Below, one piece after another: positions 1-64,000 of a stretch of 64,000 nt of DNA. Every line of letters begins with the position of its first letter. Position 1 is the stretch's first letter. Source of the stretch: Telopea speciosissima (Eukaryota; Streptophyta; Magnoliopsida; Proteales; Proteaceae); assembly GCF_018873765.1 (NCBI RefSeq), contig NC_057926.1:54573378-54637377 (forward strand), given 5' to 3'. Below the pieces are notes generated by a model that saw nothing but the letters and a program-made list of their open reading frames with translations, was not told where the DNA came from and did no database searches. The position numbers and the translations under genes were made by a program.

Positions 1-898
1 ACAGTGAATGGGATTGGGAGAGGGCGGGAATAGGTATCGAAAGGGTATTTTGAAACATAATAAAACCCTAAGATGGTGGGTGAACCGTCTTCTATAGATG
101 GAGGAAAACTTTGTCCTAATGATTATGTACCTTACTTTTCTTGCTTTGTTTTTTTTTCAATCCCATCCAAGGCGCTTCTCTTGAATCAAATAAAAGGGGG
201 AAAAAACTACAACCTGGACTTACTATTATCCTACATCGTCCACAACCCTTTTCACTAAAAAAGGGAAAGAAAAACCTCCACTTGATCCTCAATTTCCATG
301 CTGTATTTCTCTCTTTTGTATTGGAATTGAAGTCAGAATTGTACGTGAGAATTATACCTATTTCACTTCTCCTTGCGTAGTGTCATTTCTTTAGATTTTC
401 GTGCACATCCTATAATCATCTACTAAATCTTTCTCTAATGCCACTTGTTGAGGACGAATGCGTAATCACAGGTAAAAAAAATCAAACAAACAATCACACA
501 TAACATGAGGAATTTAACGTAGTTTGGCACTGTTGCATCAAGAAATCTCTACCAAGAGTCCTCCTGGGGTTCGGACCTGCACAAGAGAATAAGATGGACA
601 CCAGAGAGCCGGTTTTCATCAGTGGGGGATTCTCTGATGTCTAAGTCAGATCTCTTTGAGCAACAATTGAGAATCATGAAAATGGTTTGTAAGAGGTTAT
701 ACCTGGGTATATATAGCGTTTAGCCAAGGAGTAGGTGGTTCGCGCAAAAAATCTCCACCAAGAGTCTTCCTGAGTTTGGACCTGCACAAGAGAACAAGAT
801 GGACACCAGAGAACTGATTTTCACCAGCGGGGGACTCTCCGATGCCTAAGTCAAATATCTTTGAGCAACAATTGGGAATAGTGAAGATGGTTTGTAAG
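1..898. repeat. Spacer repeat X, left copy (first part)
   Basis: This block matches 9956-10852 at high identity, apart from small indels. It starts in the middle of the repeat, so homology probably extends left of the window. Inside it, a stretch beginning near 551 (accaagagtc) recurs at 757, giving a direct repeat of about 206 bp. The same internal repeat is present in the right copy. I see no coding capacity. The short ORFs here are not conserved between the two copies. Confidence 0.75.
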
Positions 899-1546
899 TA
901 GGGATGTAAATGGATATTCGTAAATTCGTATTCGATCCGCGTTCGTATCCGTTTAGGAGAATCCGAATCCGTCCGAAACTAATCGGATACGAATATGGTA
1001 ATCCCCCTATCCGACCGATCATTATCCGATTCAATTAGCAGTCCGACGGTAATAAAATATCTGAAATATAACTCTGTGTTTGTCTATCCTTTTAAGTTAC
1101 CTTATTAGATTTTGTTATCTTATTTTTATAAATTTATAAGTTAAGATAATTTGATTCTTTTTCTAGATTTGCTATTGGTTTATATATATATATTGTTTTA
1201 TGCAATGTGATACATGGAATTACATATCTATTAAAAAATCAAAAGTAAAAAACGTAAGAGAATAAAAGACTAAGAAGAGTTGAAGAAAGGGTAGTTACTG
1301 AACTCTCAAGTCTCAACCCTAACCCTCATCATAAAAACGGTAAATATGTCAACGGATAGTCGAAAAATCGTATTCGATCCATATTCATATCCATTTAGGA
1401 GAACCTGTATTCAAAAAATCACTATCCAGAAATTATCCGAATCCGTCTGAAAACCAATAGGATATTATCCGAATCTGTCCGAATATAATCGGATACGAAT
1501 ATGATAATGCCACTATCCGGCCGAATTCGATCCGTTTACATCCCTA
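899..1546. mobile_element. hAT-type non-autonomous element (648 bp)
   Basis: The ends are near-perfect inverted repeats: TAGGGATGTAAATGGATA on the left, and TAGGGATGTAAACGGATC on the right read in reverse complement. It is flanked by a perfect 8-bp target-site duplication TTTGTAAG (891-898 and 1547-1554). The sister copy of the spacer has the uninterrupted site once, at 10845-10852. An 8-bp duplication with a TAGGGATGTAAA end is typical of hAT elements. There is no transposase ORF, so it moved in trans. It inserted after the X spacer was duplicated. Confidence 0.92.
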
Positions 1547-1554
1547 TTTGTAAG

Positions 1555-1905
1555 AGGTTATACCTAGGTATATAAAGCGTTTAGCCAAAGAGTAGGCAGT
1601 TCACGTGAGAGTCCCAGTATGGTAGTTTCTATTCTCTATGAGAATATTTCTTAGAGAGGCCTCTTTAGGAGCGAGATTTTTTCTTTCCTTTGTTCCACTC
1701 TCTATTTTAGTAACTTCCATATGGGAATGGAGGGTTACGTGGCCCCCGAGATCGCACTCGGTGTTTTCTTCATGGGTCTTGATCTTGGATATGATCTATT
1801 GGATCTTGGGTCGTCATCCCATGATGACGTGGTGGGACCTTGTTGGGTGGTTATATTTTTGGTATTACACGAAGCACACCCAAAAGAATATAAAGAGATT
1901 TTCCT

Positions 1906-1940
<35 letters not shown>
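1555..1940. repeat. Spacer repeat X, left copy (second part) with TA microsatellite
   Basis: This continues the X repeat after the hAT insertion and matches 10853-11165. A TA dinucleotide run lies at about 1908-1937. No gene is seen. Confidence 0.6.
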
Positions 1941-2490
1941 TGTTAGATGAAATTCTGTTTAGAGAGGAAACTATAAATATGAAAAACTTTCTACACTACT
2001 CTCCACCTCATAAAGTAACTCACTTTCAAGATTCAACAAAGCACTGAAAAATCTAACTTAGAATTCTAGAGAGATTTTGGTTGCAAGAGAGAGAGAGAAT
2101 TAAAAAATTGTGTGTTTTGATCGGCTGAATTACCTTGGTTTATATAGACCCATTGACACCCATTCGCTGGAACGGTCATAACTATTCCAATAGTCATGAT
2201 CATTCCAATAATCATGACTGGTTAACTTCCTCTCTTCTTTATGGGGGGGGGGGGTTGGCTCACCGCTCACCTATCACATGATCCGGTTCCCAAAATGGGA
2301 GAAAGGCTCATCTGTCTTCTACAACACTTTGTCAGTCACACTTTTTCATGTATATATATATATATAAATATTCCATCACACTCTCACTCAGAAGTAGATT
2401 ACTACATTCTATCTTTGAGATAATATACTAAGAGTTTAACCTGTTATCACTACATTGGTGATATTTGATTTTTATAACTCTGTATTATTT
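1941..2490. repeat. Upstream spacer of MLP-A with LTR-like start
   Basis: The stretch from TGTTAGATG at 1941 to about 2230 matches 12150-12510, which ends in TCTAACA. It therefore looks like the left part of a short solo-LTR-like repeat. A G-run lies near 2243-2254. The part after 2265 matches 12760-13020 upstream of MLP-B. There is no gene. Confidence 0.45.
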
Positions 2491-2918
2491 CTGTCACGTG
2501 ACAAGATGCATATACACGTGGTAAGACAACATGAATGCTCTAACAGGTAGGAGGGATCTTGTATGTGGATCCCATGTCGATTACTTAATTCACTTCCAAC
2601 CAGGTCAATCACTCCGACCAATCCAACCCTTTGGGGTTGTATCAGTTCACCATCAACTCAAGTGGGTTGTAGCTTAAACCGATCTGAAGTATAAAAGGAA
2701 CAATGATGGACAAGGATAGATATTCATATTTATTATTATTACCTTATTTTACTCTTACTTAACTATTGTCTGGTTCTGACTTTATCATCGGAGATTAATC
2801 ACGAGTTAACCTCGTGTTAATCAGACCATTGTCTATTCCTCTTACTAGTCATCCACCTCAGCTTAGCTGGAATCCAGCGTCAACAGAGTACTTCCCCATA
2901 TCTCCCGTGTATAAATAG
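2491..2918 (+). promoter_or_regulatory. MLP-A promoter
   Basis: A TATA box (TATAAATAG) lies at 2910-2918, about 90 bp before the start codon. There are two CACGTG G-boxes, at 2495-2500 and 2515-2520. From about 2680 to the start codon the sequence is almost identical to the region upstream of MLP-B, and is unlike that of MLP-D and MLP-E. B lacks the second G-box. No ATG occurs between the TATA box and the MLP start. Confidence 0.7.
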
Positions 2919-3006
2919 CCTAACGTGCTCTCCTTCATCCCATTCTCCTCCTTCCTCAGCTGTGTTTATTCTTTTTGGTTTGCTCCGGTCTCTTTGTAAA
3001 GAAAGC

Positions 3007-3600
3007 ATGTCTTCCGAAGAAGGGGTTTCTACATTTGAGGTGGAGTTTGAGATAAAGTGCTCAGCAGAGAAATTCTTCGACATTTACGCAGACCATGTAA
3101 CCATGTTACCACAGGTTCTCCCTCACATGTTTAGAAGCACCACAGTTGTTAAAGGGGATGGCAAGAGTGTGGGTTCTGTAGTGGACTGGGAATATTTTTT
3201 AGGTAACTATTAACATTCTTCCCTTCTGAATTAATTGCTTCCAAACGGAGACCCTTTATTTATGTATATATTTTACTAATTAAACCTAACTTTGGGTTAA
3301 CTCTTGTTGATCACAGAGCCACCTAGCTTTGAGACTGCAAGGCAAACGATTGAAGCAATAGATGAAGAAAAAATGGTACTCACCAAAAGATTCTACGGTG
3401 GTGATCTGGGGAAAAAGTTTGATCTTTACAGAGCCACACTGACGGCTTTTAAGAAAGATGGAAAGAACTATGTGAAGTGGTGTCTTGATATCAAGAAGAC
3501 GCATGGAGAAATTCCTGAGCCACATGACTATATGGATTTTATTGAGAAGTTCACCAAAGAGTTCGACTCTAGCCTTGCCACTGGAAATGTTTCTGCATAG
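3007..3600 (+). CDS. MLP-A: major latex protein-like, Bet v 1 family
   Basis: Two exons, 3007-3202 and 3317-3600, are joined in phase 1 by a GT-AG intron and encode 159 residues, the usual MLP size. The start is the first ATG after the TATA box. A glycine-rich loop (KGDGKSVGSVVDW, residues 49-61) and a long C-terminal helix (DYMDFIEKFTKEFDSSL, residues 136-152) match the Bet v 1 fold, a small cytosolic barrel with a hydrophobic cavity. Family members bind hydrophobic ligands such as sterols, hormones or alkaloid precursors. The ligand here cannot be read from sequence. The protein is identical to that of MLP-D, and the DNA differs at only three silent sites. The upstream DNA is B-type, so the gene is a recombinant (see findings). 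AATAAA lies near 3842. Confidence 0.95.
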
Positions 3601-3618
3601 ACAGAAAGCAGAAGTAAC

Positions 3619-3638
3619 CTAGCTAGCTAGCTAGCTAG
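3619..3638. repeat. CTAG microsatellite in MLP-A 3' UTR
   Basis: Tandem CTAG repeats lie about 20 bp after the stop codon. All four intact MLP copies carry the run, with varying length: about five units in A and D, four in B and three in E. Confidence 0.85.
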
Positions 3639-3925
3639 AGAATGTGTGTGGCAGTGTGGCACTACCTAGGTTGCATCTAAATAAAAGATAAAGATTTCTC
3701 TACTTCCATGAACTTGAAGACCATATCTTACTGCTTAGCTGAGTTGGTGAAAGGGGCTAGATATGATATGTTGATATGTCCCAATCTTCTGTATGATACT
3801 ATGGTGTGTGTAATACTAGAAACAATGGTCTATGCAGCTATAATAAATAAAAACTTTGTATTTGTATCTTCCAAGTATTAGTTTTAAGTTATCATTAAAA
3901 AAAAATAAAAATGTCTTAGCTTTAA

Positions 3926-4440
3926 GGATTTTTATCCTCTCAATTTCTAATATTGTTGGAAAAAACAAACTCTGTCTGAGAATGTAACTTACACCAGCAC
4001 TCCCATGAGTCTACCTCTATCCTCCCCCATATGAAAAGATGCCTTTACCTCTTATTTTGAGGAGGGAGAGATAGACACATGAGAGTGTTGACATAAACCA
4101 CGCTCTCAGACAATGACTCAATCAGACGTTAGCTCATATACCGTACCACTTATCTGGGCCTAGATCTCTCACAAGCCCGCTGTTGTACGAATTGTACTAA
4201 TAGTTTCCAACCTCCCCCAATAAAACGTAGGATTAATTTGCAATTTATTTTCAACCTCACAACCCAACCAAACCCGTCACTATCTCACCTTTTTTCACCA
4301 CCGATTGTCACTTCCCTTTCTCCCTCATGGTGTTTCTTGTCTCTCAAACTTGATCTCTCCATAACTTCCCTAGTCAAAATCAGGATCACTCCCACCCACA
4401 TGTCAACATTTTAAGGGAGAAATTGAGAGGATAAAAATCC
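3926..4440. mobile_element. Mutator-like MITE, A copy (515 bp)
   Basis: Inverted ends GGATTTTTATCCTCTCAATT (left) and the matching reverse complement (right) are near perfect over 23 bp. The flanks TAGCTTTAA (3917-3925) and TAGCTGTAA (4441-4449) are a 9-bp target duplication with one mismatch, typical of Mutator-like elements. MLP-E's flank has no insertion here (about 29665-29680). The interior holds a possible nested repeat (GTTGGAAA near 3955, TTTCCAAC near 4205). Confidence 0.85.
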
Positions 4441-7276
4441 TAGCTGTAAATGATAGAATTACCATTTGAGTGATCTTCCTTCTAATTAAAATACGATATC
4501 TTATAAATTTCTGTCAAAATGGTATATAGGATGAAACCCGAAACCCAAATTTTATGGACATATAAATCTCAAGATTTGCTACTCACATGTAAAACAACAA
4601 ATTTGAGATGAGATATACTTCTTCACACCCCTCAATGGTGGAACCAAGAAAGCAAACATCGAAATCAAATAGAGGATCTCCATGCATTAGACAATTCCTA
4701 TATGATTTCTATAATTAATGGTTACCTGTAATGATACAAAAGTTGATAATACCCTCATAATTTTATAAATTTTTTTTTAGATAGACATAATTTTATAAAT
4801 TTAAGGCACGCAATTTGAGGATCCTATAGTCATTATGACTATTCAATTTGTGCAAGTACCAATTTTTTACACAAAAATCAAGGACACCATTTTGCAAGCG
4901 GCCAAGAAAACAAGCCGCTATGGTGTAGCCCACGGTTTACCCTAAAAAAAAAACGATAAGTGTAACCCACATTTTTCTGAGTTCAGATCTGCTATCCACA
5001 TGGGCATGTGTCGGTACTCGGTAGGGGACAGATCTGAATCCTCCATGGGGTGTGGAACCCGCCTCTAGGGTGGGGACTCACCCGTCCCCATGTGGGTAGG
5101 TGATCCGGATTCCACTTTTCTTTCTTTATTCCCTCTATGCACCTACAACTTTACTCATATACTTATTGATGACAGTCCCATATAGTGATGCATTGCCCTT
5201 CATGGTGTAATACTACAACAGGTGCTCAAGACCATCAACACTGTCGTGAAGACCTACAAGCTGTTAGAAAAGCAATATCCAGAAATAGGGATTTTTGTAG
5301 AAAAACGCAGATAAAGAGAAAATCACACAAACACACAAAACATATGTCAATATACATATCATTTCAAGGGCGAAACGACCATTCTATCGTGTTTTGAAGG
5401 CAAAATGGCCGCCGAAGAATCGCCACAGCATTTTTTGACTAAGATCAGGCTTCACCAATAACACAAGCTTCGACCCTCCTTCCCTTTGTGACTCGTACAA
5501 CACTTTTGAGGCTGGCTCTTGAGCTAGTTTGAGCCATGTATGCGATGGCGCTCTACTTGCCGGTCACGAGCTCGACCACATGTTTACTTTTCCCATTTGA
5601 TCCTTGTACATCATTGGTTTCTCAAATCTTCATGTTCCATTTGTGGAGATCTATCGAAGTTTTGATACCACTATTGAGATGAATGTACAAATAATAAAAA
5701 AAAAATCAAGCAAACAATCAGGCATAAATGTGAGAAACTTAACGTGGTTCTACATGACTTCTTACATTCACATTCGAGAACCAGGTAATTTTTCAGTAGC
5801 CAAAAAATCTCTACACCACTTTCCACCTCCTTGTGTAATCTCATTCTTACACCTAGGGTTTCCCCCGATAAAGATAATATATAAGCACCCTAGAAATTAA
5901 TTCTCACATAGTTACAATTTTAATCTTGTATATATATAAACCAAAAAAAAAAATGATCCAATTAAATATATACAAAGTCCAACAATAACTGTGTGGGTTC
6001 TGCAGAATAAATGCATGACACAAAACCCAACAAAAAAGGGTAGAATATTGGGGGCAAATCTTTAAATGAATACTCAATACATATGAGTCATAGAGCTTAT
6101 CTTATACTAATATGCAGAATTTATTAACTTTGAATGGAGGAGAAGGAAATCTTTTTGAAATTGCAAAGAAAAAAAATCTACAAAAAATTATAAGGAAATG
6201 AATTTTTCATTTTTGAACAGCCAAATGGATTTAGAATATATTTCTAGACAACCAAATGCGGCATTAAAGGAAAAAAAATAATCTAGCACGACAATTAATT
6301 ATTTTTCGGAGAAATTAAAGAATTTAATATAATAATAAGACTAATTGCTGTGGTAGACTTGGAGGCATATCAATATATAGAAGGGTTGTGATCTTATTAG
6401 TAACACATACTGGTGGCAATCCCCTATATTAAATCGTAAATTAATATACATATCCACTCCAGATCTTGGCTAGTTAAAATCCCTCACCATCATTCTCAGG
6501 CAAAACTTTAAGGAATGAAGAATTGGATCATTATGGTACCCCACCCCACCTTCACCCCACAGAAAAAAAAGAAATTTTTTTTTATTATTAAATATTGTAA
6601 AACTTTTCATAACTCAATATATTAATGTATGCCTATCTAGACAGGTAAATGGGTAGGTGGGAACCCCTTTGTACTCTTTAAACTTTCCATTTACTAGGCA
6701 GGTAAGAACTCTTTACAAGTAGGGTCCTGTCCTTGACCCATGATGATGGGGATATGTAAATGGATAACCATAACCCGTCTTCGAACTAATCTTCTACTTC
6801 TAGATTTGTTTTTGTATGTATGTTTCAAGGACATTAACAATATTGTGGACTCTTTGACAAGGAGGACCCTATCTTAGCATATAAGAGAATTTGATCTATT
6901 TTCAATCTATGGATACAGGAACAATGTTGTCCGATATCCATGCGCCCCACACACTCTCATGATCAATAGTATCTTTCTTAACAAAAAAAAAATGATCTTA
7001 TACCAATGCTAAGAATTTTTTAACCCCAAATAATGGAAGATAATGAAATCCATTAAAATTGCATTAAAATAAAATTATAAAAAAAAGGAAGTGCTTAAAA
7101 GGACCCACATTTTTCATTTTTGGACAACTAACCCATATTTTTTTTATTATTTCATTGGAAAATATATTTCTAGACAGCTAATACGACATCGAAGGAAAAG
7201 AAGTTTAATGTAACAAATAATTGTAGCGACAAAATTGGTTGCCTATTGGGATTAAGCTTGTCTTGAAATACAACAT
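4441..7276. repeat. MLP 3' spacer F, A copy
   Basis: This 2.8-kb non-coding spacer is nearly identical to 23942-26715 (downstream of MLP-D) and more distantly related to 15872-20450 (downstream of MLP-B). It carries AT-rich tracts and one small MITE at 4979-5112. It ends at a junction near 7277, where the D-type sequence stops and E-type 3' flank begins. No gene is supported. Confidence 0.8.
4979..5112. mobile_element. Small Mutator-like MITE, A copy (134 bp)
   Basis: The ends GAGTTCAGATC and GATCCGGATTC are imperfect inverted repeats. The flanks (catttttct at 4970-4978, cacttttct at 5113-5121) are a 9-bp target duplication. The B spacer has an empty site near 16259-16272. A related element lies at about 47089-47232. 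Confidence 0.7.
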
Positions 7277-8124
7277 AAGTATGTTCGATCATAGATAGGG
7301 TTGCTGAGTTGGTGAAAGGGGCTAGTTATGATATCTCCTAATCTTCTTTGTGATACTATGGCGTGTGTAATACTTAGAAACAGTGCTCTATGCAGCTATA
7401 TATAATAAATAAATAAAAACTGAGTATTTGTATTGTCTAAGTCTTAGCTTAATTAAATGATAGAATTATCATTTGGGTGATCTTGCTTCTAATTAAAATA
7501 CGATATGGTAATCTAAATATCTACCAAAGTGGCATATAGGGGGATGAGACAAATTTGATTTTAGATATAATTCTTCCCACTCCTAGCTCTATACTAGAAC
7601 CAAGAAAGCAAACATCCAAAGCAAATAGTGGATCCCCATGCATTAGGCAATGCTTTCTATAATTAATGGTTACCTGTAATGCTACAAAAGTTGATAATAT
7701 CCTCATAATTTTATAAATAATTTTTTTTGGTAGCCATAATTTTATAAATTTACGGCACTCAATTTGTGTATCCTATAGTCTCATCAATCCTTATGAATCT
7801 GATCAACTTTAACCACCTTGGAACTCTAAGTTCCATGCATGAATAAGTCTTTCAGACCATGGGTTCCACATGAGTACATGGAATTTATTGAGAAGGTATT
7901 CGTAAATGGAAGATTCTTCCATCAACTCCATCAAATAAGGGGTGTAAGGGCTTTTATGTCATTTTAAATTGACATTTATATCAATCTGACTGCATTTAAT
8001 GTAGCTATGGCCGTGCATGAAAACTTTTGTCTTATCTTATTATATAAAATTTGAGGGTAAAGATTTTTAGAATAGCTGCCAATGTTGCCTAGATAAGCTT
8101 ATCAAGGTGATCCAAATATTTGTC
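7277..8124. repeat. MLP-E-type 3' flank (spacer G), left copy
   Basis: This block matches 29499-30348 downstream of MLP-E at very high identity, but no MLP-E gene precedes it here. It ends with the same 11-bp LINE target site, AAATATTTGTC (8114-8124). No coding sequence. Confidence 0.8.
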
Positions 8125-9320
8125 AAGGTCATTCAAAAGGCTGCTTTTTCTATCGGTGCTTTTAAATCCCCTAGCATGGATGGCTTTCAGGCTTGTTTTT
8201 ACCACACCTTCTGGGACATTATTGAATTTGATGTTGCAAACTTTGTGACATCTTTTTTTTCCTCGGGGGGTGCTTCCCCCAGGATGCAACCATACCCTAA
8301 TTTGTATGATCACTAAACATGATTTGGCAAGAACCGTGACTGATTTTAGGCCTATTAGCCTTTGCAATGTCTCTGATAAGATTGTGGCTAAAATTTTGGC
8401 AAATAGGCTTTGGGCTTTTCTCCCCCTCTTTATTTCTCCTTTCCAGGCTGTTTTTATTCTTGGTAGACAAATTAATGATACTATTGTGATTGCCCAGGAA
8501 ATTTTCTGATTCCTGAATAAGAAAAAGAATGGTAAGACCGGGTTTGTGGCCATCAAGTTGGACATGGCCAAAGCCTATGATTGGGTTGAGTGGAAAATGA
8601 TTGAACAACTCTCTCGGTTCCTGGGTTTTCCGACCATTGGATTTTTCGATCAACTCCCTTATTAAAACTACCTCCTTTTCGTTAAGATTAATGGAAGCCC
8701 GTTTGGTTATTTTTGCCTTTCTAGGGGACTTCGGCAAGGCTGTCTTTTGAGTCCATACCTTTTTCTCTTCACTATGGAAATCCTTTCCCGTATTTTGCAA
8801 GCTAGCCGTGATGCGGGGCTTTTTAAGGGTATTAGAGTAGCATGGCAGGCTCCTGAAATTTCTCACCTGCTGTTTGCTGATGACACTTTTATTTTTTGTC
8901 GCAACACTGAGGAGGATGTCCTTTCTATTAAAGCTGCCCTTGAACTTTTTTCTGACTTAACTGGTCAAGAAATCAATTTTTCAAAGAGTAAAATCCATTT
9001 TAGCAGAAATACAACTCTTGAAAGGAAAAAATCTATTTGTTCTATCCTAAGGGTTAGAGAGATGAACCATTCTTCCCGCTACTTGGGTACAAATCTTTTT
9101 CACTCACGCTCTAAGGTTAGGGACTTATCTTTCATCATTCAGCGAGTCCAAAATAAACTGACTACCTGGAAAGCAAACTATCTCTCCTATGCTGGAAGAA
9201 AAGTGCTAATACAATCTGTTCTTGCTTCAACTCCTTCTTTCCAGATGTCTTGCTTTCTGTTCCCAAAGAAATGTTGTGCTAAACTTGACTCTATTTATCT
9301 TAATTTCTAGAATAATGGGT
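8125..9320 (+). mobile_element. L1-type LINE, 5'- and 3'-truncated copy
   Basis: Reverse transcriptase fragments read along the plus strand: the N-terminal part (KAAFSIGAFKSPSMDGF), then FRPISLCNV, the DMAKAYDWVEW motif and the catalytic FADD block near 8873-8884. The reading frame is broken by several frameshifts and stops. It is the copy of the LINE at 30349 and ends abruptly at about 9320, where spacer repeat 9321-9955 begins. The rest of the LINE (zinc-knuckle and RNase H) is missing. It was duplicated with its flank, not inserted separately. Confidence 0.88.
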
Positions 9321-9955
9321 AGTTTGGATGCACAATCTCACGAAGAGTGTTATCCACAAGATACAACTGAATTTTGAATTTAATTGTTTGCTAATTCCCT
9401 CAATGTTTGTCATTTATCGTTCCTCATATTCTTTAGTTTTTTTCTTTCTTTTTAATTTCTTCTTGAGAGTCTTGACTGTTTCTTCCCATGTTTTTTTCAT
9501 CCGTTATTGTCATAAGGTGAAATCATTATGACCATTGAAACATTCAATGGTGAAGCTTGAACCCTTAACCACCATATGATTTACCTGATTTATGCCATCC
9601 GTGCGTGCTATCAACCTTAATGAATTTGATTACAGTTGATTTTTGCACTAATCCACACAATCTATACCAACAGAGCACAAGTTGCCAGATCCATCTCTTA
9701 CATTGAGTCTGAAACACTGAAAAACCTCATAAATACCTAATCTTCGTACCACACCCTCTATACAAAGTCACATTTTCGCACAGAACCGAAAACTATATGG
9801 TATCACTCGGATTTTTTTTTGTTCTTCCGAGCACATCATCCTTAACATTTTGCACTTCTTTTTAAAACGGTATAAAGTTTTTTTTTTTTTTTCTCTATTC
9901 ACTTTTTCTCTAGCTCTTGGTAGTAATGATTAGGATTGAGTTTCTCTCCACCCAT
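9321..9955. other. AT-rich spacer between array units
   Basis: No gene or clear element is visible. It lies between the truncated LINE and the second X repeat, with long T runs near 9880. Part of it (about 9600-9660) resembles the end of the MLP 3' spacer. Confidence 0.5.
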
Positions 9956-11165
9956 AGTGAATGGGATCGGGAGAGGGTGGGAATGGGTATTGAGAGGGTA
10001 TTTTGAAACATATTAAAACCCTAGAATGATGGGTGAACCGTCTTCTATAGATGGAGGAAAACTTTGTCCTAATGATTATGTACCTTACTTTTCTTGCTTT
10101 GTTTTTTTTTCAATCCCATCCAAGGCGCTTCTCTTGAATCAAATAAAAGGGGGAAAACTACAACCTGGACGTACTATTATCCTACATCGTCCACAACCCT
10201 TTTCACTGAAAAAAAGAAAGAAAAACCTCCACTTGATCCTCAATTTCCATGTTATAGTTCTCTCTTTTGTATTGGAATTGAAGTCAGAATTGTACGTGAG
10301 AATTATACCTATTTCACTTCTCCTTGCGTAGTGTCATTTCTTTAGATTTTCGTGCACATCCTATAATCATCTACTGAATCTTTCTCTGATGCCACTTGTT
10401 GAGGACGAATGCGTAATCACAGGTAAAAAAAATCAAACAAACAATCACACATAACATGAGGAATTTAACGTGGTTTGGCACTGTTGCATCTAGAAATCTC
10501 TACCAAGAGTCCTCCTGGGCTTGGACCTGCACAAGAGAATAAGATGGGCACCAGATCGAGAGTCGATTTTCACCAGCGGGGGATTCTCCGATGCCTAAGT
10601 CAGATCTCTTTGAGCAACAATTGAGAATCGTGAAGATGGTTTGTAAGAGGTTATACATGGGTATATATAGCGTTTAGCCAAGGAGTAGGTGGTTAGTGCA
10701 AAAAATCTCCACTAAGAGTCTTCCTGGGTTTGGATCTGCACAAGAGAACAAGATGGACACCAGAGAGCCGATTTTCACCAGCAGGGGACTCTCCGATGTC
10801 TAAGTCAGATATCTTTGAGCAACAATTGAGAATAGTGAAGATGGTTTGTAAGAGGTCATACCTGGGTATATATAGCGTTTGGCCAAAGAGTAGGCAGTTC
10901 ACGCTAGAGTCCCAGTATGGTAGTTTCTATTCTCTATGAGAATATTTCTCAGAGAGGCTTCTTTAGGAGCAAGATCTTTTCTTTCCTTTGTTCCACTCTC
11001 TATTTTAGTAACTTCCATATGGGAATGGAAGGTTACGTGGCCCCCGAGATCGCACTCGGTGTTTTCTTCATGGGTCTTGATCTTGGATATGATCTACTGG
11101 ATCTTGGGTCGTCATCCCATGATGACATGGTGCGACCTTATTGGGTGGTTATATTTTTGGTATTA
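9956..11165. repeat. Spacer repeat X, right copy
   Basis: This is the second copy of the X repeat (compare 1-1870). It keeps the internal 206-bp direct repeat and the unoccupied hAT target TTTGTAAG at 10845-10852. It shows no gene. Confidence 0.75.
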
Positions 11166-11594
11166 CAGGCACGAATGCCTACATCCACCCAAGAGAACTA
11201 GAGATCTTCCTCTAAACATGAAAAACTTTCTACACTACTCTCCACCTCATAAAGTGACCTCCCCTTTGTTTATGCTTATGTTTTTACTACGGAGACAATA
11301 TATAGGGAACCCAAAAGCCATAATCTCCACTCCTTTACAATTTTACTCCATACATGTAATGGACTCAAAACCCAATCTATTTACAAATGCTAGTCAAATA
11401 ATAAATATGTAGACCCACAGAATACAAATCACACCCAACCCAAACATTCCTTGTATTTCTCAAGTGTGGTAGAACTATGATCGGGTGGAGAGACTTCAAT
11501 TGAGGAGTGTTTCCTCCTCCATGTAAAATTCACATCTTAGAAGAGATGGATCCGATCATCAAAGATTCGGGCGTTGGTTGAGTTAAATTCCCAA

Positions 11595-11643
<49 letters not shown>

Positions 11644-12149
11644 TGTGTTAAGAATCATATCAGTTGAAATTGCAAATTATGGAGCAATACCTCACGCACA
11701 TTGTAATTAATTAACAAGATAGGATGTTGACCCATTAAGATAGAGGGACCTGGGGACCATATGAAATCATTGGATTTCTTATGTTTCATAATTTAGGGTT
11801 ACAGCACTTAATCACGATTAGCATAGAAAAAGAAATCCAATTATCAGTATTTAATTTGGCGTCGTGCATCTCGTTGGAGTGGAGTCGTTAATCAAAGAAA
11901 TTTGACCTCAATAATTGGGCATTTTATATGCCATATATATTACAAAGAGATATATCCATAGATCTTATGTTTCGATTTTGCAATTCCTTAAAATTCTTTC
12001 ATCTTTGAGTAGGCCCAGCCCAATTTCATTTTCAAGCAAAATTTTCACAATCCTAACATGGCTAGAGCCTAGAGTACTAGACATGATTTGAACTTCTATA
12101 AGAGATTTGAACACACCAACCTAGTATTTGTGTATATATATATATTTAT
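11166..12149. repeat. Spacer with CT/TG microsatellite
   Basis: A compound microsatellite (CT then TG) lies at about 11598-11648. The rest is AT-rich, has no counterpart in the left unit and contains no gene I recognise. Confidence 0.55.
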
Positions 12150-12548
12150 TATTAGATGAAATTTTGTTTGGAGAAGAAAACTATAAATTGCTTTGAACGC
12201 GTACTCGTTGTCTTAAAAGAGATATTTGCCCCCACACGATTGAAGCAAATTCACCTTTAGGATTCAACAAAGCATTGAAGAATCTAACTTAGATTCTAGA
12301 GAGATTCTGATTGCAAGAGAGAGAGAGAGAGAGAGAGAGTATTTAACAAATTGTGTGTTTTGATCGACTAGAACGGAACGGTCATAACTGGAACCCATTC
12401 ACTGGAACGATCATAACTATTTCAATAGTCTCATTGGCACCCATTCACTGGAACGGTCATAACTATTTCAATAGTCATGATCATTCCAATAATCATGACT
12501 AATCTCTTCTTCATGGGTTTAAAACCCTTTATTACAATCTATCTAACA
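12150..12548. mobile_element. Short solo-LTR-like repeat, old
   Basis: The block starts TATTAGATG (TGTTAGATG in the left unit at 1941) and ends TCTAACA. It shares the internal stretch tttgaacgcg...gagatatttgcccc with the LTR-like insertions at 20841 and 27120. It is a diverged member of that LTR family. No internal region is present. Confidence 0.45.
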
Positions 12549-13812
12549 TATATGTAGTGCCTTTCATGCATGCCTCTGCTGATTCCATACATCAACTCAG
12601 TGGTCTGAAACCTTGATCAACGGCCCATTTGGTTGGACCAATTGACCTCCCACCAGGCCTCGAAGACAAGATGTTCCAACTCTTTGAATTGATCATCTCT
12701 CCCAATAAAACAAAACAAATGGAAAATTACATGATTAACTACTTTTGGGTGAGGTGGCTCACGTACCACATGATCCGGTTCCCAAAATGGGAGAAAGGCT
12801 GACTTGTCTTCTACAACACTTTTTTTTTTTTTTTTGGTAAACTTCTACAACACTTTGTCAGTCACACTTTTTTATGTATATATATATTCCATCACATTCT
12901 CAGTCAGAAGTAGATTACTACATTCTAACTTTGAGATAATATACTAAGAGTTTAACTAGTTATCACTACATTGGTGATATTTGATTTTTATAACTATGTA
13001 TTATTTCTGTCACGTGGCAATTCAGATGAAGCTGAAATTTTTGTGATCGACAAGACCCCATGATTTTCTATTTACCTGTCAAGTTTCAAGTTAATTAGAG
13101 TTTTTCACATTGCAAAACAAACCATTAAAATTTCAAGACTGCAAAAAACAGGGTGCATAGCTAGGGGTTGCCTGGACATAAATGAGGAGGGTATGCCATT
13201 ATATACATGTTGAAATGATCAAATTCGAGATTAAAATTTGACATGTGGTTAATCTACAACATTTATTAGATATCACACGGTGGACTTATAACATTAATAT
13301 TATTACAGAGACTAGAATGAGAGCCATGGTTACATTAATGCATTTGTCACTAAGCATGGTGACAACAAGATTTTCCATTTATTAGTTACCCACACTTGGA
13401 GTATGATATACACAAAAGTGGCAAGACAACATGAATGCACTAACAACTAGGAGGGAAGACCCTGTACGTGGATCCCATATCGATCACTTAATTCACTTCC
13501 AACTAGGTGAGTCACTCCGACCAATCCAAACCTGTGGGGTTGTAACAGTTCACCATCAACTCAAGTGGATTGTAGCTTAAACCGATCTGAAGTATAAAAG
13601 GAACAATGATGGACAAGGATAGATATTCATATTTATTATTATTACCTTATTTTACTCTTACTTAACTATTGTCTGGTTCTGACTTTATCATCGGAGATTA
13701 ATCACGAGTTAACCTCGTGTTAAACAGACCATTGTCTATTCCTCTTACTAGTCATCCACCTCAGATTAGCTGGAATCCAGCGTCAACAGAGTACTTCCCC
13801 ATATCTCCCGTG
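12549..13812. other. MLP-B upstream region
   Basis: This AT-rich upstream DNA includes a stretch (13190-13440) that matches the regions upstream of psiC (20480-20700) and MLP-D (22180-22300). CACGTG occurs near 13013 (ctgtcacgtggc), far from the TATA box. The proximal G-box seen in A, D and E reads acaaaagtggc here and is lost. Confidence 0.5.
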
Positions 13813-13821
13813 TATAAATAG
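13813..13821 (+). promoter_or_regulatory. TATA box of MLP-B
   Basis: TATAAATAG lies about 90 bp upstream of the MLP-B start codon, in a block almost identical to the MLP-A promoter. Confidence 0.7.
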
Positions 13822-13909
13822 CCTAACGTGCTCTCCTTCATCCCATTCTCCTCCTTCCTCAGCTGTGTTTATTCTTTTTGGTTTGCTCCGGTCTCTTTGT
13901 AAAGAAAGC

Positions 13910-14502
13910 ATGTCTTCCGAAGAAGGGGTTTCTACATTTGAGGTGGAGTTTGAGATAAAGTGCTCAGCAGAGAAATTCTTCGACATTTACGCAGACCATG
14001 TAACCATGTTGCCACAGGTCCTCCCTCACATGTTTAGAAGCACCACAGTTGTCAAAGGGGATGGCAAGAGTGTGGGTTCTGTAGTGGACTGGGAATATTT
14101 TTTAGGTAACTATTAACATTCTTCCCTTTTGAATTAATTGCTTCCAAACAGAGACCCTTTATTTATGATGTATTTTACAAATTAAACCTAATTTTGGGTT
14201 AACTCTTGTTGATCACAGAGCCACCTATCTTTGAGACTGCAAGGCAAACTATTGAAGCAATAGATGAAGAAAAAATGGTACTCACCAAAAGATTCTACGG
14301 TGGTGATCTGGGGAAAAAATTTGATCTTTACAGAGCCACACTGACGGCTTTTAAGAAAGATGGAAAGAACTATGTGAAGTGGTGTCTTGATATCAAGAAG
14401 ACGCATGGAGAAATTCCTGAGCCACATGACTACATGGATTTTATTGAGAAGTTCACCAAAGAGTTCGACTCTAGCCTTGCCAGTGGAAATATTTCTGTAT
14501 AG
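13910..14502 (+). CDS. MLP-B: major latex protein-like, Bet v 1 family
   Basis: Exons 13910-14105 and 14219-14502 join in phase 1 to give 159 residues. The glycine-rich loop (residues 49-61) and C-terminal helix are intact. Compared with MLP-A and MLP-D it has S69I, T154S, V157I and A159V, and silent changes in exon 1. The promoter and 5' leader are shared with MLP-A. Its 3' spacer has collected an unusual load of transposons: a 1-kb Mutator-like element, two solo LTRs and an L1 fragment. Function as for the family: a small cytosolic ligand-binding protein. The ligand is unknown. Confidence 0.95.
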
Positions 14503-14829
14503 ACAAAAACCAGAAAGTTCTTACCTAGCTAGCTAGCTAGAGAATGTGTGTTGTGGCACTAGCTAGGTGGCATCTAAATGAAAGATAAAGATTACGTATC
14601 TGTGAAGGTGTGCCGGCGTATGAGTATAACTTTGTTCAATCATAGCTAGGGTTGCTTAAATTTCTCTACTTCCAATGAACTTGAAGACCCGTTGGTGACA
14701 GTGGCTAGATATGATATGTCTCAATCTTATGTATGATACTATGGCGTGTGTAATATACTAAAAACAATGGTCTACGCAGCTATAATAAATAAAACCTTTG
14801 TATTTGTATTTTTCAAGTCTTAGTTTTAA

Positions 14830-15871
14830 GGATTTTTATCCTCTCAATTTCTAATCTGTCAATTTCTATAAATTTCCCCCTTAGAATGTCGATATTGGAC
14901 GATCAGATTTCAATTTCCAAATTTCACCCACCCAATCCTAAGCTAACCTGAGTTATCCGTTTCTCTCTCCTCTCTCACTCCTCCCTCTCTTGACGCCGAA
15001 CACAACCCCGGCGATGACGATGGAAGATGACTCAGCAGGAGGCGGCGGTAGGAGATCAGGATTGGGTCTAGTGAGATCTTGGTTGGAGTCGCTTAATTTG
15101 AACACTTCAATTTTTTAAGATGGCTTCGCTTTACTTGGTCTTCCGGGAATGAAATCGAAACCACGTAGGTGAAGCCGAAGGGACAAAAAAGATAGAGAAG
15201 AGAAGAGATTATCCAGAGTAACAGAAGGGGAGAGCACCGAAAATTCAGGCATTTTAATGGAATTTGAAGGACATTGTATATATATGAGGCACCATTATAG
15301 AGCACAAGTGGGTTTCTTACAGAACTTAAGTTTAAGGGAGTGAGTAATTAGATGTTCTAAAGAATTTCTCGGTTCAGTTTTTCCTTAAATCTGATTATCA
15401 AAATCAATTCCAAATGAGTGTTTCTTAAAACAAATGGGCAAAATTAATTCATGGCCTGCTTCATACATCAAAGATTGAGATTCTTTTAGGGTTAAAATCC
15501 AGATCGAGCTTTTTAAGGGTAATGGGTTACATGTTCTAACGAATTTCTGGGTTCAGTTTTTACAGAAGGTTCAGAGTTGATTTTGCCAGATCTGAGTTAT
15601 GTTCATTGATTCATAGCTTGGGTTTTGAATTGGTTCATATTATAGACATCAAGTTCGGTTTGATTTTTTTTTTTTTAAGCTCTTGATGGGTGAGAGAGGA
15701 GAGGTCAGAGAGCACTGAATTGAGAGAGGAGAGAGAAACAGGTAACTCGAGTTAGGATAGAATTGAATGGGTGAAATTTGGGCATTGAAATCTGATCGTC
15801 GATTTCAAGTACCATGTGATAACATTTTAAGGGAGAAATTGACGGATATGAAATTGAGAAAATAAAAATCT
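14830..15871. mobile_element. Mutator-like element with long inverted repeats, B copy (Pack-MULE candidate)
   Basis: It sits at the same site as the A and D elements: GGATTTTTATCC end, flanks TAGTTTTAA at 14821-14829 and TAGCTGTAA at 15872-15880. It is 1,042 bp with a different interior. The subterminal regions form a long imperfect inverted repeat: gatcagatttcaatttcc near 14918 pairs with its reverse complement near 15780-15800, continuing through ctctctcc. Between them is a GC-richer, gene-like stretch near 15014-15110 reading MTMEDDSAGGGGRRSG and then RSWLESLNLN. This suggests a captured host exon. Mobility genes are absent. Confidence 0.75.
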
Positions 15872-15880
15872 TAGCTGTAA

Positions 15881-16112
15881 ATGATAGAATTATTATTTGG
15901 GCGATCTTGCTTTTAATTAAAATACAATCTTATAAATTTATCCAGGTAATCTAAATATCTGACAAAGCGATCTTTGTCCTCTGTACCATCATCAACCCTA
16001 ATGAACCTGATCAACTTTAATCACCTTGGTCTCATCAAAGAAAAAAAAAAAAAAAAAAAACTTTAATCACCTTGGAACTCCAAGCTCCACGCATGAATAA
16101 GTCTCTCATCCA

Positions 16113-16150
<38 letters not shown>

Positions 16151-16423
16151 TTTCTTCTCGAGCCCTCTCTTTTCCTAAGGTGCAACTACCAATTTTTTAC
16201 ACAAAAATCAAGGACACCATTTCGCAAGCGGCCAAGAAAACAAGCCCTTGTGGTGTAGCCCACACTTTTCTTTCTTTATTCCCTCTGTGCACGTACAACT
16301 TTACTCGTATACTCATCGATGACAGACCTATATAGTGATGCATCGCCCTTCATGGTGTAATACCGTAACAAGAGCTCAAGAACATCAATACTGCCGTGAT
16401 GAACTGCAAGTTGTTAGAAAAAC
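15881..16423. repeat. MLP 3' spacer F, B copy (first part)
   Basis: Matches 4450-5260 and 23951-24700 at moderate identity, without the small MITE found there. It holds an A run near 16040 and a TC microsatellite at 16115-16148. No gene. Confidence 0.65.
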
Positions 16424-17140
16424 TGTTGGGGTCCTTCTCATTAAAGAGGGACAGCTACCGTCCTTGACAAATGGCCTGGACAGTGGAGTGAATTACAAAA
16501 TCAAATAAAAATATAGAGAAAGAAAAGAGAGTAATGGAGAGTAATAAGCTAATGGCCAAAATAGCAATCGGCCATTAAATGGAAGGAAGAAAAAATGGGG
16601 AGGGGTGCCTCCCACCTACCTTGTTTTGTTTAATAACGTGAAGAACAAGGTGAACGCTCCTCTATCATTTCCTATAATTAGGGGTAAGAGAAAGGGTTCT
16701 ATACAGGTCGAACATACAAGTTCAAGAACTGTGAGTGTGGGAGAGTTGTTTGGAATTATTGGGTTTTGAGTATTCTCTTCAGGGGTTTGAGAGTGTGAGT
16801 TGAGAGAGGATGTACAAGAGGTATCCGGATTTGTATACAGGGTTGGGTTTGACTTAAATCCAAATGTACGTTATTACTTGTACGGTTGTTCTCTCAAGTT
16901 CTCTCATAGTGAAGAAGTCCCAATTACGCCCATGGATGTAGGCATTGCCAAACCATATAAACACTTGTATCTGTGAGTTTATTTGCTTTTATCATTTTTA
17001 TACGCTCTTTGTATGTTCTCACTTTGTATTAACATGGTCACTATTCATGTGACACTATGCACAGTTACTATTCACGTACTGCCGTATTTCTCGAGTTTTC
17101 TTTATATAGGTGGAAAATGATTTCTGTACTTTTCCCAACA
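16424..17140. mobile_element. Solo LTR (717 bp), family unassigned
   Basis: The ends TGTTGGG and CCCAACA are perfect inverted repeats of the LTR type. The flanks AAAAC (16419-16423) and AAAAT (17141-17145) fit a 5-bp target duplication with one change. The D spacer has the unoccupied site near 24690. No internal retroelement region is present, so it is a solo LTR, and it inserted only in the MLP-B lineage. Confidence 0.75.
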
Positions 17141-17145
17141 AAAAT

Positions 17146-17950
17146 AACCCCAGAAATAGGGATTTTTGCAGAAAAAAGAAGATAAAGAGAAGATCACACA
17201 AACACACAAGCTTCAACCCTCCTTTCCTCTATGAATCGTACAACACTTTGAGGCTGGCTCTTAGGGTGGTTTGTGCCAACTATGCGATGGCGCTCTACTT
17301 ACCGGTCACAAACTCGATCACATGTTTACTTTTCTCATTTGATCCTTGCACATCGTTGGTTCCCCAAATCCTCATGTTCCACTTGTGGAGATCTGTCGAA
17401 GTTCTGATACCACTATTGAGATGAGTGTACATATAAGAAAAAGAAATCAAGCAAACAATCAGGCATAAACGTGAGAAACTTAACTTGGTTCAACACGAAT
17501 GCCTACATTCACATTAGAGAACCAGATAATACTTCTGTAGTGCGCCAAAAAATCTCTACACCACTTTCCACCTCCTTGTGTAATCTCATTCTTACACCTA
17601 GGGTTTTTCCCCAATAAAGATAATATATAAGCACCCTAGAAACTAATTCTCAAACAATTAAATTCTAGTACATATATGAACCAAAAAAATGAGCCAACTA
17701 AATATATACAAGGTCCAACAACAACTGCGTGGGTTCTGCAGAATACACAACACAAAACCCAACAAAAAAGGGTAGGATATTTGGGGTAAATCTGTAAATG
17801 GATACTCACTATATATGAGTCATAGAACTGATTTTATACTAATATGCAGAATTTTTAACCCTGAATAGAGGAGAATGAAATATTTTTAAAATTGCACAGC
17901 AATAAAATCGACAAAAAATTATAAGAGACTAAGAAAGAGCTTAAAGAACC
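17146..17950. repeat. MLP 3' spacer F, B copy (second part)
   Basis: Continues the F spacer after the solo LTR and aligns with about 5270-6200 and 24710-25640. Non-coding. Confidence 0.6.
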
Positions 17951-17960
17951 CACATTTTTT

Positions 17961-18564
17961 TTTTGCTAAAGGTCAGCAAAGTATGTATTAATATAAAAGA
18001 ATATGAAATACAAGAATGACTGGAAGACTAACTAAAAGAAAAAGGCCCAGAAAATTGCCGATTGCTTTCGGCAACGCCCGTAGCGAAAGGCAAACCCTGA
18101 GCCCTATTACAAAAGAGCAGAGAAGTCTCTTAAAAGAAACTCAAAAATCAGAGAGCCGCTTAGGTAAATCTGTAGTAGGGGTGACCTAGAGCATCCCCAG
18201 AGATCGCATGTGCAATGAAATGAGGGGATTCAGTCCAAATGTTTGAAGTCTTCACTTTTGCCGCATGATTCGCTAAGGCATCAGCAGGCGCATTTGCTTC
18301 CCGATAATAGTGGGAGAGTCGCCACTGTATAGAGTCAAGGAAAATAGAGACCATCCACCAGTTCTATAGGAAACACCAAGGAATCCTGTGGGAAAGGATG
18401 GATGTTACCACGGTTGTCGAGTCACTCTCAATCCATAGCATATCAATATGTAAATCCCGTGCCTACTTGATCCCCTCAAAGAACGCTGCCATCTCTACCC
18501 TGAAATTTGTTCCCACCCCCTGCTAGGACGAGAAACATCTAATAGCAGAACCAACATAGCTGTT
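17961..18564 (-). mobile_element. L1-type LINE 3' fragment (RNase H domain)
   Basis: A minus-strand reading (18160-18354) shows the C-terminal LINE RNase H signature WRLSHYYREANAPADALANHA. The poly(A) tail reads as the T run at the left edge. The flanks CACATTTTTT (17951-17960 and 18565-18574) are a perfect 10-bp target duplication. It is a 5'-truncated insertion of about 600 bp, specific to the MLP-B spacer. Confidence 0.88.
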
Positions 18565-18574
18565 CACATTTTTT

Positions 18575-18791
18575 ATTTTTGAACAGCCTAATAGATTTCT
18601 TTCAATAATTTTTTTCTTCAGTGGAAGAATATATTTCTAAACAACAAAATTTGCAGCATTGAAGGGAAAAAATTCTTCCACGTGCTTCCACGTGTAACGA
18701 TTAAATTATTTCCAAGAGAAATTAAAAAGTTTAATATAATAACAAGGATAATTGCTGTGGTAGAATTGGAGGCATATCAATATTAATTAGG
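18575..18791. repeat. MLP 3' spacer F, B copy (third part)
   Basis: Aligns with about 6210-6390 and 25650-25830. Non-coding, interrupted at 18797 by a solo LTR. Confidence 0.6.
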
Positions 18792-18796
18792 GTTGT

Positions 18797-19506
18797 TGAT
18801 GAGGCATAAAACACCCTACCTATCGGAGGTTGCCACGTGGCTGATCCGACCTCAGTCTGAGAACCGAGTTGAGCCGAGCAGGAGAATGGGCCGACCCCAT
18901 CTTCGATAAGTCATCTGACAGAGCCAGGCTCGAGTGAGCTGGCCGGTGGTTGAGGCCGAGCTCATACAGGTCAGCCAGACTCCTAGCCGAGCTTGAGGCC
19001 GAGAACCACCTCTCGGGCCGACCTCCTCTGCCGACCCCTTGGGCCGACCTCCGAGGCTGAGCCCTCCTCCACTGAGGCTGCCATAGCACCCCGCCGGGGA
19101 TCTCTGGGCCACGTCAGCACATCCCGAGAATCACGGGATAAGGATCGAGCCACGATCCCAGCACAACACGGAATCGCACTCTACATGGACTCTTACCTTA
19201 ATAAGAGTCCGACCCCGAAAATGACTCTCCACTCCGCTCTACGCGGGAGAACCTTCCGAAAGAAGGACTCCTACCATACTAGGACTCTTCCATCCGTCTC
19301 ATCTCCTCCTCACTCTATAAATACCCAGGTATGGAGCACTATTCCTCATCTCACTTTTACTAGCAGTTACGCTGTTGCATTGGAGACCTGACTTGAGCAT
19401 CGGAGAGTCCTAGGCCGGAGCCACACCGGCCCTCTTGCGCTCATTGCTTGGTTTTTGCAGGCTCATCCGCGGGCGAACCAAGCACCGGAGGTTTTCACAC
19501 GCAACA
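18797..19506 (+). mobile_element. Solo LTR (710 bp), probably Ty3/gypsy type
   Basis: It starts TGATGAGGC and ends CGCAACA, flanked by a perfect 5-bp duplication GTTGT (18792-18796 and 19507-19511). The empty site (agggttgtgatc) is present once in both sister spacers (near 6382 and 25820). A TATA-like tataaatacc near 19315 is followed by a transcribed-leader-like stretch. It is distinctly GC-richer than its surroundings. No internal region is present. The intact ends and perfect duplication suggest a fairly young insertion. The gypsy assignment rests on general LTR appearance only. Confidence 0.88.
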
Positions 19507-19511
19507 GTTGT

Positions 19512-20460
19512 GATCTTATTAGTAACACATAGTGGTGGCAATCCCCTATATTAAATCATAAATTAATATACATATCCACTCCACATCTTGGCTAGTTAAA
19601 ATCCCTCACAATCATTCTCAGGCAAAACTTTAAGGAATGAAGAATTGGATCATTACAGTACCCCCAACCCCACCTTCACGGCTTCACCCCAGAGAAAAAA
19701 GGGAATTTTTTTTTTATTATTATTATTAAATATTGTAAAACTTTTCATAATTCAGTAAATTAATGTATGCCTATCTAGACAGGTAAATGGGAAGGGTGAA
19801 CTCTTTAAACTTTCTATTTACTAGGAAGGTAAGAACTCTTTACGCTTACCTTATCTGTTTTTTTCTGTAATGGTATGAATCCTTGACCCATGACCTTCAA
19901 AAAAAGGACATAGTATTTTTTGGAGATGGGGATATATAAATGGATAACCATCTAACCATTGACAATCTTCCATGTATGTTCCAAGGACATTAATAATATT
20001 GCCGACTCTTTGACAAGAGGCCCTATCTTTAGCATGTAAGACAAATTGGTCTATTTTCAATTGATGGATACAGGAACAATGTTGTCAGATATCCATGCGC
20101 CCCACACACTCTCATGATCAATAGTATTTTTCTTAACAAAAAAAATTGATCTTATACCAATGCTAAGAATTTTTTAACCCCAAATAATGGAAGATAATGA
20201 AATCCATTAAAATTGCATTAAAATAAAATTATTAAAAAAAGGAAGTGCTTAAAAGGACCCACATTTTTCATTTTTGGACAACTAACCCATATTTTTTTTA
20301 TTATTTCATTGGAAAATATATTTCTAGACAGCTAATACGACATCGAAGGAAAAGAAATTTAATGTAACAAATAATTGTAGCGACAAAATTAGTTGCCTAT
20401 TGGGATTAAGCTTGTCTTGAAATACAACATAAAAGTGTTTGAATAGCACATTGGCCTATA
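19512..20460. repeat. MLP 3' spacer F, B copy (last part)
   Basis: Aligns closely with 25826-26725 and with 6390-7276. Non-coding. Confidence 0.65.
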
Positions 20461-20840
20461 GGGACTGTCAGGTCATACACGAAAGGGTATGCCATTATAT
20501 ATAGATTGAAAAATGTTTGAATTTGAGATTGAAATTTGATATGTTGCTAATATAGACCATTTCTTAGATATCCAACGGTGAGCTTGTCACATCACTCTTC
20601 CTTTTGGTTTTTTTCTTACCACATTGTCACATAACTCTTCCATGAAATGAAAAGAGAGTCATGGTTACAATGCATTTGTCACCAAATGTGGTGACAACAA
20701 GATTTCCCCACAGTACATCTCATATCTCCCTTGTAATCGTGTATAAATAACCTAACCTGCTCTCCTCCATCCCAACATCCTCCTTCCTCAGTTGTGTTTA
20801 TTCTTTTTTCGTTTGCTTCAGTATCTTTGTGTGTGTATGT
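20461..20840 (+). promoter_or_regulatory. Promoter remnant of psiC
   Basis: This upstream DNA is related to the region before MLP-B and MLP-D. TATAAATAA lies at 20742-20750, followed by a leader (ctgctctcctccatcccaac...) matching the other MLP leaders. It is cut off from its start codon by the LTR-like insertion at 20841. Confidence 0.6.
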
Positions 20841-21467
20841 TGTTGGAAAAAACTCTGATTGAAGAAGGAATCTTCAAACTGCTTTGAACGCGATCTCGCT
20901 ATCTTAAAGGAGATATTCGCCCCACACGACAAAATCACCTTCTGGAATCAACAAAGCAATAAAAATTAAAACACAGAACTCCTTTTAGAGATACTGAATT
21001 GTAAGAGAGAGAGAGAGATATTTTGTTTGAACACAGTACTTCTATAGAAGTGGAGCACCTCTTCTGAATAGACATATCTATTCATTTTGTATTTAGACCA
21101 TTAGATCGATTGTCATCCGATCTAACGGTCCAAATAAAATCAGAGATGAACCTGTTCACAACAGTCACATCCTATCAAACGTGATCCACGGATCTGATCA
21201 TTTCAAAAAATCAACGTACCAGATGATGCAAAGCAGCCACTAACGCCTCTACTGTCCACGCCACACGTGCGCGTACGCGTATGCGGATGGCTACCGTATA
21301 TACACCGTAGAATGTCTCCCTTTTTCGATTTAATTCAAGAGATAAAGAAGATAATATAATAAATACCATTTACAACTCTTGTAGTTTTTCGATGTGGGAC
21401 TAAAGCACTTTGACCAAAATAACAAAGTATTTATTTAATCTCTCATTTTATTACAATCTATCTAACA
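20841..21467. mobile_element. Solo-LTR-like insertion (627 bp) in the psiC leader
   Basis: Starts TGTTGGA and ends TCTAACA, imperfect LTR-style ends. The flanks tatgt and tatat are a weak 5-bp duplication. It sits between the promoter and the ATG of psiC. An equal-length copy lies at 27120-27746. It contains the motif tttgaacgcgatctcg...gagatattcgcccc, shared with 12150-12548. It inserted before the 6.3-kb duplication. Confidence 0.6.
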
Positions 21468-21495
21468 TATATTATCATGTCATTGTAAAGAAAGC

Positions 21496-21836
21496 ATGTC
21501 TTCGACACACGTCCTCCCTCTCACATGTTTAAGGCCACCTCAGTGGTTAAAGGGGATGGCAAGAGTGTGAGTTCTGTAATAGACTGGGAATACGCTTTAG
21601 GTAATTATAATATTCTTCAATTCCCTTCTAAATTACATCCAAACAGACCCTTTAGTTATGTGTTTCACAATGGCTAACTTTTGAGTTCTTGTTGATAACA
21701 GAGCCACCTAACTTTGAGACTACAAGGTAGACGATTGAAGCACTAGATGAAGAAAAAATGGTACTCACTAAAAGATTTTATGGTGGACATCTTGGGAAAA
21801 AAATTTGATCTTTTCAGGGCCACACTGAAGGCTTTA
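21496..21836 (+). pseudogene. psiC: broken MLP copy
   Basis: The ATG and the first three codons match the MLP start. Most of exon 1 is then missing (roughly residues 4 to 36), and the rest of exon 1 resumes out of frame at the gtcctccctctcacatg stretch. The intron is present. Exon 2 starts near 21703, carries a TAG where the intact genes have Gln75, has a frameshift at the glycine-lysine stretch, and stops matching after gaaggcttt (about 21836). Together with the LTR-like insertion in its leader, this copy cannot make an MLP. Confidence 0.9.
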
Positions 21837-22293
21837 ACATAGGATACAGTTTTTCATTATTCTCAAACATCTTTTGATACATTGGATTTCTAATAAAATA
21901 TCTAGGGGTTGGCCCGGGTCCCAGTGAATATTCTGGTTTAAAAAAACAAAAAAAAGGCACCCCCTAAAAGTTGAGGTCTTGCACTGAATGGTCCCCGGGT
22001 AATATGTGCTCCAATTGATATATAGGATTCCAACGAAGGGAAGGCAGGAGTCCTTCAACCACATTACTCATTAAAGAATAGATGCCCAAAAGGGTGAAAG
22101 GGATTGCAATGGAGTGGAGTAAAAGGGACCACTCTAGTGGGCTAGTGGCCTTACTTAAGAGAGATGCAGTGATGGTGAATGAGAGCCATGGTTACAATGC
22201 ATTTGTCACTAAACATGGTGACAACAAGAATTCCCATTCATTAGTTATCCATGTTCACCGCTTTGAGAATGACATACACAAAATATACATATA
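21837..22293. other. Spacer and distal promoter between psiC and MLP-D
   Basis: Shared with 28117-28572 at high identity. Its second half resembles the upstream regions of MLP-B and psiC. The open reading frames here are not conserved as protein, so I do not call a gene. Confidence 0.55.
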
Positions 22294-22356
22294 CACGTGG
22301 CAAGGCAACATGAACATTCACCCCCTCGCGTCAACAGGTGTCCCGTGTATAAATAA
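22294..22356 (+). promoter_or_regulatory. MLP-D promoter core
   Basis: A G-box CACGTG at 22294-22299 precedes a TATA box TATAAATAA at 22348-22356. The leader contains a GT-rich run (tgtgtgttgtgtgt) just before the start codon, shared with MLP-E but not with A or B. Confidence 0.7.
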
Positions 22357-22472
22357 CCTAACGTGCTCTCCAAGCGTCATCCCAATCTCCTCCGGCCTTC
22401 CTCAGCTGTGTGCTCTTCTTATTTTGATTGGTTTGTTCCGGTCTCTTTGTGTGTGTTGTGTGTAAAGAAAGC

Positions 22473-23066
22473 ATGTCTTCCGAAGAAGGGGTTTCTACAT
22501 TTGAGGTGGAGTTTGAGATCAAGTGCTCAGCAGAGAAATTCTTCGACATTTACGCAGACCATGTAACCATGTTACCACAGGTCCTCCCTCACATGTTTAG
22601 AAGCACCACAGTTGTTAAAGGGGATGGCAAGAGTGTGGGTTCTGTAGTGGACTGGGAATATTTTTTAGGTAACTATTAACATTCTTCCCTTCTGAATTAA
22701 TTGCTTCCAAACAGAGACCCTTTATTTATGTATATATTTTACTAATTAAACCTAACTTTGGGTTAACTCTTGTTGATCACAGAGCCACCTAGCTTTGAGA
22801 CTGCAAGGCAAACGATTGAAGCAATAGATGAAGAAAAAATGGTACTCACCAAAAGATTCTACGGTGGTGATCTGGGGAAAAAGTTTGATCTTTACAGAGC
22901 CACACTGACGGCTTTTAAGAAAGATGGAAAGAACTATGTGAAGTGGTGTCTTGATATCAAGAAGACGCATGGAGAAATTCCTGAGCCACATGATTATATG
23001 GATTTTATTGAGAAGTTCACCAAAGAGTTCGACTCTAGCCTTGCCACTGGAAATGTTTCTGCATAG
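22473..23066 (+). CDS. MLP-D: major latex protein-like, Bet v 1 family
   Basis: Exons 22473-22668 and 22783-23066 join in phase 1 to give 159 residues identical to MLP-A. The glycine-rich loop lies at residues 49-61 and the C-terminal helix at about 136-152. Upstream DNA is E-type. Downstream DNA is the same F spacer as in the A unit. The pseudogene psiC lies 0.6 kb upstream on the same strand. As an MLP it is expected to be a soluble cavity-bearing ligand binder. Ligand and tissue cannot be inferred here. Confidence 0.95.
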
Positions 23067-23392
23067 ACAGAAAGCAGAAGTAACCTAGCTAGCTAGCTAG
23101 CTAGAGAATGTGTGTGGCAGTGTGGCACTACCTAGGTTGCATCTAAATAAAAGATAAAGATTTCTCTACTTCCATGAACTTGAAGACCATATCTTACTGC
23201 TTAGCTGAGTTGGTGAAAGGGGCTAGATATGATATGTTGATATGTCCCAATCTTCTGTATGATACTATGGTGTGTGTAATACTAGAAACGATGGTCTATG
23301 CAGCTATAATAAATAAAAAACATTGTATTTGTATCTTCCAAGTCTTAGTTTTAAGTTACCATTAAAAAAAAATAAAAGTGTCTTAGCTTTAA

Positions 23393-23941
23393 GGATTTTT
23401 ATCCTCTCAATTTCTAATATTGTTGGAAAAAACAAACTCTGTCTGAGAATGTAACATACACCAGCACTCCTATGAGTCTACCTCCATCCTCCCACATATG
23501 AAAAGATGTCTTTACCTCTTATTTTGAGGAGGGAGAGATGGACACATGAGAGTGTTGACATAAACCACACTCTCAGGCAATAACTCGATCAGACGTTAGC
23601 TCATATAACGTACCACTTTTCTGGGCTCAGATCTCTCACAAGCCCGCTGTTGAACGAATTGTACTAATAGTTTCCAACCTCCCCCAATAAATTGTAGGAT
23701 TAATTTGCAATTTATTTCCAACCTCACAATCCAACCAAACCCGTCACTATCTCACCTTTTTTCACCACCGATTTTTATTTTGTTGGTAAAACTTCACCAC
23801 CGATTTTCACTTATTCCTTTCTCCCTCGCGGTGTTTCTTGTCTCTCAAACTTGATCTCTCCATAACTTCTCTAGTCAAAATCAGGATCACTCCCACCCAC
23901 ATGTCAACATTTTAAGGGAGAAATTGAGAGGATAAAAATCC
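23393..23941. mobile_element. Mutator-like MITE, D copy (549 bp)
   Basis: Same element, site and 9-bp flanks (TAGCTTTAA 23384-23392, TAGCTGTAA 23942-23950) as the A copy. It is longer mainly because of a roughly 33-bp local insertion/duplication near 23765-23800 (ttcaccaccgatt repeated). Confidence 0.85.
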
Positions 23942-23950
23942 TAGCTGTAA

Positions 23951-26715
23951 ATGATAGAATTACCATTTGAGTGATCTTCCTTCTAATTAAAATACGATAT
24001 CTTATAAATATCTGTCAAAATGGTATATAGGATGAAACCCGAAACCCAAATTTTATGGACATATAAATCTCAAGATTCGCTACTCACATGTAAAACAACA
24101 AATTTGAGAGGATCTCCATGCATTAGACAATTCCTATATGATTTCCATAATTAATGGTTACCGGTAATGATACAAAAGTTGATAATACCCTCATAATTTT
24201 ATTAATTTTCTTTTGGATAGACATAATTTTATAAATTTAAGGCACGCAATTTGAGGATCCTATAGTCATTATGACTATTCGATTTGTGCAACTACCAATT
24301 TTTTACACAAAAATCAAGGACACCATTTTGCAAGCGGCCAAGAAAACAAGCCGCTATGGTGTAGCCCACGGTTTACCCAAAAAAAAAAACAAAAATGTAA
24401 CCCACACTTTTCTGAGTTCAGATCTGCCATCCACATGGGCATGTGACGGTTGGGGACAGATCTGAATCTTCCATAGGGTGTGGAACCCGTCTCTAGGGTT
24501 GGGACGAACCCGTCCCCATGTGGGTAGGTGATCCGGATTCCATTTTTCTTTCTTTATTCCCTCTATGCACCTACAACTTTACTCATATACTTATTGATGA
24601 CAGTCCCATATAGTGATGCATCGCCCTTCATGGTGTAATAGTCCAACAGGTCCTCAAGAACATCAACACTATTGTGAAGACCTGCAAGCTGTTAGAAAAA
24701 CAATGTCCAGAAATAGGGATTTTTGTAGAAAAACGAAGATAAAGAGAAAATCACACAAACACACAAAACATATGCCGATATACATATCATTTCAAAGGCG
24801 AAACGACCATTCTATCGTGTTTTGAAGGCGAAATGACCGCCGAAGAATCGCCACAGCATTTTTTGACTGAGATCAGGCTTCACCAATAACACAAGCTTCG
24901 ACCCTCCTTCCCTTTGTGACTCGTACAACACTTTTGAGGCTGGCTCTTGAGCTAGTTTGTGCCATTTATGCTATGGTGCTCTACTTGCCGGTCACGAGCT
25001 CGACCACATGTTTACTTTTCCCATTTGATCCTTGTACATCGTTGGTTCCTCAAATCTTCATGTTCCATTTGTGGAGATCTATCGAAGTTTTGATACCACT
25101 ATTGAGATGAATGTACAAATAATTAAAAAAAAAATCAAGCAAACAATCAGGCATAAATGTGAGAAACTTAACGTGGTTCTACACGACTTCCTACATTCAC
25201 ATTCGAGAACCAGGTAATTTTTTAGTAGCTAAAAAATCTCTACACCACTTGCCACCTCCTTGTGTAATCTCATTCTTACACCTAGGGTTCCCCCCCCCCC
25301 CCCCCGATAAAGATAATATATAAGCACCCTAGAAATTAATTCTCACACAATTACAATTTTAATCTTGTATATATATAAACCAAAAAAAAATGATCCAATT
25401 AAATATATACAAAGTCCAACAATAACTGTGTGGGTTCTGCAGAATACATGCATGACACACAACCCAACAAAAAAGGGTAGGATATTGGGGGCAAATCTTT
25501 AAATGAATACTCAATATATATGAGTCATAGAGCTTATCTTATACTAATATGCAGAATTTATTAACATTGAATGGAGGAGAAGGAAATCTTTTTGAAATTG
25601 CAAAGAAAAAAAATCTACAAAAAATTATAAGGAAATGAATTTTTCATTTTTTGACAGCCAAATGGATTTACAATATATTTCTAGACAACCAAATGTGGCA
25701 ATAAAGGAAAAAAAATAATCTAGCACGACAATTAATTATTTTCCGGAGAAATTAAAGAATTTAATATAATAATAAGACTAATTGTTGTGGTAGAATTGGA
25801 GGCATATCAATATATAGAAGGGTTGTGATCTTATTACTACCACATACTGGTGGCAATCCCCTATATTAAATCGTAAATTAATATACATATCCACTCCACA
25901 TCTTGGCTAGTTAAAATCCCTCACCATCATTCTCAGGCAAAACTTTAAGGAATGAAGAATTGGATCATTATGGTACCCCAACCCACCTTCACCACACAGA
26001 AAAAAAGGAATTTTTTTTTATTATTAAATATTGTAAAACTTTTCATAACTCAATAAATTAATGTATGCCTATCTACACAGGTAAATGGGAAGGTGGGAAC
26101 CCCTTTGTACTCTTTAAACTTTCCATTTACTAGGCAGGTAAGAACTCTTTACAAGGAGGGTCCTGTCCTTGACCCATGATGATGGGATATGTAAATGGAT
26201 AACCATAACCTGTCTTCAAACTAATCTTCTATTTCTAGATTTGTTTTTTTTATGTATGTTCCAAGGACATTAATAATATTGCCAACTCTTTGACAAGAGG
26301 CCCTATCTTTAGCATGTAAGACAAATTGGTCTATTTTCAATTGATGGATACAGGAACAATGTTGTCAGATATCCATGCGCCCCACACACTCTCATGATCA
26401 ATAGTATTTTTCTTAACAAAAAAAATTGATCTTATACCAATGCTAAGAATTTTTTAACCCCAAATAATGGAAGATAATGAAATTCATTAAAATTGCATTA
26501 AAATAAAATTATAAAAAAAGGAAGTGCTTAAAAGGACCCACATTTTTCATTTTTGGACAACTAACCCAATTTTTTTTTATTATTTCATTGGAAAATATAT
26601 TTCTAGACAGCTAATAGGACATCGAAGGAAAAGAAGTTTAATGTAACAAATAATTGTGGCGACAAAATTAGTTGCCTATTGGGATTAAGCTTGTCTTGAA
26701 ATACAACATAAAAGT
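23951..26715. repeat. MLP 3' spacer F, D copy
   Basis: Nearly identical to 4450-7276. It contains the small MITE at 24414-24540 and a C run near 25290. It lacks the two solo LTRs and the L1 fragment of the B spacer and so records their empty sites. It runs on without a break into the psiC' promoter. No gene. Confidence 0.8.
24414..24540. mobile_element. Small Mutator-like MITE, D copy (127 bp)
   Basis: Ends GAGTTCAGATC and GATCCGGATTC. Flanks cacttttct (24405-24413) and catttttct (24541-24549) form a 9-bp duplication with one change. Same insertion as 4979-5112. Confidence 0.7.
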
Positions 26716-27119
26716 TTTTGAATAGCACATTGGCCTATAGGGATTGTCAGGTCATACACGAAAGGGTATGCCATTATATATAGATTGAAAAATGTTTGAA
26801 TTTGAGATTGAAATTTGATATGTTGCTAATATAGACCATTTCTTAGATATCCAACGATGAGCTTGTCACATCACTCTTCCTTTTGGTTTTTTTCTTACCA
26901 CATTGTCACATAACTCTTCCATGAAATGAAAAGAGAGTCACGGTTACAATGCATTTGTCACCAAATGTGGTGACAACAAGATTTCCCCACAGTACATCTC
27001 ATATCTCCCTTGTAATCGTGTATAAATAACCTAACCTGCTCTCCTCCATCCCAACATCCTCCTTCCTCAGTTGTGTTTATTCTTTTTTTGTTTGCTTCAG
27101 TATCTTTGTGTGTGTATGC
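26716..27119 (+). promoter_or_regulatory. Promoter remnant of psiC'
   Basis: Copy of 20461-20840 with TATAAATAA at 27021-27029. It is separated from the downstream start codon by the LTR-like insertion at 27120. Confidence 0.6.
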
Positions 27120-27746
27120 TGTTGGAAAAAACTCTGATTGAAGAAGGAATCTTCAAACTGCTTTGAACGCGATCTCGCTATCTTAAAGGAGATATTCGCC
27201 CCACACAACCAAATCACCTTCTAGAATCAACAAAGCAATAAAAATTAAAACACAGAACTCCTTTTAGAGATACTGAATTGTAAGAGAGAGAGAGAGATAT
27301 TTTGTTTGAACACAGTACTTCTATAGAAGTGGAGCACCTCTTCTAAATAGACATATCTATTCATTTTGTATTTAGACCATTAGATCGATTGTCATCCGAT
27401 CTAACGGTCCAAATAAAATCAGAGATGAACCTGTTCACAACAGTCACATCCTATCAAACGTGATCCACGGATCTGATCATTTCAAAAAATCAACGTACCA
27501 GATGATGCAAAGCAGCCACTAACGCCTCTACTGTCCACGCCACACGTGCGCGTACGCGTGTGCGGATGACTACCGTATATACACCGTAGAATGTCTCCCT
27601 TTTTCGATTTAATTCAAGAGATAAAGAAGATAATATAATAAATACCATTTATAACTCTTGTAGTTTTTCGATGTGGGACTAAAGTACATTGACCAAAATA
27701 ACAAAGTATTTATTTAATCTCTCATTTTATTACAATCTATCTAACA
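27120..27746. mobile_element. Solo-LTR-like insertion (627 bp) in the psiC' leader
   Basis: Equal-length copy of 20841-21467, offset by 6,279 bp. It was carried along in the tandem duplication, not inserted a second time. Confidence 0.6.
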
Positions 27747-27774
27747 TATATTATCATGTCATTGTAAAGAAAGC

Positions 27775-28116
27775 ATGTCTTCGACACACATCCTCCCTCT
27801 CACATGTTTAAGGCCACCTCAGTGGTTAAAGGGGATGGCAAGAGTGTGAGTTCTGTAATAGACTGGGAATACGCTTTAGGTAATTATAATATTCTTCAAT
27901 TCCCTTCTAAATTACATCCAAACAGACCCTTTAGTTATGTGTTTCACAATGGCTAACTTTTGAGTTCTTGTTGATAACAGAGCCACCTAACTTTGAGACT
28001 ACAAGGCAGACGATTGAAGCACTAGATGAAGAAAAAATGGTACTCACTAAAAGATTTTATGGTGGACATCTTGGAAAAAAAATTTGATCTTTTCAGGGCC
28101 ACACTGAAGGCTTTAA
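27775..28116 (+). pseudogene. psiC': broken MLP copy
   Basis: Same structure as psiC: start codon kept, most of exon 1 deleted, intron kept, exon 2 truncated after gaaggcttt. Unlike psiC it keeps CAG (Gln) at the position of the psiC TAG. That stop therefore arose after the duplication, or was corrected in this copy. It shares the frameshift near 28078. Confidence 0.9.
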
Positions 28117-28572
28117 CATAGGACACAGTTTTTCATTATTCTCAAACATCTTTTGATACATTGGATTTCTAATAAAATTTCTAGGGGTTGGCCCAGGTCC
28201 CAGTAAATATTCTGGTTTAAAAAAACAAAAAAAAGGCACCCCCTAAAAGTTGAGGTCTTGCACTGAATGGTCCCCGGGTAATATGTGCTCCAATTGATAT
28301 ATAGGATTCCAACGAAGGGAAGGCAGGAGTCCTTCAACCACATTACTCATTAAAGAATAGATGCCCAAAAGGGTGAAAGGGATTGCAATGGAGTGGAGTA
28401 AAAGGGACCACTCTAGTGGGCTAGTGGCCTCACTTAAGAGAGATGCAGTGATGGGGAATGAGAGCCATAGTTACAATGCATTTGTCACTAAGCATGGTGA
28501 CAACAAGAATTCCCATTTATTAGTTACCCATGTTCACCGCTTAGAGAATGATATACACAAAATATACATATA
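28117..28572. other. Spacer and distal promoter between psiC' and MLP-E
   Basis: Copy of 21837-22293. No conserved coding sequence. Confidence 0.55.
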
Positions 28573-28635
28573 CACGTGGCAAGGCAACATGAACATTCAC
28601 CCCCTCGCGTCAACAGGTGTCCCATGTATAAATAA
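28573..28635 (+). promoter_or_regulatory. MLP-E promoter core
   Basis: G-box CACGTG at 28573-28578 and TATA box TATAAATAA at 28627-28635, followed by the same GT-rich leader as in MLP-D. Confidence 0.7.
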
Positions 28636-28751
28636 CCTAACGTGCTCTCCTAGCGTCATCCCAATCTCCTCCGGCCTTCCTCAGCTGTGTGCTCTTCTTA
28701 TTTTGATTGGTTTGTTCCGGTCTCTTTGTGTGTGTTGTGTGTAAAGAAAGC

Positions 28752-29364
28752 ATGTCTTCCGAAGAAGGGGTTTCTACATTTGAGGTGGAGTTTGAGATCA
28801 AGTGCTCAGCAGAGAAATTCTTCGACATTTACGCAGATCATGTAACCATGTTACCACAGGTCCTCCCTCACATGTTTAGAAGCACCACTGTGGTTAAAGG
28901 GGATGGCAAGAGTGAGGGTTCTGTAGTGGATTGGGAATATTTTTTAGGTAAACTATAACAACATTCTTCCCTTCCCTTCCCTTCTGAATTATTAATTGCT
29001 TCCAAACAGAGACCCTTTATTTATTATGTATTTTACAAATTAAACCTAACTTTGGGTTAACTCTTGTACGTTGATCACAGAACCACCTAGCTTTGAGACT
29101 GCAAGGCAAACGATTGAAGCAATAGATGAAGAAAAAATGGTACTGGTCAAAAGATTCTACGGTGGTGGTCTAGGGAAAAAATTTGATCTTTACAGGGCCA
29201 CACTGACGGCTTTTAAGAAGGATGGAAAGAACTATGTGAAGTGGTGTCTTGATATCAAGAAGACGCATGGACAAATTCCTGACCCACATGACTACATGGA
29301 TTTTATTGAGAAGTTCACCAAAGAGTTCGACTCTAGCCTTTCCACTGGAAATATTTCTGCATAA
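28752..29364 (+). CDS. MLP-E: major latex protein-like, Bet v 1 family
   Basis: Exons 28752-28947 and 29081-29364 join in phase 1 to give 159 residues. It is the most diverged intact copy: V55E, T88V, D95G, E130Q, E133D, A153S and V157I relative to MLP-A and MLP-D. V55E puts an acid residue in the glycine-rich loop. The intron is slightly longer than in the other copies. Its 3' flank (G) lacks the Mutator-like element found beside A, B and D, so it keeps the older flank. The upstream region is a duplicate of that of MLP-D. Family role as for the other copies. Confidence 0.94.
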
Positions 29365-30348
29365 ACAGAAACCAGAAGTTCTTACCTATCTAGCTAGCTA
29401 GAGAATGTGTATACGTGGCACTAGCTGGCTAGGTTACATCTAAATAAATGATAACTACTTGGTATCTGTGAAGGTGTGGCGGCGCGCGCGTATGAGTATA
29501 AGTATGTTCGATCATAGATAGGGTTGCTGAGTTGGTGAAAGGGGCTAGTTATGATATCTCCTAATCTTCTTTGTGATACTATGGCGTGTGTAATACTTAG
29601 AAACAGTGCTCTATGCAGCTATATATAATAAATAAATAAAAACTGAGTATTTGTATTGTCTAAGTCTTAGCTTAATTAAATGATAGAATTATCATTTGGG
29701 TGATCTTGCTTCTAATTAAAATACGATATGGTAATCTAAATATCTACCAAAGTGGCATATAGGGGGATGAGACAAATTTGATGTTAGATATACTTCTTCC
29801 CACTCCTAGCTCTATACTAGAACCAAGAAAGCAAACATCCAAAGCAAATAGTGGATCCCCATGCATTAGGCAATGCTTTCTATTTATTAATGGTTACCTG
29901 TAATGCTACAAAAGTTGATAATATCCTCATAATTTTATAAATATTTTTTTTTGGTAGCCATAATTTTATAAATTTACGGCACTCAATTTGTGTATCCTAT
30001 AGTCTCATCAATCCTTATGAATCTGATCAACTTTAACCACCTTGGAACTCTAAGCTCCATGCATGAATAAGTCTTTCAGACCATGAGTTCCACATGAGTA
30101 CAAGTAATTTATTGAGAAGGTATTCGTAAATGGAAGATTCTTCCATCAACTCCATCAAATAAGGGGTGTAAGGGCTTTTATGTCATTTTAAATTGACATT
30201 TATATCAATCTGACTGCATTTAATGTAGCTATGGCCGTGCATGAAAACTTTTGTCTTATCTTATTATATAAAATTTGAGGATAAAGATTTTTAGAATAGC
30301 TGCCAATGTTGCCTAGATAAGCTTATCAAGGTGATCCAAATATTTGTC
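29365..30348. repeat. MLP-E 3' flank (spacer G)
   Basis: Non-coding. From 29499 on it is duplicated at 7277-8124. It carries the uninterrupted Mutator target site (tcttagcttaattaaatgatag near 29665). It ends with the LINE target site AAATATTTGTC (30338-30348). Confidence 0.75.
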
Positions 30349-33150
30349 AAGGTCATCCGAAAGGCTGCTTTTTCTATCGGTGCTTTTAAATCCCCTAGCA
30401 TGGATGGCTTTCAGGCTTGTTTTTACCACACCTTCTGGGACATTATTGAATCTGATGTTGCAAACTTTGTGACATCTTTTTTTTCCTCGGGGGGTGCTTC
30501 CCCCAGGATGCAACCATACCCTAATTTGTATGATCACTAAACATGATTTGGCAAGAACCGTGACTGATTTTAGGCCTATTAGCCTTTGCAATGTCTCTGA
30601 TAAGATTGTGGCTAAAATTTTGGCAAATAGGCTTTGGGCTTTTCTCCCCCTCTTTATTTCTCCTTTCCAGGCTGTTTTTATTCTTGGTAGACAAATTAAT
30701 GATACTATTGTGATTGCCCAGGAAATTTTCTGATTCCTGAATAAGAAAAAGAATGGTAAGACTGGGTTTGTGGCCATCAAGTTGGACATGGCCAAAGCCT
30801 ATGATTGGGTTGAGTGGAAAATGATTGAACAACTCTCTCAGTTCCTGGGTTTTCCTGACCATTGGATTTTTCTGATCAACTCCCTTATTAAAACTACCTC
30901 CTTTTCTGTTAAGATTAATGGAAGCCCGTTTGGTTATTTTTGCCTTTCTAGGGGACTTCGGCAAGGCTGTCTTTTGAGTCCATACCTTTTTCTCTTCACT
31001 ATGGAAATCCTTTCCCGTATTTTGCAAGCCAGCCGTGATGCGGGGCTTTTTAAGGGTATTAGAGTAGCATGGCAGGCTCCTGAAATTTCTCACCTGCTGT
31101 TTGCTGATGACACTTTTATTTTTTGTCGCAACACTGAGGAGGATGTCCTTTCTATTAAAGCTGCCCTTGAACTTTTTTCTAACTTAACTGGTCAAGAAAT
31201 CAATTTTTCAAAGAGTAAAATCCATTTTAGCAGAAATACAACCCTTGCAAGGAAAAAATCTATTTGTTCTATCCTAAGGGTTAGAGAGATGAACCATTCT
31301 TCCCGCTACTTGGGTACAAATCTTTTTCACTCACGCTCTAAGGTTAGGGACTTATCTTTCATCATTCAGCGAGTCCAAAATAAACTGACTACCTGGAAAG
31401 CATACTATCTCTCCTATGCTGGAAGAATAGTGCTGATACAATCTGTTCTTGCTTCAACTCCTTCTTTCCAGATGTCTTGCTTTCTGTTCCCAAAGAAATG
31501 TTGTGCTAAACTTGACTCTATTTATCTTAATTTCTAGAATAATGGGTTAACTACACAGAAACAGGCCCACCTTATTAGCTGGGATAAGATTTGTAGACCA
31601 ACCTCTCATGGTGGGCTTGGGCTTCCCAAGTCTTCCACTTACAATAAGGCCCTTCTTTTAAAACTTGGTTGGAGATTACTCACTGAAGAGAAGTCACTCT
31701 GGGCTCAGGTTTTAAAACAAAGATATTTCCCTCATAGATCTGTGTTTGACCCCGTAACTTTAAAGAAAAAGGGGTCCTGGGTTTGGAACAGCATGGCAGC
31801 TCTACTTCCCACTCTCAAAGGGATAGTTTGGAAGAAAATTGGGAATGGGATAAACACTTTCTGCTGGCATGACCCATGGGTGCCAACATTAACAAATCAT
31901 TGTATCCTCCCTACCCTCTTGGACAATTCGGTCCGCAAGGTAAGTGGACTTATTTTAAATTCTGCTTGGGATTTCCATTTACTTGCAAATATTTTTCCTC
32001 AATGTCTCACTTCTGAAATTTCAAGAGTGTGTATTTCAGACTCTGAGGATTAGTGGAAATGCTCCTTATCAAAAACTGGGACGTTCTCCACTCGACAGGC
32101 TGCCACTTACCTGCATACTAATTTACAAAATAGCCCGCTTCTTTCCAAATGGTGGCATTTTTTCTGGAAACTTAAAATTCATCCGAAATTTAAGATGTTT
32201 TTTTGGCGTGTCTTACATGCAGGTTTACCTGTCAAGGATACTATCTCACAATGGTTGCCGATCGAGCCTACATGTTTTCTCTGTGGTGCTCGTGATGAAA
32301 CCCAATGGCTTCTTTTTATATCTTGTGAATGGACTAAGCGTGTTTGGGCATCTGGGCCCCTCGGCCTGAGAATAGAGCACCTTAGCAGCCCCAATATTGC
32401 ACAGCTCTGTGCCTCCCTCTTCAATTTTAAAGCCCTAAATTTGCGTTCTGCTACTTGGTTTTTTTCTATATTTGTTTTAACTTGCTACTTTGTATGGGAT
32501 GTAAGAAACAAAGTATCTCGTGGTTTAGCCCCGGCTAATCCACAGTTGGTTTTATTAAATATTATTCGCTGGATGTCCTATTTAGATCTCTGCCCTCCCA
32601 CTTTAAATGCACTCACTAGTTCACGATCAGGGCACACAATGCACTCCAGTTTTCACGCATTTGCCTAACAAAGAAGTAAAATTCCCTGTTCTCTGCTGCG
32701 CAAGCCTTTCTGAACCATCACTGGGACTAATTGGGTGGGGGTATTGCTTTTTGTTAGATGGCCAGAGTGTTTTAACATCTGCAGGAATTTCGTGTTCATC
32801 CAACCCAAAGGAGGCTGAGTTGATAGGAATCTTGCAAGGGTGGAAACACGCTCTCAAGGAAGGGATCCATCTATAAGAGATTTGGATATCTAGTTTTAGT
32901 CTTAGTAAAATTTTGCAACCTGGACGAAAGCCATGTGTACCTTGGACACTAGTACCACTTTTTTTTGAACTAGCTGAACTCACCTCTAACTTCTCTTATG
33001 TACCTATCTCTCTCCAACACAACCAATGGACAGCAGCCCTTCGATTTCACATCTTGACATCAATTAGGACAAATACTCCCTCAAAACCTTTTTTGTATGA
33101 TGTACAAATGTTTCTCTTAATATAACTGACTTTTCTTCATTAAAAAAAAA
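30349..33150 (+). mobile_element. L1-type LINE, 5'-truncated, with poly(A) tail
   Basis: It begins inside the reverse transcriptase domain (KAAFSIGAFKSPSMDGF). It runs through FRPISLCNV and DMAKAYDWVEW, the FADD active site (31100-31111) and the zinc-knuckle region (FFWRVLHAGLPV...TCFLCGARDE, about 32195-32310), then RNase H-like sequence to about 32880-33120. The longest open stretch is 30770-31537 (255 residues). Breaks include a frameshift near 30490, a stop near 30731 and a stop replacing a Trp codon at about 31535. A poly(A) tract at 33142-33150 and the 9-11-bp target duplication (A)ATATTTGTC (30338-30348, 33151-33159) mark a target-primed insertion. Confidence 0.93.
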
Positions 33151-33159
33151 ATATTTGTC

Positions 33160-33537
33160 CAGTGGGAAATAAGATAGGGCCCAAAGTTTGTGGACATAAA
33201 AACCTTAAGGTTTTCTTATCACATGTAAAATCTCAGCCCAAATGAAAATTTTCAAGTGACAAATCTAAGGCTTGAAAAGTTTGGACTATGAGGGGAGAAT
33301 GCGTAGTAGTGGTCGGAGTATTGTAAGGTACTACTCTAACATCGACGATTGCTGACGACTGGTAATCAAATGTGTTAGTAATAAGATCATAGCTAGATTG
33401 TGGCCGTATTATGGGTCCGTCACATAGTTGTCAAGGCATCACCTAGGTGTCACTTAGGTGACCGCCTTGGCATCCAGGCAGGCGCCATGAAAACTAGTGT
33501 TGTCTTAGTTGTCTAAGCAGGTATTTTGGTTGCCTTG
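33160..33537. other. Spacer after the LINE
   Basis: Starts as MLP 3' flank (compare 4540-4640), then contains a short palindromic-rich stretch (33420-33530, caaggcatcacctaggtgtcac...) like a degraded MITE. No gene. Confidence 0.4.
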
Positions 33538-34290
33538 GTCGTTGATAAACCAAGTTAGTGCCAACCAATCAGGCTCTGCCATCTATCTCCACAAAGATCG
33601 AACCGACCTAATTAACCAAGGTGCAAACAATTAGTTAACAAACAAATCGAGCAACGAAGACGAATGGAGAAGCTTGGCTCATATGTCGGTTGCAATTTCA
33701 CTGACCCGATCTTCTCAGATACAGTCAGTAGACCCAAGCCATCCAGATCAACAACTAGCGATGAGTCAAGGGACACTTCGGTAAAAAGTGATAACTCAAG
33801 CTAAAGGAATAACTCAACCCTTAACTAGCCCAATTAAGGTCACACATTTTACATGACTTCCTACGACAGGTGTTCATGCTGGACGATGTCACCTATACGA
33901 ACAAGAGTCACGAATAATGGTCTATGGGCGATCAAAGTCCTATGCCGATCTGCTAACTCAGCCCTATAAATTGCCATTCATAACAGAGGTAAAGGGACTT
34001 CACACTTTCTCTACTTTGAGATTTATCTGTTGTGTGAGGTCTAATTTAGGCATTAAAGTTATTCCGCCGGTTCAGACCGGCACTCCTTAGCCACCTTTGC
34101 TCTTCTGTGCAGGACAACTAGGATCCAAGAGAGCTTGGTCAGATCTTGCTGTAACAGTCATCTTATTGGTATTGCTTTGCATCCAGGCCTCCTCCAATGC
34201 CTTGGTTCGTCTAAATGCCATGACAACTATGGTCTGCCCTTACATTGATAATGGATCAACCATTCTATTGGTATGTGTCCAATTCTTCCA
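33538..34290 (+). mobile_element. LTR-retroelement remnant (LTR and short internal stub)
   Basis: The stretch 33940-34157 has the layout of a plant LTR: tataaat, a leader, a CCGGTTCAGACCGG palindrome, and an end near ctgtaaca. It resembles the LTR at 18797 in arrangement. It is followed within about 10 bp by TTGGTATTGC, which resembles a tRNA-Met primer site, and about 120 bp of internal DNA. It is broken and old. Its left edge is uncertain. Confidence 0.4.
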
Positions 34291-34303
34291 CAATAAAAAT
34301 TAG

Positions 34304-34491
34304 AATTTTTCTCCTCTCAGGTTCCCTATCCAGTCAAGTTCGTAGGTTCCTCTCATAGGGAGGGCGAAAATGACAACCTCACCCCACCCGGGAAGTGTGT
34401 TTGGGCAGGGGGTGAGGTCGTCATTTCCGGTCCCCGATGAGAGGAACCTACGAACCTGACCGAACAAGGAACCTGAGAGGAGTTAAGTCCC
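34304..34491. mobile_element. Foldback MITE, Mutator-like (188 bp)
   Basis: The two halves are inverted repeats (ctcctctcaggttccc...gtaggttcctctca against its reverse complement), so the element folds into a long hairpin. Flanks AAAAATTAG (34295-34303) and AATAATTAG (34492-34500) are a 9-bp duplication with one change. Related elements: 36178-36353 and 45550-46098. Confidence 0.75.
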
Positions 34492-34500
34492 AATAATTAG

Positions 34501-35656
34501 TCCTGAAAGAGACTATAAAAGAGCTTTAACGTCCCACATTTTTCATTTTTGGACAGCCAAATGGATTTCTTTCAATATATTTTTCTTCAGTGGAAGAATA
34601 TATTTCTAGACAACCAAATGCGGCATTAAAGGGAAACAAAAAAAGATCTACCACGTGTTTCCACGTTCAACGATTAAATTATTTTCAGGAGAAATTAAAG
34701 AGTTTAATAATAACAAGGCTAATTGTTGTGGTCCATTGTTAATGCAAGGGTAGACCCATAATACGACCAGAATCTAGTTGTGATCTTATTACTAACACAG
34801 ATTGATATATTAAATCATAAATTAATATACATAACCACTCCACATCTTGGCTAGTTATAATCCTTATCACTATCCTTCTCAGGCAAAACTGGAAGGTATG
34901 AAGAATTGAATCATTATAGTACCCCACCCCACCTTCACTCCAGAGAAAAATTGGGAAATTTGTAGATCATTAAGTATTGTAGAACTTCTCATAACTCACT
35001 AAGTTATTGTATGCCTATCAAGACATGTAATGAGGGGTAACCCCTTTTACTCTTAAAGGTAAGAACCTTTTACCCTTATCTGTTTTTTCTATCATGGTAA
35101 TAACCCTTTCATGTATGTTCCAAGGACATTAACAACATTACTGACTCCCTACCAAGGAGGGTTCTATCTTTAGCGTGTACATATATCGGCCAAATTAAAG
35201 AGAGCCCGAAGAAAAGGGACTAAGGGCAAAAAAAAAAACTAATCTTATACCAATGTTAACAACTTTTTAAGCCCAAATGGAAGAGAATGCAATCCATTGA
35301 AATAAAATTTACAAAAAATTATTACAAAAAAAAAAAAAGGAAGTGCTTAAAAGGACCCACATTTTTTATTCTTGGATAACTAATCCACAATTTTTTATTT
35401 CAGCAAAAAAATATATTTCTAGACAACTAATGAGACATTGAAGAAAAAGAGGTTAATATTACAAATAATTGTAGCCTATTAATAGAAGGGCTGGATCCAA
35501 TATTGTCAATGAAAAGTTGGGCCCATAATATAGACACAATCTATCTGTGATCTTATTATTCATACATTCGGCTAGCAACTTCCTATATTAAATCTTAAAT
35601 AAATATACATAAGTATAACCACTCCACATCATGGGTAGCTAAATTCCTCACCATCA
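34501..35656. repeat. Gene-less remnants of the MLP 3' spacer
   Basis: The stretch at about 34540-35000 aligns with 6200-6760 of spacer F, and 35215-35656 aligns with 6990-7260 plus 6400-6500. These are diverged spacer copies with no MLP gene. They mark the right edge of the old array. Confidence 0.65.
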
Positions 35657-35854
35657 AATTTTTTTTTTTTTTGGTGCGAGACCCACAACCAGTTGGGGGC
35701 CCAATGGGCCTACTTATTGTTATACCATTACTATTATCTATTATTATTACTTAAGGAGAGTGGAGGATACGAGGGTCGACCACGCGATCATTCCCCGTAC
35801 TTAAGCTAAACCTCCACTAGCTAGCTGGCGCCACGATGCTGGAAGCATATCCCC
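35657..35854 (-). mobile_element. SINE-like insertion (198 bp), minus strand
   Basis: A T run at the left edge (poly(A) on the minus strand) and an 11/12-bp flanking duplication TCCTCACCATCA (35645-35656) / TCCTCAACATCA (35855-35866) split a spacer-F remnant (compare caccatcattctcaggc in F). A box-B-like GGTCGACCC reads on the minus strand. There is no protein coding. Confidence 0.6.
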
Positions 35855-35866
35855 TCCTCAACATCA

Positions 35867-36177
35867 TTCTCAAGCAAAACTTGAAGGTATGAAGAATTGT
35901 CATTACAATACCCAACCCCATCTTTCCGACTTCCCCCATTAGAAAAATGAAAATATAAAAAAGGGAAAAATAACGTTGATTGATTGTGTGGCTCCTATGT
36001 CCTAACAAAGCAGTACACAGAATTATCGCTCAGTCCTCCTAAAATAAAAAATCTCATTTGCGTCGATGGCCATGCACATGCTCTCATTGGCCCCATATTG
36101 GTGAGGGGCTACACGATCAAGTAGCAATCTCTTACCCAAGATAGAGACAGAGAGAGAGAAAGAGGTATGTGTACGTT
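35867..36177. other. AT-rich spacer
   Basis: Its start continues the spacer-F remnant. I see nothing else. Confidence 0.4.
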
Positions 36178-36353
36178 GGAAAATTATCTCCTACGGTTCT
36201 CTGTTCGGTACAGTTCCCTAGGGCCTCTAATAAGAGGAGGTGGATCCTACCTGGACAGTGTGATCGAACAGGAGATAAGGTGATCATTTTTGCCTCCGAT
36301 GAGAAGAATTGTAGGAACTATACCGAGTAGGGAACCGCAAATAATAAAGATCC
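36178..36353. mobile_element. Foldback MITE, same family as 34304 and 45550
   Basis: Starts GGAAAATTATCTCC and ends ATAAAGATCC. The two halves are imperfect inverted repeats (gttcggtacagttccct...aggaactataccgag). The 9-bp flanking duplication is not recognisable, which fits an older insertion. Confidence 0.6.
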
Positions 36354-38136
36354 GTATAAGAGAGATAGGAGGAGAAGCAACGTCTGTTAGTAACTCAGAC
36401 ACACTTTTCCCTTATATTATAGTACTAAAACAAAAATGATAGATTCATTAGATCATACTTTTTTTTTTTTTTTTGTCTATATATACGATAGAAAAAGAAA
36501 GTTCTCTTTTTTAAAGCCACAGCTCACTCTTTCTGATTAATTATTATTATTATTTTTTTTAATATTGACAAGTACACAACAGTACCCAAAAAGTTAGCCG
36601 ACTTTTATAATTAATTCATATTGTTAAGCACTTTTTGCAACCAAATCTATCTGAATCCTTGACATTCAATTACAATACTTTCGATTATGACATTTCTTTG
36701 TCTTCTTTACAAATTATGAATGATGCTGTCATGAAGCTTCAACCACCTCTCTCTCTCTCTTTCTCTCTCTCGGAGGATGTTTGGTAAATAATGATGCACT
36801 TATGCTAGGGACTAATTGCTAATTGGGGGCAATCCCAAAGAGATCGCATCCATAATCCTACTTGTGTACTTATGCTAATTATGATTAGAGTATGCAGGTT
36901 TAATTGGCAAAACCCTATTCTATGGAAAGCACATAATTGCTTTACTTTATTGGTGTTGAGTGCGTCTTGTATTTTGTGGGTCCATATAATTATAATTAAT
37001 TTGTATTCGTAATTAGGATAGTATTTGAGTCAATTACATATACAAGGATAAAGTTATAATTATATATATTGTTTTTGTGTCAAAAACCTTGATAATAAGC
37101 AAAGAAAAATATTTTGTGAGATAGAAAGTGATGTAAAGAGTTTTTTAAAAAATAGTAAAAAATATATTATTCTCTTAGATGGATGTGTGCAATCTTACTA
37201 AATCACCATAAATTCCTTGTATTGTGTGTGATTGTTTACTTGAATTCTTCCTCATAATTATGCATTTGTTCCAAAACAATCATCAAACCACCCCAACTGT
37301 AAAACAACATCCCTTCTTTTTTTCATGAGACTAAACGTGTAAATTAGGTTGGTTTTTGGTTTATAAGTTTGCTTTTGGTTCAAATCAAAATATTTTGAAA
37401 CATAAATTGAAATGGCACTGGCTATTAATTGGTTTCAAAATTGATTAGTGATTGATTCATCGTAATCGTCTATAATACTTTAACCACTGTTTTGCGTTTT
37501 AGCGCCCTTTATATTATTTAGCATAACAAAATTACCCTCCCATACGTTATATAATATTCTATAGTTTCAAAATTATTTCTCCATTTCCCTCTACCTTATC
37601 TCTCCACTCTCTCTCTCTCTCTCTCTCTCTCTTTTGCACCTAATTTATCTCTCTCCTACATTCAGTTTTCCCTGTCTTGCACCTAATTTATATGACAATG
37701 GTTGCATCTTAAATTATTTATCACATCAATTTCAATAATAAAAAATAAGGAAAACAACGTTACTTGGTTTTGACCCTTGTGGCTCTTATGCCTAGACATA
37801 GAAGCATGCGGAAGTATTGCGTTACTCCCATGGAAATGCGAAAATCCTTCCCAGGTCGATGTTTGTACGCACATTTCCATTGGTCAGTGCACATGCAAGC
37901 TCTAGAGGCCCATGCAACGATCTCTTTCCCAAAAAATATATAGCCATCTTACATTTTGTCACTTGAAGAGTTGATTTAATCATTTTCACTATAGAATGAT
38001 CTTACAGATTAAACATGTCCAATTTAACGGCCTCTTAGAACCACCTGAAACAGAAAGTATTGAAAGCACAACCTTAATTTCAAGGTTTTTGCATTACACA
38101 AATTTCAAAGTTCTTTGAGCAAGCGGGCATAGATAC
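36354..38136. other. Intergenic, AT-rich
   Basis: T-rich and CT microsatellites (near 36460, 36752, 37606-37632). No gene, RNA or clear element found. Confidence 0.5.
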
Positions 38137-38500
38137 ATGGGAGAGAGAATGTTGTTTGGTCACATGGCCCCTATACCAGTATGGGGGAAAATTGGAGGGC
38201 ATGCCAAGCATCCAACATGGGGGTGGGGTGGTCATTTCATCATCTTGTGTCTTGGTGTAGAGGCATGCAACCAATCAACCTTTTTTTTTTCTTTCTATTA
38301 TACATTTATTGTTATGGGGAAAGGGTTTCCTGGCCAGTTGCATGGCTACTGCTCTAACATGGGGGCAATGAGGGGGCATGCAGAGGCATCCAGTAGGATG
38401 GGTGTGGGTGCTGCGGTTATTTCACACATCCTTATGTGTGGGTGCAAGGGAATGCAAGCAGGCATCGGTTTTTTGTTCACTATTATTATAGGCCACATGC
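38137..38500. repeat. Diverged local direct repeat
   Basis: Two stretches (about 38150-38275 and 38335-38470) share a pattern: gcatgccaagcatccaacatggg against gcatgcagaggcatccagtagg, each followed by a ggtg...catttca-like stretch. An old tandem duplication with a period of about 190 bp. Not coding. Confidence 0.4.
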
Positions 38501-39090
38501 ATATCTAATTAGTAAATGAATTTAAACACAAGTTCTTACAGGGGTTGGTTCAATATTAAGCCATACACGAATATAGGAAACTAGTGCAATGGATGCTCTC
38601 CTCTGTAGATATACTCCACCACATGGTGCCTGCTACAACAGGATCGGGAAGGGATAGAATCTACCCATCTAGTTGCCAATGCCTCGGTACAGGAAATGAA
38701 TTTAGCGAACAGTCCAACATTTCAATTTAAATTAAATGCGAGAAAAATGGATCAAGCCTGAATGAATCCATGGCAAGTAATTATTATAGAAGCAAGTTTC
38801 CTGGCATTAAAGCATGATCGCATATAGGATGAGAACATCCATAAAAATTATTTGATCTCAACAGGTCTAAACGCTTTTAAAACTGATATAGATAGATACA
38901 TAAATTCAGCATTTTAAACATATGGATGTACCAAGTGTATGCTGAAAACTGCTACTAATCATAATTTATTTAAATAACCACTCGACTGGAGTTCGACCCT
39001 AAGCTAAGGACTCAAGAACACACACCAACTTCTTTCATTATCACCTTATTCACCACTACATGCATCTATCCAATTTTCCTGACAAAGAAA

Positions 39091-42000
39091 TTACTTCTTC
39101 TTGGCAATGAACACTCCCCACACCTGCTCACCAGATGCAACCCGTATCAGCTTTGCCTTCCAGCCATCAACAATTTCATTGTAGTCTTCCTGAAGAATAT
39201 TTGTAAATCAGTAAGTGATATGAGCAAATAACAATTACAGAAGACCAAAATGAAAGAACAACGCACCTCAGAAAAGTCTTGGATGAATGCCTCTCTGTCC
39301 TTCTCAACAACATTCAGTTCCCTCTGTAAGACCTTCATGAACTGAAGAAACAGAAGGAAACATAATTCTGTTAGTTTTCTAAAGAAAAAATTGCATTAAT
39401 GAAATTTTTTTATTTAATTTTTTTTTTTTTTGGGGGGGGGTGTAGGGGGGCTTTTGTTTGTCTCTGTCAAAATCATTTTATCATAACCTGAGCATTACGA
39501 TCCTCGGCAATAACCTCATCAAAACCAGCCTCCTTAAGCATCTGCAAAGACACAAATTGGAATGGGCGACTGAGCAATATAAGAGATAACAAAACAAATG
39601 AAGCTAAGCAGTGAAATTATCAGAGGTGATTGTACCTGGCCATATGCCTCTACATCATGCAGATCATATCCTCGCTGCTTAATATACTCTGCAAATTCCG
39701 TTGATGGAGTTCCAACTTTCTTGCAATAATCACTGATAAGAACTTTACCTCCTGGCTTCAACCACTTGGCAAATTTTTTGAATAAAGCAGGCTTGTCCTG
39801 GAAATACAACATAAAATTCACTGAAATTTTGAAACTTCCTTGTATCCCAGTGAGTAAATGTCTCAAACTTCTTGAAATGTTAATGCAAAATATTGGCCGG
39901 GAGGGAGGGGGGATTGGTAAAACATAACATGCTCTTGTTAAACAACATTTCTATGCCATTAAATATAACACAATGCCAAATATTCTTCAACTACAATTCT
40001 ATTACATGGAATGCAAATTAATGATTCAAGAATAGTAAGATGCTTCCACCACAACTTTCAGGTAATCGACAAACAAGGGAGAATCCAGTGGATAAGGGAC
40101 TTTACTGGTATGTGGAGAAGGGTATCACGGCTGTAGATCACATCAAACGTGTTATCAGGAAATGTTTTCTTGGTGCAATCAGCAACCTCAAATTCGACTG
40201 AACATTTACGTCCAATGGCACGTTCAAGAGCAAAGGAAACCATGTTTATTGAGAGATCAATGCCAAGAACATCAACATCAAAGTTCTCGGCCATGTAAAA
40301 GTCACCTCCCCCAATGCCACAACCCACATCAAGTACTTTCTGACCAGGTTTAAGCTTAAGCTTCGCTATGAAATCCTTCGTTGTTTCTGCACAAATATGG
40401 TAGGATACTGAGCATTAAGAAACTGACCTGAAGTTCTTAATACAAAATTAAAAAATCCACAAAGAGTTTATAGCCAATAAATGGTATTGTTCACACCAAA
40501 ATAAAACATTGAACAGGATATTTTACTTGTAGTGACCATTAATACATCAAACAACATTTAAACTCTACTGAAAAACAATATATACATGACTCTCTATGTT
40601 TTGCATAAGAAAATCAGATCCGTGAATTAGTAATCGAATTCTTTAAGCACCATATCCATGAAATGAATGCACCACAACGAACCAGTGCTACCGCTAACAA
40701 GAGACAAGATTAGTGAAAGTTGACTCTTGTAGGTGTTGAAAGGACAGAGGGAAGAGAAAAATAGCTAGTTGAAGTGAGGAGATCTGACATGAAGGCAGGT
40801 AAAAAAAGCTCTTACTGAATCTTTCTCTCTCCCCCCCCCCCCCCCACCCAAAAAAAAAAAAAAAGACTCAAAGAGTAAAGATTAGCTAAATATTAGTTTC
40901 TACCTTCTTAATCGTCCACTGCTAAAGCAATAAATCAATGAAAATTATGCTTGTTATAATGTTGAATAAAGAGGATAAAAGAATGCAGATGAGTACAGGA
41001 TTTTGGTTTAATTGTCTTATCAAAAAAGAAGGAAAAGGTTTGTTTACATACCAAGCCCCCCTGTGCTCACAAAACCTTCACCAAATACACGTTCATAACG
41101 CAATATGCCACTACATTTATACTGGACAGTATCCAAGAACCGTTGGAATCCCTTATCCTCATGTGAGTTCATCTTTTGCCATATCCAGCAAATCTGCATT
41201 ATACAGCAACCATATTAGCTAAACTTTCTACTGGTTGGGTCTCACTGAGATGCATAAAGGAAAGAATTTCTGAGGAATACCCAAATACATACCTGGTTTT
41301 GGTTCTTTTTATTTCTTACATAAGCTCCAATGCACTTGCAGCCAATAAGAGAGAGTTCAAAAGAGTTCCCAGGGCCATCATCCATGTGGCATTCTTTAAA
41401 AACCTGCATTGGAGCTCAAGATAGAGGATAAAATTATATCTCAGCAAATAAATTGTTTTCTACAGCCAATGAGTTACCAACTTTCTCCAAAATTTCTCAT
41501 GAAAAGCAGTTATAACAAAAACTGTAAAATGGCTCAACAAGCCATGGTTCTGTGATAAAATTTCATAACTTCAAACAGGAAAAGGCAACTGAAAAAATAG
41601 ATAGATAGTGACTTGGAAAATATTCACCTTTGTATAGTATCTTGGTTCACGGTAGTGAGTTGGGTTGTTTTTTCGCTTACTGTCTCCAGATTGATGAAAA
41701 CATGATTCTCTAAAGAAAATATACCCACCAACCTTCAACCATTTGACCATTCTTTCAGCTAAATTTTCAACCTGGAAGCCAATGAAAACAATTAATTGGA
41801 CATCTATAAACCTCGTAAAACTTTAATTTATGAGATAACATATCTTATTGCATTATATATGGGTTCTGATGAATTTTAATGGATGTAACTGTTGAGGGAC
41901 AATCCAGCACGCAGAGAAAAGCTGAAACTTGAGTCTCCTTAATTGCCTACCAATTTCAAAGTAAATCCAGATGCAATACTAAAGAAAACATTTCAAAGTA

Positions 42001-44584
42001 AATCCAGATGAAATACTAAAGAAAATGAAAACTAAAGGTAAAACAAAAATAGAAAACAAAGAAAAAATACAAAAAAGGAAACAAAGGAAGTAGAATGACC
42101 TGTGCAGATTGAAAGTGTTCGTTTCACCTTTGGTTTATATCTAATTAATCTCATCCATAGTTTTAAGCTCAAAACTTTAGCTTTGTAACCATCCCGGTCA
42201 GAAATTGACCCACAGCAAGCAATGCATGGGATTTTATTGATTCTTGTGAGATGCTTTAATAAAAAATAAAAAAAAGGTGATATCGTTCCCAACAATTAAC
42301 CAAAGTTGGATTAAAACTTTCAGATGCATACTCAATTTGGAGGTCAATGCAAGCATTAGAGATTTAAACGCGAAAATTATATTTTTAGGTTGGTCAACAA
42401 AAGGGGGTGGAGAGTCAGAAAACAAACAAAAGAGGCAAAAAGGGAGATTACCTCTTTGTCTGAGAGATACATGAGAAGCCAGTTTGAGAATATCAAGTCC
42501 ACAGAATCTGGAGCAATTTTCAGGTCTGGAGATGTTACATCAGCACACATAAACTTGACATTCTTAAAATGTCCATTGACACTTTGATTCTGCAAGTTCC
42601 CAAATTGAAAAGAAAATATTCAGATCTGTGGATATTCCAGTATGAAATTTGTTTGCTTCCATATTTATTTGCAGTTCTTTACCCAAAAAAATATATATTT
42701 ATTTGCAGTTTCTAAGTTTACCTTTTTTATGACACTTTCAATGAAGTCCATAGCTAGAACCTGACCAGCTTCCTTTGCCAATTCACCAGTGAATCGACCA
42801 ATACCTGCTCCTAGCTCCAAAACATTTTTCCCCTTAAAAGGTGGAAGTAGGGAAAGAACCTGTTCGCAAACAGAAGAGATTAACTACAGGAAGTTGCACG
42901 ATAAGATATCAACCAAGAGGTTGATTACGAAACAAAACTAATTCTCTCTGTTTGTAACTTGGAAAGATAATGACAGATGCAGTGCAGCAGGGGACACAAA
43001 AGTTTAAAGGCAAAGCAAGAAGAGGACATCCATTTGAGTACGAAATTGAAACAGAAAAACAGACAACTCACCCAACTTAACACTTCAGAGTAATCAGAAA
43101 CATCATAACATTAATGGCTAGAATGATTAAGGAGATCCATAATCCACTAACTATTTTAAAGATATTCGACATTGTATGCAATGTGAAGATATGTCTACAT
43201 TTCAAAATAGCTTATTAACATTCTTCACTTAGGAGTTCATAATGAATGAGTCTGACCAATAAATGCCGATCCCATGGTTGATAATTGCAATTGTTTAACG
43301 TATAATTGGTGAACTAAACTTGTTAAGTGCATGTCCCTGGTCCCCTTGGTCATGAATTTTCAGAATCATTGATCCAATCACTGCAATAAAGTGGATCATG
43401 TACAATAGGGAGCAAAAACATAATAGTGTCAGAAGAAATACCACAGAATTTGACTTCTCATGTGTTGTTTTCTTCTTTTATTAACCATCATTGCAGTTGT
43501 ATCATATCATGAATTGTTTTCCTCTTCTAACAAACTTAATTAATGGGGATATATAAACCATCTCTATCAAGTGATAAAGAGGGCATTGATGTAACACAAA
43601 TGCATAAGACCATCTATTAAAAACAATCACATTGAATACAGACAAGATATCCTGGTTGAGGAAAGCAACATATCAGTACATGAAACAGAGGAATGAAATG
43701 CATCATTGATTCTTCACTCATTTATTTGTTTTCAAGTGTGGTTTGCACATGAAATGAAACCAATAACCTAGCAAACAATGGTAATCTCCTCTACCATAGG
43801 AGGCCCCTGGAGGGAGAGCACATAAAATTGAATAATGTAATATAAGTAATCAGTCCCATCATGGGCTTGAGACATAACCGAGAAGCGAGAACAAGTTTGT
43901 TCAATGAAATAACTATGAGCAACTCATGCATTTGAGCACAAAAACCATACCAACAGTAAAGCGACAGGATGTTAGTAAATAGATTGAAGCATACATTATA
44001 CAGGACATTCACTCGATGAAAGCAGAGCTACAAAGCAATAATTCAAAATGTACAAAAGTAACAGCAGTGAACTTGAGAAAGATCAATCGGGATTGTAACT
44101 ACATTACTGCTTATGCGATCTATCATAATATCCCTCACATGATTCAAGAAGATCAGAACAATAAAATTCAATATATATACTACACACCTCATTGATCATG
44201 ATCACAAAATCGTAAATCTCTGAGTACGAAAACAAACAGAATTGTAAGAGAACAAGTGGAAGGAGGTAAAACCAAAGCTGCGGATGATGACTTTCTTTCT
44301 CTAATAAATTTAGATTAGAGAGAGAAAGAAGAACAATTACCTCAGGCCTCTCTTCTTTGTCAAGATCAGAAGCTTTGGAGTCGAGCATCATAGCTTCCAC
44401 AGTTAAGTCAGTAGAGTGCTCCACCCAGTAGCTCTTCTGAATCTCACGTTCTTCCCCGACTAAACAATAAGAAAACGAAGACAAGATACAATTGCATTGG
44501 ATTAGAAATGTAAACGAGCTCCGTTACATCGATATCTCCTTGAAGAAAAGAGTTTCAATGAGAGAGCATACCTTGAGCAGCCAT
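39091..44584 (-). CDS. PEAMT: Phosphoethanolamine N-methyltransferase
   Basis: Methylates phosphoethanolamine three times with S-adenosylmethionine to make phosphocholine, the committed step to choline and phosphatidylcholine in plants; cytosolic. Twelve exons in gene order: 44584-44572, 44459-44341, 42859-42722, 42589-42452, 41771-41628, 41403-41293, 41193-41052, 40386-40106, 39797-39636, 39541-39488, 39341-39267, 39189-39091. All have GT-AG borders and phases that add up to 491 residues, the family length. Two methyltransferase domains are visible: motif [12 protein letters not shown] (residues 57-67) for the first and [11 protein letters not shown] (286-296) for the second. Other blocks are [21 protein letters not shown] and [12 protein letters not shown]. 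The C-terminus is ...WGVFIAKKK. No damage is seen. A 25-codon uORF precedes it (44665-44742), suggesting translational control. Confidence 0.97.
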
Positions 44585-44664
44585 GGCTATCAGTTGGTTT
44601 TTTTTTTCAGATCTGAGTTTGATCGAAATTTTGATCGAAATAAGGTGAAGAAGAGCGAAATTTG

Positions 44665-44742
44665 CTAACAACCTTCAACGGCAATGCGAGACCTCGAAAA
44701 GCTCCTGGATCTTCGGTTATTCAGTCGCCCTTTCTGCTGCAT
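44665..44742 (-). CDS. Upstream ORF (25 codons) in the PEAMT leader
   Basis: The minus strand reads ATG at 44742-44740 to TAG at 44667-44665, giving a 25-residue peptide with the core RRSRSFSRSRIAVEGC. It ends 80 nt before the PEAMT start codon, and no other ATG lies between. Arabidopsis NMT1/XPL1 carries a conserved uORF of this length that represses translation when phosphocholine is high. The match in length, place and Arg/Ser-rich character supports the same role. I recall the family peptide only in outline, so exact identity is not claimed. Confidence 0.8.
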   Translation of the reverse strand: MQQKGRLNNRRSRSFSRSRIAVEGC

Positions 44743-45317
44743 CCCCAACACTCTCTCTTTCGCTATCCTTCTGGCTCCTCCTCTTGCAGCCTGAGACACA
44801 CAGGCCCTTCCTTTGCTTTTGCGCCTCTTTCGGTTTCTGGTCCGTTCTGGTTTTATAATAAAACTAGGGAATCAGGAGAATCTTAATCAACGAAAGGGCT
44901 TAACTAAGCGGAGAATCGGTCGCGTCGTATCAAGACAAATTATATTCGGACACGTCATCTTTCAGAATCTCGTGGCGATTTCTGTACCAGCCGCATTTAT
45001 TGGATCTTAGTTCATTGTCACAAGACTAGTAGCTAATTAATCTCCACCGTTTGATCCAATCAAGGGTCCAAAATGGACATTGGGAAGAGCTTAAAAGGAA
45101 ATCTTCGGCGGTTGCATAATTTTTTGGGGCCACCCACCTGAGGCTCACTAGGGCCAGAAGCTCCCGGTTTGTGCGTGGCGCGGGAATTTCTGATATCTCC
45201 TGTCTCCAAAAAAAAAAAAAAAAAAAGAAGAAAAAGAAAAGAAGATGAAGGTTTCGGCTGGAACCGACCGTGTAAATTCATAGTTGTGAAGGTTAAAAAT
45301 CAGAGACACATGGGGCA
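44743..45317 (-). promoter_or_regulatory. PEAMT upstream region
   Basis: Probable leader and promoter of PEAMT. No clear TATA box at a convincing distance. An A run (as T run on the minus strand) lies at 45208-45225. I see no other gene start, so the promoter does not look bidirectional. Confidence 0.4.
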
Positions 45318-45356
45318 TAGGAAATGGGAAATGGGAAATGGGAAATGGGAAATGTG
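45318..45356. repeat. GGGAAAT minisatellite
   Basis: Five tandem copies of a 7-bp unit (gggaaat). Confidence 0.9.
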
Positions 45357-45549
45357 ATCATACAAGATATTTCTTTACAAAAAAAAAAAAAAAAGACAAA
45401 ATAAGATAATATTGGTTGCAAAATATTAAACTCACATGCATGGCCAATAATTGTGATGGCACCAAATTTATTTAATTTTTTTGGTTGGTGGAAAAAACCC
45501 AAACCCCCCTATGGAGGTGGCGTGGGGGTAGGGGAGGGGGAATTTTTTG

Positions 45550-46098
45550 GGAAAAATATCTCCTGCCATTCTTGACGGGTACAATTTCTTTAGTGCCCTG
45601 TAATAAGAGAGGGTGGACCCCACTTAGATAGAGTGTTCAGTCAAGGGTGGAATGGTCATTTTGCCCCCTCTCCCTTGTTAGGGAACCACATGAACTGTAT
45701 CAGACAGGGAACCACAGGTAGGGATGTAAACGGATCGGATTCGGCTCGGATAGTGCTATATCCGCATCCGATTAGCTTTCGGACTGATTCAGATAGTGCT
45801 AAATAGATACGAACATGAATCGGATATTTTATCCGTTTACATGTAAATATAGCTTTTCGGATAGCTATAGCCTATCCGTATCCGTATCTGATTAGCTTTC
45901 TGACGGATTCGGATAGTGCTAAACGGATACGAACACGGATACAGATCGGATATTTTATCCGTTTACATGTAAATATAGCTTTTCGGATAGTTATAGCCTA
46001 TCCGTTTAGCTTTCGGATGGATTCGGATAGTGCTAAACGGATATGGAAACAGATTTTGGCTATTCATTTACATCCCTAACCGCAGGTGATAAAGATCC
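45550..46098. mobile_element. Mutator-like foldback MITE, split by a hAT element
   Basis: Left end GGAAAAATATCTCCTGCC and right end (reverse complement) GGATCTTTATCACCTGCGG are inverted repeats. The flanks AATTTTTTG (45541-45549 and 46099-46107) are a perfect 9-bp duplication. Without the inner insertion the element is about 180 bp, matching 36178-36353 and 34304-34491. Confidence 0.85.
45719..46078. mobile_element. hAT-type non-autonomous element (360 bp), nested
   Basis: Ends TAGGGATGTAAACGGATC (left) and TAGGGATGTAAATG (right, reverse complement) match the element at 899-1546. Flanks ACCACAGG (45711-45718) and ACCGCAGG (46079-46086) are an 8-bp duplication with one change. The interior has a tandem repeat of about 125 bp, two full copies and part of a third (ggatagtgctaaacggata... 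near 45803, 45910 and 46023). Confidence 0.9.
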
Positions 46099-46170
46099 AA
46101 TTTTTTGAGATCATTATTGGCAAAACTATTCCACAATATGATAGAGATTTTCCAAATAGATGATAGCTCA

Positions 46171-46746
46171 TATGGGTGTAAGTTTGGCCTTGTCAGCCCG
46201 AGCCCGAACAGGGTTTGAGCTGGATTTTTCAACCCTCAGGGTAAGTTACGGTTGAAATTTTCAGGCCCTGGGTCAGGGTCGAGCTAGGCCAGGGTTGAGG
46301 CCTTAGGCTAAGCCCAGCCCGGCACGGCACAGCCCTGTGTTAGGTTATGCTTTATAATTTATTGTTTATCTTTTGTAATTTTTTTTAGTCTAATTATCTA
46401 TTGGTTTATCCAAAAAAAAAAAGGTAATTTATCTATTGAACAAAAATATTTATAGTTTTAATATTGGGTTAAGTTTTTTAATCGAAAGAAAAATCTAATA
46501 GTCAATTAAGTATGAAACAAACCAAAATCACATGTGTCTCATTATTTTTTAATGTATAGGACGACGTAAATGTCAAAAAAGCAAGGCAAGTCAAGGCCAA
46601 GCAAGCCCTAGAAAAAATCAAGGCCAACCCGCACTGAACAGGGTCAATCGAGTCTAACAAGGTTGGGCTTGGGTTGAGCTAAGAGGACTCTAGGTTAAGC
46701 TAAGGTTTTAAAAAACCTGCCCCAACCCGATCTGGTTTCACCCCTA
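46171..46746. mobile_element. hAT-like non-autonomous element (576 bp)
   Basis: Left end TATGGGTGTAAG and right end (reverse complement) TAGGGGTGAAACC resemble the common plant hAT terminus. Flanks atagctca and gtaactca agree at 6 of 8 bases. The interior repeats pyrimidine/purine-rich runs (gggttgagg, cagcccggc). It is old and has no transposase. Confidence 0.6.
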
Positions 46747-47088
46747 GTAACTCATTTCGAAATAGAATGGAAATTACATTGGTCGACCACTTGCATGCTT
46801 AAAGCAAAACAAAAAAATAAATAAAGGGTAAGAAATTGTTGCCCGGTAGCGTTGCTCTTTTACCAGCATGAGGGCTAATGAGAGAACATACAATGACATC
46901 AACATGGATTAGATTTCTGATTTCATGGAGGACGGATGATAATTTCGTGTGTTCCTATGTTTGAGCGCAAGGACCATGCAACCAGACAATATTCTTTTTC
47001 CTAAAACAAAATCAACTTTCAACATCATGATATCTTTGACAACAATGAATTCTCCACAAGAGGCTTTTAAGCGTGAAACAGAAGAGTT

Positions 47089-47232
47089 ACGATCAAGTGA
47101 TCAACTACCCACAGGGGAGAAGTGGGGACAAACTTCTGGGGTGGGATTCACCTCTAGGGTGTGGGACATATGCCCCATGGAGAATTCAGATCTGTTTCCA
47201 CCGTCCCCAAGTAGGGAGTAGATCTGGACTCT
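47089..47232. mobile_element. Small MITE related to 4979-5112
   Basis: Read on the minus strand, the sequence (gagtccagatctactccctacttggggacgg) resembles the A and D small MITE (gagttcagatctg...cacatggg), and the ctctagggtgtggga core is shared. Edges are approximate. Confidence 0.5.
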
Positions 47233-50057
47233 AAAAAGAGAATTACTTGACAAGAACCTTGCAATAAAAATAAAAAAACAATACCCTCTGTCAGTCTAGC
47301 ACGACGAGCAATTTATGAGAGCATGGCCAATCTGATAGCAAGGACCTACCCTACAATAATCGGTATCACAATTAGATGATCAGTAGCAATCAACTTGAGA
47401 CACCTCATTGGGTCCAAGATACAACATCTGATCCCCATGGCGTTGGACAGTATGAAACAATCTCATTGCCACTGGACCCCATGTAACTGCAGGGATTCCC
47501 AAGCAGAAGAATTTTCCATGTGTCGATTGATAATCAAGCTCTAGAAAGAGGAATTAATGGTGATCCTGGAGGGTAGTTGGAGATGTTTTTTTCATTTTAA
47601 TTTTTCCATCCCCTTATCCTACAATTAGTTGGCTCCTTGAAGGTACACTATTATTTCCTTGATAAACAAGGACAAAAATTTATGAGCCAAAGAGGGTACG
47701 ATGGCATTTTTTATTTATCAGTCTCTTCCTTACAAAATTTTTGTCGCTTTCAATTCTGACATCGTTCAATACCCCTTCAATCCTTCACATGGGAGCTGAA
47801 ATGACCACTTACCCACGCATCTCATTGGTACCCTCTACCTAAAAAAACATCTCATGCTAATGTATTTGGGTGAATCTATTTCAAAGATAAAATTTTAACT
47901 CTAAATAAATAAGGAATGTACCTCAAAGTTGGATAAAATAAAAAAATTAAAACGTGTTATATACTTTGGGAGAGGGTTGGGTATGTTGCCAGCTTTCGGA
48001 AAGCTAGCGGCATACACCAATCGTGGGGTTAGATAAAGAAGGCCAAAGAGGCCTTTTCCAATAGGGGAGGAGATAGGATGACCCATGTTGAACACCTTAT
48101 CTGCGATCCAGTCTTTTCCCATATATTTTATACTCTTGTGTCACTTCATTTCGTAGTTTGGAATTGAAAATTTATTCTTATCAAAATTTTTTTTTTTTGT
48201 TGAAAATTTAGCAATGAAATAGAAATGTAGTAATCTTCATATAGAGATTGACCCATGTACCATACATAATATTTACCATGTAGGGTAAAATTTTATGTAC
48301 AAGCTAAACACCAAACATAATATTTACCCTCATCTGTTTTGTCATATCAAGGTAAATAAGGATAAAGTTAGAAATATCAAAATCTTAAACAAAATGTCAT
48401 AAGGGCAAAGTTAGAAACAATATAGCAAGAGAGATGCAAGGTACTCAAACAAACCTAACTAATAAGGGCAAAGTTAGTATAAATGCTGTCTTTGTAGCTC
48501 ATCAGCTATTGGCTAGGTTAGGTGATAGTAATATATCCTGTCCTGAACTTATGAAGTAATATGTAATAATGTAGAGTCTTTTTAAAATATATTTAATATC
48601 ACCCTAACACAAAAAAAAAAAAAAAAAAAGGATAAATTATACTTAGGTACATAATATTTAGAGAAAGTATGCCTCAGGTATCTCACAATTGATATATCAT
48701 GTTAGGAGTACTGATCTTTTTTTCATATATTTAATTTTGCTCATACCACCACCTCTTGAAATTTCTTCAGATGAACGGGGAGGTGGTTTGACGAAAGAAA
48801 AGGATATATATATAAAGGTAAATGTGTCAACTGATTTGTATGGTTTAGTTTCGGTTTGTTACTAGGCCAACCCAAAACCAAGCTGTTAAGAAAATTTGGG
48901 TTATAATTCGGTTTCTTATTGGTTTATAATTGGACTACTGACAAGTACTATCCAGTTTTCAGTTTTACTTGTATAAATAAGGAACTCAATGGGAAAATTA
49001 TTATTACTTTTTTTTTGGGGGGGGTTTCGATTTCTTATCAGTTTACTATTGGACTAGTCTTTTTATCAGGTTCCATTCTCTTTTTCGGTTTCAACCAGTC
49101 TAATTTGGTTTCAATTTCTACTAGTTCCATAAAACCTCAACCCCAAACTAAATTAATATGGGCTAAAGCGATCAGTTTTGATTGGTCAAACCGATTTGGA
49201 CTGAATTTTGATTCCTTTATATTTAAGTTTATTTGATTTGATTTATTTTTTTCTCCCTTGTTTCTCTCTCTTTCCCTCTCTACAGGTGAGTGTTGCGGCC
49301 AATCTACCAAAGAAGGAGAGGGAAAAAGTATCGTCAAACATAATTAATATGTATAGGTAAAATTAGAAATATGAAAAAAATGTTAGATACCTTAAATAAA
49401 ATATTTTGGAAACCTGATGTACCTCAAACTTAATATATCAAAAGTGGAGGTATATTAGAAGGAATTTCTGTAAATGTTATATATCCTAGGTGTAAATGTG
49501 TAATTAATCAAAAAAATTAATTAATTAATATTCATTTGGTTTTTATTTTTTCAATTATATTTTAGGGTATTTTAAGTTGACTTGAAAGTCTTAAAATCAC
49601 TCCAAACCAAACATTCACGTTGGGAGTTTGAATGTTTGATACATCCACCCCTCCCGCTGCCAAACTTGACCAATGAAAGTTTGATGAAGGAATTGGATTC
49701 ATCGAAAGAGGCAAAGCAAATCTGAATCCTCGCTCTCTTCCCGAGTCAAAAAAAGGAAACAGAGGCAGAGAAAATTAGCTCTTATCTGTCGTTTGGGCCA
49801 GCCTTTTTTTTGAAGGCGGTGAGAATAGCCAAACACTACTTCAAAATGTATGTGGACACAACGCTCGAAACAATAATAATACAACTACTTAGTTTTTTGG
49901 TAATAAAATAATACAACTACAAGGTCCGCCATCCAATCAACCAAATTAGAAAAAGGTCCACGATCCAAAGCGTTGCCCCGTTGCATGTGAAAGTTCGTTT
50001 GGTTGTACACAAATAATCATTTTCGAAAAAGGAAATATCTTTGATATTCTGAACTTA
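47233..50057. other. Intergenic, no gene found
   Basis: AT-rich with long homopolymer runs. The stretch 48826-49220 is rich in ggttt/cggtttc repeats typical of decayed hAT-type elements. No coding sequence with homology was recognised. Confidence 0.45.
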
Positions 50058-50066
50058 AAAAATATT

Positions 50067-50596
50067 GGCCAAAAGGTAGCAGTGCTTGAGCACTGCCATT
50101 CTAAAATAGTACTAGCAATGTGACATTTAATATCAGCCATTGATCTTCATCAAGGTTAATCCTAATCATTGATTGCTTTATAAGCCTTTAACCTATTACT
50201 TTCTGTTACAATGGCAACGGGTTAACTCATCTTCTATCAAATGTGAAGGAGCGAAGTGGAGATGGTGTGCAGAGGCGGGTCAGAGATGAAACAAATAGAA
50301 GACACAAGAGGATGGCGCTGAGTTCTTCTCATCTTCATCAACATGGGCAACGGAGACGATGACTCCCATTCGACCTTCTAATTAAACCCCAAAATTGTGA
50401 AAAGAAACCATTAAATTCTTTTGATTAAACCTCAAAATTTTGGAAAGAAACCATTAAATTCTTCTAAGATTAAAGCCCAAATTTTCCGATGGAGTTTGAG
50501 TTCTTAATATCACTTCTAATTTCAATTTCCGAATTTCCGAGAGAGAGAGTTGAAGAGTGGAGATATGGATCATGGAAGAAAGAGAGAAACGTTACC

Positions 50597-50634
<38 letters not shown>

Positions 50635-51203
50635 AGTGAAGAGTTTTTCTCTGATCGATCCAAATCTAACCTAAGTAATTTTTCCTAATCTTTACTCTTC
50701 ACGAGACACTACAAATTCCGGCGACGTTGCCGGTAGTGCAAGACCAAAAGGAAATCGAAGAGAGAGTGCAGACTTGAGGGCGAGAGAGAAAGTAGAAGAA
50801 GACGAAGGGAGGGTGGAGAATGATACACACTCGCTTCTCTCTCTCTGTTCCCCAATTGATGCCCTAATTTGCTTTAAATTAATCGTTGGAAAAGTACACC
50901 AGGACTTTGATTGTGTTGGAGATGTCTTCACTCAGGTTGCGATGGAACCCAAGGAAAAGAGGGTTACTGCTTGGGTTCCTTGATAGGGATGGTCAGAGGT
51001 TGTGCTTGGGTCAGTCGATGACGCTATGGCAACATTGCTGTTTTGATATGAGATTGGGAAGCCGACGACCTATGTCAATATTGCAGGGGTGCAGCGGGAT
51101 GGGAGGTTGCAGTAGCGGAGGGTTTTATTCATTGCAGCAACGGAGGTGTGTAGCAGAGCCTTCAACTAGCACCACCTTCATTCTGCTTTGACCTGCACAC
51201 CTT

Positions 51204-51237
<34 letters not shown>

Positions 51238-51370
51238 TCACCGTAACAGCCGGTTATAGGTTAATGGTAGAAAAGCAATGGATGGCTAGATTAATCTATA
51301 GTCATCAACGATTAAGATTAATATATAAATAGCAGCGCTCGCAAAGCTCAAGCGCTGCTACCACTCACCC
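50067..51370. mobile_element. Mutator-like element with gene-like interior (Pack-MULE candidate, 1,304 bp)
   Basis: Left end GGCCAAAAGGTAGCAGTGCT and right end (reverse complement) GGGTGAGTGGTAGCAGCGCT are inverted repeats that continue as related subterminal sequence (ctaatcattgattgc / cttttctaccattaacctat). Flanks AAAAATATT (50058-50066 and 51371-51379) are a perfect 9-bp duplication. The interior is GC-richer, with GA microsatellites (50602-50630, 51206-51236) and open stretches near 50489-51190 that match no family I know. No transposase. Confidence 0.8.
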
Positions 51371-51379
51371 AAAAATATT

Positions 51380-53557
51380 AGTATGAACCGGGACGGCCCA
51401 ATAAGCATCCAACGGTTGGGCTGCTTGGACGTATTGATTGAGCACATGTTGGGATGTGAGCCAACCAGCTTAACTATTGGATGCTTTATTAGACACTCAT
51501 TGAGAGATCTTCTCATTGGAGAGGATTTGGATCTGATTTTTCATTAGTTTCAGCGACATATCATGTCACAAGGTACATTGACAAACAATCAATCTAGTAG
51601 AAAATTGTTGGGTGGAAAAGATAAGCACATCATCCATGAGTGATTTAAAATCATAAAATATCACCACATTCTATTATAATGATTTACCCACTTTTAATCA
51701 TTTGTAATCGAAATAGATCACCCTATCTTAGGCCAAAACTAAGAGCCCGATTGGTAACGATTCTGTTTCAGAAATGTTGTTTTTAACCTTTTATCATTTT
51801 TTCTGTTTTTGTTTTGAATACACGTTTTCGGTCTCTAAAATGGTAAAAAAAAAACATCTGTAGAACTGTTTGGTAAAATCTATTCTGAAACATTTTTTAT
51901 CAAAATAATTAATTATTAGAAAAATACCATTAATTGATTGACTTACTTAAAATTAACAGGAAACATCCACCATGAACATGAATGGCACACCAAAATTACT
52001 GACAATATCGTCAATACCATCTCACACTAAATTTAAACCTAATGCCAAAAAAAATAAAATAAAATAAAAAATAAAAAATCATGCATATTTAGAACAATAG
52101 TAGTTCAAAACCTCAATAAACACAGATTTCCATAGTATATTTGAAACATATGAATGCCATCAATCTTCATTCTTGTTTAAGTCTAATTTGATCATTGTAT
52201 TGAGAACGTTTTTCAACATCTTTGTATGATCCTCTAACTCTTTAATTGCACATTCCAGATATCTTTTCATATAATATGATGAAGGAGAAGAAAACATAGA
52301 TGTCGATGTTTCCGAACATGGTGAAGTAGGCAGAGTATGTATTATGGAAGAGCCAGACGTTGCCTTATCTATCCATGCGAACATATCATAGCTACAGTTG
52401 TTAGCCTGTGGGACAATTAAACATAATTGTCTTACTTAAATATATATATATAATAAAAAAATAATGAAGTCTACTGGTTAAGAAGGAGAATAAATATTAT
52501 CCCATTGGATTGAGAATAACACCAAAAACATCGTCCATTGTTCGGAATTATTTTCGCAGTTTTAACCTTACATTGTTCCTACTCCACAATTACATAATCT
52601 CAGTTCGTCAATGCACATGAAAAAATCACAGTCGCCTAGATTATTTATTTCTAATCATTCTTGGGATTTATGTTAAAAAAACTTCAATTCAAATAAAAAA
52701 TTTATTAAACATTATTTTACAAAGCAAGGTGGTCATGTAACAACAACAACTACAAAAACTTATCATCCTCCAACTAACCTCATCCAAACTCAAAATGGCT
52801 TTGGAGATGATTTGGTATTCCCTTCTTGGACTACATGAATAAAAAACCCACAAGTCACTTAAATTTGGATGGTTAGTGAAGAAGTTACATATATGGTTTA
52901 GGGTTAGGTTTAGAAAACAAAAGTCCAAGGATAAGGTAATATTAGTAAATTAATGTCAGTTTATGAAGATTCTCAAATATTTGTTAATCTCCAGAGTAGG
53001 CCGGGGTAATCTCAAATTAATTTCAATTAATGATCCATATGATCTAGTGTATCATGAGGTTGAGCTTGATTATTCCAAGCGTGTAAAGCTAACTGGTAAG
53101 GAATTGCCAGGTTTTATAATTTGATCAAAAGGGTTGTCTTAAGAAATATTAATTAATTTGAGGTTTAGATGTTCTTGGATATCCTCTACTCAACTACCAA
53201 TGAATGTTGTAAAAGATATACCTAAACCCAACAGGAGCATTTTGGTCTGAAAACCCTTGCCTGGGATTAGCATTTCTCTGATTCCATAACATGGTAACAT
53301 ATATGGATCACACTCTTACCCAGATAATCATACCAGTGTTTCTAATTTTTAATTTTTTTTTTGATAAGAAAAAGAAGATTAGCAAAGCTTTTTGATGGAC
53401 TAAAGATCCATCCCTCCATTTTTCTCCCATATATATAATTCCATAACAAATCCTAGAAACTTTTAAGAAGTTATCAAACAACATAAATCCAAAGAATGAT
53501 CAGAAAGCAAGAAAATTTTCTTTGCCAAAAATTGAATCACAATACAACATAGATTTA
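51380..53557. other. Intergenic, no gene found
   Basis: AT-rich. A short minus-strand open stretch near 52160-52384 has no start context or family match. Nothing else is supportable. Confidence 0.45.
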
Positions 53558-53790
53558 TTAGCAAGCCCTTGAGCAGGAATAAGGACCCAAAAAATATTCA
53601 AACAGGGGACGATCTCTACAGAGCATGAAAATCATAAAATTATTTATGCCTAAAACCCAAGTAGGTGAAGGTATCGACTCTTCAATGAGCAAAAATGTCC
53701 TATTAGCAAGCCCTTGAGCAAGAATAAGTACCCAAAACAAATCAAACCTGGGACGATCTCTACAGAGCATGAAAATCATAAAATTAAGAG
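53558..53790. repeat. Direct repeat, about 86 bp, period 145 bp
   Basis: ttagcaagcccttgagca...cgatctctacagagcatgaaaatcataaaatta occurs twice, at 53558 and 53703, with a few differences. The spacer carries the non-repeated part. Confidence 0.8.
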
Positions 53791-54979
53791 TAAACATCTT
53801 GTACACCCCTTGAGGTTTGTCCTGTTGTCATGCTCCGCAATTTTTGAAACTTTACTTACAGATCTATAAACCTCATGGTGTGGGTTAGGTGTTAGTTTAA
53901 TAACGTAAAAGTCCAAAATAACCTTTCCACCTAAACACTCCAATTTTTTATTTTTTATTTTTTTATAATTTTTTTAACCCACGATTTGGTGGGACCCACT
54001 AATATCTCATCTTCTTCGTCATCTCCTTCTGCTAACACCAACCAAGTGAACCAATCGTAAACAGTAATATGCTGATTCAAAAACTTGACCCACCGTGTCC
54101 CAAACGCCAAACGCATTTCAATCTTAAACCATCAACTTCCCACAAAATCCACTCAATTAATCGATTAACCATGAGCAAATTTTCGCTATCAGCGTAAAAC
54201 CCACCGACATAGAGAAACGCTTGGTGATTCAGACGAAATCTACACCCTTCAAGCATGACTCCACGAGTTCAGCCTGATCGATAACCTTCTTCTCTTTCCC
54301 TTTTTTTATTATTTTTTATATATATTCAATGATGAATCCCTCCCATTTTTTATTTCAATCTTTATGATTCTTTCTAAACCTTTTCATAATTTTAACTTTT
54401 TATTCACTATTCCCTGTAACTTGCATCTCTAACGTTTTTCATTTTTCCCATTTCGTTGTTTGAAATCGAACTAGGGGAGTGGGATTGCAGGGAAGGGAAG
54501 AGGCAGGTACAGGAGAGTGAGGAAAGGGTGGTGGGGCGGCGTTGTGGGAGAAACAGAGGTCTGGCTGAGTGGATTTGCAGGGTAGCAAAGGGGGGAAGGG
54601 CGGTGGGGCAAGGGTGTGTGCTGGAGAAAAACGAAGAAGATGAAGACGTAGAGAATAAAAGATTGAAAAAATATGTAAAATGTTCATTTTTCTAAGCATT
54701 CGTGGGTCCCACTTTATTGTGGATTTAAAAAGGAAAAAAAAAAAGAGATAAGGGTATTTTGGCCATTTATAGATTTATGGCATGCTAACATCATCAGTTA
54801 ACCTGCTCACTCTAACGGAATGTGTATTCCGTCAATCCCATGGGTCTGGAAGTAAAGTTTAAAAAATCGTGAGGTCTTCATGACAATAGGACAAACCTTA
54901 GGGGGTATACAAGATGTTTATAACTAACCGGGATGTACATGACAATAGGACAAACCTCAGGGGATGTTCAAGATGTTTA
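53791..54979. mobile_element. Long-TIR DNA element with duplicated right end (Mutator-like, Pack-MULE candidate)
   Basis: The left end TAAACATCTTGTACACCCCT and the right end read in reverse complement (TAAACATCTTGTATACCCCC, ending at 54920) match over about 40 bp (both continue ggtttgtcct.ttgtcatg). A second copy of the right end finishes at 54979, giving a 59-bp tandem duplication of the terminus. The interior has a GC-rich minus-strand-coding-like stretch (54470-54640) and a partial reading AELVESCLKGVDF near 54240-54280. No clean 9-bp flanking duplication was found. Confidence 0.65.
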
Positions 54980-55219
54980 CAAGACATAACTTTGTCTACG
55001 GGGTACTTTGCCTCATAGTTTTCAATGTTTTGAGAAGTGTTCTAAGTCTCTTGTCATTGTAGATTGAGTACACCTGACTGTGTTCCAACATGACCCGGTA
55101 AGTGAATTCAACAATTACCAGAAGGGCCTACAAGACTGTTTCATCTTGGAGTTTGATTTATGTTTCTCGATTTGCGCCATGGGTGTCTACAGTCTTAAGG
55201 ATAGTGACCAATGGCACGA

Positions 55220-56985
55220 CTTAAACATGATTGTGGAAAGGGTTAGAGCAAAACTCTCTTCTTGGAAAGCAAACTTTCTCTCCTTTGCTGGAAGAAGAGT
55301 TATTATACAATCTGTCCTTGCTTCAACCCCTTCTTATCTCCTGTCTAGTTTCCTTTTTCCACAAAAAACTTGCAATGATCTGGATTCCATTTATCTTCAT
55401 TTTTGGAACAATGACTAGTCCTCTCGTGGGAAATGCCACTTAATCGATTGGGATACTGTCTGCAAACTTGTGAAGGATGGTGGCCTGGGGATTAGAAAGT
55501 CCTCCGTCCACAATCGGGCTCTTATTATGAAACTTGGTTGGAGACTCCTCTCTGAACCCTCTAGTCCTTGGACAAAGGTCCTCAAGGCTAAATACTTCCC
55601 CAAATCTTCTGTTTTTGACCCCAAAACTTTGATCAAAAGGGGTTCTTGGACTTGGAATAGCATTGTTATGGTTCTTCCAACCCTTAAATGTTTGGTCCAT
55701 CTCGTCATTGGGGATGGTAAAACAACCTCTTGGCTGCATGATCCTTGGATTCCATCTCCCACAGGTACGTTCTCAACACCTGATAGCCATACCATTTTAA
55801 ATTTACCTTTGTAGCTGATTTTATGACGAATATGCACTGGGATCGTGTTAAATTACAATCTTGTTTTCTTCCTTCAACTGTGCTTAACATTCTTAGGATT
55901 AATATCTCCCCAACTGAAGATATTTGGTGATGTTCTCTTACAAAGAATGGTCAATTCACTACCAAGATGGTAGCTTCTTACATCACCAATCCTGCCGCCT
56001 TGCCGCCATCTGTTTTCCAAGTGGTGGAAGTTTTTTTGGGGTCTTAATAGCCATCATCTTTTTAAAATGTTCTTTTGGCGTGTCTTACATGCAGGACTCT
56101 CTGTCAGAGCCTCTATTTCAAAATGGCTGCCAGTCGACCCTACATGTGTTTTCTGTGGTACTAATGATAAATCCATCTGGCATATTTCCTATCATGTGAT
56201 TGGACTAAGCGTGTTTGGACTTCTGGTCCTCTTGGATTCAGAACTGAGCATCTAACCGCCCCCATCTCTCATCCACCTGTGTGCTTGTTTGCTTAATTCT
56301 TCTACTATTGATAAATAGTCTTCTATTTGGGTTTTATCTATTTTTATTATTACCTGTTACTTCATTTGGGATGTAAGAAACAAAGTTAATTATTATGAGA
56401 GGATCATGGGCTGATCCCCTTCTCATTATTAAGAATGTACTTAAATGGACTGCTGATATGGATATTAGACCCCTGACAATGACAACTCCCACTATGGATC
56501 CTCTGCCATATGCTTCAGATCCTTTATCTTTGTATTTCCCTACTAACTCTGTTTTGAAATCACATGGTTTTTTGGTCGTAGGAATTTTTGAACCCGCTCT
56601 TAATTTAGCACAGTGGATCTTTAAACTTTTGATAGATGGGCAACATTTTCTAACAGTTGCAGGTGATATTCTAACACAGGACTTAAGAGAGGCTGAACTT
56701 TTTGGTCTTTTACAAGACTGGGAAAGGGCAAAGCAGGAGCGGATCAATATCACACATGTTTGGCTTTGCAACAAGGAACTCTATCAACTATTGAGTTTTC
56801 CTAATACCAAACCTATCCCCTGGAACCTTCTAAATACTTTTTTGATCTTGGCTGATGCTACTACAAACTTCTCAGATATAGCCTTTCACGACTGTACAGA
56901 TATGAAAGGCACTGTAGATACCCCGCTGTACTTTCTTCGCTAATTTTTAATAGATCGTTTCTTTTTCATAAAAAAAAAAAACAAA
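55220..56985 (+). mobile_element. L1-type LINE, 5'-truncated
   Basis: Starts at the C-terminal part of the reverse transcriptase (IVERVRAKLSSWKANFLSFAGRRVIIQSVLAS). It continues through GSWTWNSIVMVLPTLK and the zinc-knuckle block (FFWRVLHAGLSVRASISKW...CVFCGTNDKS, 56067-56190) to an RNase H-like region (56395-56943). It ends with a poly(A) run at 56969-56980. Several stops and frameshifts break it. It is related to, but clearly different from, the LINE at 30349. No target duplication was found with confidence. Confidence 0.88.
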
Positions 56986-57560
56986 TAAGGTTTTTGTTGC
57001 AATAGACGAGTTTGTGATTGGTGGTGAACACTACTACACTGCATTAATTCCAAATTGGTACATTTTAGGAGAGATAAGTCTGTCTCATATTATCATTGTT
57101 CTATGCATGTTTACTGGGTCTTGCTTTTTTGCTTGTTCTTCTAGTTTGCCATGGGGAAATAATTGATTATTTACCTTACATGTCCAAACAGGTATTCCTC
57201 AGGAGATCTCTATTATATATTTTGGACAGAACAAATTGAGAATCTTTAAAGGTTTAAAAAGAAAATGTCACAACAACGCTCTTGGTAGAGATGGTGTTGT
57301 ACATAAATTCTGTACACTGACAGACATGTTTATTATGTATAGAACAGAACTAAACATACCTTCCTAGAAAAGAAGGAAACAAGGTTGAGGTGAATGAGTG
57401 TATTTATCCATTCAGGTATATCTTTTAACCTTCCTTCTCTTCCCCAAAATTTAGCTATACAGATACAAGTTAACTGCTCTTGTAAAGAAGATTGCCCTAT
57501 ACTTAAATTTCCTTTATTATTATTATTATTATTTGACAAACTATCTGTTTTACTGTATTG

Positions 57561-57696
57561 AGACCAAGTGGTCACGGGTTTGAGTCTAGAAACAGCCTTT
57601 GTGCGAAAACAAGGGTAAGGCTGCGTATATTATGACCCCTTAAAGACCCTACAGTGGCGGGAGCCTCGTACACTGTGTTTGCCCTTTTTTACTTTA
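57561..57696 (+). mobile_element. Au-type SINE, 5'-truncated
   Basis: Contains the tRNA-derived box B context caagtggtcacgggtttgag, then aaacagcctttgtgcg, gggtaaggctgcgta, gcgggagcctcgtacactg and a terminal CCTTTTTT. This is the recognisable layout of plant Au SINEs. The box A end is missing. It lies about 40 bp beyond the stop codon of the phosphoglucomutase-like gene, in antisense orientation to that gene. Confidence 0.85.
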
Positions 57697-57734
57697 CTGA
57701 GCCTGTTTGTGCACTTGTATTGAAGAACCCCATC

Positions 57735-60700
57735 TCAACTTGTATAACCATTTCTTGCATACCTTTCAATTTGAGTGATGTCCAGGATTCTATCCATATC
57801 ACTAGCCAATAGGAACCTGAGGAAAGGTTGAAACAATCAAAGTGATGATTGCAGAATGAAGCATTTGTTTGAATCCAAATTTATATGGAATAGGATGGGT
57901 TAATGGCACATACTTATCGAGCAGAATTCTCGTCATGGATAAGCATCCCCCTTGAACTGATGATTGCATATTTACAGCAATGTTTGGATTATGAATACTC
58001 TGTCTTATGTGTACCCAACCATGCTCTCCATGTTCTTCATCTGAAACTTTAGCCCTACATGTTCACAACTTGAATTGTAAGGATTTTCCATGTTGAATGC
58101 TAAATAAAAACTTAAATAGAGATGAAGTTATATGTAATGTATATTTTCACCTGTACATTTGAGCATCAATGGCAGCCGGTGTATCGTTTGAGTCTACAAG
58201 GCAGCCCTCACTTACCCAACAGTCTCCACAGGAATCCAACTCCCATCCTGTGAGCCTTCCTTCCTACAAATAAAGAGGGGTTAATTACACTTTCTCAAAA
58301 TGGTGTATTAGATTAGTAAAGGGCCTGTACTATAATATTTCTTCTGTTCTGGTAATGTAGAATTGTAGATGCTGGTATTATCACACCCTTATTCACATTT
58401 TTTCTTCACAGAAGAGAAGTAACATATTGGGTCTACTGTCAACACTCTATAAGCTATATAAAGGCTTTTCTTCAGCTTGAACTAAAATATGTAAAATGGA
58501 ATGAGATTATGATTTGGCAGCAAATTAACTAGCAAGAACATAAGGGTAAGGAGTGGATCAACACCTCTACATAGTTTCTGAATTTCTCAACTGCCTCAGC
58601 ACCCTTTGCCTTTGCATATCTTGGCGCAGAAAGTATGTTCATCCGAAGCTCTACAGACTCAGCTGGATCTTCAAGTTCTTTTATAAGACTTCCAATTCCT
58701 TCATCTGAACCAGAAAGCTTCATGCGTACCATTTCAATTATGATCTTCACTACCATGTAAGCCCCTGCAAATAAGAATCATGGCAGGTCAAGAGCTATAG
58801 AGAACTAACCACAAGACCAAGGGTGTTTCCTGCATTGCATGATATGTGTTTGCTTTTTTTCCTCAAAGAGAACCAAATAGGAAAAGAAAGTGCATTAGAG
58901 TTACCATCATCAAGGAAGTGATTTTCTTTCAGAGCTCCATGTCCAGATGTTTCCATCATTAAATGTGCCTCAATGCCTTCCTTGTTTAGTTGAATGCCTT
59001 TGTCGATGACATTCCGATAGCCAACACGGTAGAGGCAGTGATGACCCCCTCTATTGGTGATGAATTGAGTAAGGGCCATGCTAGTACGAGCATCAGTGAC
59101 AATGGTAGTGCCAGGGTGTTCCTTCAAGACAATGGCTGCCATGAGAGCTATGAGCCTGTCTCCATTAATTGGGTTTCCCTTTTCATCAACTACACCGCTT
59201 CGATCAACATCAGTGTCAAAAACAATTCCAAGGTTTGCTGAGTTCTCCAATACTGAGGTTCTGGTGAGCGACATGGCAACCTTGTCCTCAGGATTTGGAA
59301 TGTGGTTAGGAAACATTCCATCTGGATTGAGGTTTAGAGAACCAAATGTATCTGCGCCGAGCTTGTCTAAAACGTCCCATGTAAAGAATCCTCCTGATCC
59401 ATTCCCAGCATTCACAATTATCTGCAAAAATTTAACTACAAGAAGAGTAAAAATCCTCAAACAGGGCCATTTCTTTAGCTCAATAGATTTCTTATTACGG
59501 ATTTGGGCACCCACTAGGTACTAGGATTCAGATCTACTGCCATAAAATGTTGATGAAGCTAAGAATATAAACCCACTGTAATTCATGGGTTGGATTCTAA
59601 TTTAAATCTCCAAACTCCAAAGCCCATCTTAGCTATTGAACTGAACTGGCCCACTATTATTCTGAAGGCCCAAGGCAATTCAAGTTGAAGCATGGCTCAA
59701 GTCTGTGCTTGAAGTTAAATAATTCTTGGGGAGAAGATTTCTCACGATGCCAAAGTGGGAAGGGTTTTCCACGCAACACCAACGGGTGGGCATCGATCCG
59801 TTTTTGTCAATAGGGGAAGAGGAGAGATAGTGTCAAAGAAGAAGAGAGACAGTGTGGATGTGTAATTTTGATTCCAAGGGATCTTATTCTTCAATTTTTT
59901 TCCCTACCCGTCATTTAAGGGCTACCCCAATATGCTTATATTGGAGTCATAATGTTCCTCCATGAAGGTTCTAATTGCCCTAGCAAAATCTTTTATGTTT
60001 GTTCAAAATTAGTTATTCTTGTAATGCTTTTCCACATGTAAGGGACTTAGCACAATCATTGCATAGGTTTAGATTAGTAGAAGGGTGTTGGCTAATGGGT
60101 CGTTTGATGGAGCCAAATACTGGAAGTGATCTTGTTAATGGGTAATGGGCTTTCCAGTTAACTACCTTAAAGTATAAAGTAATAGTTAAGGTGTGGACCT
60201 TATTACAATTATGTCATTTTTATGGGAGAGATAGTAATTATTCTTAATTATAGTATTGATCTCTGCTTTCGGTCTATAAATTAGTAGCAATGCCCATTAA
60301 TTGCTAACCCTTACTTTTGAATAGAAAGCAGACAAGACTAACTGAGAATACTAGAATCGTAGAGGATCATCTTCTTCAAACGATATGGATTCAAGTACGA
60401 GTTTCTTATTGAATCTCTAGTTTGTATTTTCATGTTCAATGATCCATCATGTTGATAGAGAGAAAGAGAGAAAGAGAGAAAGAGAGAGAGACCTGAAAAC
60501 CCTCAAGTGGAGTGTCATAATGAAGGGGATGGTTCACTCTTCCCTTGATTATGTCCCTCAGGTGCCCGGCGTATGCGCTCATGAAATCTACTCTCCTCGT
60601 AGGATTCACAGTCACCGACACCTTCATCATCCTATTGGCATACTTCCGTGCACCTCGTTCGCATAACTCCTCCACCACCGTCGCCGTCAATCCCCCCTTT

Positions 60701-61364
60701 GGTGTGAAAAACTTGAGCCCATTCCTCGTATATGGTAAGTGAGAAGCTGTCATCTACACCACAAGAAAAAAAAAACCCAATTCACCACACTTTCAATCAA
60801 TCACAAAACCCTAATCTCACAATGTCTCACCATGATTGAAGCATCAAAGGTGAATGGCTGTAGTAAAGTACTCATAAAACAAGCAGGAGTGGTTGCAAGT
60901 CCCATGTCGAACACCAAACAACCCGCACGGGCAAGACCCATAAATGCAGCTGCACTCAACGATGGCCCTGAGATTCGAGGGTCTCTCCCAAATGAAACTC
61001 TAACATCCTTCACAGCTCGTCCATTTTCTTTCTTCTTTAGACCATCAATCACCCACTCACCAAAGCTTTCTGCAATTGCTTCGATTGCAGGGGGAGTCAG
61101 ATCCACTGTTCGACCCTTCTCACCTTCAATTGCAACGCCACGCACATCTGGACCATTTTGGAGTCTCTTAATCTTATCAATATCTTCATCAGCCAAAATT
61201 TCTGTGTACTGGGCCGCATTAGATGATACCTTACCACTATGTGTAGTTCTTGGGCTTGAAATTGACAGGAAAGAGAAATTCTGTTTCTTGGGTGCAGATG
61301 ATAAGAAGTTTTTTTTGTGGGCATTGCTTGGTACAGTTAATGAAGAAGTTGAAGAGGCAGCCAT
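57735..61364 (-). CDS. Phosphoglucomutase/phosphomannomutase family protein, plastid-type
   Basis: A member of the alpha-D-phosphohexomutase superfamily, close to Arabidopsis At1g70820. Seven exons in gene order: 61364-60831, 60753-60493, 59421-58905, 58764-58565, 58264-58152, 58054-57914, 57816-57735. GT-AG borders and phases sum to 615 residues. Residues 1-50 are rich in Ser/Thr and basic residues, like a chloroplast transit peptide. The phosphoserine loop is TASHLPYTRNG (Ser182), the metal loop is DTDVDRS (Asp334, 336, 338), and the sugar loop is ETSGHG (422-427). The C-terminal phosphate loop is RQSIHNPN near 559 instead of the usual RxSGTEP form. The catalytic set is present, so a sugar-phosphate mutase is likely. 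The true substrate is uncertain. No damage seen. Confidence 0.96.
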
Positions 61365-61733
61365 GAAATCTGGTAAGGTTGCTTCAGAGATTTTCTGAAG
61401 AGAGTGTTTCAGGAATGAGGACCAAGCAACTGAGTCGATAGTAAAGATAAGATTAATCCTATTAAAACCAGAACCTTACAATTTAATATCTATCACACAT
61501 TCTTCACACAGATAATATCTATGAACAACCTTCCAAGGACTTGGGTTTTTTCTGTGTTGCTCTATTTTAATGCTCAGCTCCTCTTAGATTTCATGTCAGT
61601 TTTGAACTTTTTTTTAGAGTTCGATCTCTATCTCTTGGTATCTAAAATCTAAACTCTAGAGGAGATGGTATATTCTCTTTGGAGTGAAAGATTTGAATCC
61701 AAATAGACAAAAATCATTTAGTGGTTTTTGAGG

Positions 61734-61937
61734 AAAAAATTTGGCTGCAACCATGTTCCTCCTGGCTATGACCCCCAATAGTAGGCGCAAATTTGGAATA
61801 ATCCTTTTCCCCTTTGAGTAATACCCTCTTAGGTTTTTGTACTTTCCAAAATACTCTTCTGGATTTCAAATCGACGCCTTCAATTGGGGCAGCAAGAACA
61901 TAGCTGCAACCTGGGCAGCAGCCAAATTTTTATCTGA
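61734..61937. mobile_element. Mutator-like MITE (204 bp) upstream of the mutase gene
   Basis: Flanks TTTTTGAGG (61725-61733 and 61938-61946) are a perfect 9-bp duplication. The inner ends AAAATTTGGCTGC (left) and its reverse complement GCAGCCAAATTTT (right) are inverted repeats. It lies about 370 bp upstream of the mutase start codon, so within reach of its promoter. Confidence 0.8.
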
Positions 61938-61946
61938 TTTTTGAGG

Positions 61947-64000
61947 GAATTATTGTGCTTCACCATCCTTAGTGAAGTATGATGCTTCAGGACATAATAT
62001 GTAAAAATATATATCTACATACATATGTATAAATGTATACAAAGATAAGTGTCAAGGATTAAGTATCATAATTTACATTTAATAGAAACCATTGTTTAAT
62101 AATTATTATTCGATAAAACATGAAAAAGATAAAAACAAAGCCATGCCCGACCCACACTGAGCCTAATAGTCTGGCCTAAGCTGAGATACATCAGGCCGAC
62201 CTCAGTCTGGGGCTGGGAACCCCAAGCTGATTTGGGTTTTAAAACACTTGGCCGACACGTAGGGTCAAGGTTAGCTTGCCTTGAGGCTGACAAAGCTAGG
62301 CCACGACATCCCAGTCTGATTGCACTGTCATGCACCCATACATGGATCGATTTGATAGAGGACCCCACAACTATCTCATTGGTAATTTTATTCTAAAATA
62401 ATTTGAGGTGACTCAAAACTACATTCATTTTTTTTTGTATTTTATATGCATTTTCCTCGTATGGCAATTTTTTGTTACTTATCTTGGACTAAAATTTTAC
62501 CATTGAGATTGCTAGAGGATCCTTTATCATATGGATCCACTCCTATTTTGATATATGGTAGGCCAAGAATCATATTATTTCACTAGATATATATAGCTTC
62601 ATAGTGAAGCTGAGGACCTGATAATTTTTCTTTTGGATGAAATGAAAATAATATGTTAAAAAATAGGAAAAAGAATTACCACTCTAAAGCCATCGAGGCA
62701 ATTTATTGGGCTGGCCCAGGCCTAACGTGGGTTGTAAGGACCATGTATTGGTATGGGCCTAGGACCTGACCCATGGATCATGGACAAAGATTGCCATCTT
62801 AGAAGGTGTTTCTTCGAAGGGGATGGGCCAAGAGTTGCCGTGGGCAGAACTTGGCACATATAAGTTGTTTTGATTCCAAGAGTGCGGAGAGAGGGATTTC
62901 TAATGTATAAACTGCTATTTATACAGAACAAAGGGTACAATTCGGGCTTAAGCAATTCGTGTGCTTGATCCTTGCGAATCCAAATCATGATAACAGAATC
63001 TATGAATGTGTAAACCGATTCTAAGATCTAATCTTAATTGAATTATTTAATCCGAAATCTTGTTATATAAAGTCATCCACCTAAGCTGTCAGGAGAAGAT
63101 TCCCAACTGTTATACAAAGTCAATTTAAGGTCCCAAGCTTCATCAATGAGGGATTACTCCCTAACACCCTTTTATGTGTGGGCCCTTATAGTGTTGGGTT
63201 GGGTGTGTCTTGTATTCTGCTGGTTCACATAATTTTAATTGGTTTATATATACAATTGGAATGGGATTTGGGTCAATTACGTTGTTTGATTGGGTTTTTT
63301 CTCATGGTTGTGTATTTGTCCCCGAAATGTGATATCAAAATGAAGTTCGGCATATCGTTGCAGAGTGTGCACAAAGATCTAGAAACGGATGCTGTGCAAG
63401 TAGAAGAAGAACGTACAATTCCAAGTTTTAATTTCAGATAGACGTAGGGAAAGAGAAATCGAATTGTAGAAAGAAAGAGTTCTTACCAAATTGAAGAGTG
63501 GTCACAGAAGGTGAATTTTACCAGGAAAAAAAAATAGTGGAAGAGGTTCGTACAAAGTGATATGAAGTGCTTATACGTTTAAGGTGAGTTTTTTTTTTTT
63601 TGGGGGGGGGGGGGAATTATAGAATTTCCATACTTTAAAAGATAAAAATTGAAAGTGCCTTGAGTGAGGGTAAATGATGGCCTAGATTATGGTTTTTTTT
63701 TTTTTTTAATTTTATTTTTTGGGTAGGTGTCATCTTTAGAGGAGGAAGCTAGCTAGAGAGTGATGTAGTTGATTAATTGGTATCTGCAATCCATGTGGAT
63801 GAGATTCATTTTAAGATCTACTCTTGCTTGATCTTAACTTATTGGGGAAGACACAATTGCCCTCATCTAAGTTGATACTTGATAAAGCTTGCTCTATCTT
63901 AGAGATCAAGGGGCAACTACATCCACAATGGAGGTGTGAAAGCAATGGTGGAGGCTAGCATGAAGGAGGGGGGAAGGGGGAGGGGAGAGGGGGTTGGGAG
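61947..64000. other. Intergenic, no gene found
   Basis: The stretch 62145-62345 (ctgagcctaatagtctggcc...ggccgacacgtagggtc) looks like a decayed hAT or LTR fragment. A T run followed by a G run lies at 63590-63614, and the window ends in a G-rich stretch. No RNA gene or ORF with homology was recognised. Confidence 0.45.

Follow-up and report, generated by a model that had tools for sequence, protein, structure and literature searches.

The window analyzed here is a 64,000-nucleotide stretch of the Telopea speciosissima genome (C11:54573378-54637377, in an assembly of 822.9 Mb and 1287 contigs) and carries a tandem array of genes whose predicted products are MLP-type members of the Bet v 1 family. 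Four of the genes, MLP-A, MLP-B, MLP-D, and MLP-E (hereafter A, B, D, and E), are intact, and two pseudogene fragments, C and F, contain internal stops. The family searches used protein A alone, which matches Bet_v_1 in Pfam (PF00407, E 2.6e-27) over residues 7-152 of 159 and finds MLP-like protein 28 as its best PDB match (2i9y, E 2.3e-16). A protein search of the genome gave at least 45 matches; A, B, D, and E are the four intact genes nearest A among the matches listed, all lie within one array, and C and F are also among the array matches. More distant relatives were found at 52.28-52.47 Mb on C11 and on C2, C3, and C8. The C11 group (C11:52283834-52469066, about 2 Mb away on the same contig) is a larger cluster of distant MLP relatives with 30-41% identity. 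Elsewhere in the window, two reading frames on the reverse strand resemble, by eye, a methyltransferase (39534-40414) and a phosphoglucomutase/phosphomannomutase (58795-61475). An Rfam scan of positions 1-36000 and a tRNA scan of the whole window returned no match.

Table 1. Features of the MLP array, in window coordinates (negative positions lie before the window start)
Feature	Position	Strand	Remarks
Promoter segment of about 345 bp, A copy	2536..2877 (ends approximate)	+	Common to A and B; D, E, C, and F lack it upstream of the TATA box
MLP-A exon 1	3007..3202	+	ATG at 3007, GT donor after 3202; holds the identity switch 3055-3107
A stretch collinear with D (22521-26711)	3055..7278	+	Gene body about 0.5%, spacer about 4% divergent
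MLP-A exon 2	3317..3600	+	Completes a 159-aa protein identical to MLP-D
Copy of 29498-31547	7275..9320	+	E 3' UTR and retroelement with reverse transcriptase; 1.0% divergent
Head-to-tail junction	9318..9320	.	GGT (3 bp) shared; joins the left copy (-611..9320) to the right copy (9318..31547)
MLP-B gene	13910..14502 (exons 13910-14105, 14219-14502)	+	Relative of A on the 5' side
Fragment C and D upstream region	19972..22519	+	1.5% from F and E upstream region (26252-28798)
MLP-D gene	22473..23066 (exons 22473-22668, 22783-23066)	+	E-like to 22520, A-like from 22559
Pseudogene fragment F	27785..28114	+	Partner of fragment C (21506-21835); stops inside both
MLP-E gene	28752..29364 (exons 28752-28947, 29081-29364)	+	Relative of D on the 5' side

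The surroundings of A form the left copy of a head-to-tail duplication and are collinear with the right copy, which holds the other genes and fragments. Two stretches are missing from the left copy, one of 8.6 kb that starts in B exon 1 and ends in D exon 1 (13957-22520) and one that contains F and E (26712-29501), and the block at its right end meets the A spacer at a join where 4 bp (ATAA) are shared. Between the left and right copies, the 5' blocks diverge by 5.5, 4.6, 12.8, 9.2, and 3.3%, the two blocks that D also has by 2.2 and 3.8%, and the retroelement block by 1.0% (21/2046). Because these values are so uneven (1.0-12.8%), no single date fits, and one duplication date for the whole left copy is ruled out (3.2% for A-D versus 1.0% for the retroelement block, p 3e-7). 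The E 3' UTR/retroelement block, at 1.0% against 2-13% elsewhere, may have undergone later conversion or have an uneven haplotype history.

The original prediction held that the upstream DNA, leader, and first 16 codons of A match B, that A matches D from codon 34 on, and that the switch falls between 3055 and 3107. At the 33 substitution sites that separate B from D in 2903-3696, A is B-type at all eight up to 3054 and D-type at 24 of the 25 from 3108 onward (permutation p 5e-6, 1 in 200,000; Fisher p 6e-7), so that the nearest relative of A changes sharply within a homologous stretch, and the bounding sites coincide with the predicted interval. The sole exception on the D side, 3528, is a change private to D, at which E agrees with A and B. 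Six indel events side with the substitutions, A being B-type at 2932, 2949, 2965, and 2994 and D-type at 3265 and 3650. Codon 16 reads ATA in A and B and ATC in D and E; codon 34 reads TTG in B and TTA in the three other genes; and A and B lack both the GT-rich stretch that D and E have in the leader and three other short insertions there. Outward from the switch, the flanks of A track the same two relatives in blocks: likeness to B runs from 3054 back to -611 in five aligned blocks with 3.3-12.8% divergence (2933 aligned sites out of 3665 bases), and likeness to D runs from 3055 to 7278. The D-like 3' spacer had thus been correctly recognized, but its length, put at 2.8 kb, was understated, as it reaches about 3.7 kb beyond the stop codon. 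The A and D proteins are identical (159/159 residues), and A and B differ, as judged from the translations, at four residues, all in exon 2; a D-type protein would thus stand behind a B-type promoter, as had been proposed.

The exon 1 switch is supported by the informative-site test; the raw change-point scans alone give no support. A single change-point scan of raw mismatches did not pick exon 1 for either A-B or D-E. The strongest change-points, 3581 for A-B (interval 3563-3589) and 23066 for D-E (23039-23114), both sit near stop codons, at the start of the indel-rich and poorly aligned 3' UTR, and the change-point for A-D on the 3' side is at 3824 (3775-3855). Counts in this region depend on the alignment, 2510-3054 yielding 22 A-B substitutions in one and 18 in another.

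A is not alone in changing its nearest relative. With E and A as references, and in A coordinates, D sides with E at eight of the nine sites through 3054 and with A at 53 of the 55 from 3093 on, the alignment being gapped around 3648-3664 so that the sites there are not independent. The exceptions are private changes, of E at 2907 and of A at 3117 and 3247. The D switch (3054-3093) falls in the same interval as that of A. Upstream of it, 2.5 kb of D sequence with fragment C differs from the E upstream region with F at 39 of 2547 sites (1.5%); downstream, D and E differ at 68 of 815 (8.3%) in the gene end and at 225 of 1886 (11.9%) over all aligned 3' blocks (39/2547 versus 225/1886, p 5e-47). 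A is therefore a mosaic with respect to B and D, and D with respect to E and A, within a common interval and with identical proteins. The reciprocal combination is seen in none of the four genes in the informative-site comparison. The switch records a real homologous exchange in this tandem Bet v 1/MLP array, and to that extent the idea of exchange between tandem paralogs inside exon 1 is upheld; its product may be either A or D, which switches as well.

Fragments C and F served as the outgroup for polarity. Two derived substitutions on the 5' side (2918, 2943) unite A with B, and four, together with three insertions, unite D with E. Four on the 3' side (3147, 3217, 3432, and 3456, of which 3217 adjoins an indel) are common to A, B, and D, and three (3268, 3277, 3417) to A and D. 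Site 3108, seemingly derived in A, D, and E, was left out, because the BLAST alignments of C and F start beyond it, at 3110 and 3122. Five topologies of the six sequences were compared on each side. The best tree on the 5' side is ((A,B),(D,E)), and on the 3' side (((A,D),B),E), with the other four rejected there (AU 0.0011 to 0.006). Each side's best tree is rejected on the opposite side: the 3' tree at AU 2.6e-45, a value extreme for 216 columns that we read merely as small, and the 5' tree at AU 0.0011. The tree (((D,E),B),A) is not rejected on the 5' side (AU 0.13).

Leaving out one gene at a time, the conflict between the two sides vanishes in one of the four pruned sets, the one without D, where (A,B),E is best on both sides and the alternatives stand unrejected (AU 0.13-0.28). 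Dropping A makes (D,E),B best on the 5' side and (B,D),E on the 3' side; dropping E gives (A,B),D on the 5' side and (A,D),B on the 3' side; and dropping B gives (D,E),A and (A,D),E, respectively. At the 0.05 level, alternatives are rejected in just two cases, both on the 5' side: with A left out (AU 0.034) and with B left out (AU 0.042). The values elsewhere are 0.07-0.29; without A, the 3' side fails to reject D with E (AU 0.29). Given this weak support from the pruned trees, the direction of exchange rests more on distances.

The distances themselves are divided. Over the flanks, in sums that omit stretches failing to align, A and B differ at 179 of 2933 sites (6.1%) on the 5' side and at 221 of 2905 (7.6%) on the 3' side (p 0.026), a divergence across the switch close to that of an unbroken pair. 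Near the gene, A and B differ at 6 of 498 sites before the switch versus 26 of 583 after it (p 0.003), an indication of exchange between A and B as well. Within 3055-3854, the gene bodies of A and D are four substitutions apart, and their spacers differ at 105 of 2593 or 99 of 2592 sites, depending on the alignment. Flank distances and, weakly, the pruned trees thus point to D as the product, and gene-proximal distances to A.

The reading we favor, at a little short of an even chance, takes D as the hybrid and A as the donor of its body, in which case a single exchange would suffice. One unequal crossover within the first 34 codons would have joined an E-type front, with its upstream region and pseudogene fragment, to an A-type body and spacer, giving the present D. 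A would then be a relic of the body donor, keeping an older B-type promoter common to A and B by descent, and the outcome would be one protein behind two promoter types. A crossover rather than gene conversion is our inference; the flanks are exchanged over kilobases, but with uneven divergence. Since B as it stands cannot be the 3' donor, an A-like copy or allele must be assumed. A simple unequal crossover of E with B was tried and rejected, as it predicts B-D spacers as close as C and F (1.5%), whereas 136 of 1215 sites (11.2%) differ over the five blocks from 15850 to 18796; the block before these differs by 7.7% and the two after by 4.7 and 1.5%. B or E as the sole recombinant was likewise rejected, since neither would account for A and D being alike after the switch and unlike before it. 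The spacer after B (14660-20432) is 11% from the A and D spacers over the 15850-18796 blocks and about 5% from 19507 on.

The strongest competitor, distinctly possible although we rate it below the origin of D by crossover, makes A the hybrid: the array would have been duplicated in tandem, a homologous deletion in the left copy between B exon 1 and D exon 1 would have removed 8.6 kb, and the D front would reflect a separate event. Haemoglobin Lepore, a fusion gene that results when the DNA between two direct repeats is deleted, provides the formal model, with the difference that for the MLP array the direction is a matter of probability. The collinearity of the left copy with 9318..31547, in which the part missing at the switch runs from B exon 1 to D exon 1, speaks for such a deletion, as do the strong triplet test of A against B and D and the closeness of A and B just before the switch. 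It predicts, however, that A-B divergence on the 5' side equals A-D divergence on the 3' side, and the two differ (6.1% versus 134/4149, 3.2%; p 1e-8). It also requires that D underwent a further event whose boundary matches to within about 50 bp, and the retroelement block, just 1.0% divergent, is unlike the product of a single duplication date.

Repeated gene conversion without any single chimera, by copying of short tracts (from the promoter to codon 33 for the A-B pair, the gene body for A-D, and the upstream region for D-E), appears improbable. Divergence is indeed lowest around the gene, with two A-B mismatches in 2710-3107 and three A-D mismatches in the 769 sites before 3824 followed by 34 in the next 788, whereas most windows in the flanks differ by 2-9%, and the 5' regions of C with D and of F with E are only 1.5% apart over 2.5 kb. 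Yet tracts of different pairs would need to stop within one 50-bp part of exon 1, and A and D are collinear for 3.7 kb beyond the gene. Least probable, and very unlikely, is an assembly error, whether a second haplotype joined in tandem as the left copy or B and D reads collapsed at 3055-3107. The 1.0% divergence of the retroelement block would suit it, but there is no N in the window or in the 20 kb before it, the duplication junction is clean, and the A gene has at least eight matches in the genome, all in one array, with none on another contig among the matches listed. Furthermore, the seven other left-right blocks, at 2.2-12.8%, exceed the heterozygosity of T. speciosissima, for which the cited portion of PMC13080361 quotes 0.76%.

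Upstream of the TATA box, the A and D promoters have little in common. Within the window, the segment of about 345 bp occurs at A and B only, the B copy (13436-13780) lying close upstream of the TATA box, and a block found farther upstream is common to B, D, E, C, and F. As that block lies near the TATA box in C and F, the segment was probably inserted in the A/B line. It may be a transposon; a simple scan of it found no terminal repeats of 8 bp or more. In the distal promoter, the motif ACACGTGG, which we take to be G-box-like, is kept in A, D, and E, and B has a 13-bp gap there (13408-13435, 2503-2535, 22282-22314). Because A keeps this motif and its positions 2510-2609 are 84% identical to B (in one alignment), the A promoter is not simply a recent copy of that of B. 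The two promoter types may act differently.

Hybrid genes in tandem arrays, and promoter change by unequal exchange, are already known in plants and man. The exchange between CYP11B1 and CYP11B2 changes regulation. In the cited portion of a report on glucocorticoid-remediable aldosteronism (PMC8750845), unequal crossing over of these two similar genes gives a chimeric fusion; the parents and the disease are known there, whereas in the MLP array either A or D may be the product and a change in expression is putative. At the cucumber F locus, as described in the part of PMC7072070 used here, one copy of the tandem duplication CsACS1/CsACS1G has its coding sequence kept and a recombinant distal promoter; that promoter came from the unrelated BCAT with a join at -410 bp, whereas the MLP genes are joined within exon 1 and have fronts that both come from one family. 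For the duplicate pair p1/p2 of maize, the section cited from PMC3014980 describes unequal crossover and end-joining leading to chimeric regulatory signals, from a comparison of alleles with phenotypes, as against a single assembly for the MLP array. A literature search covering few subscription journals found nothing on MLP arrays with gene conversion or expression divergence. Given the precedents of the cucumber F locus, maize p1, and CYP11B1/CYP11B2, the novelty of the MLP case is low.

It is a clear case in which paralogs of a plant array trade fronts with the protein unchanged (0 of 159 residues differ between A and D). Matching one gene to two others fails to reveal which gene is the hybrid, and it was the fourth copy, E, together with the pseudogene outgroups C and F, that changed the reading here. 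A broader proposal, which we regard as rather doubtful, is that codons 16-33 are a recurrent hinge, at which at least two independent exchanges, of A with B and of D with E, broke in the same 40-50 bp and reshuffled promoters over an unchanged protein. If so, A and D would constitute a natural promoter-swap experiment, setting a B-type promoter with its extra segment of about 345 bp against an E-type promoter.
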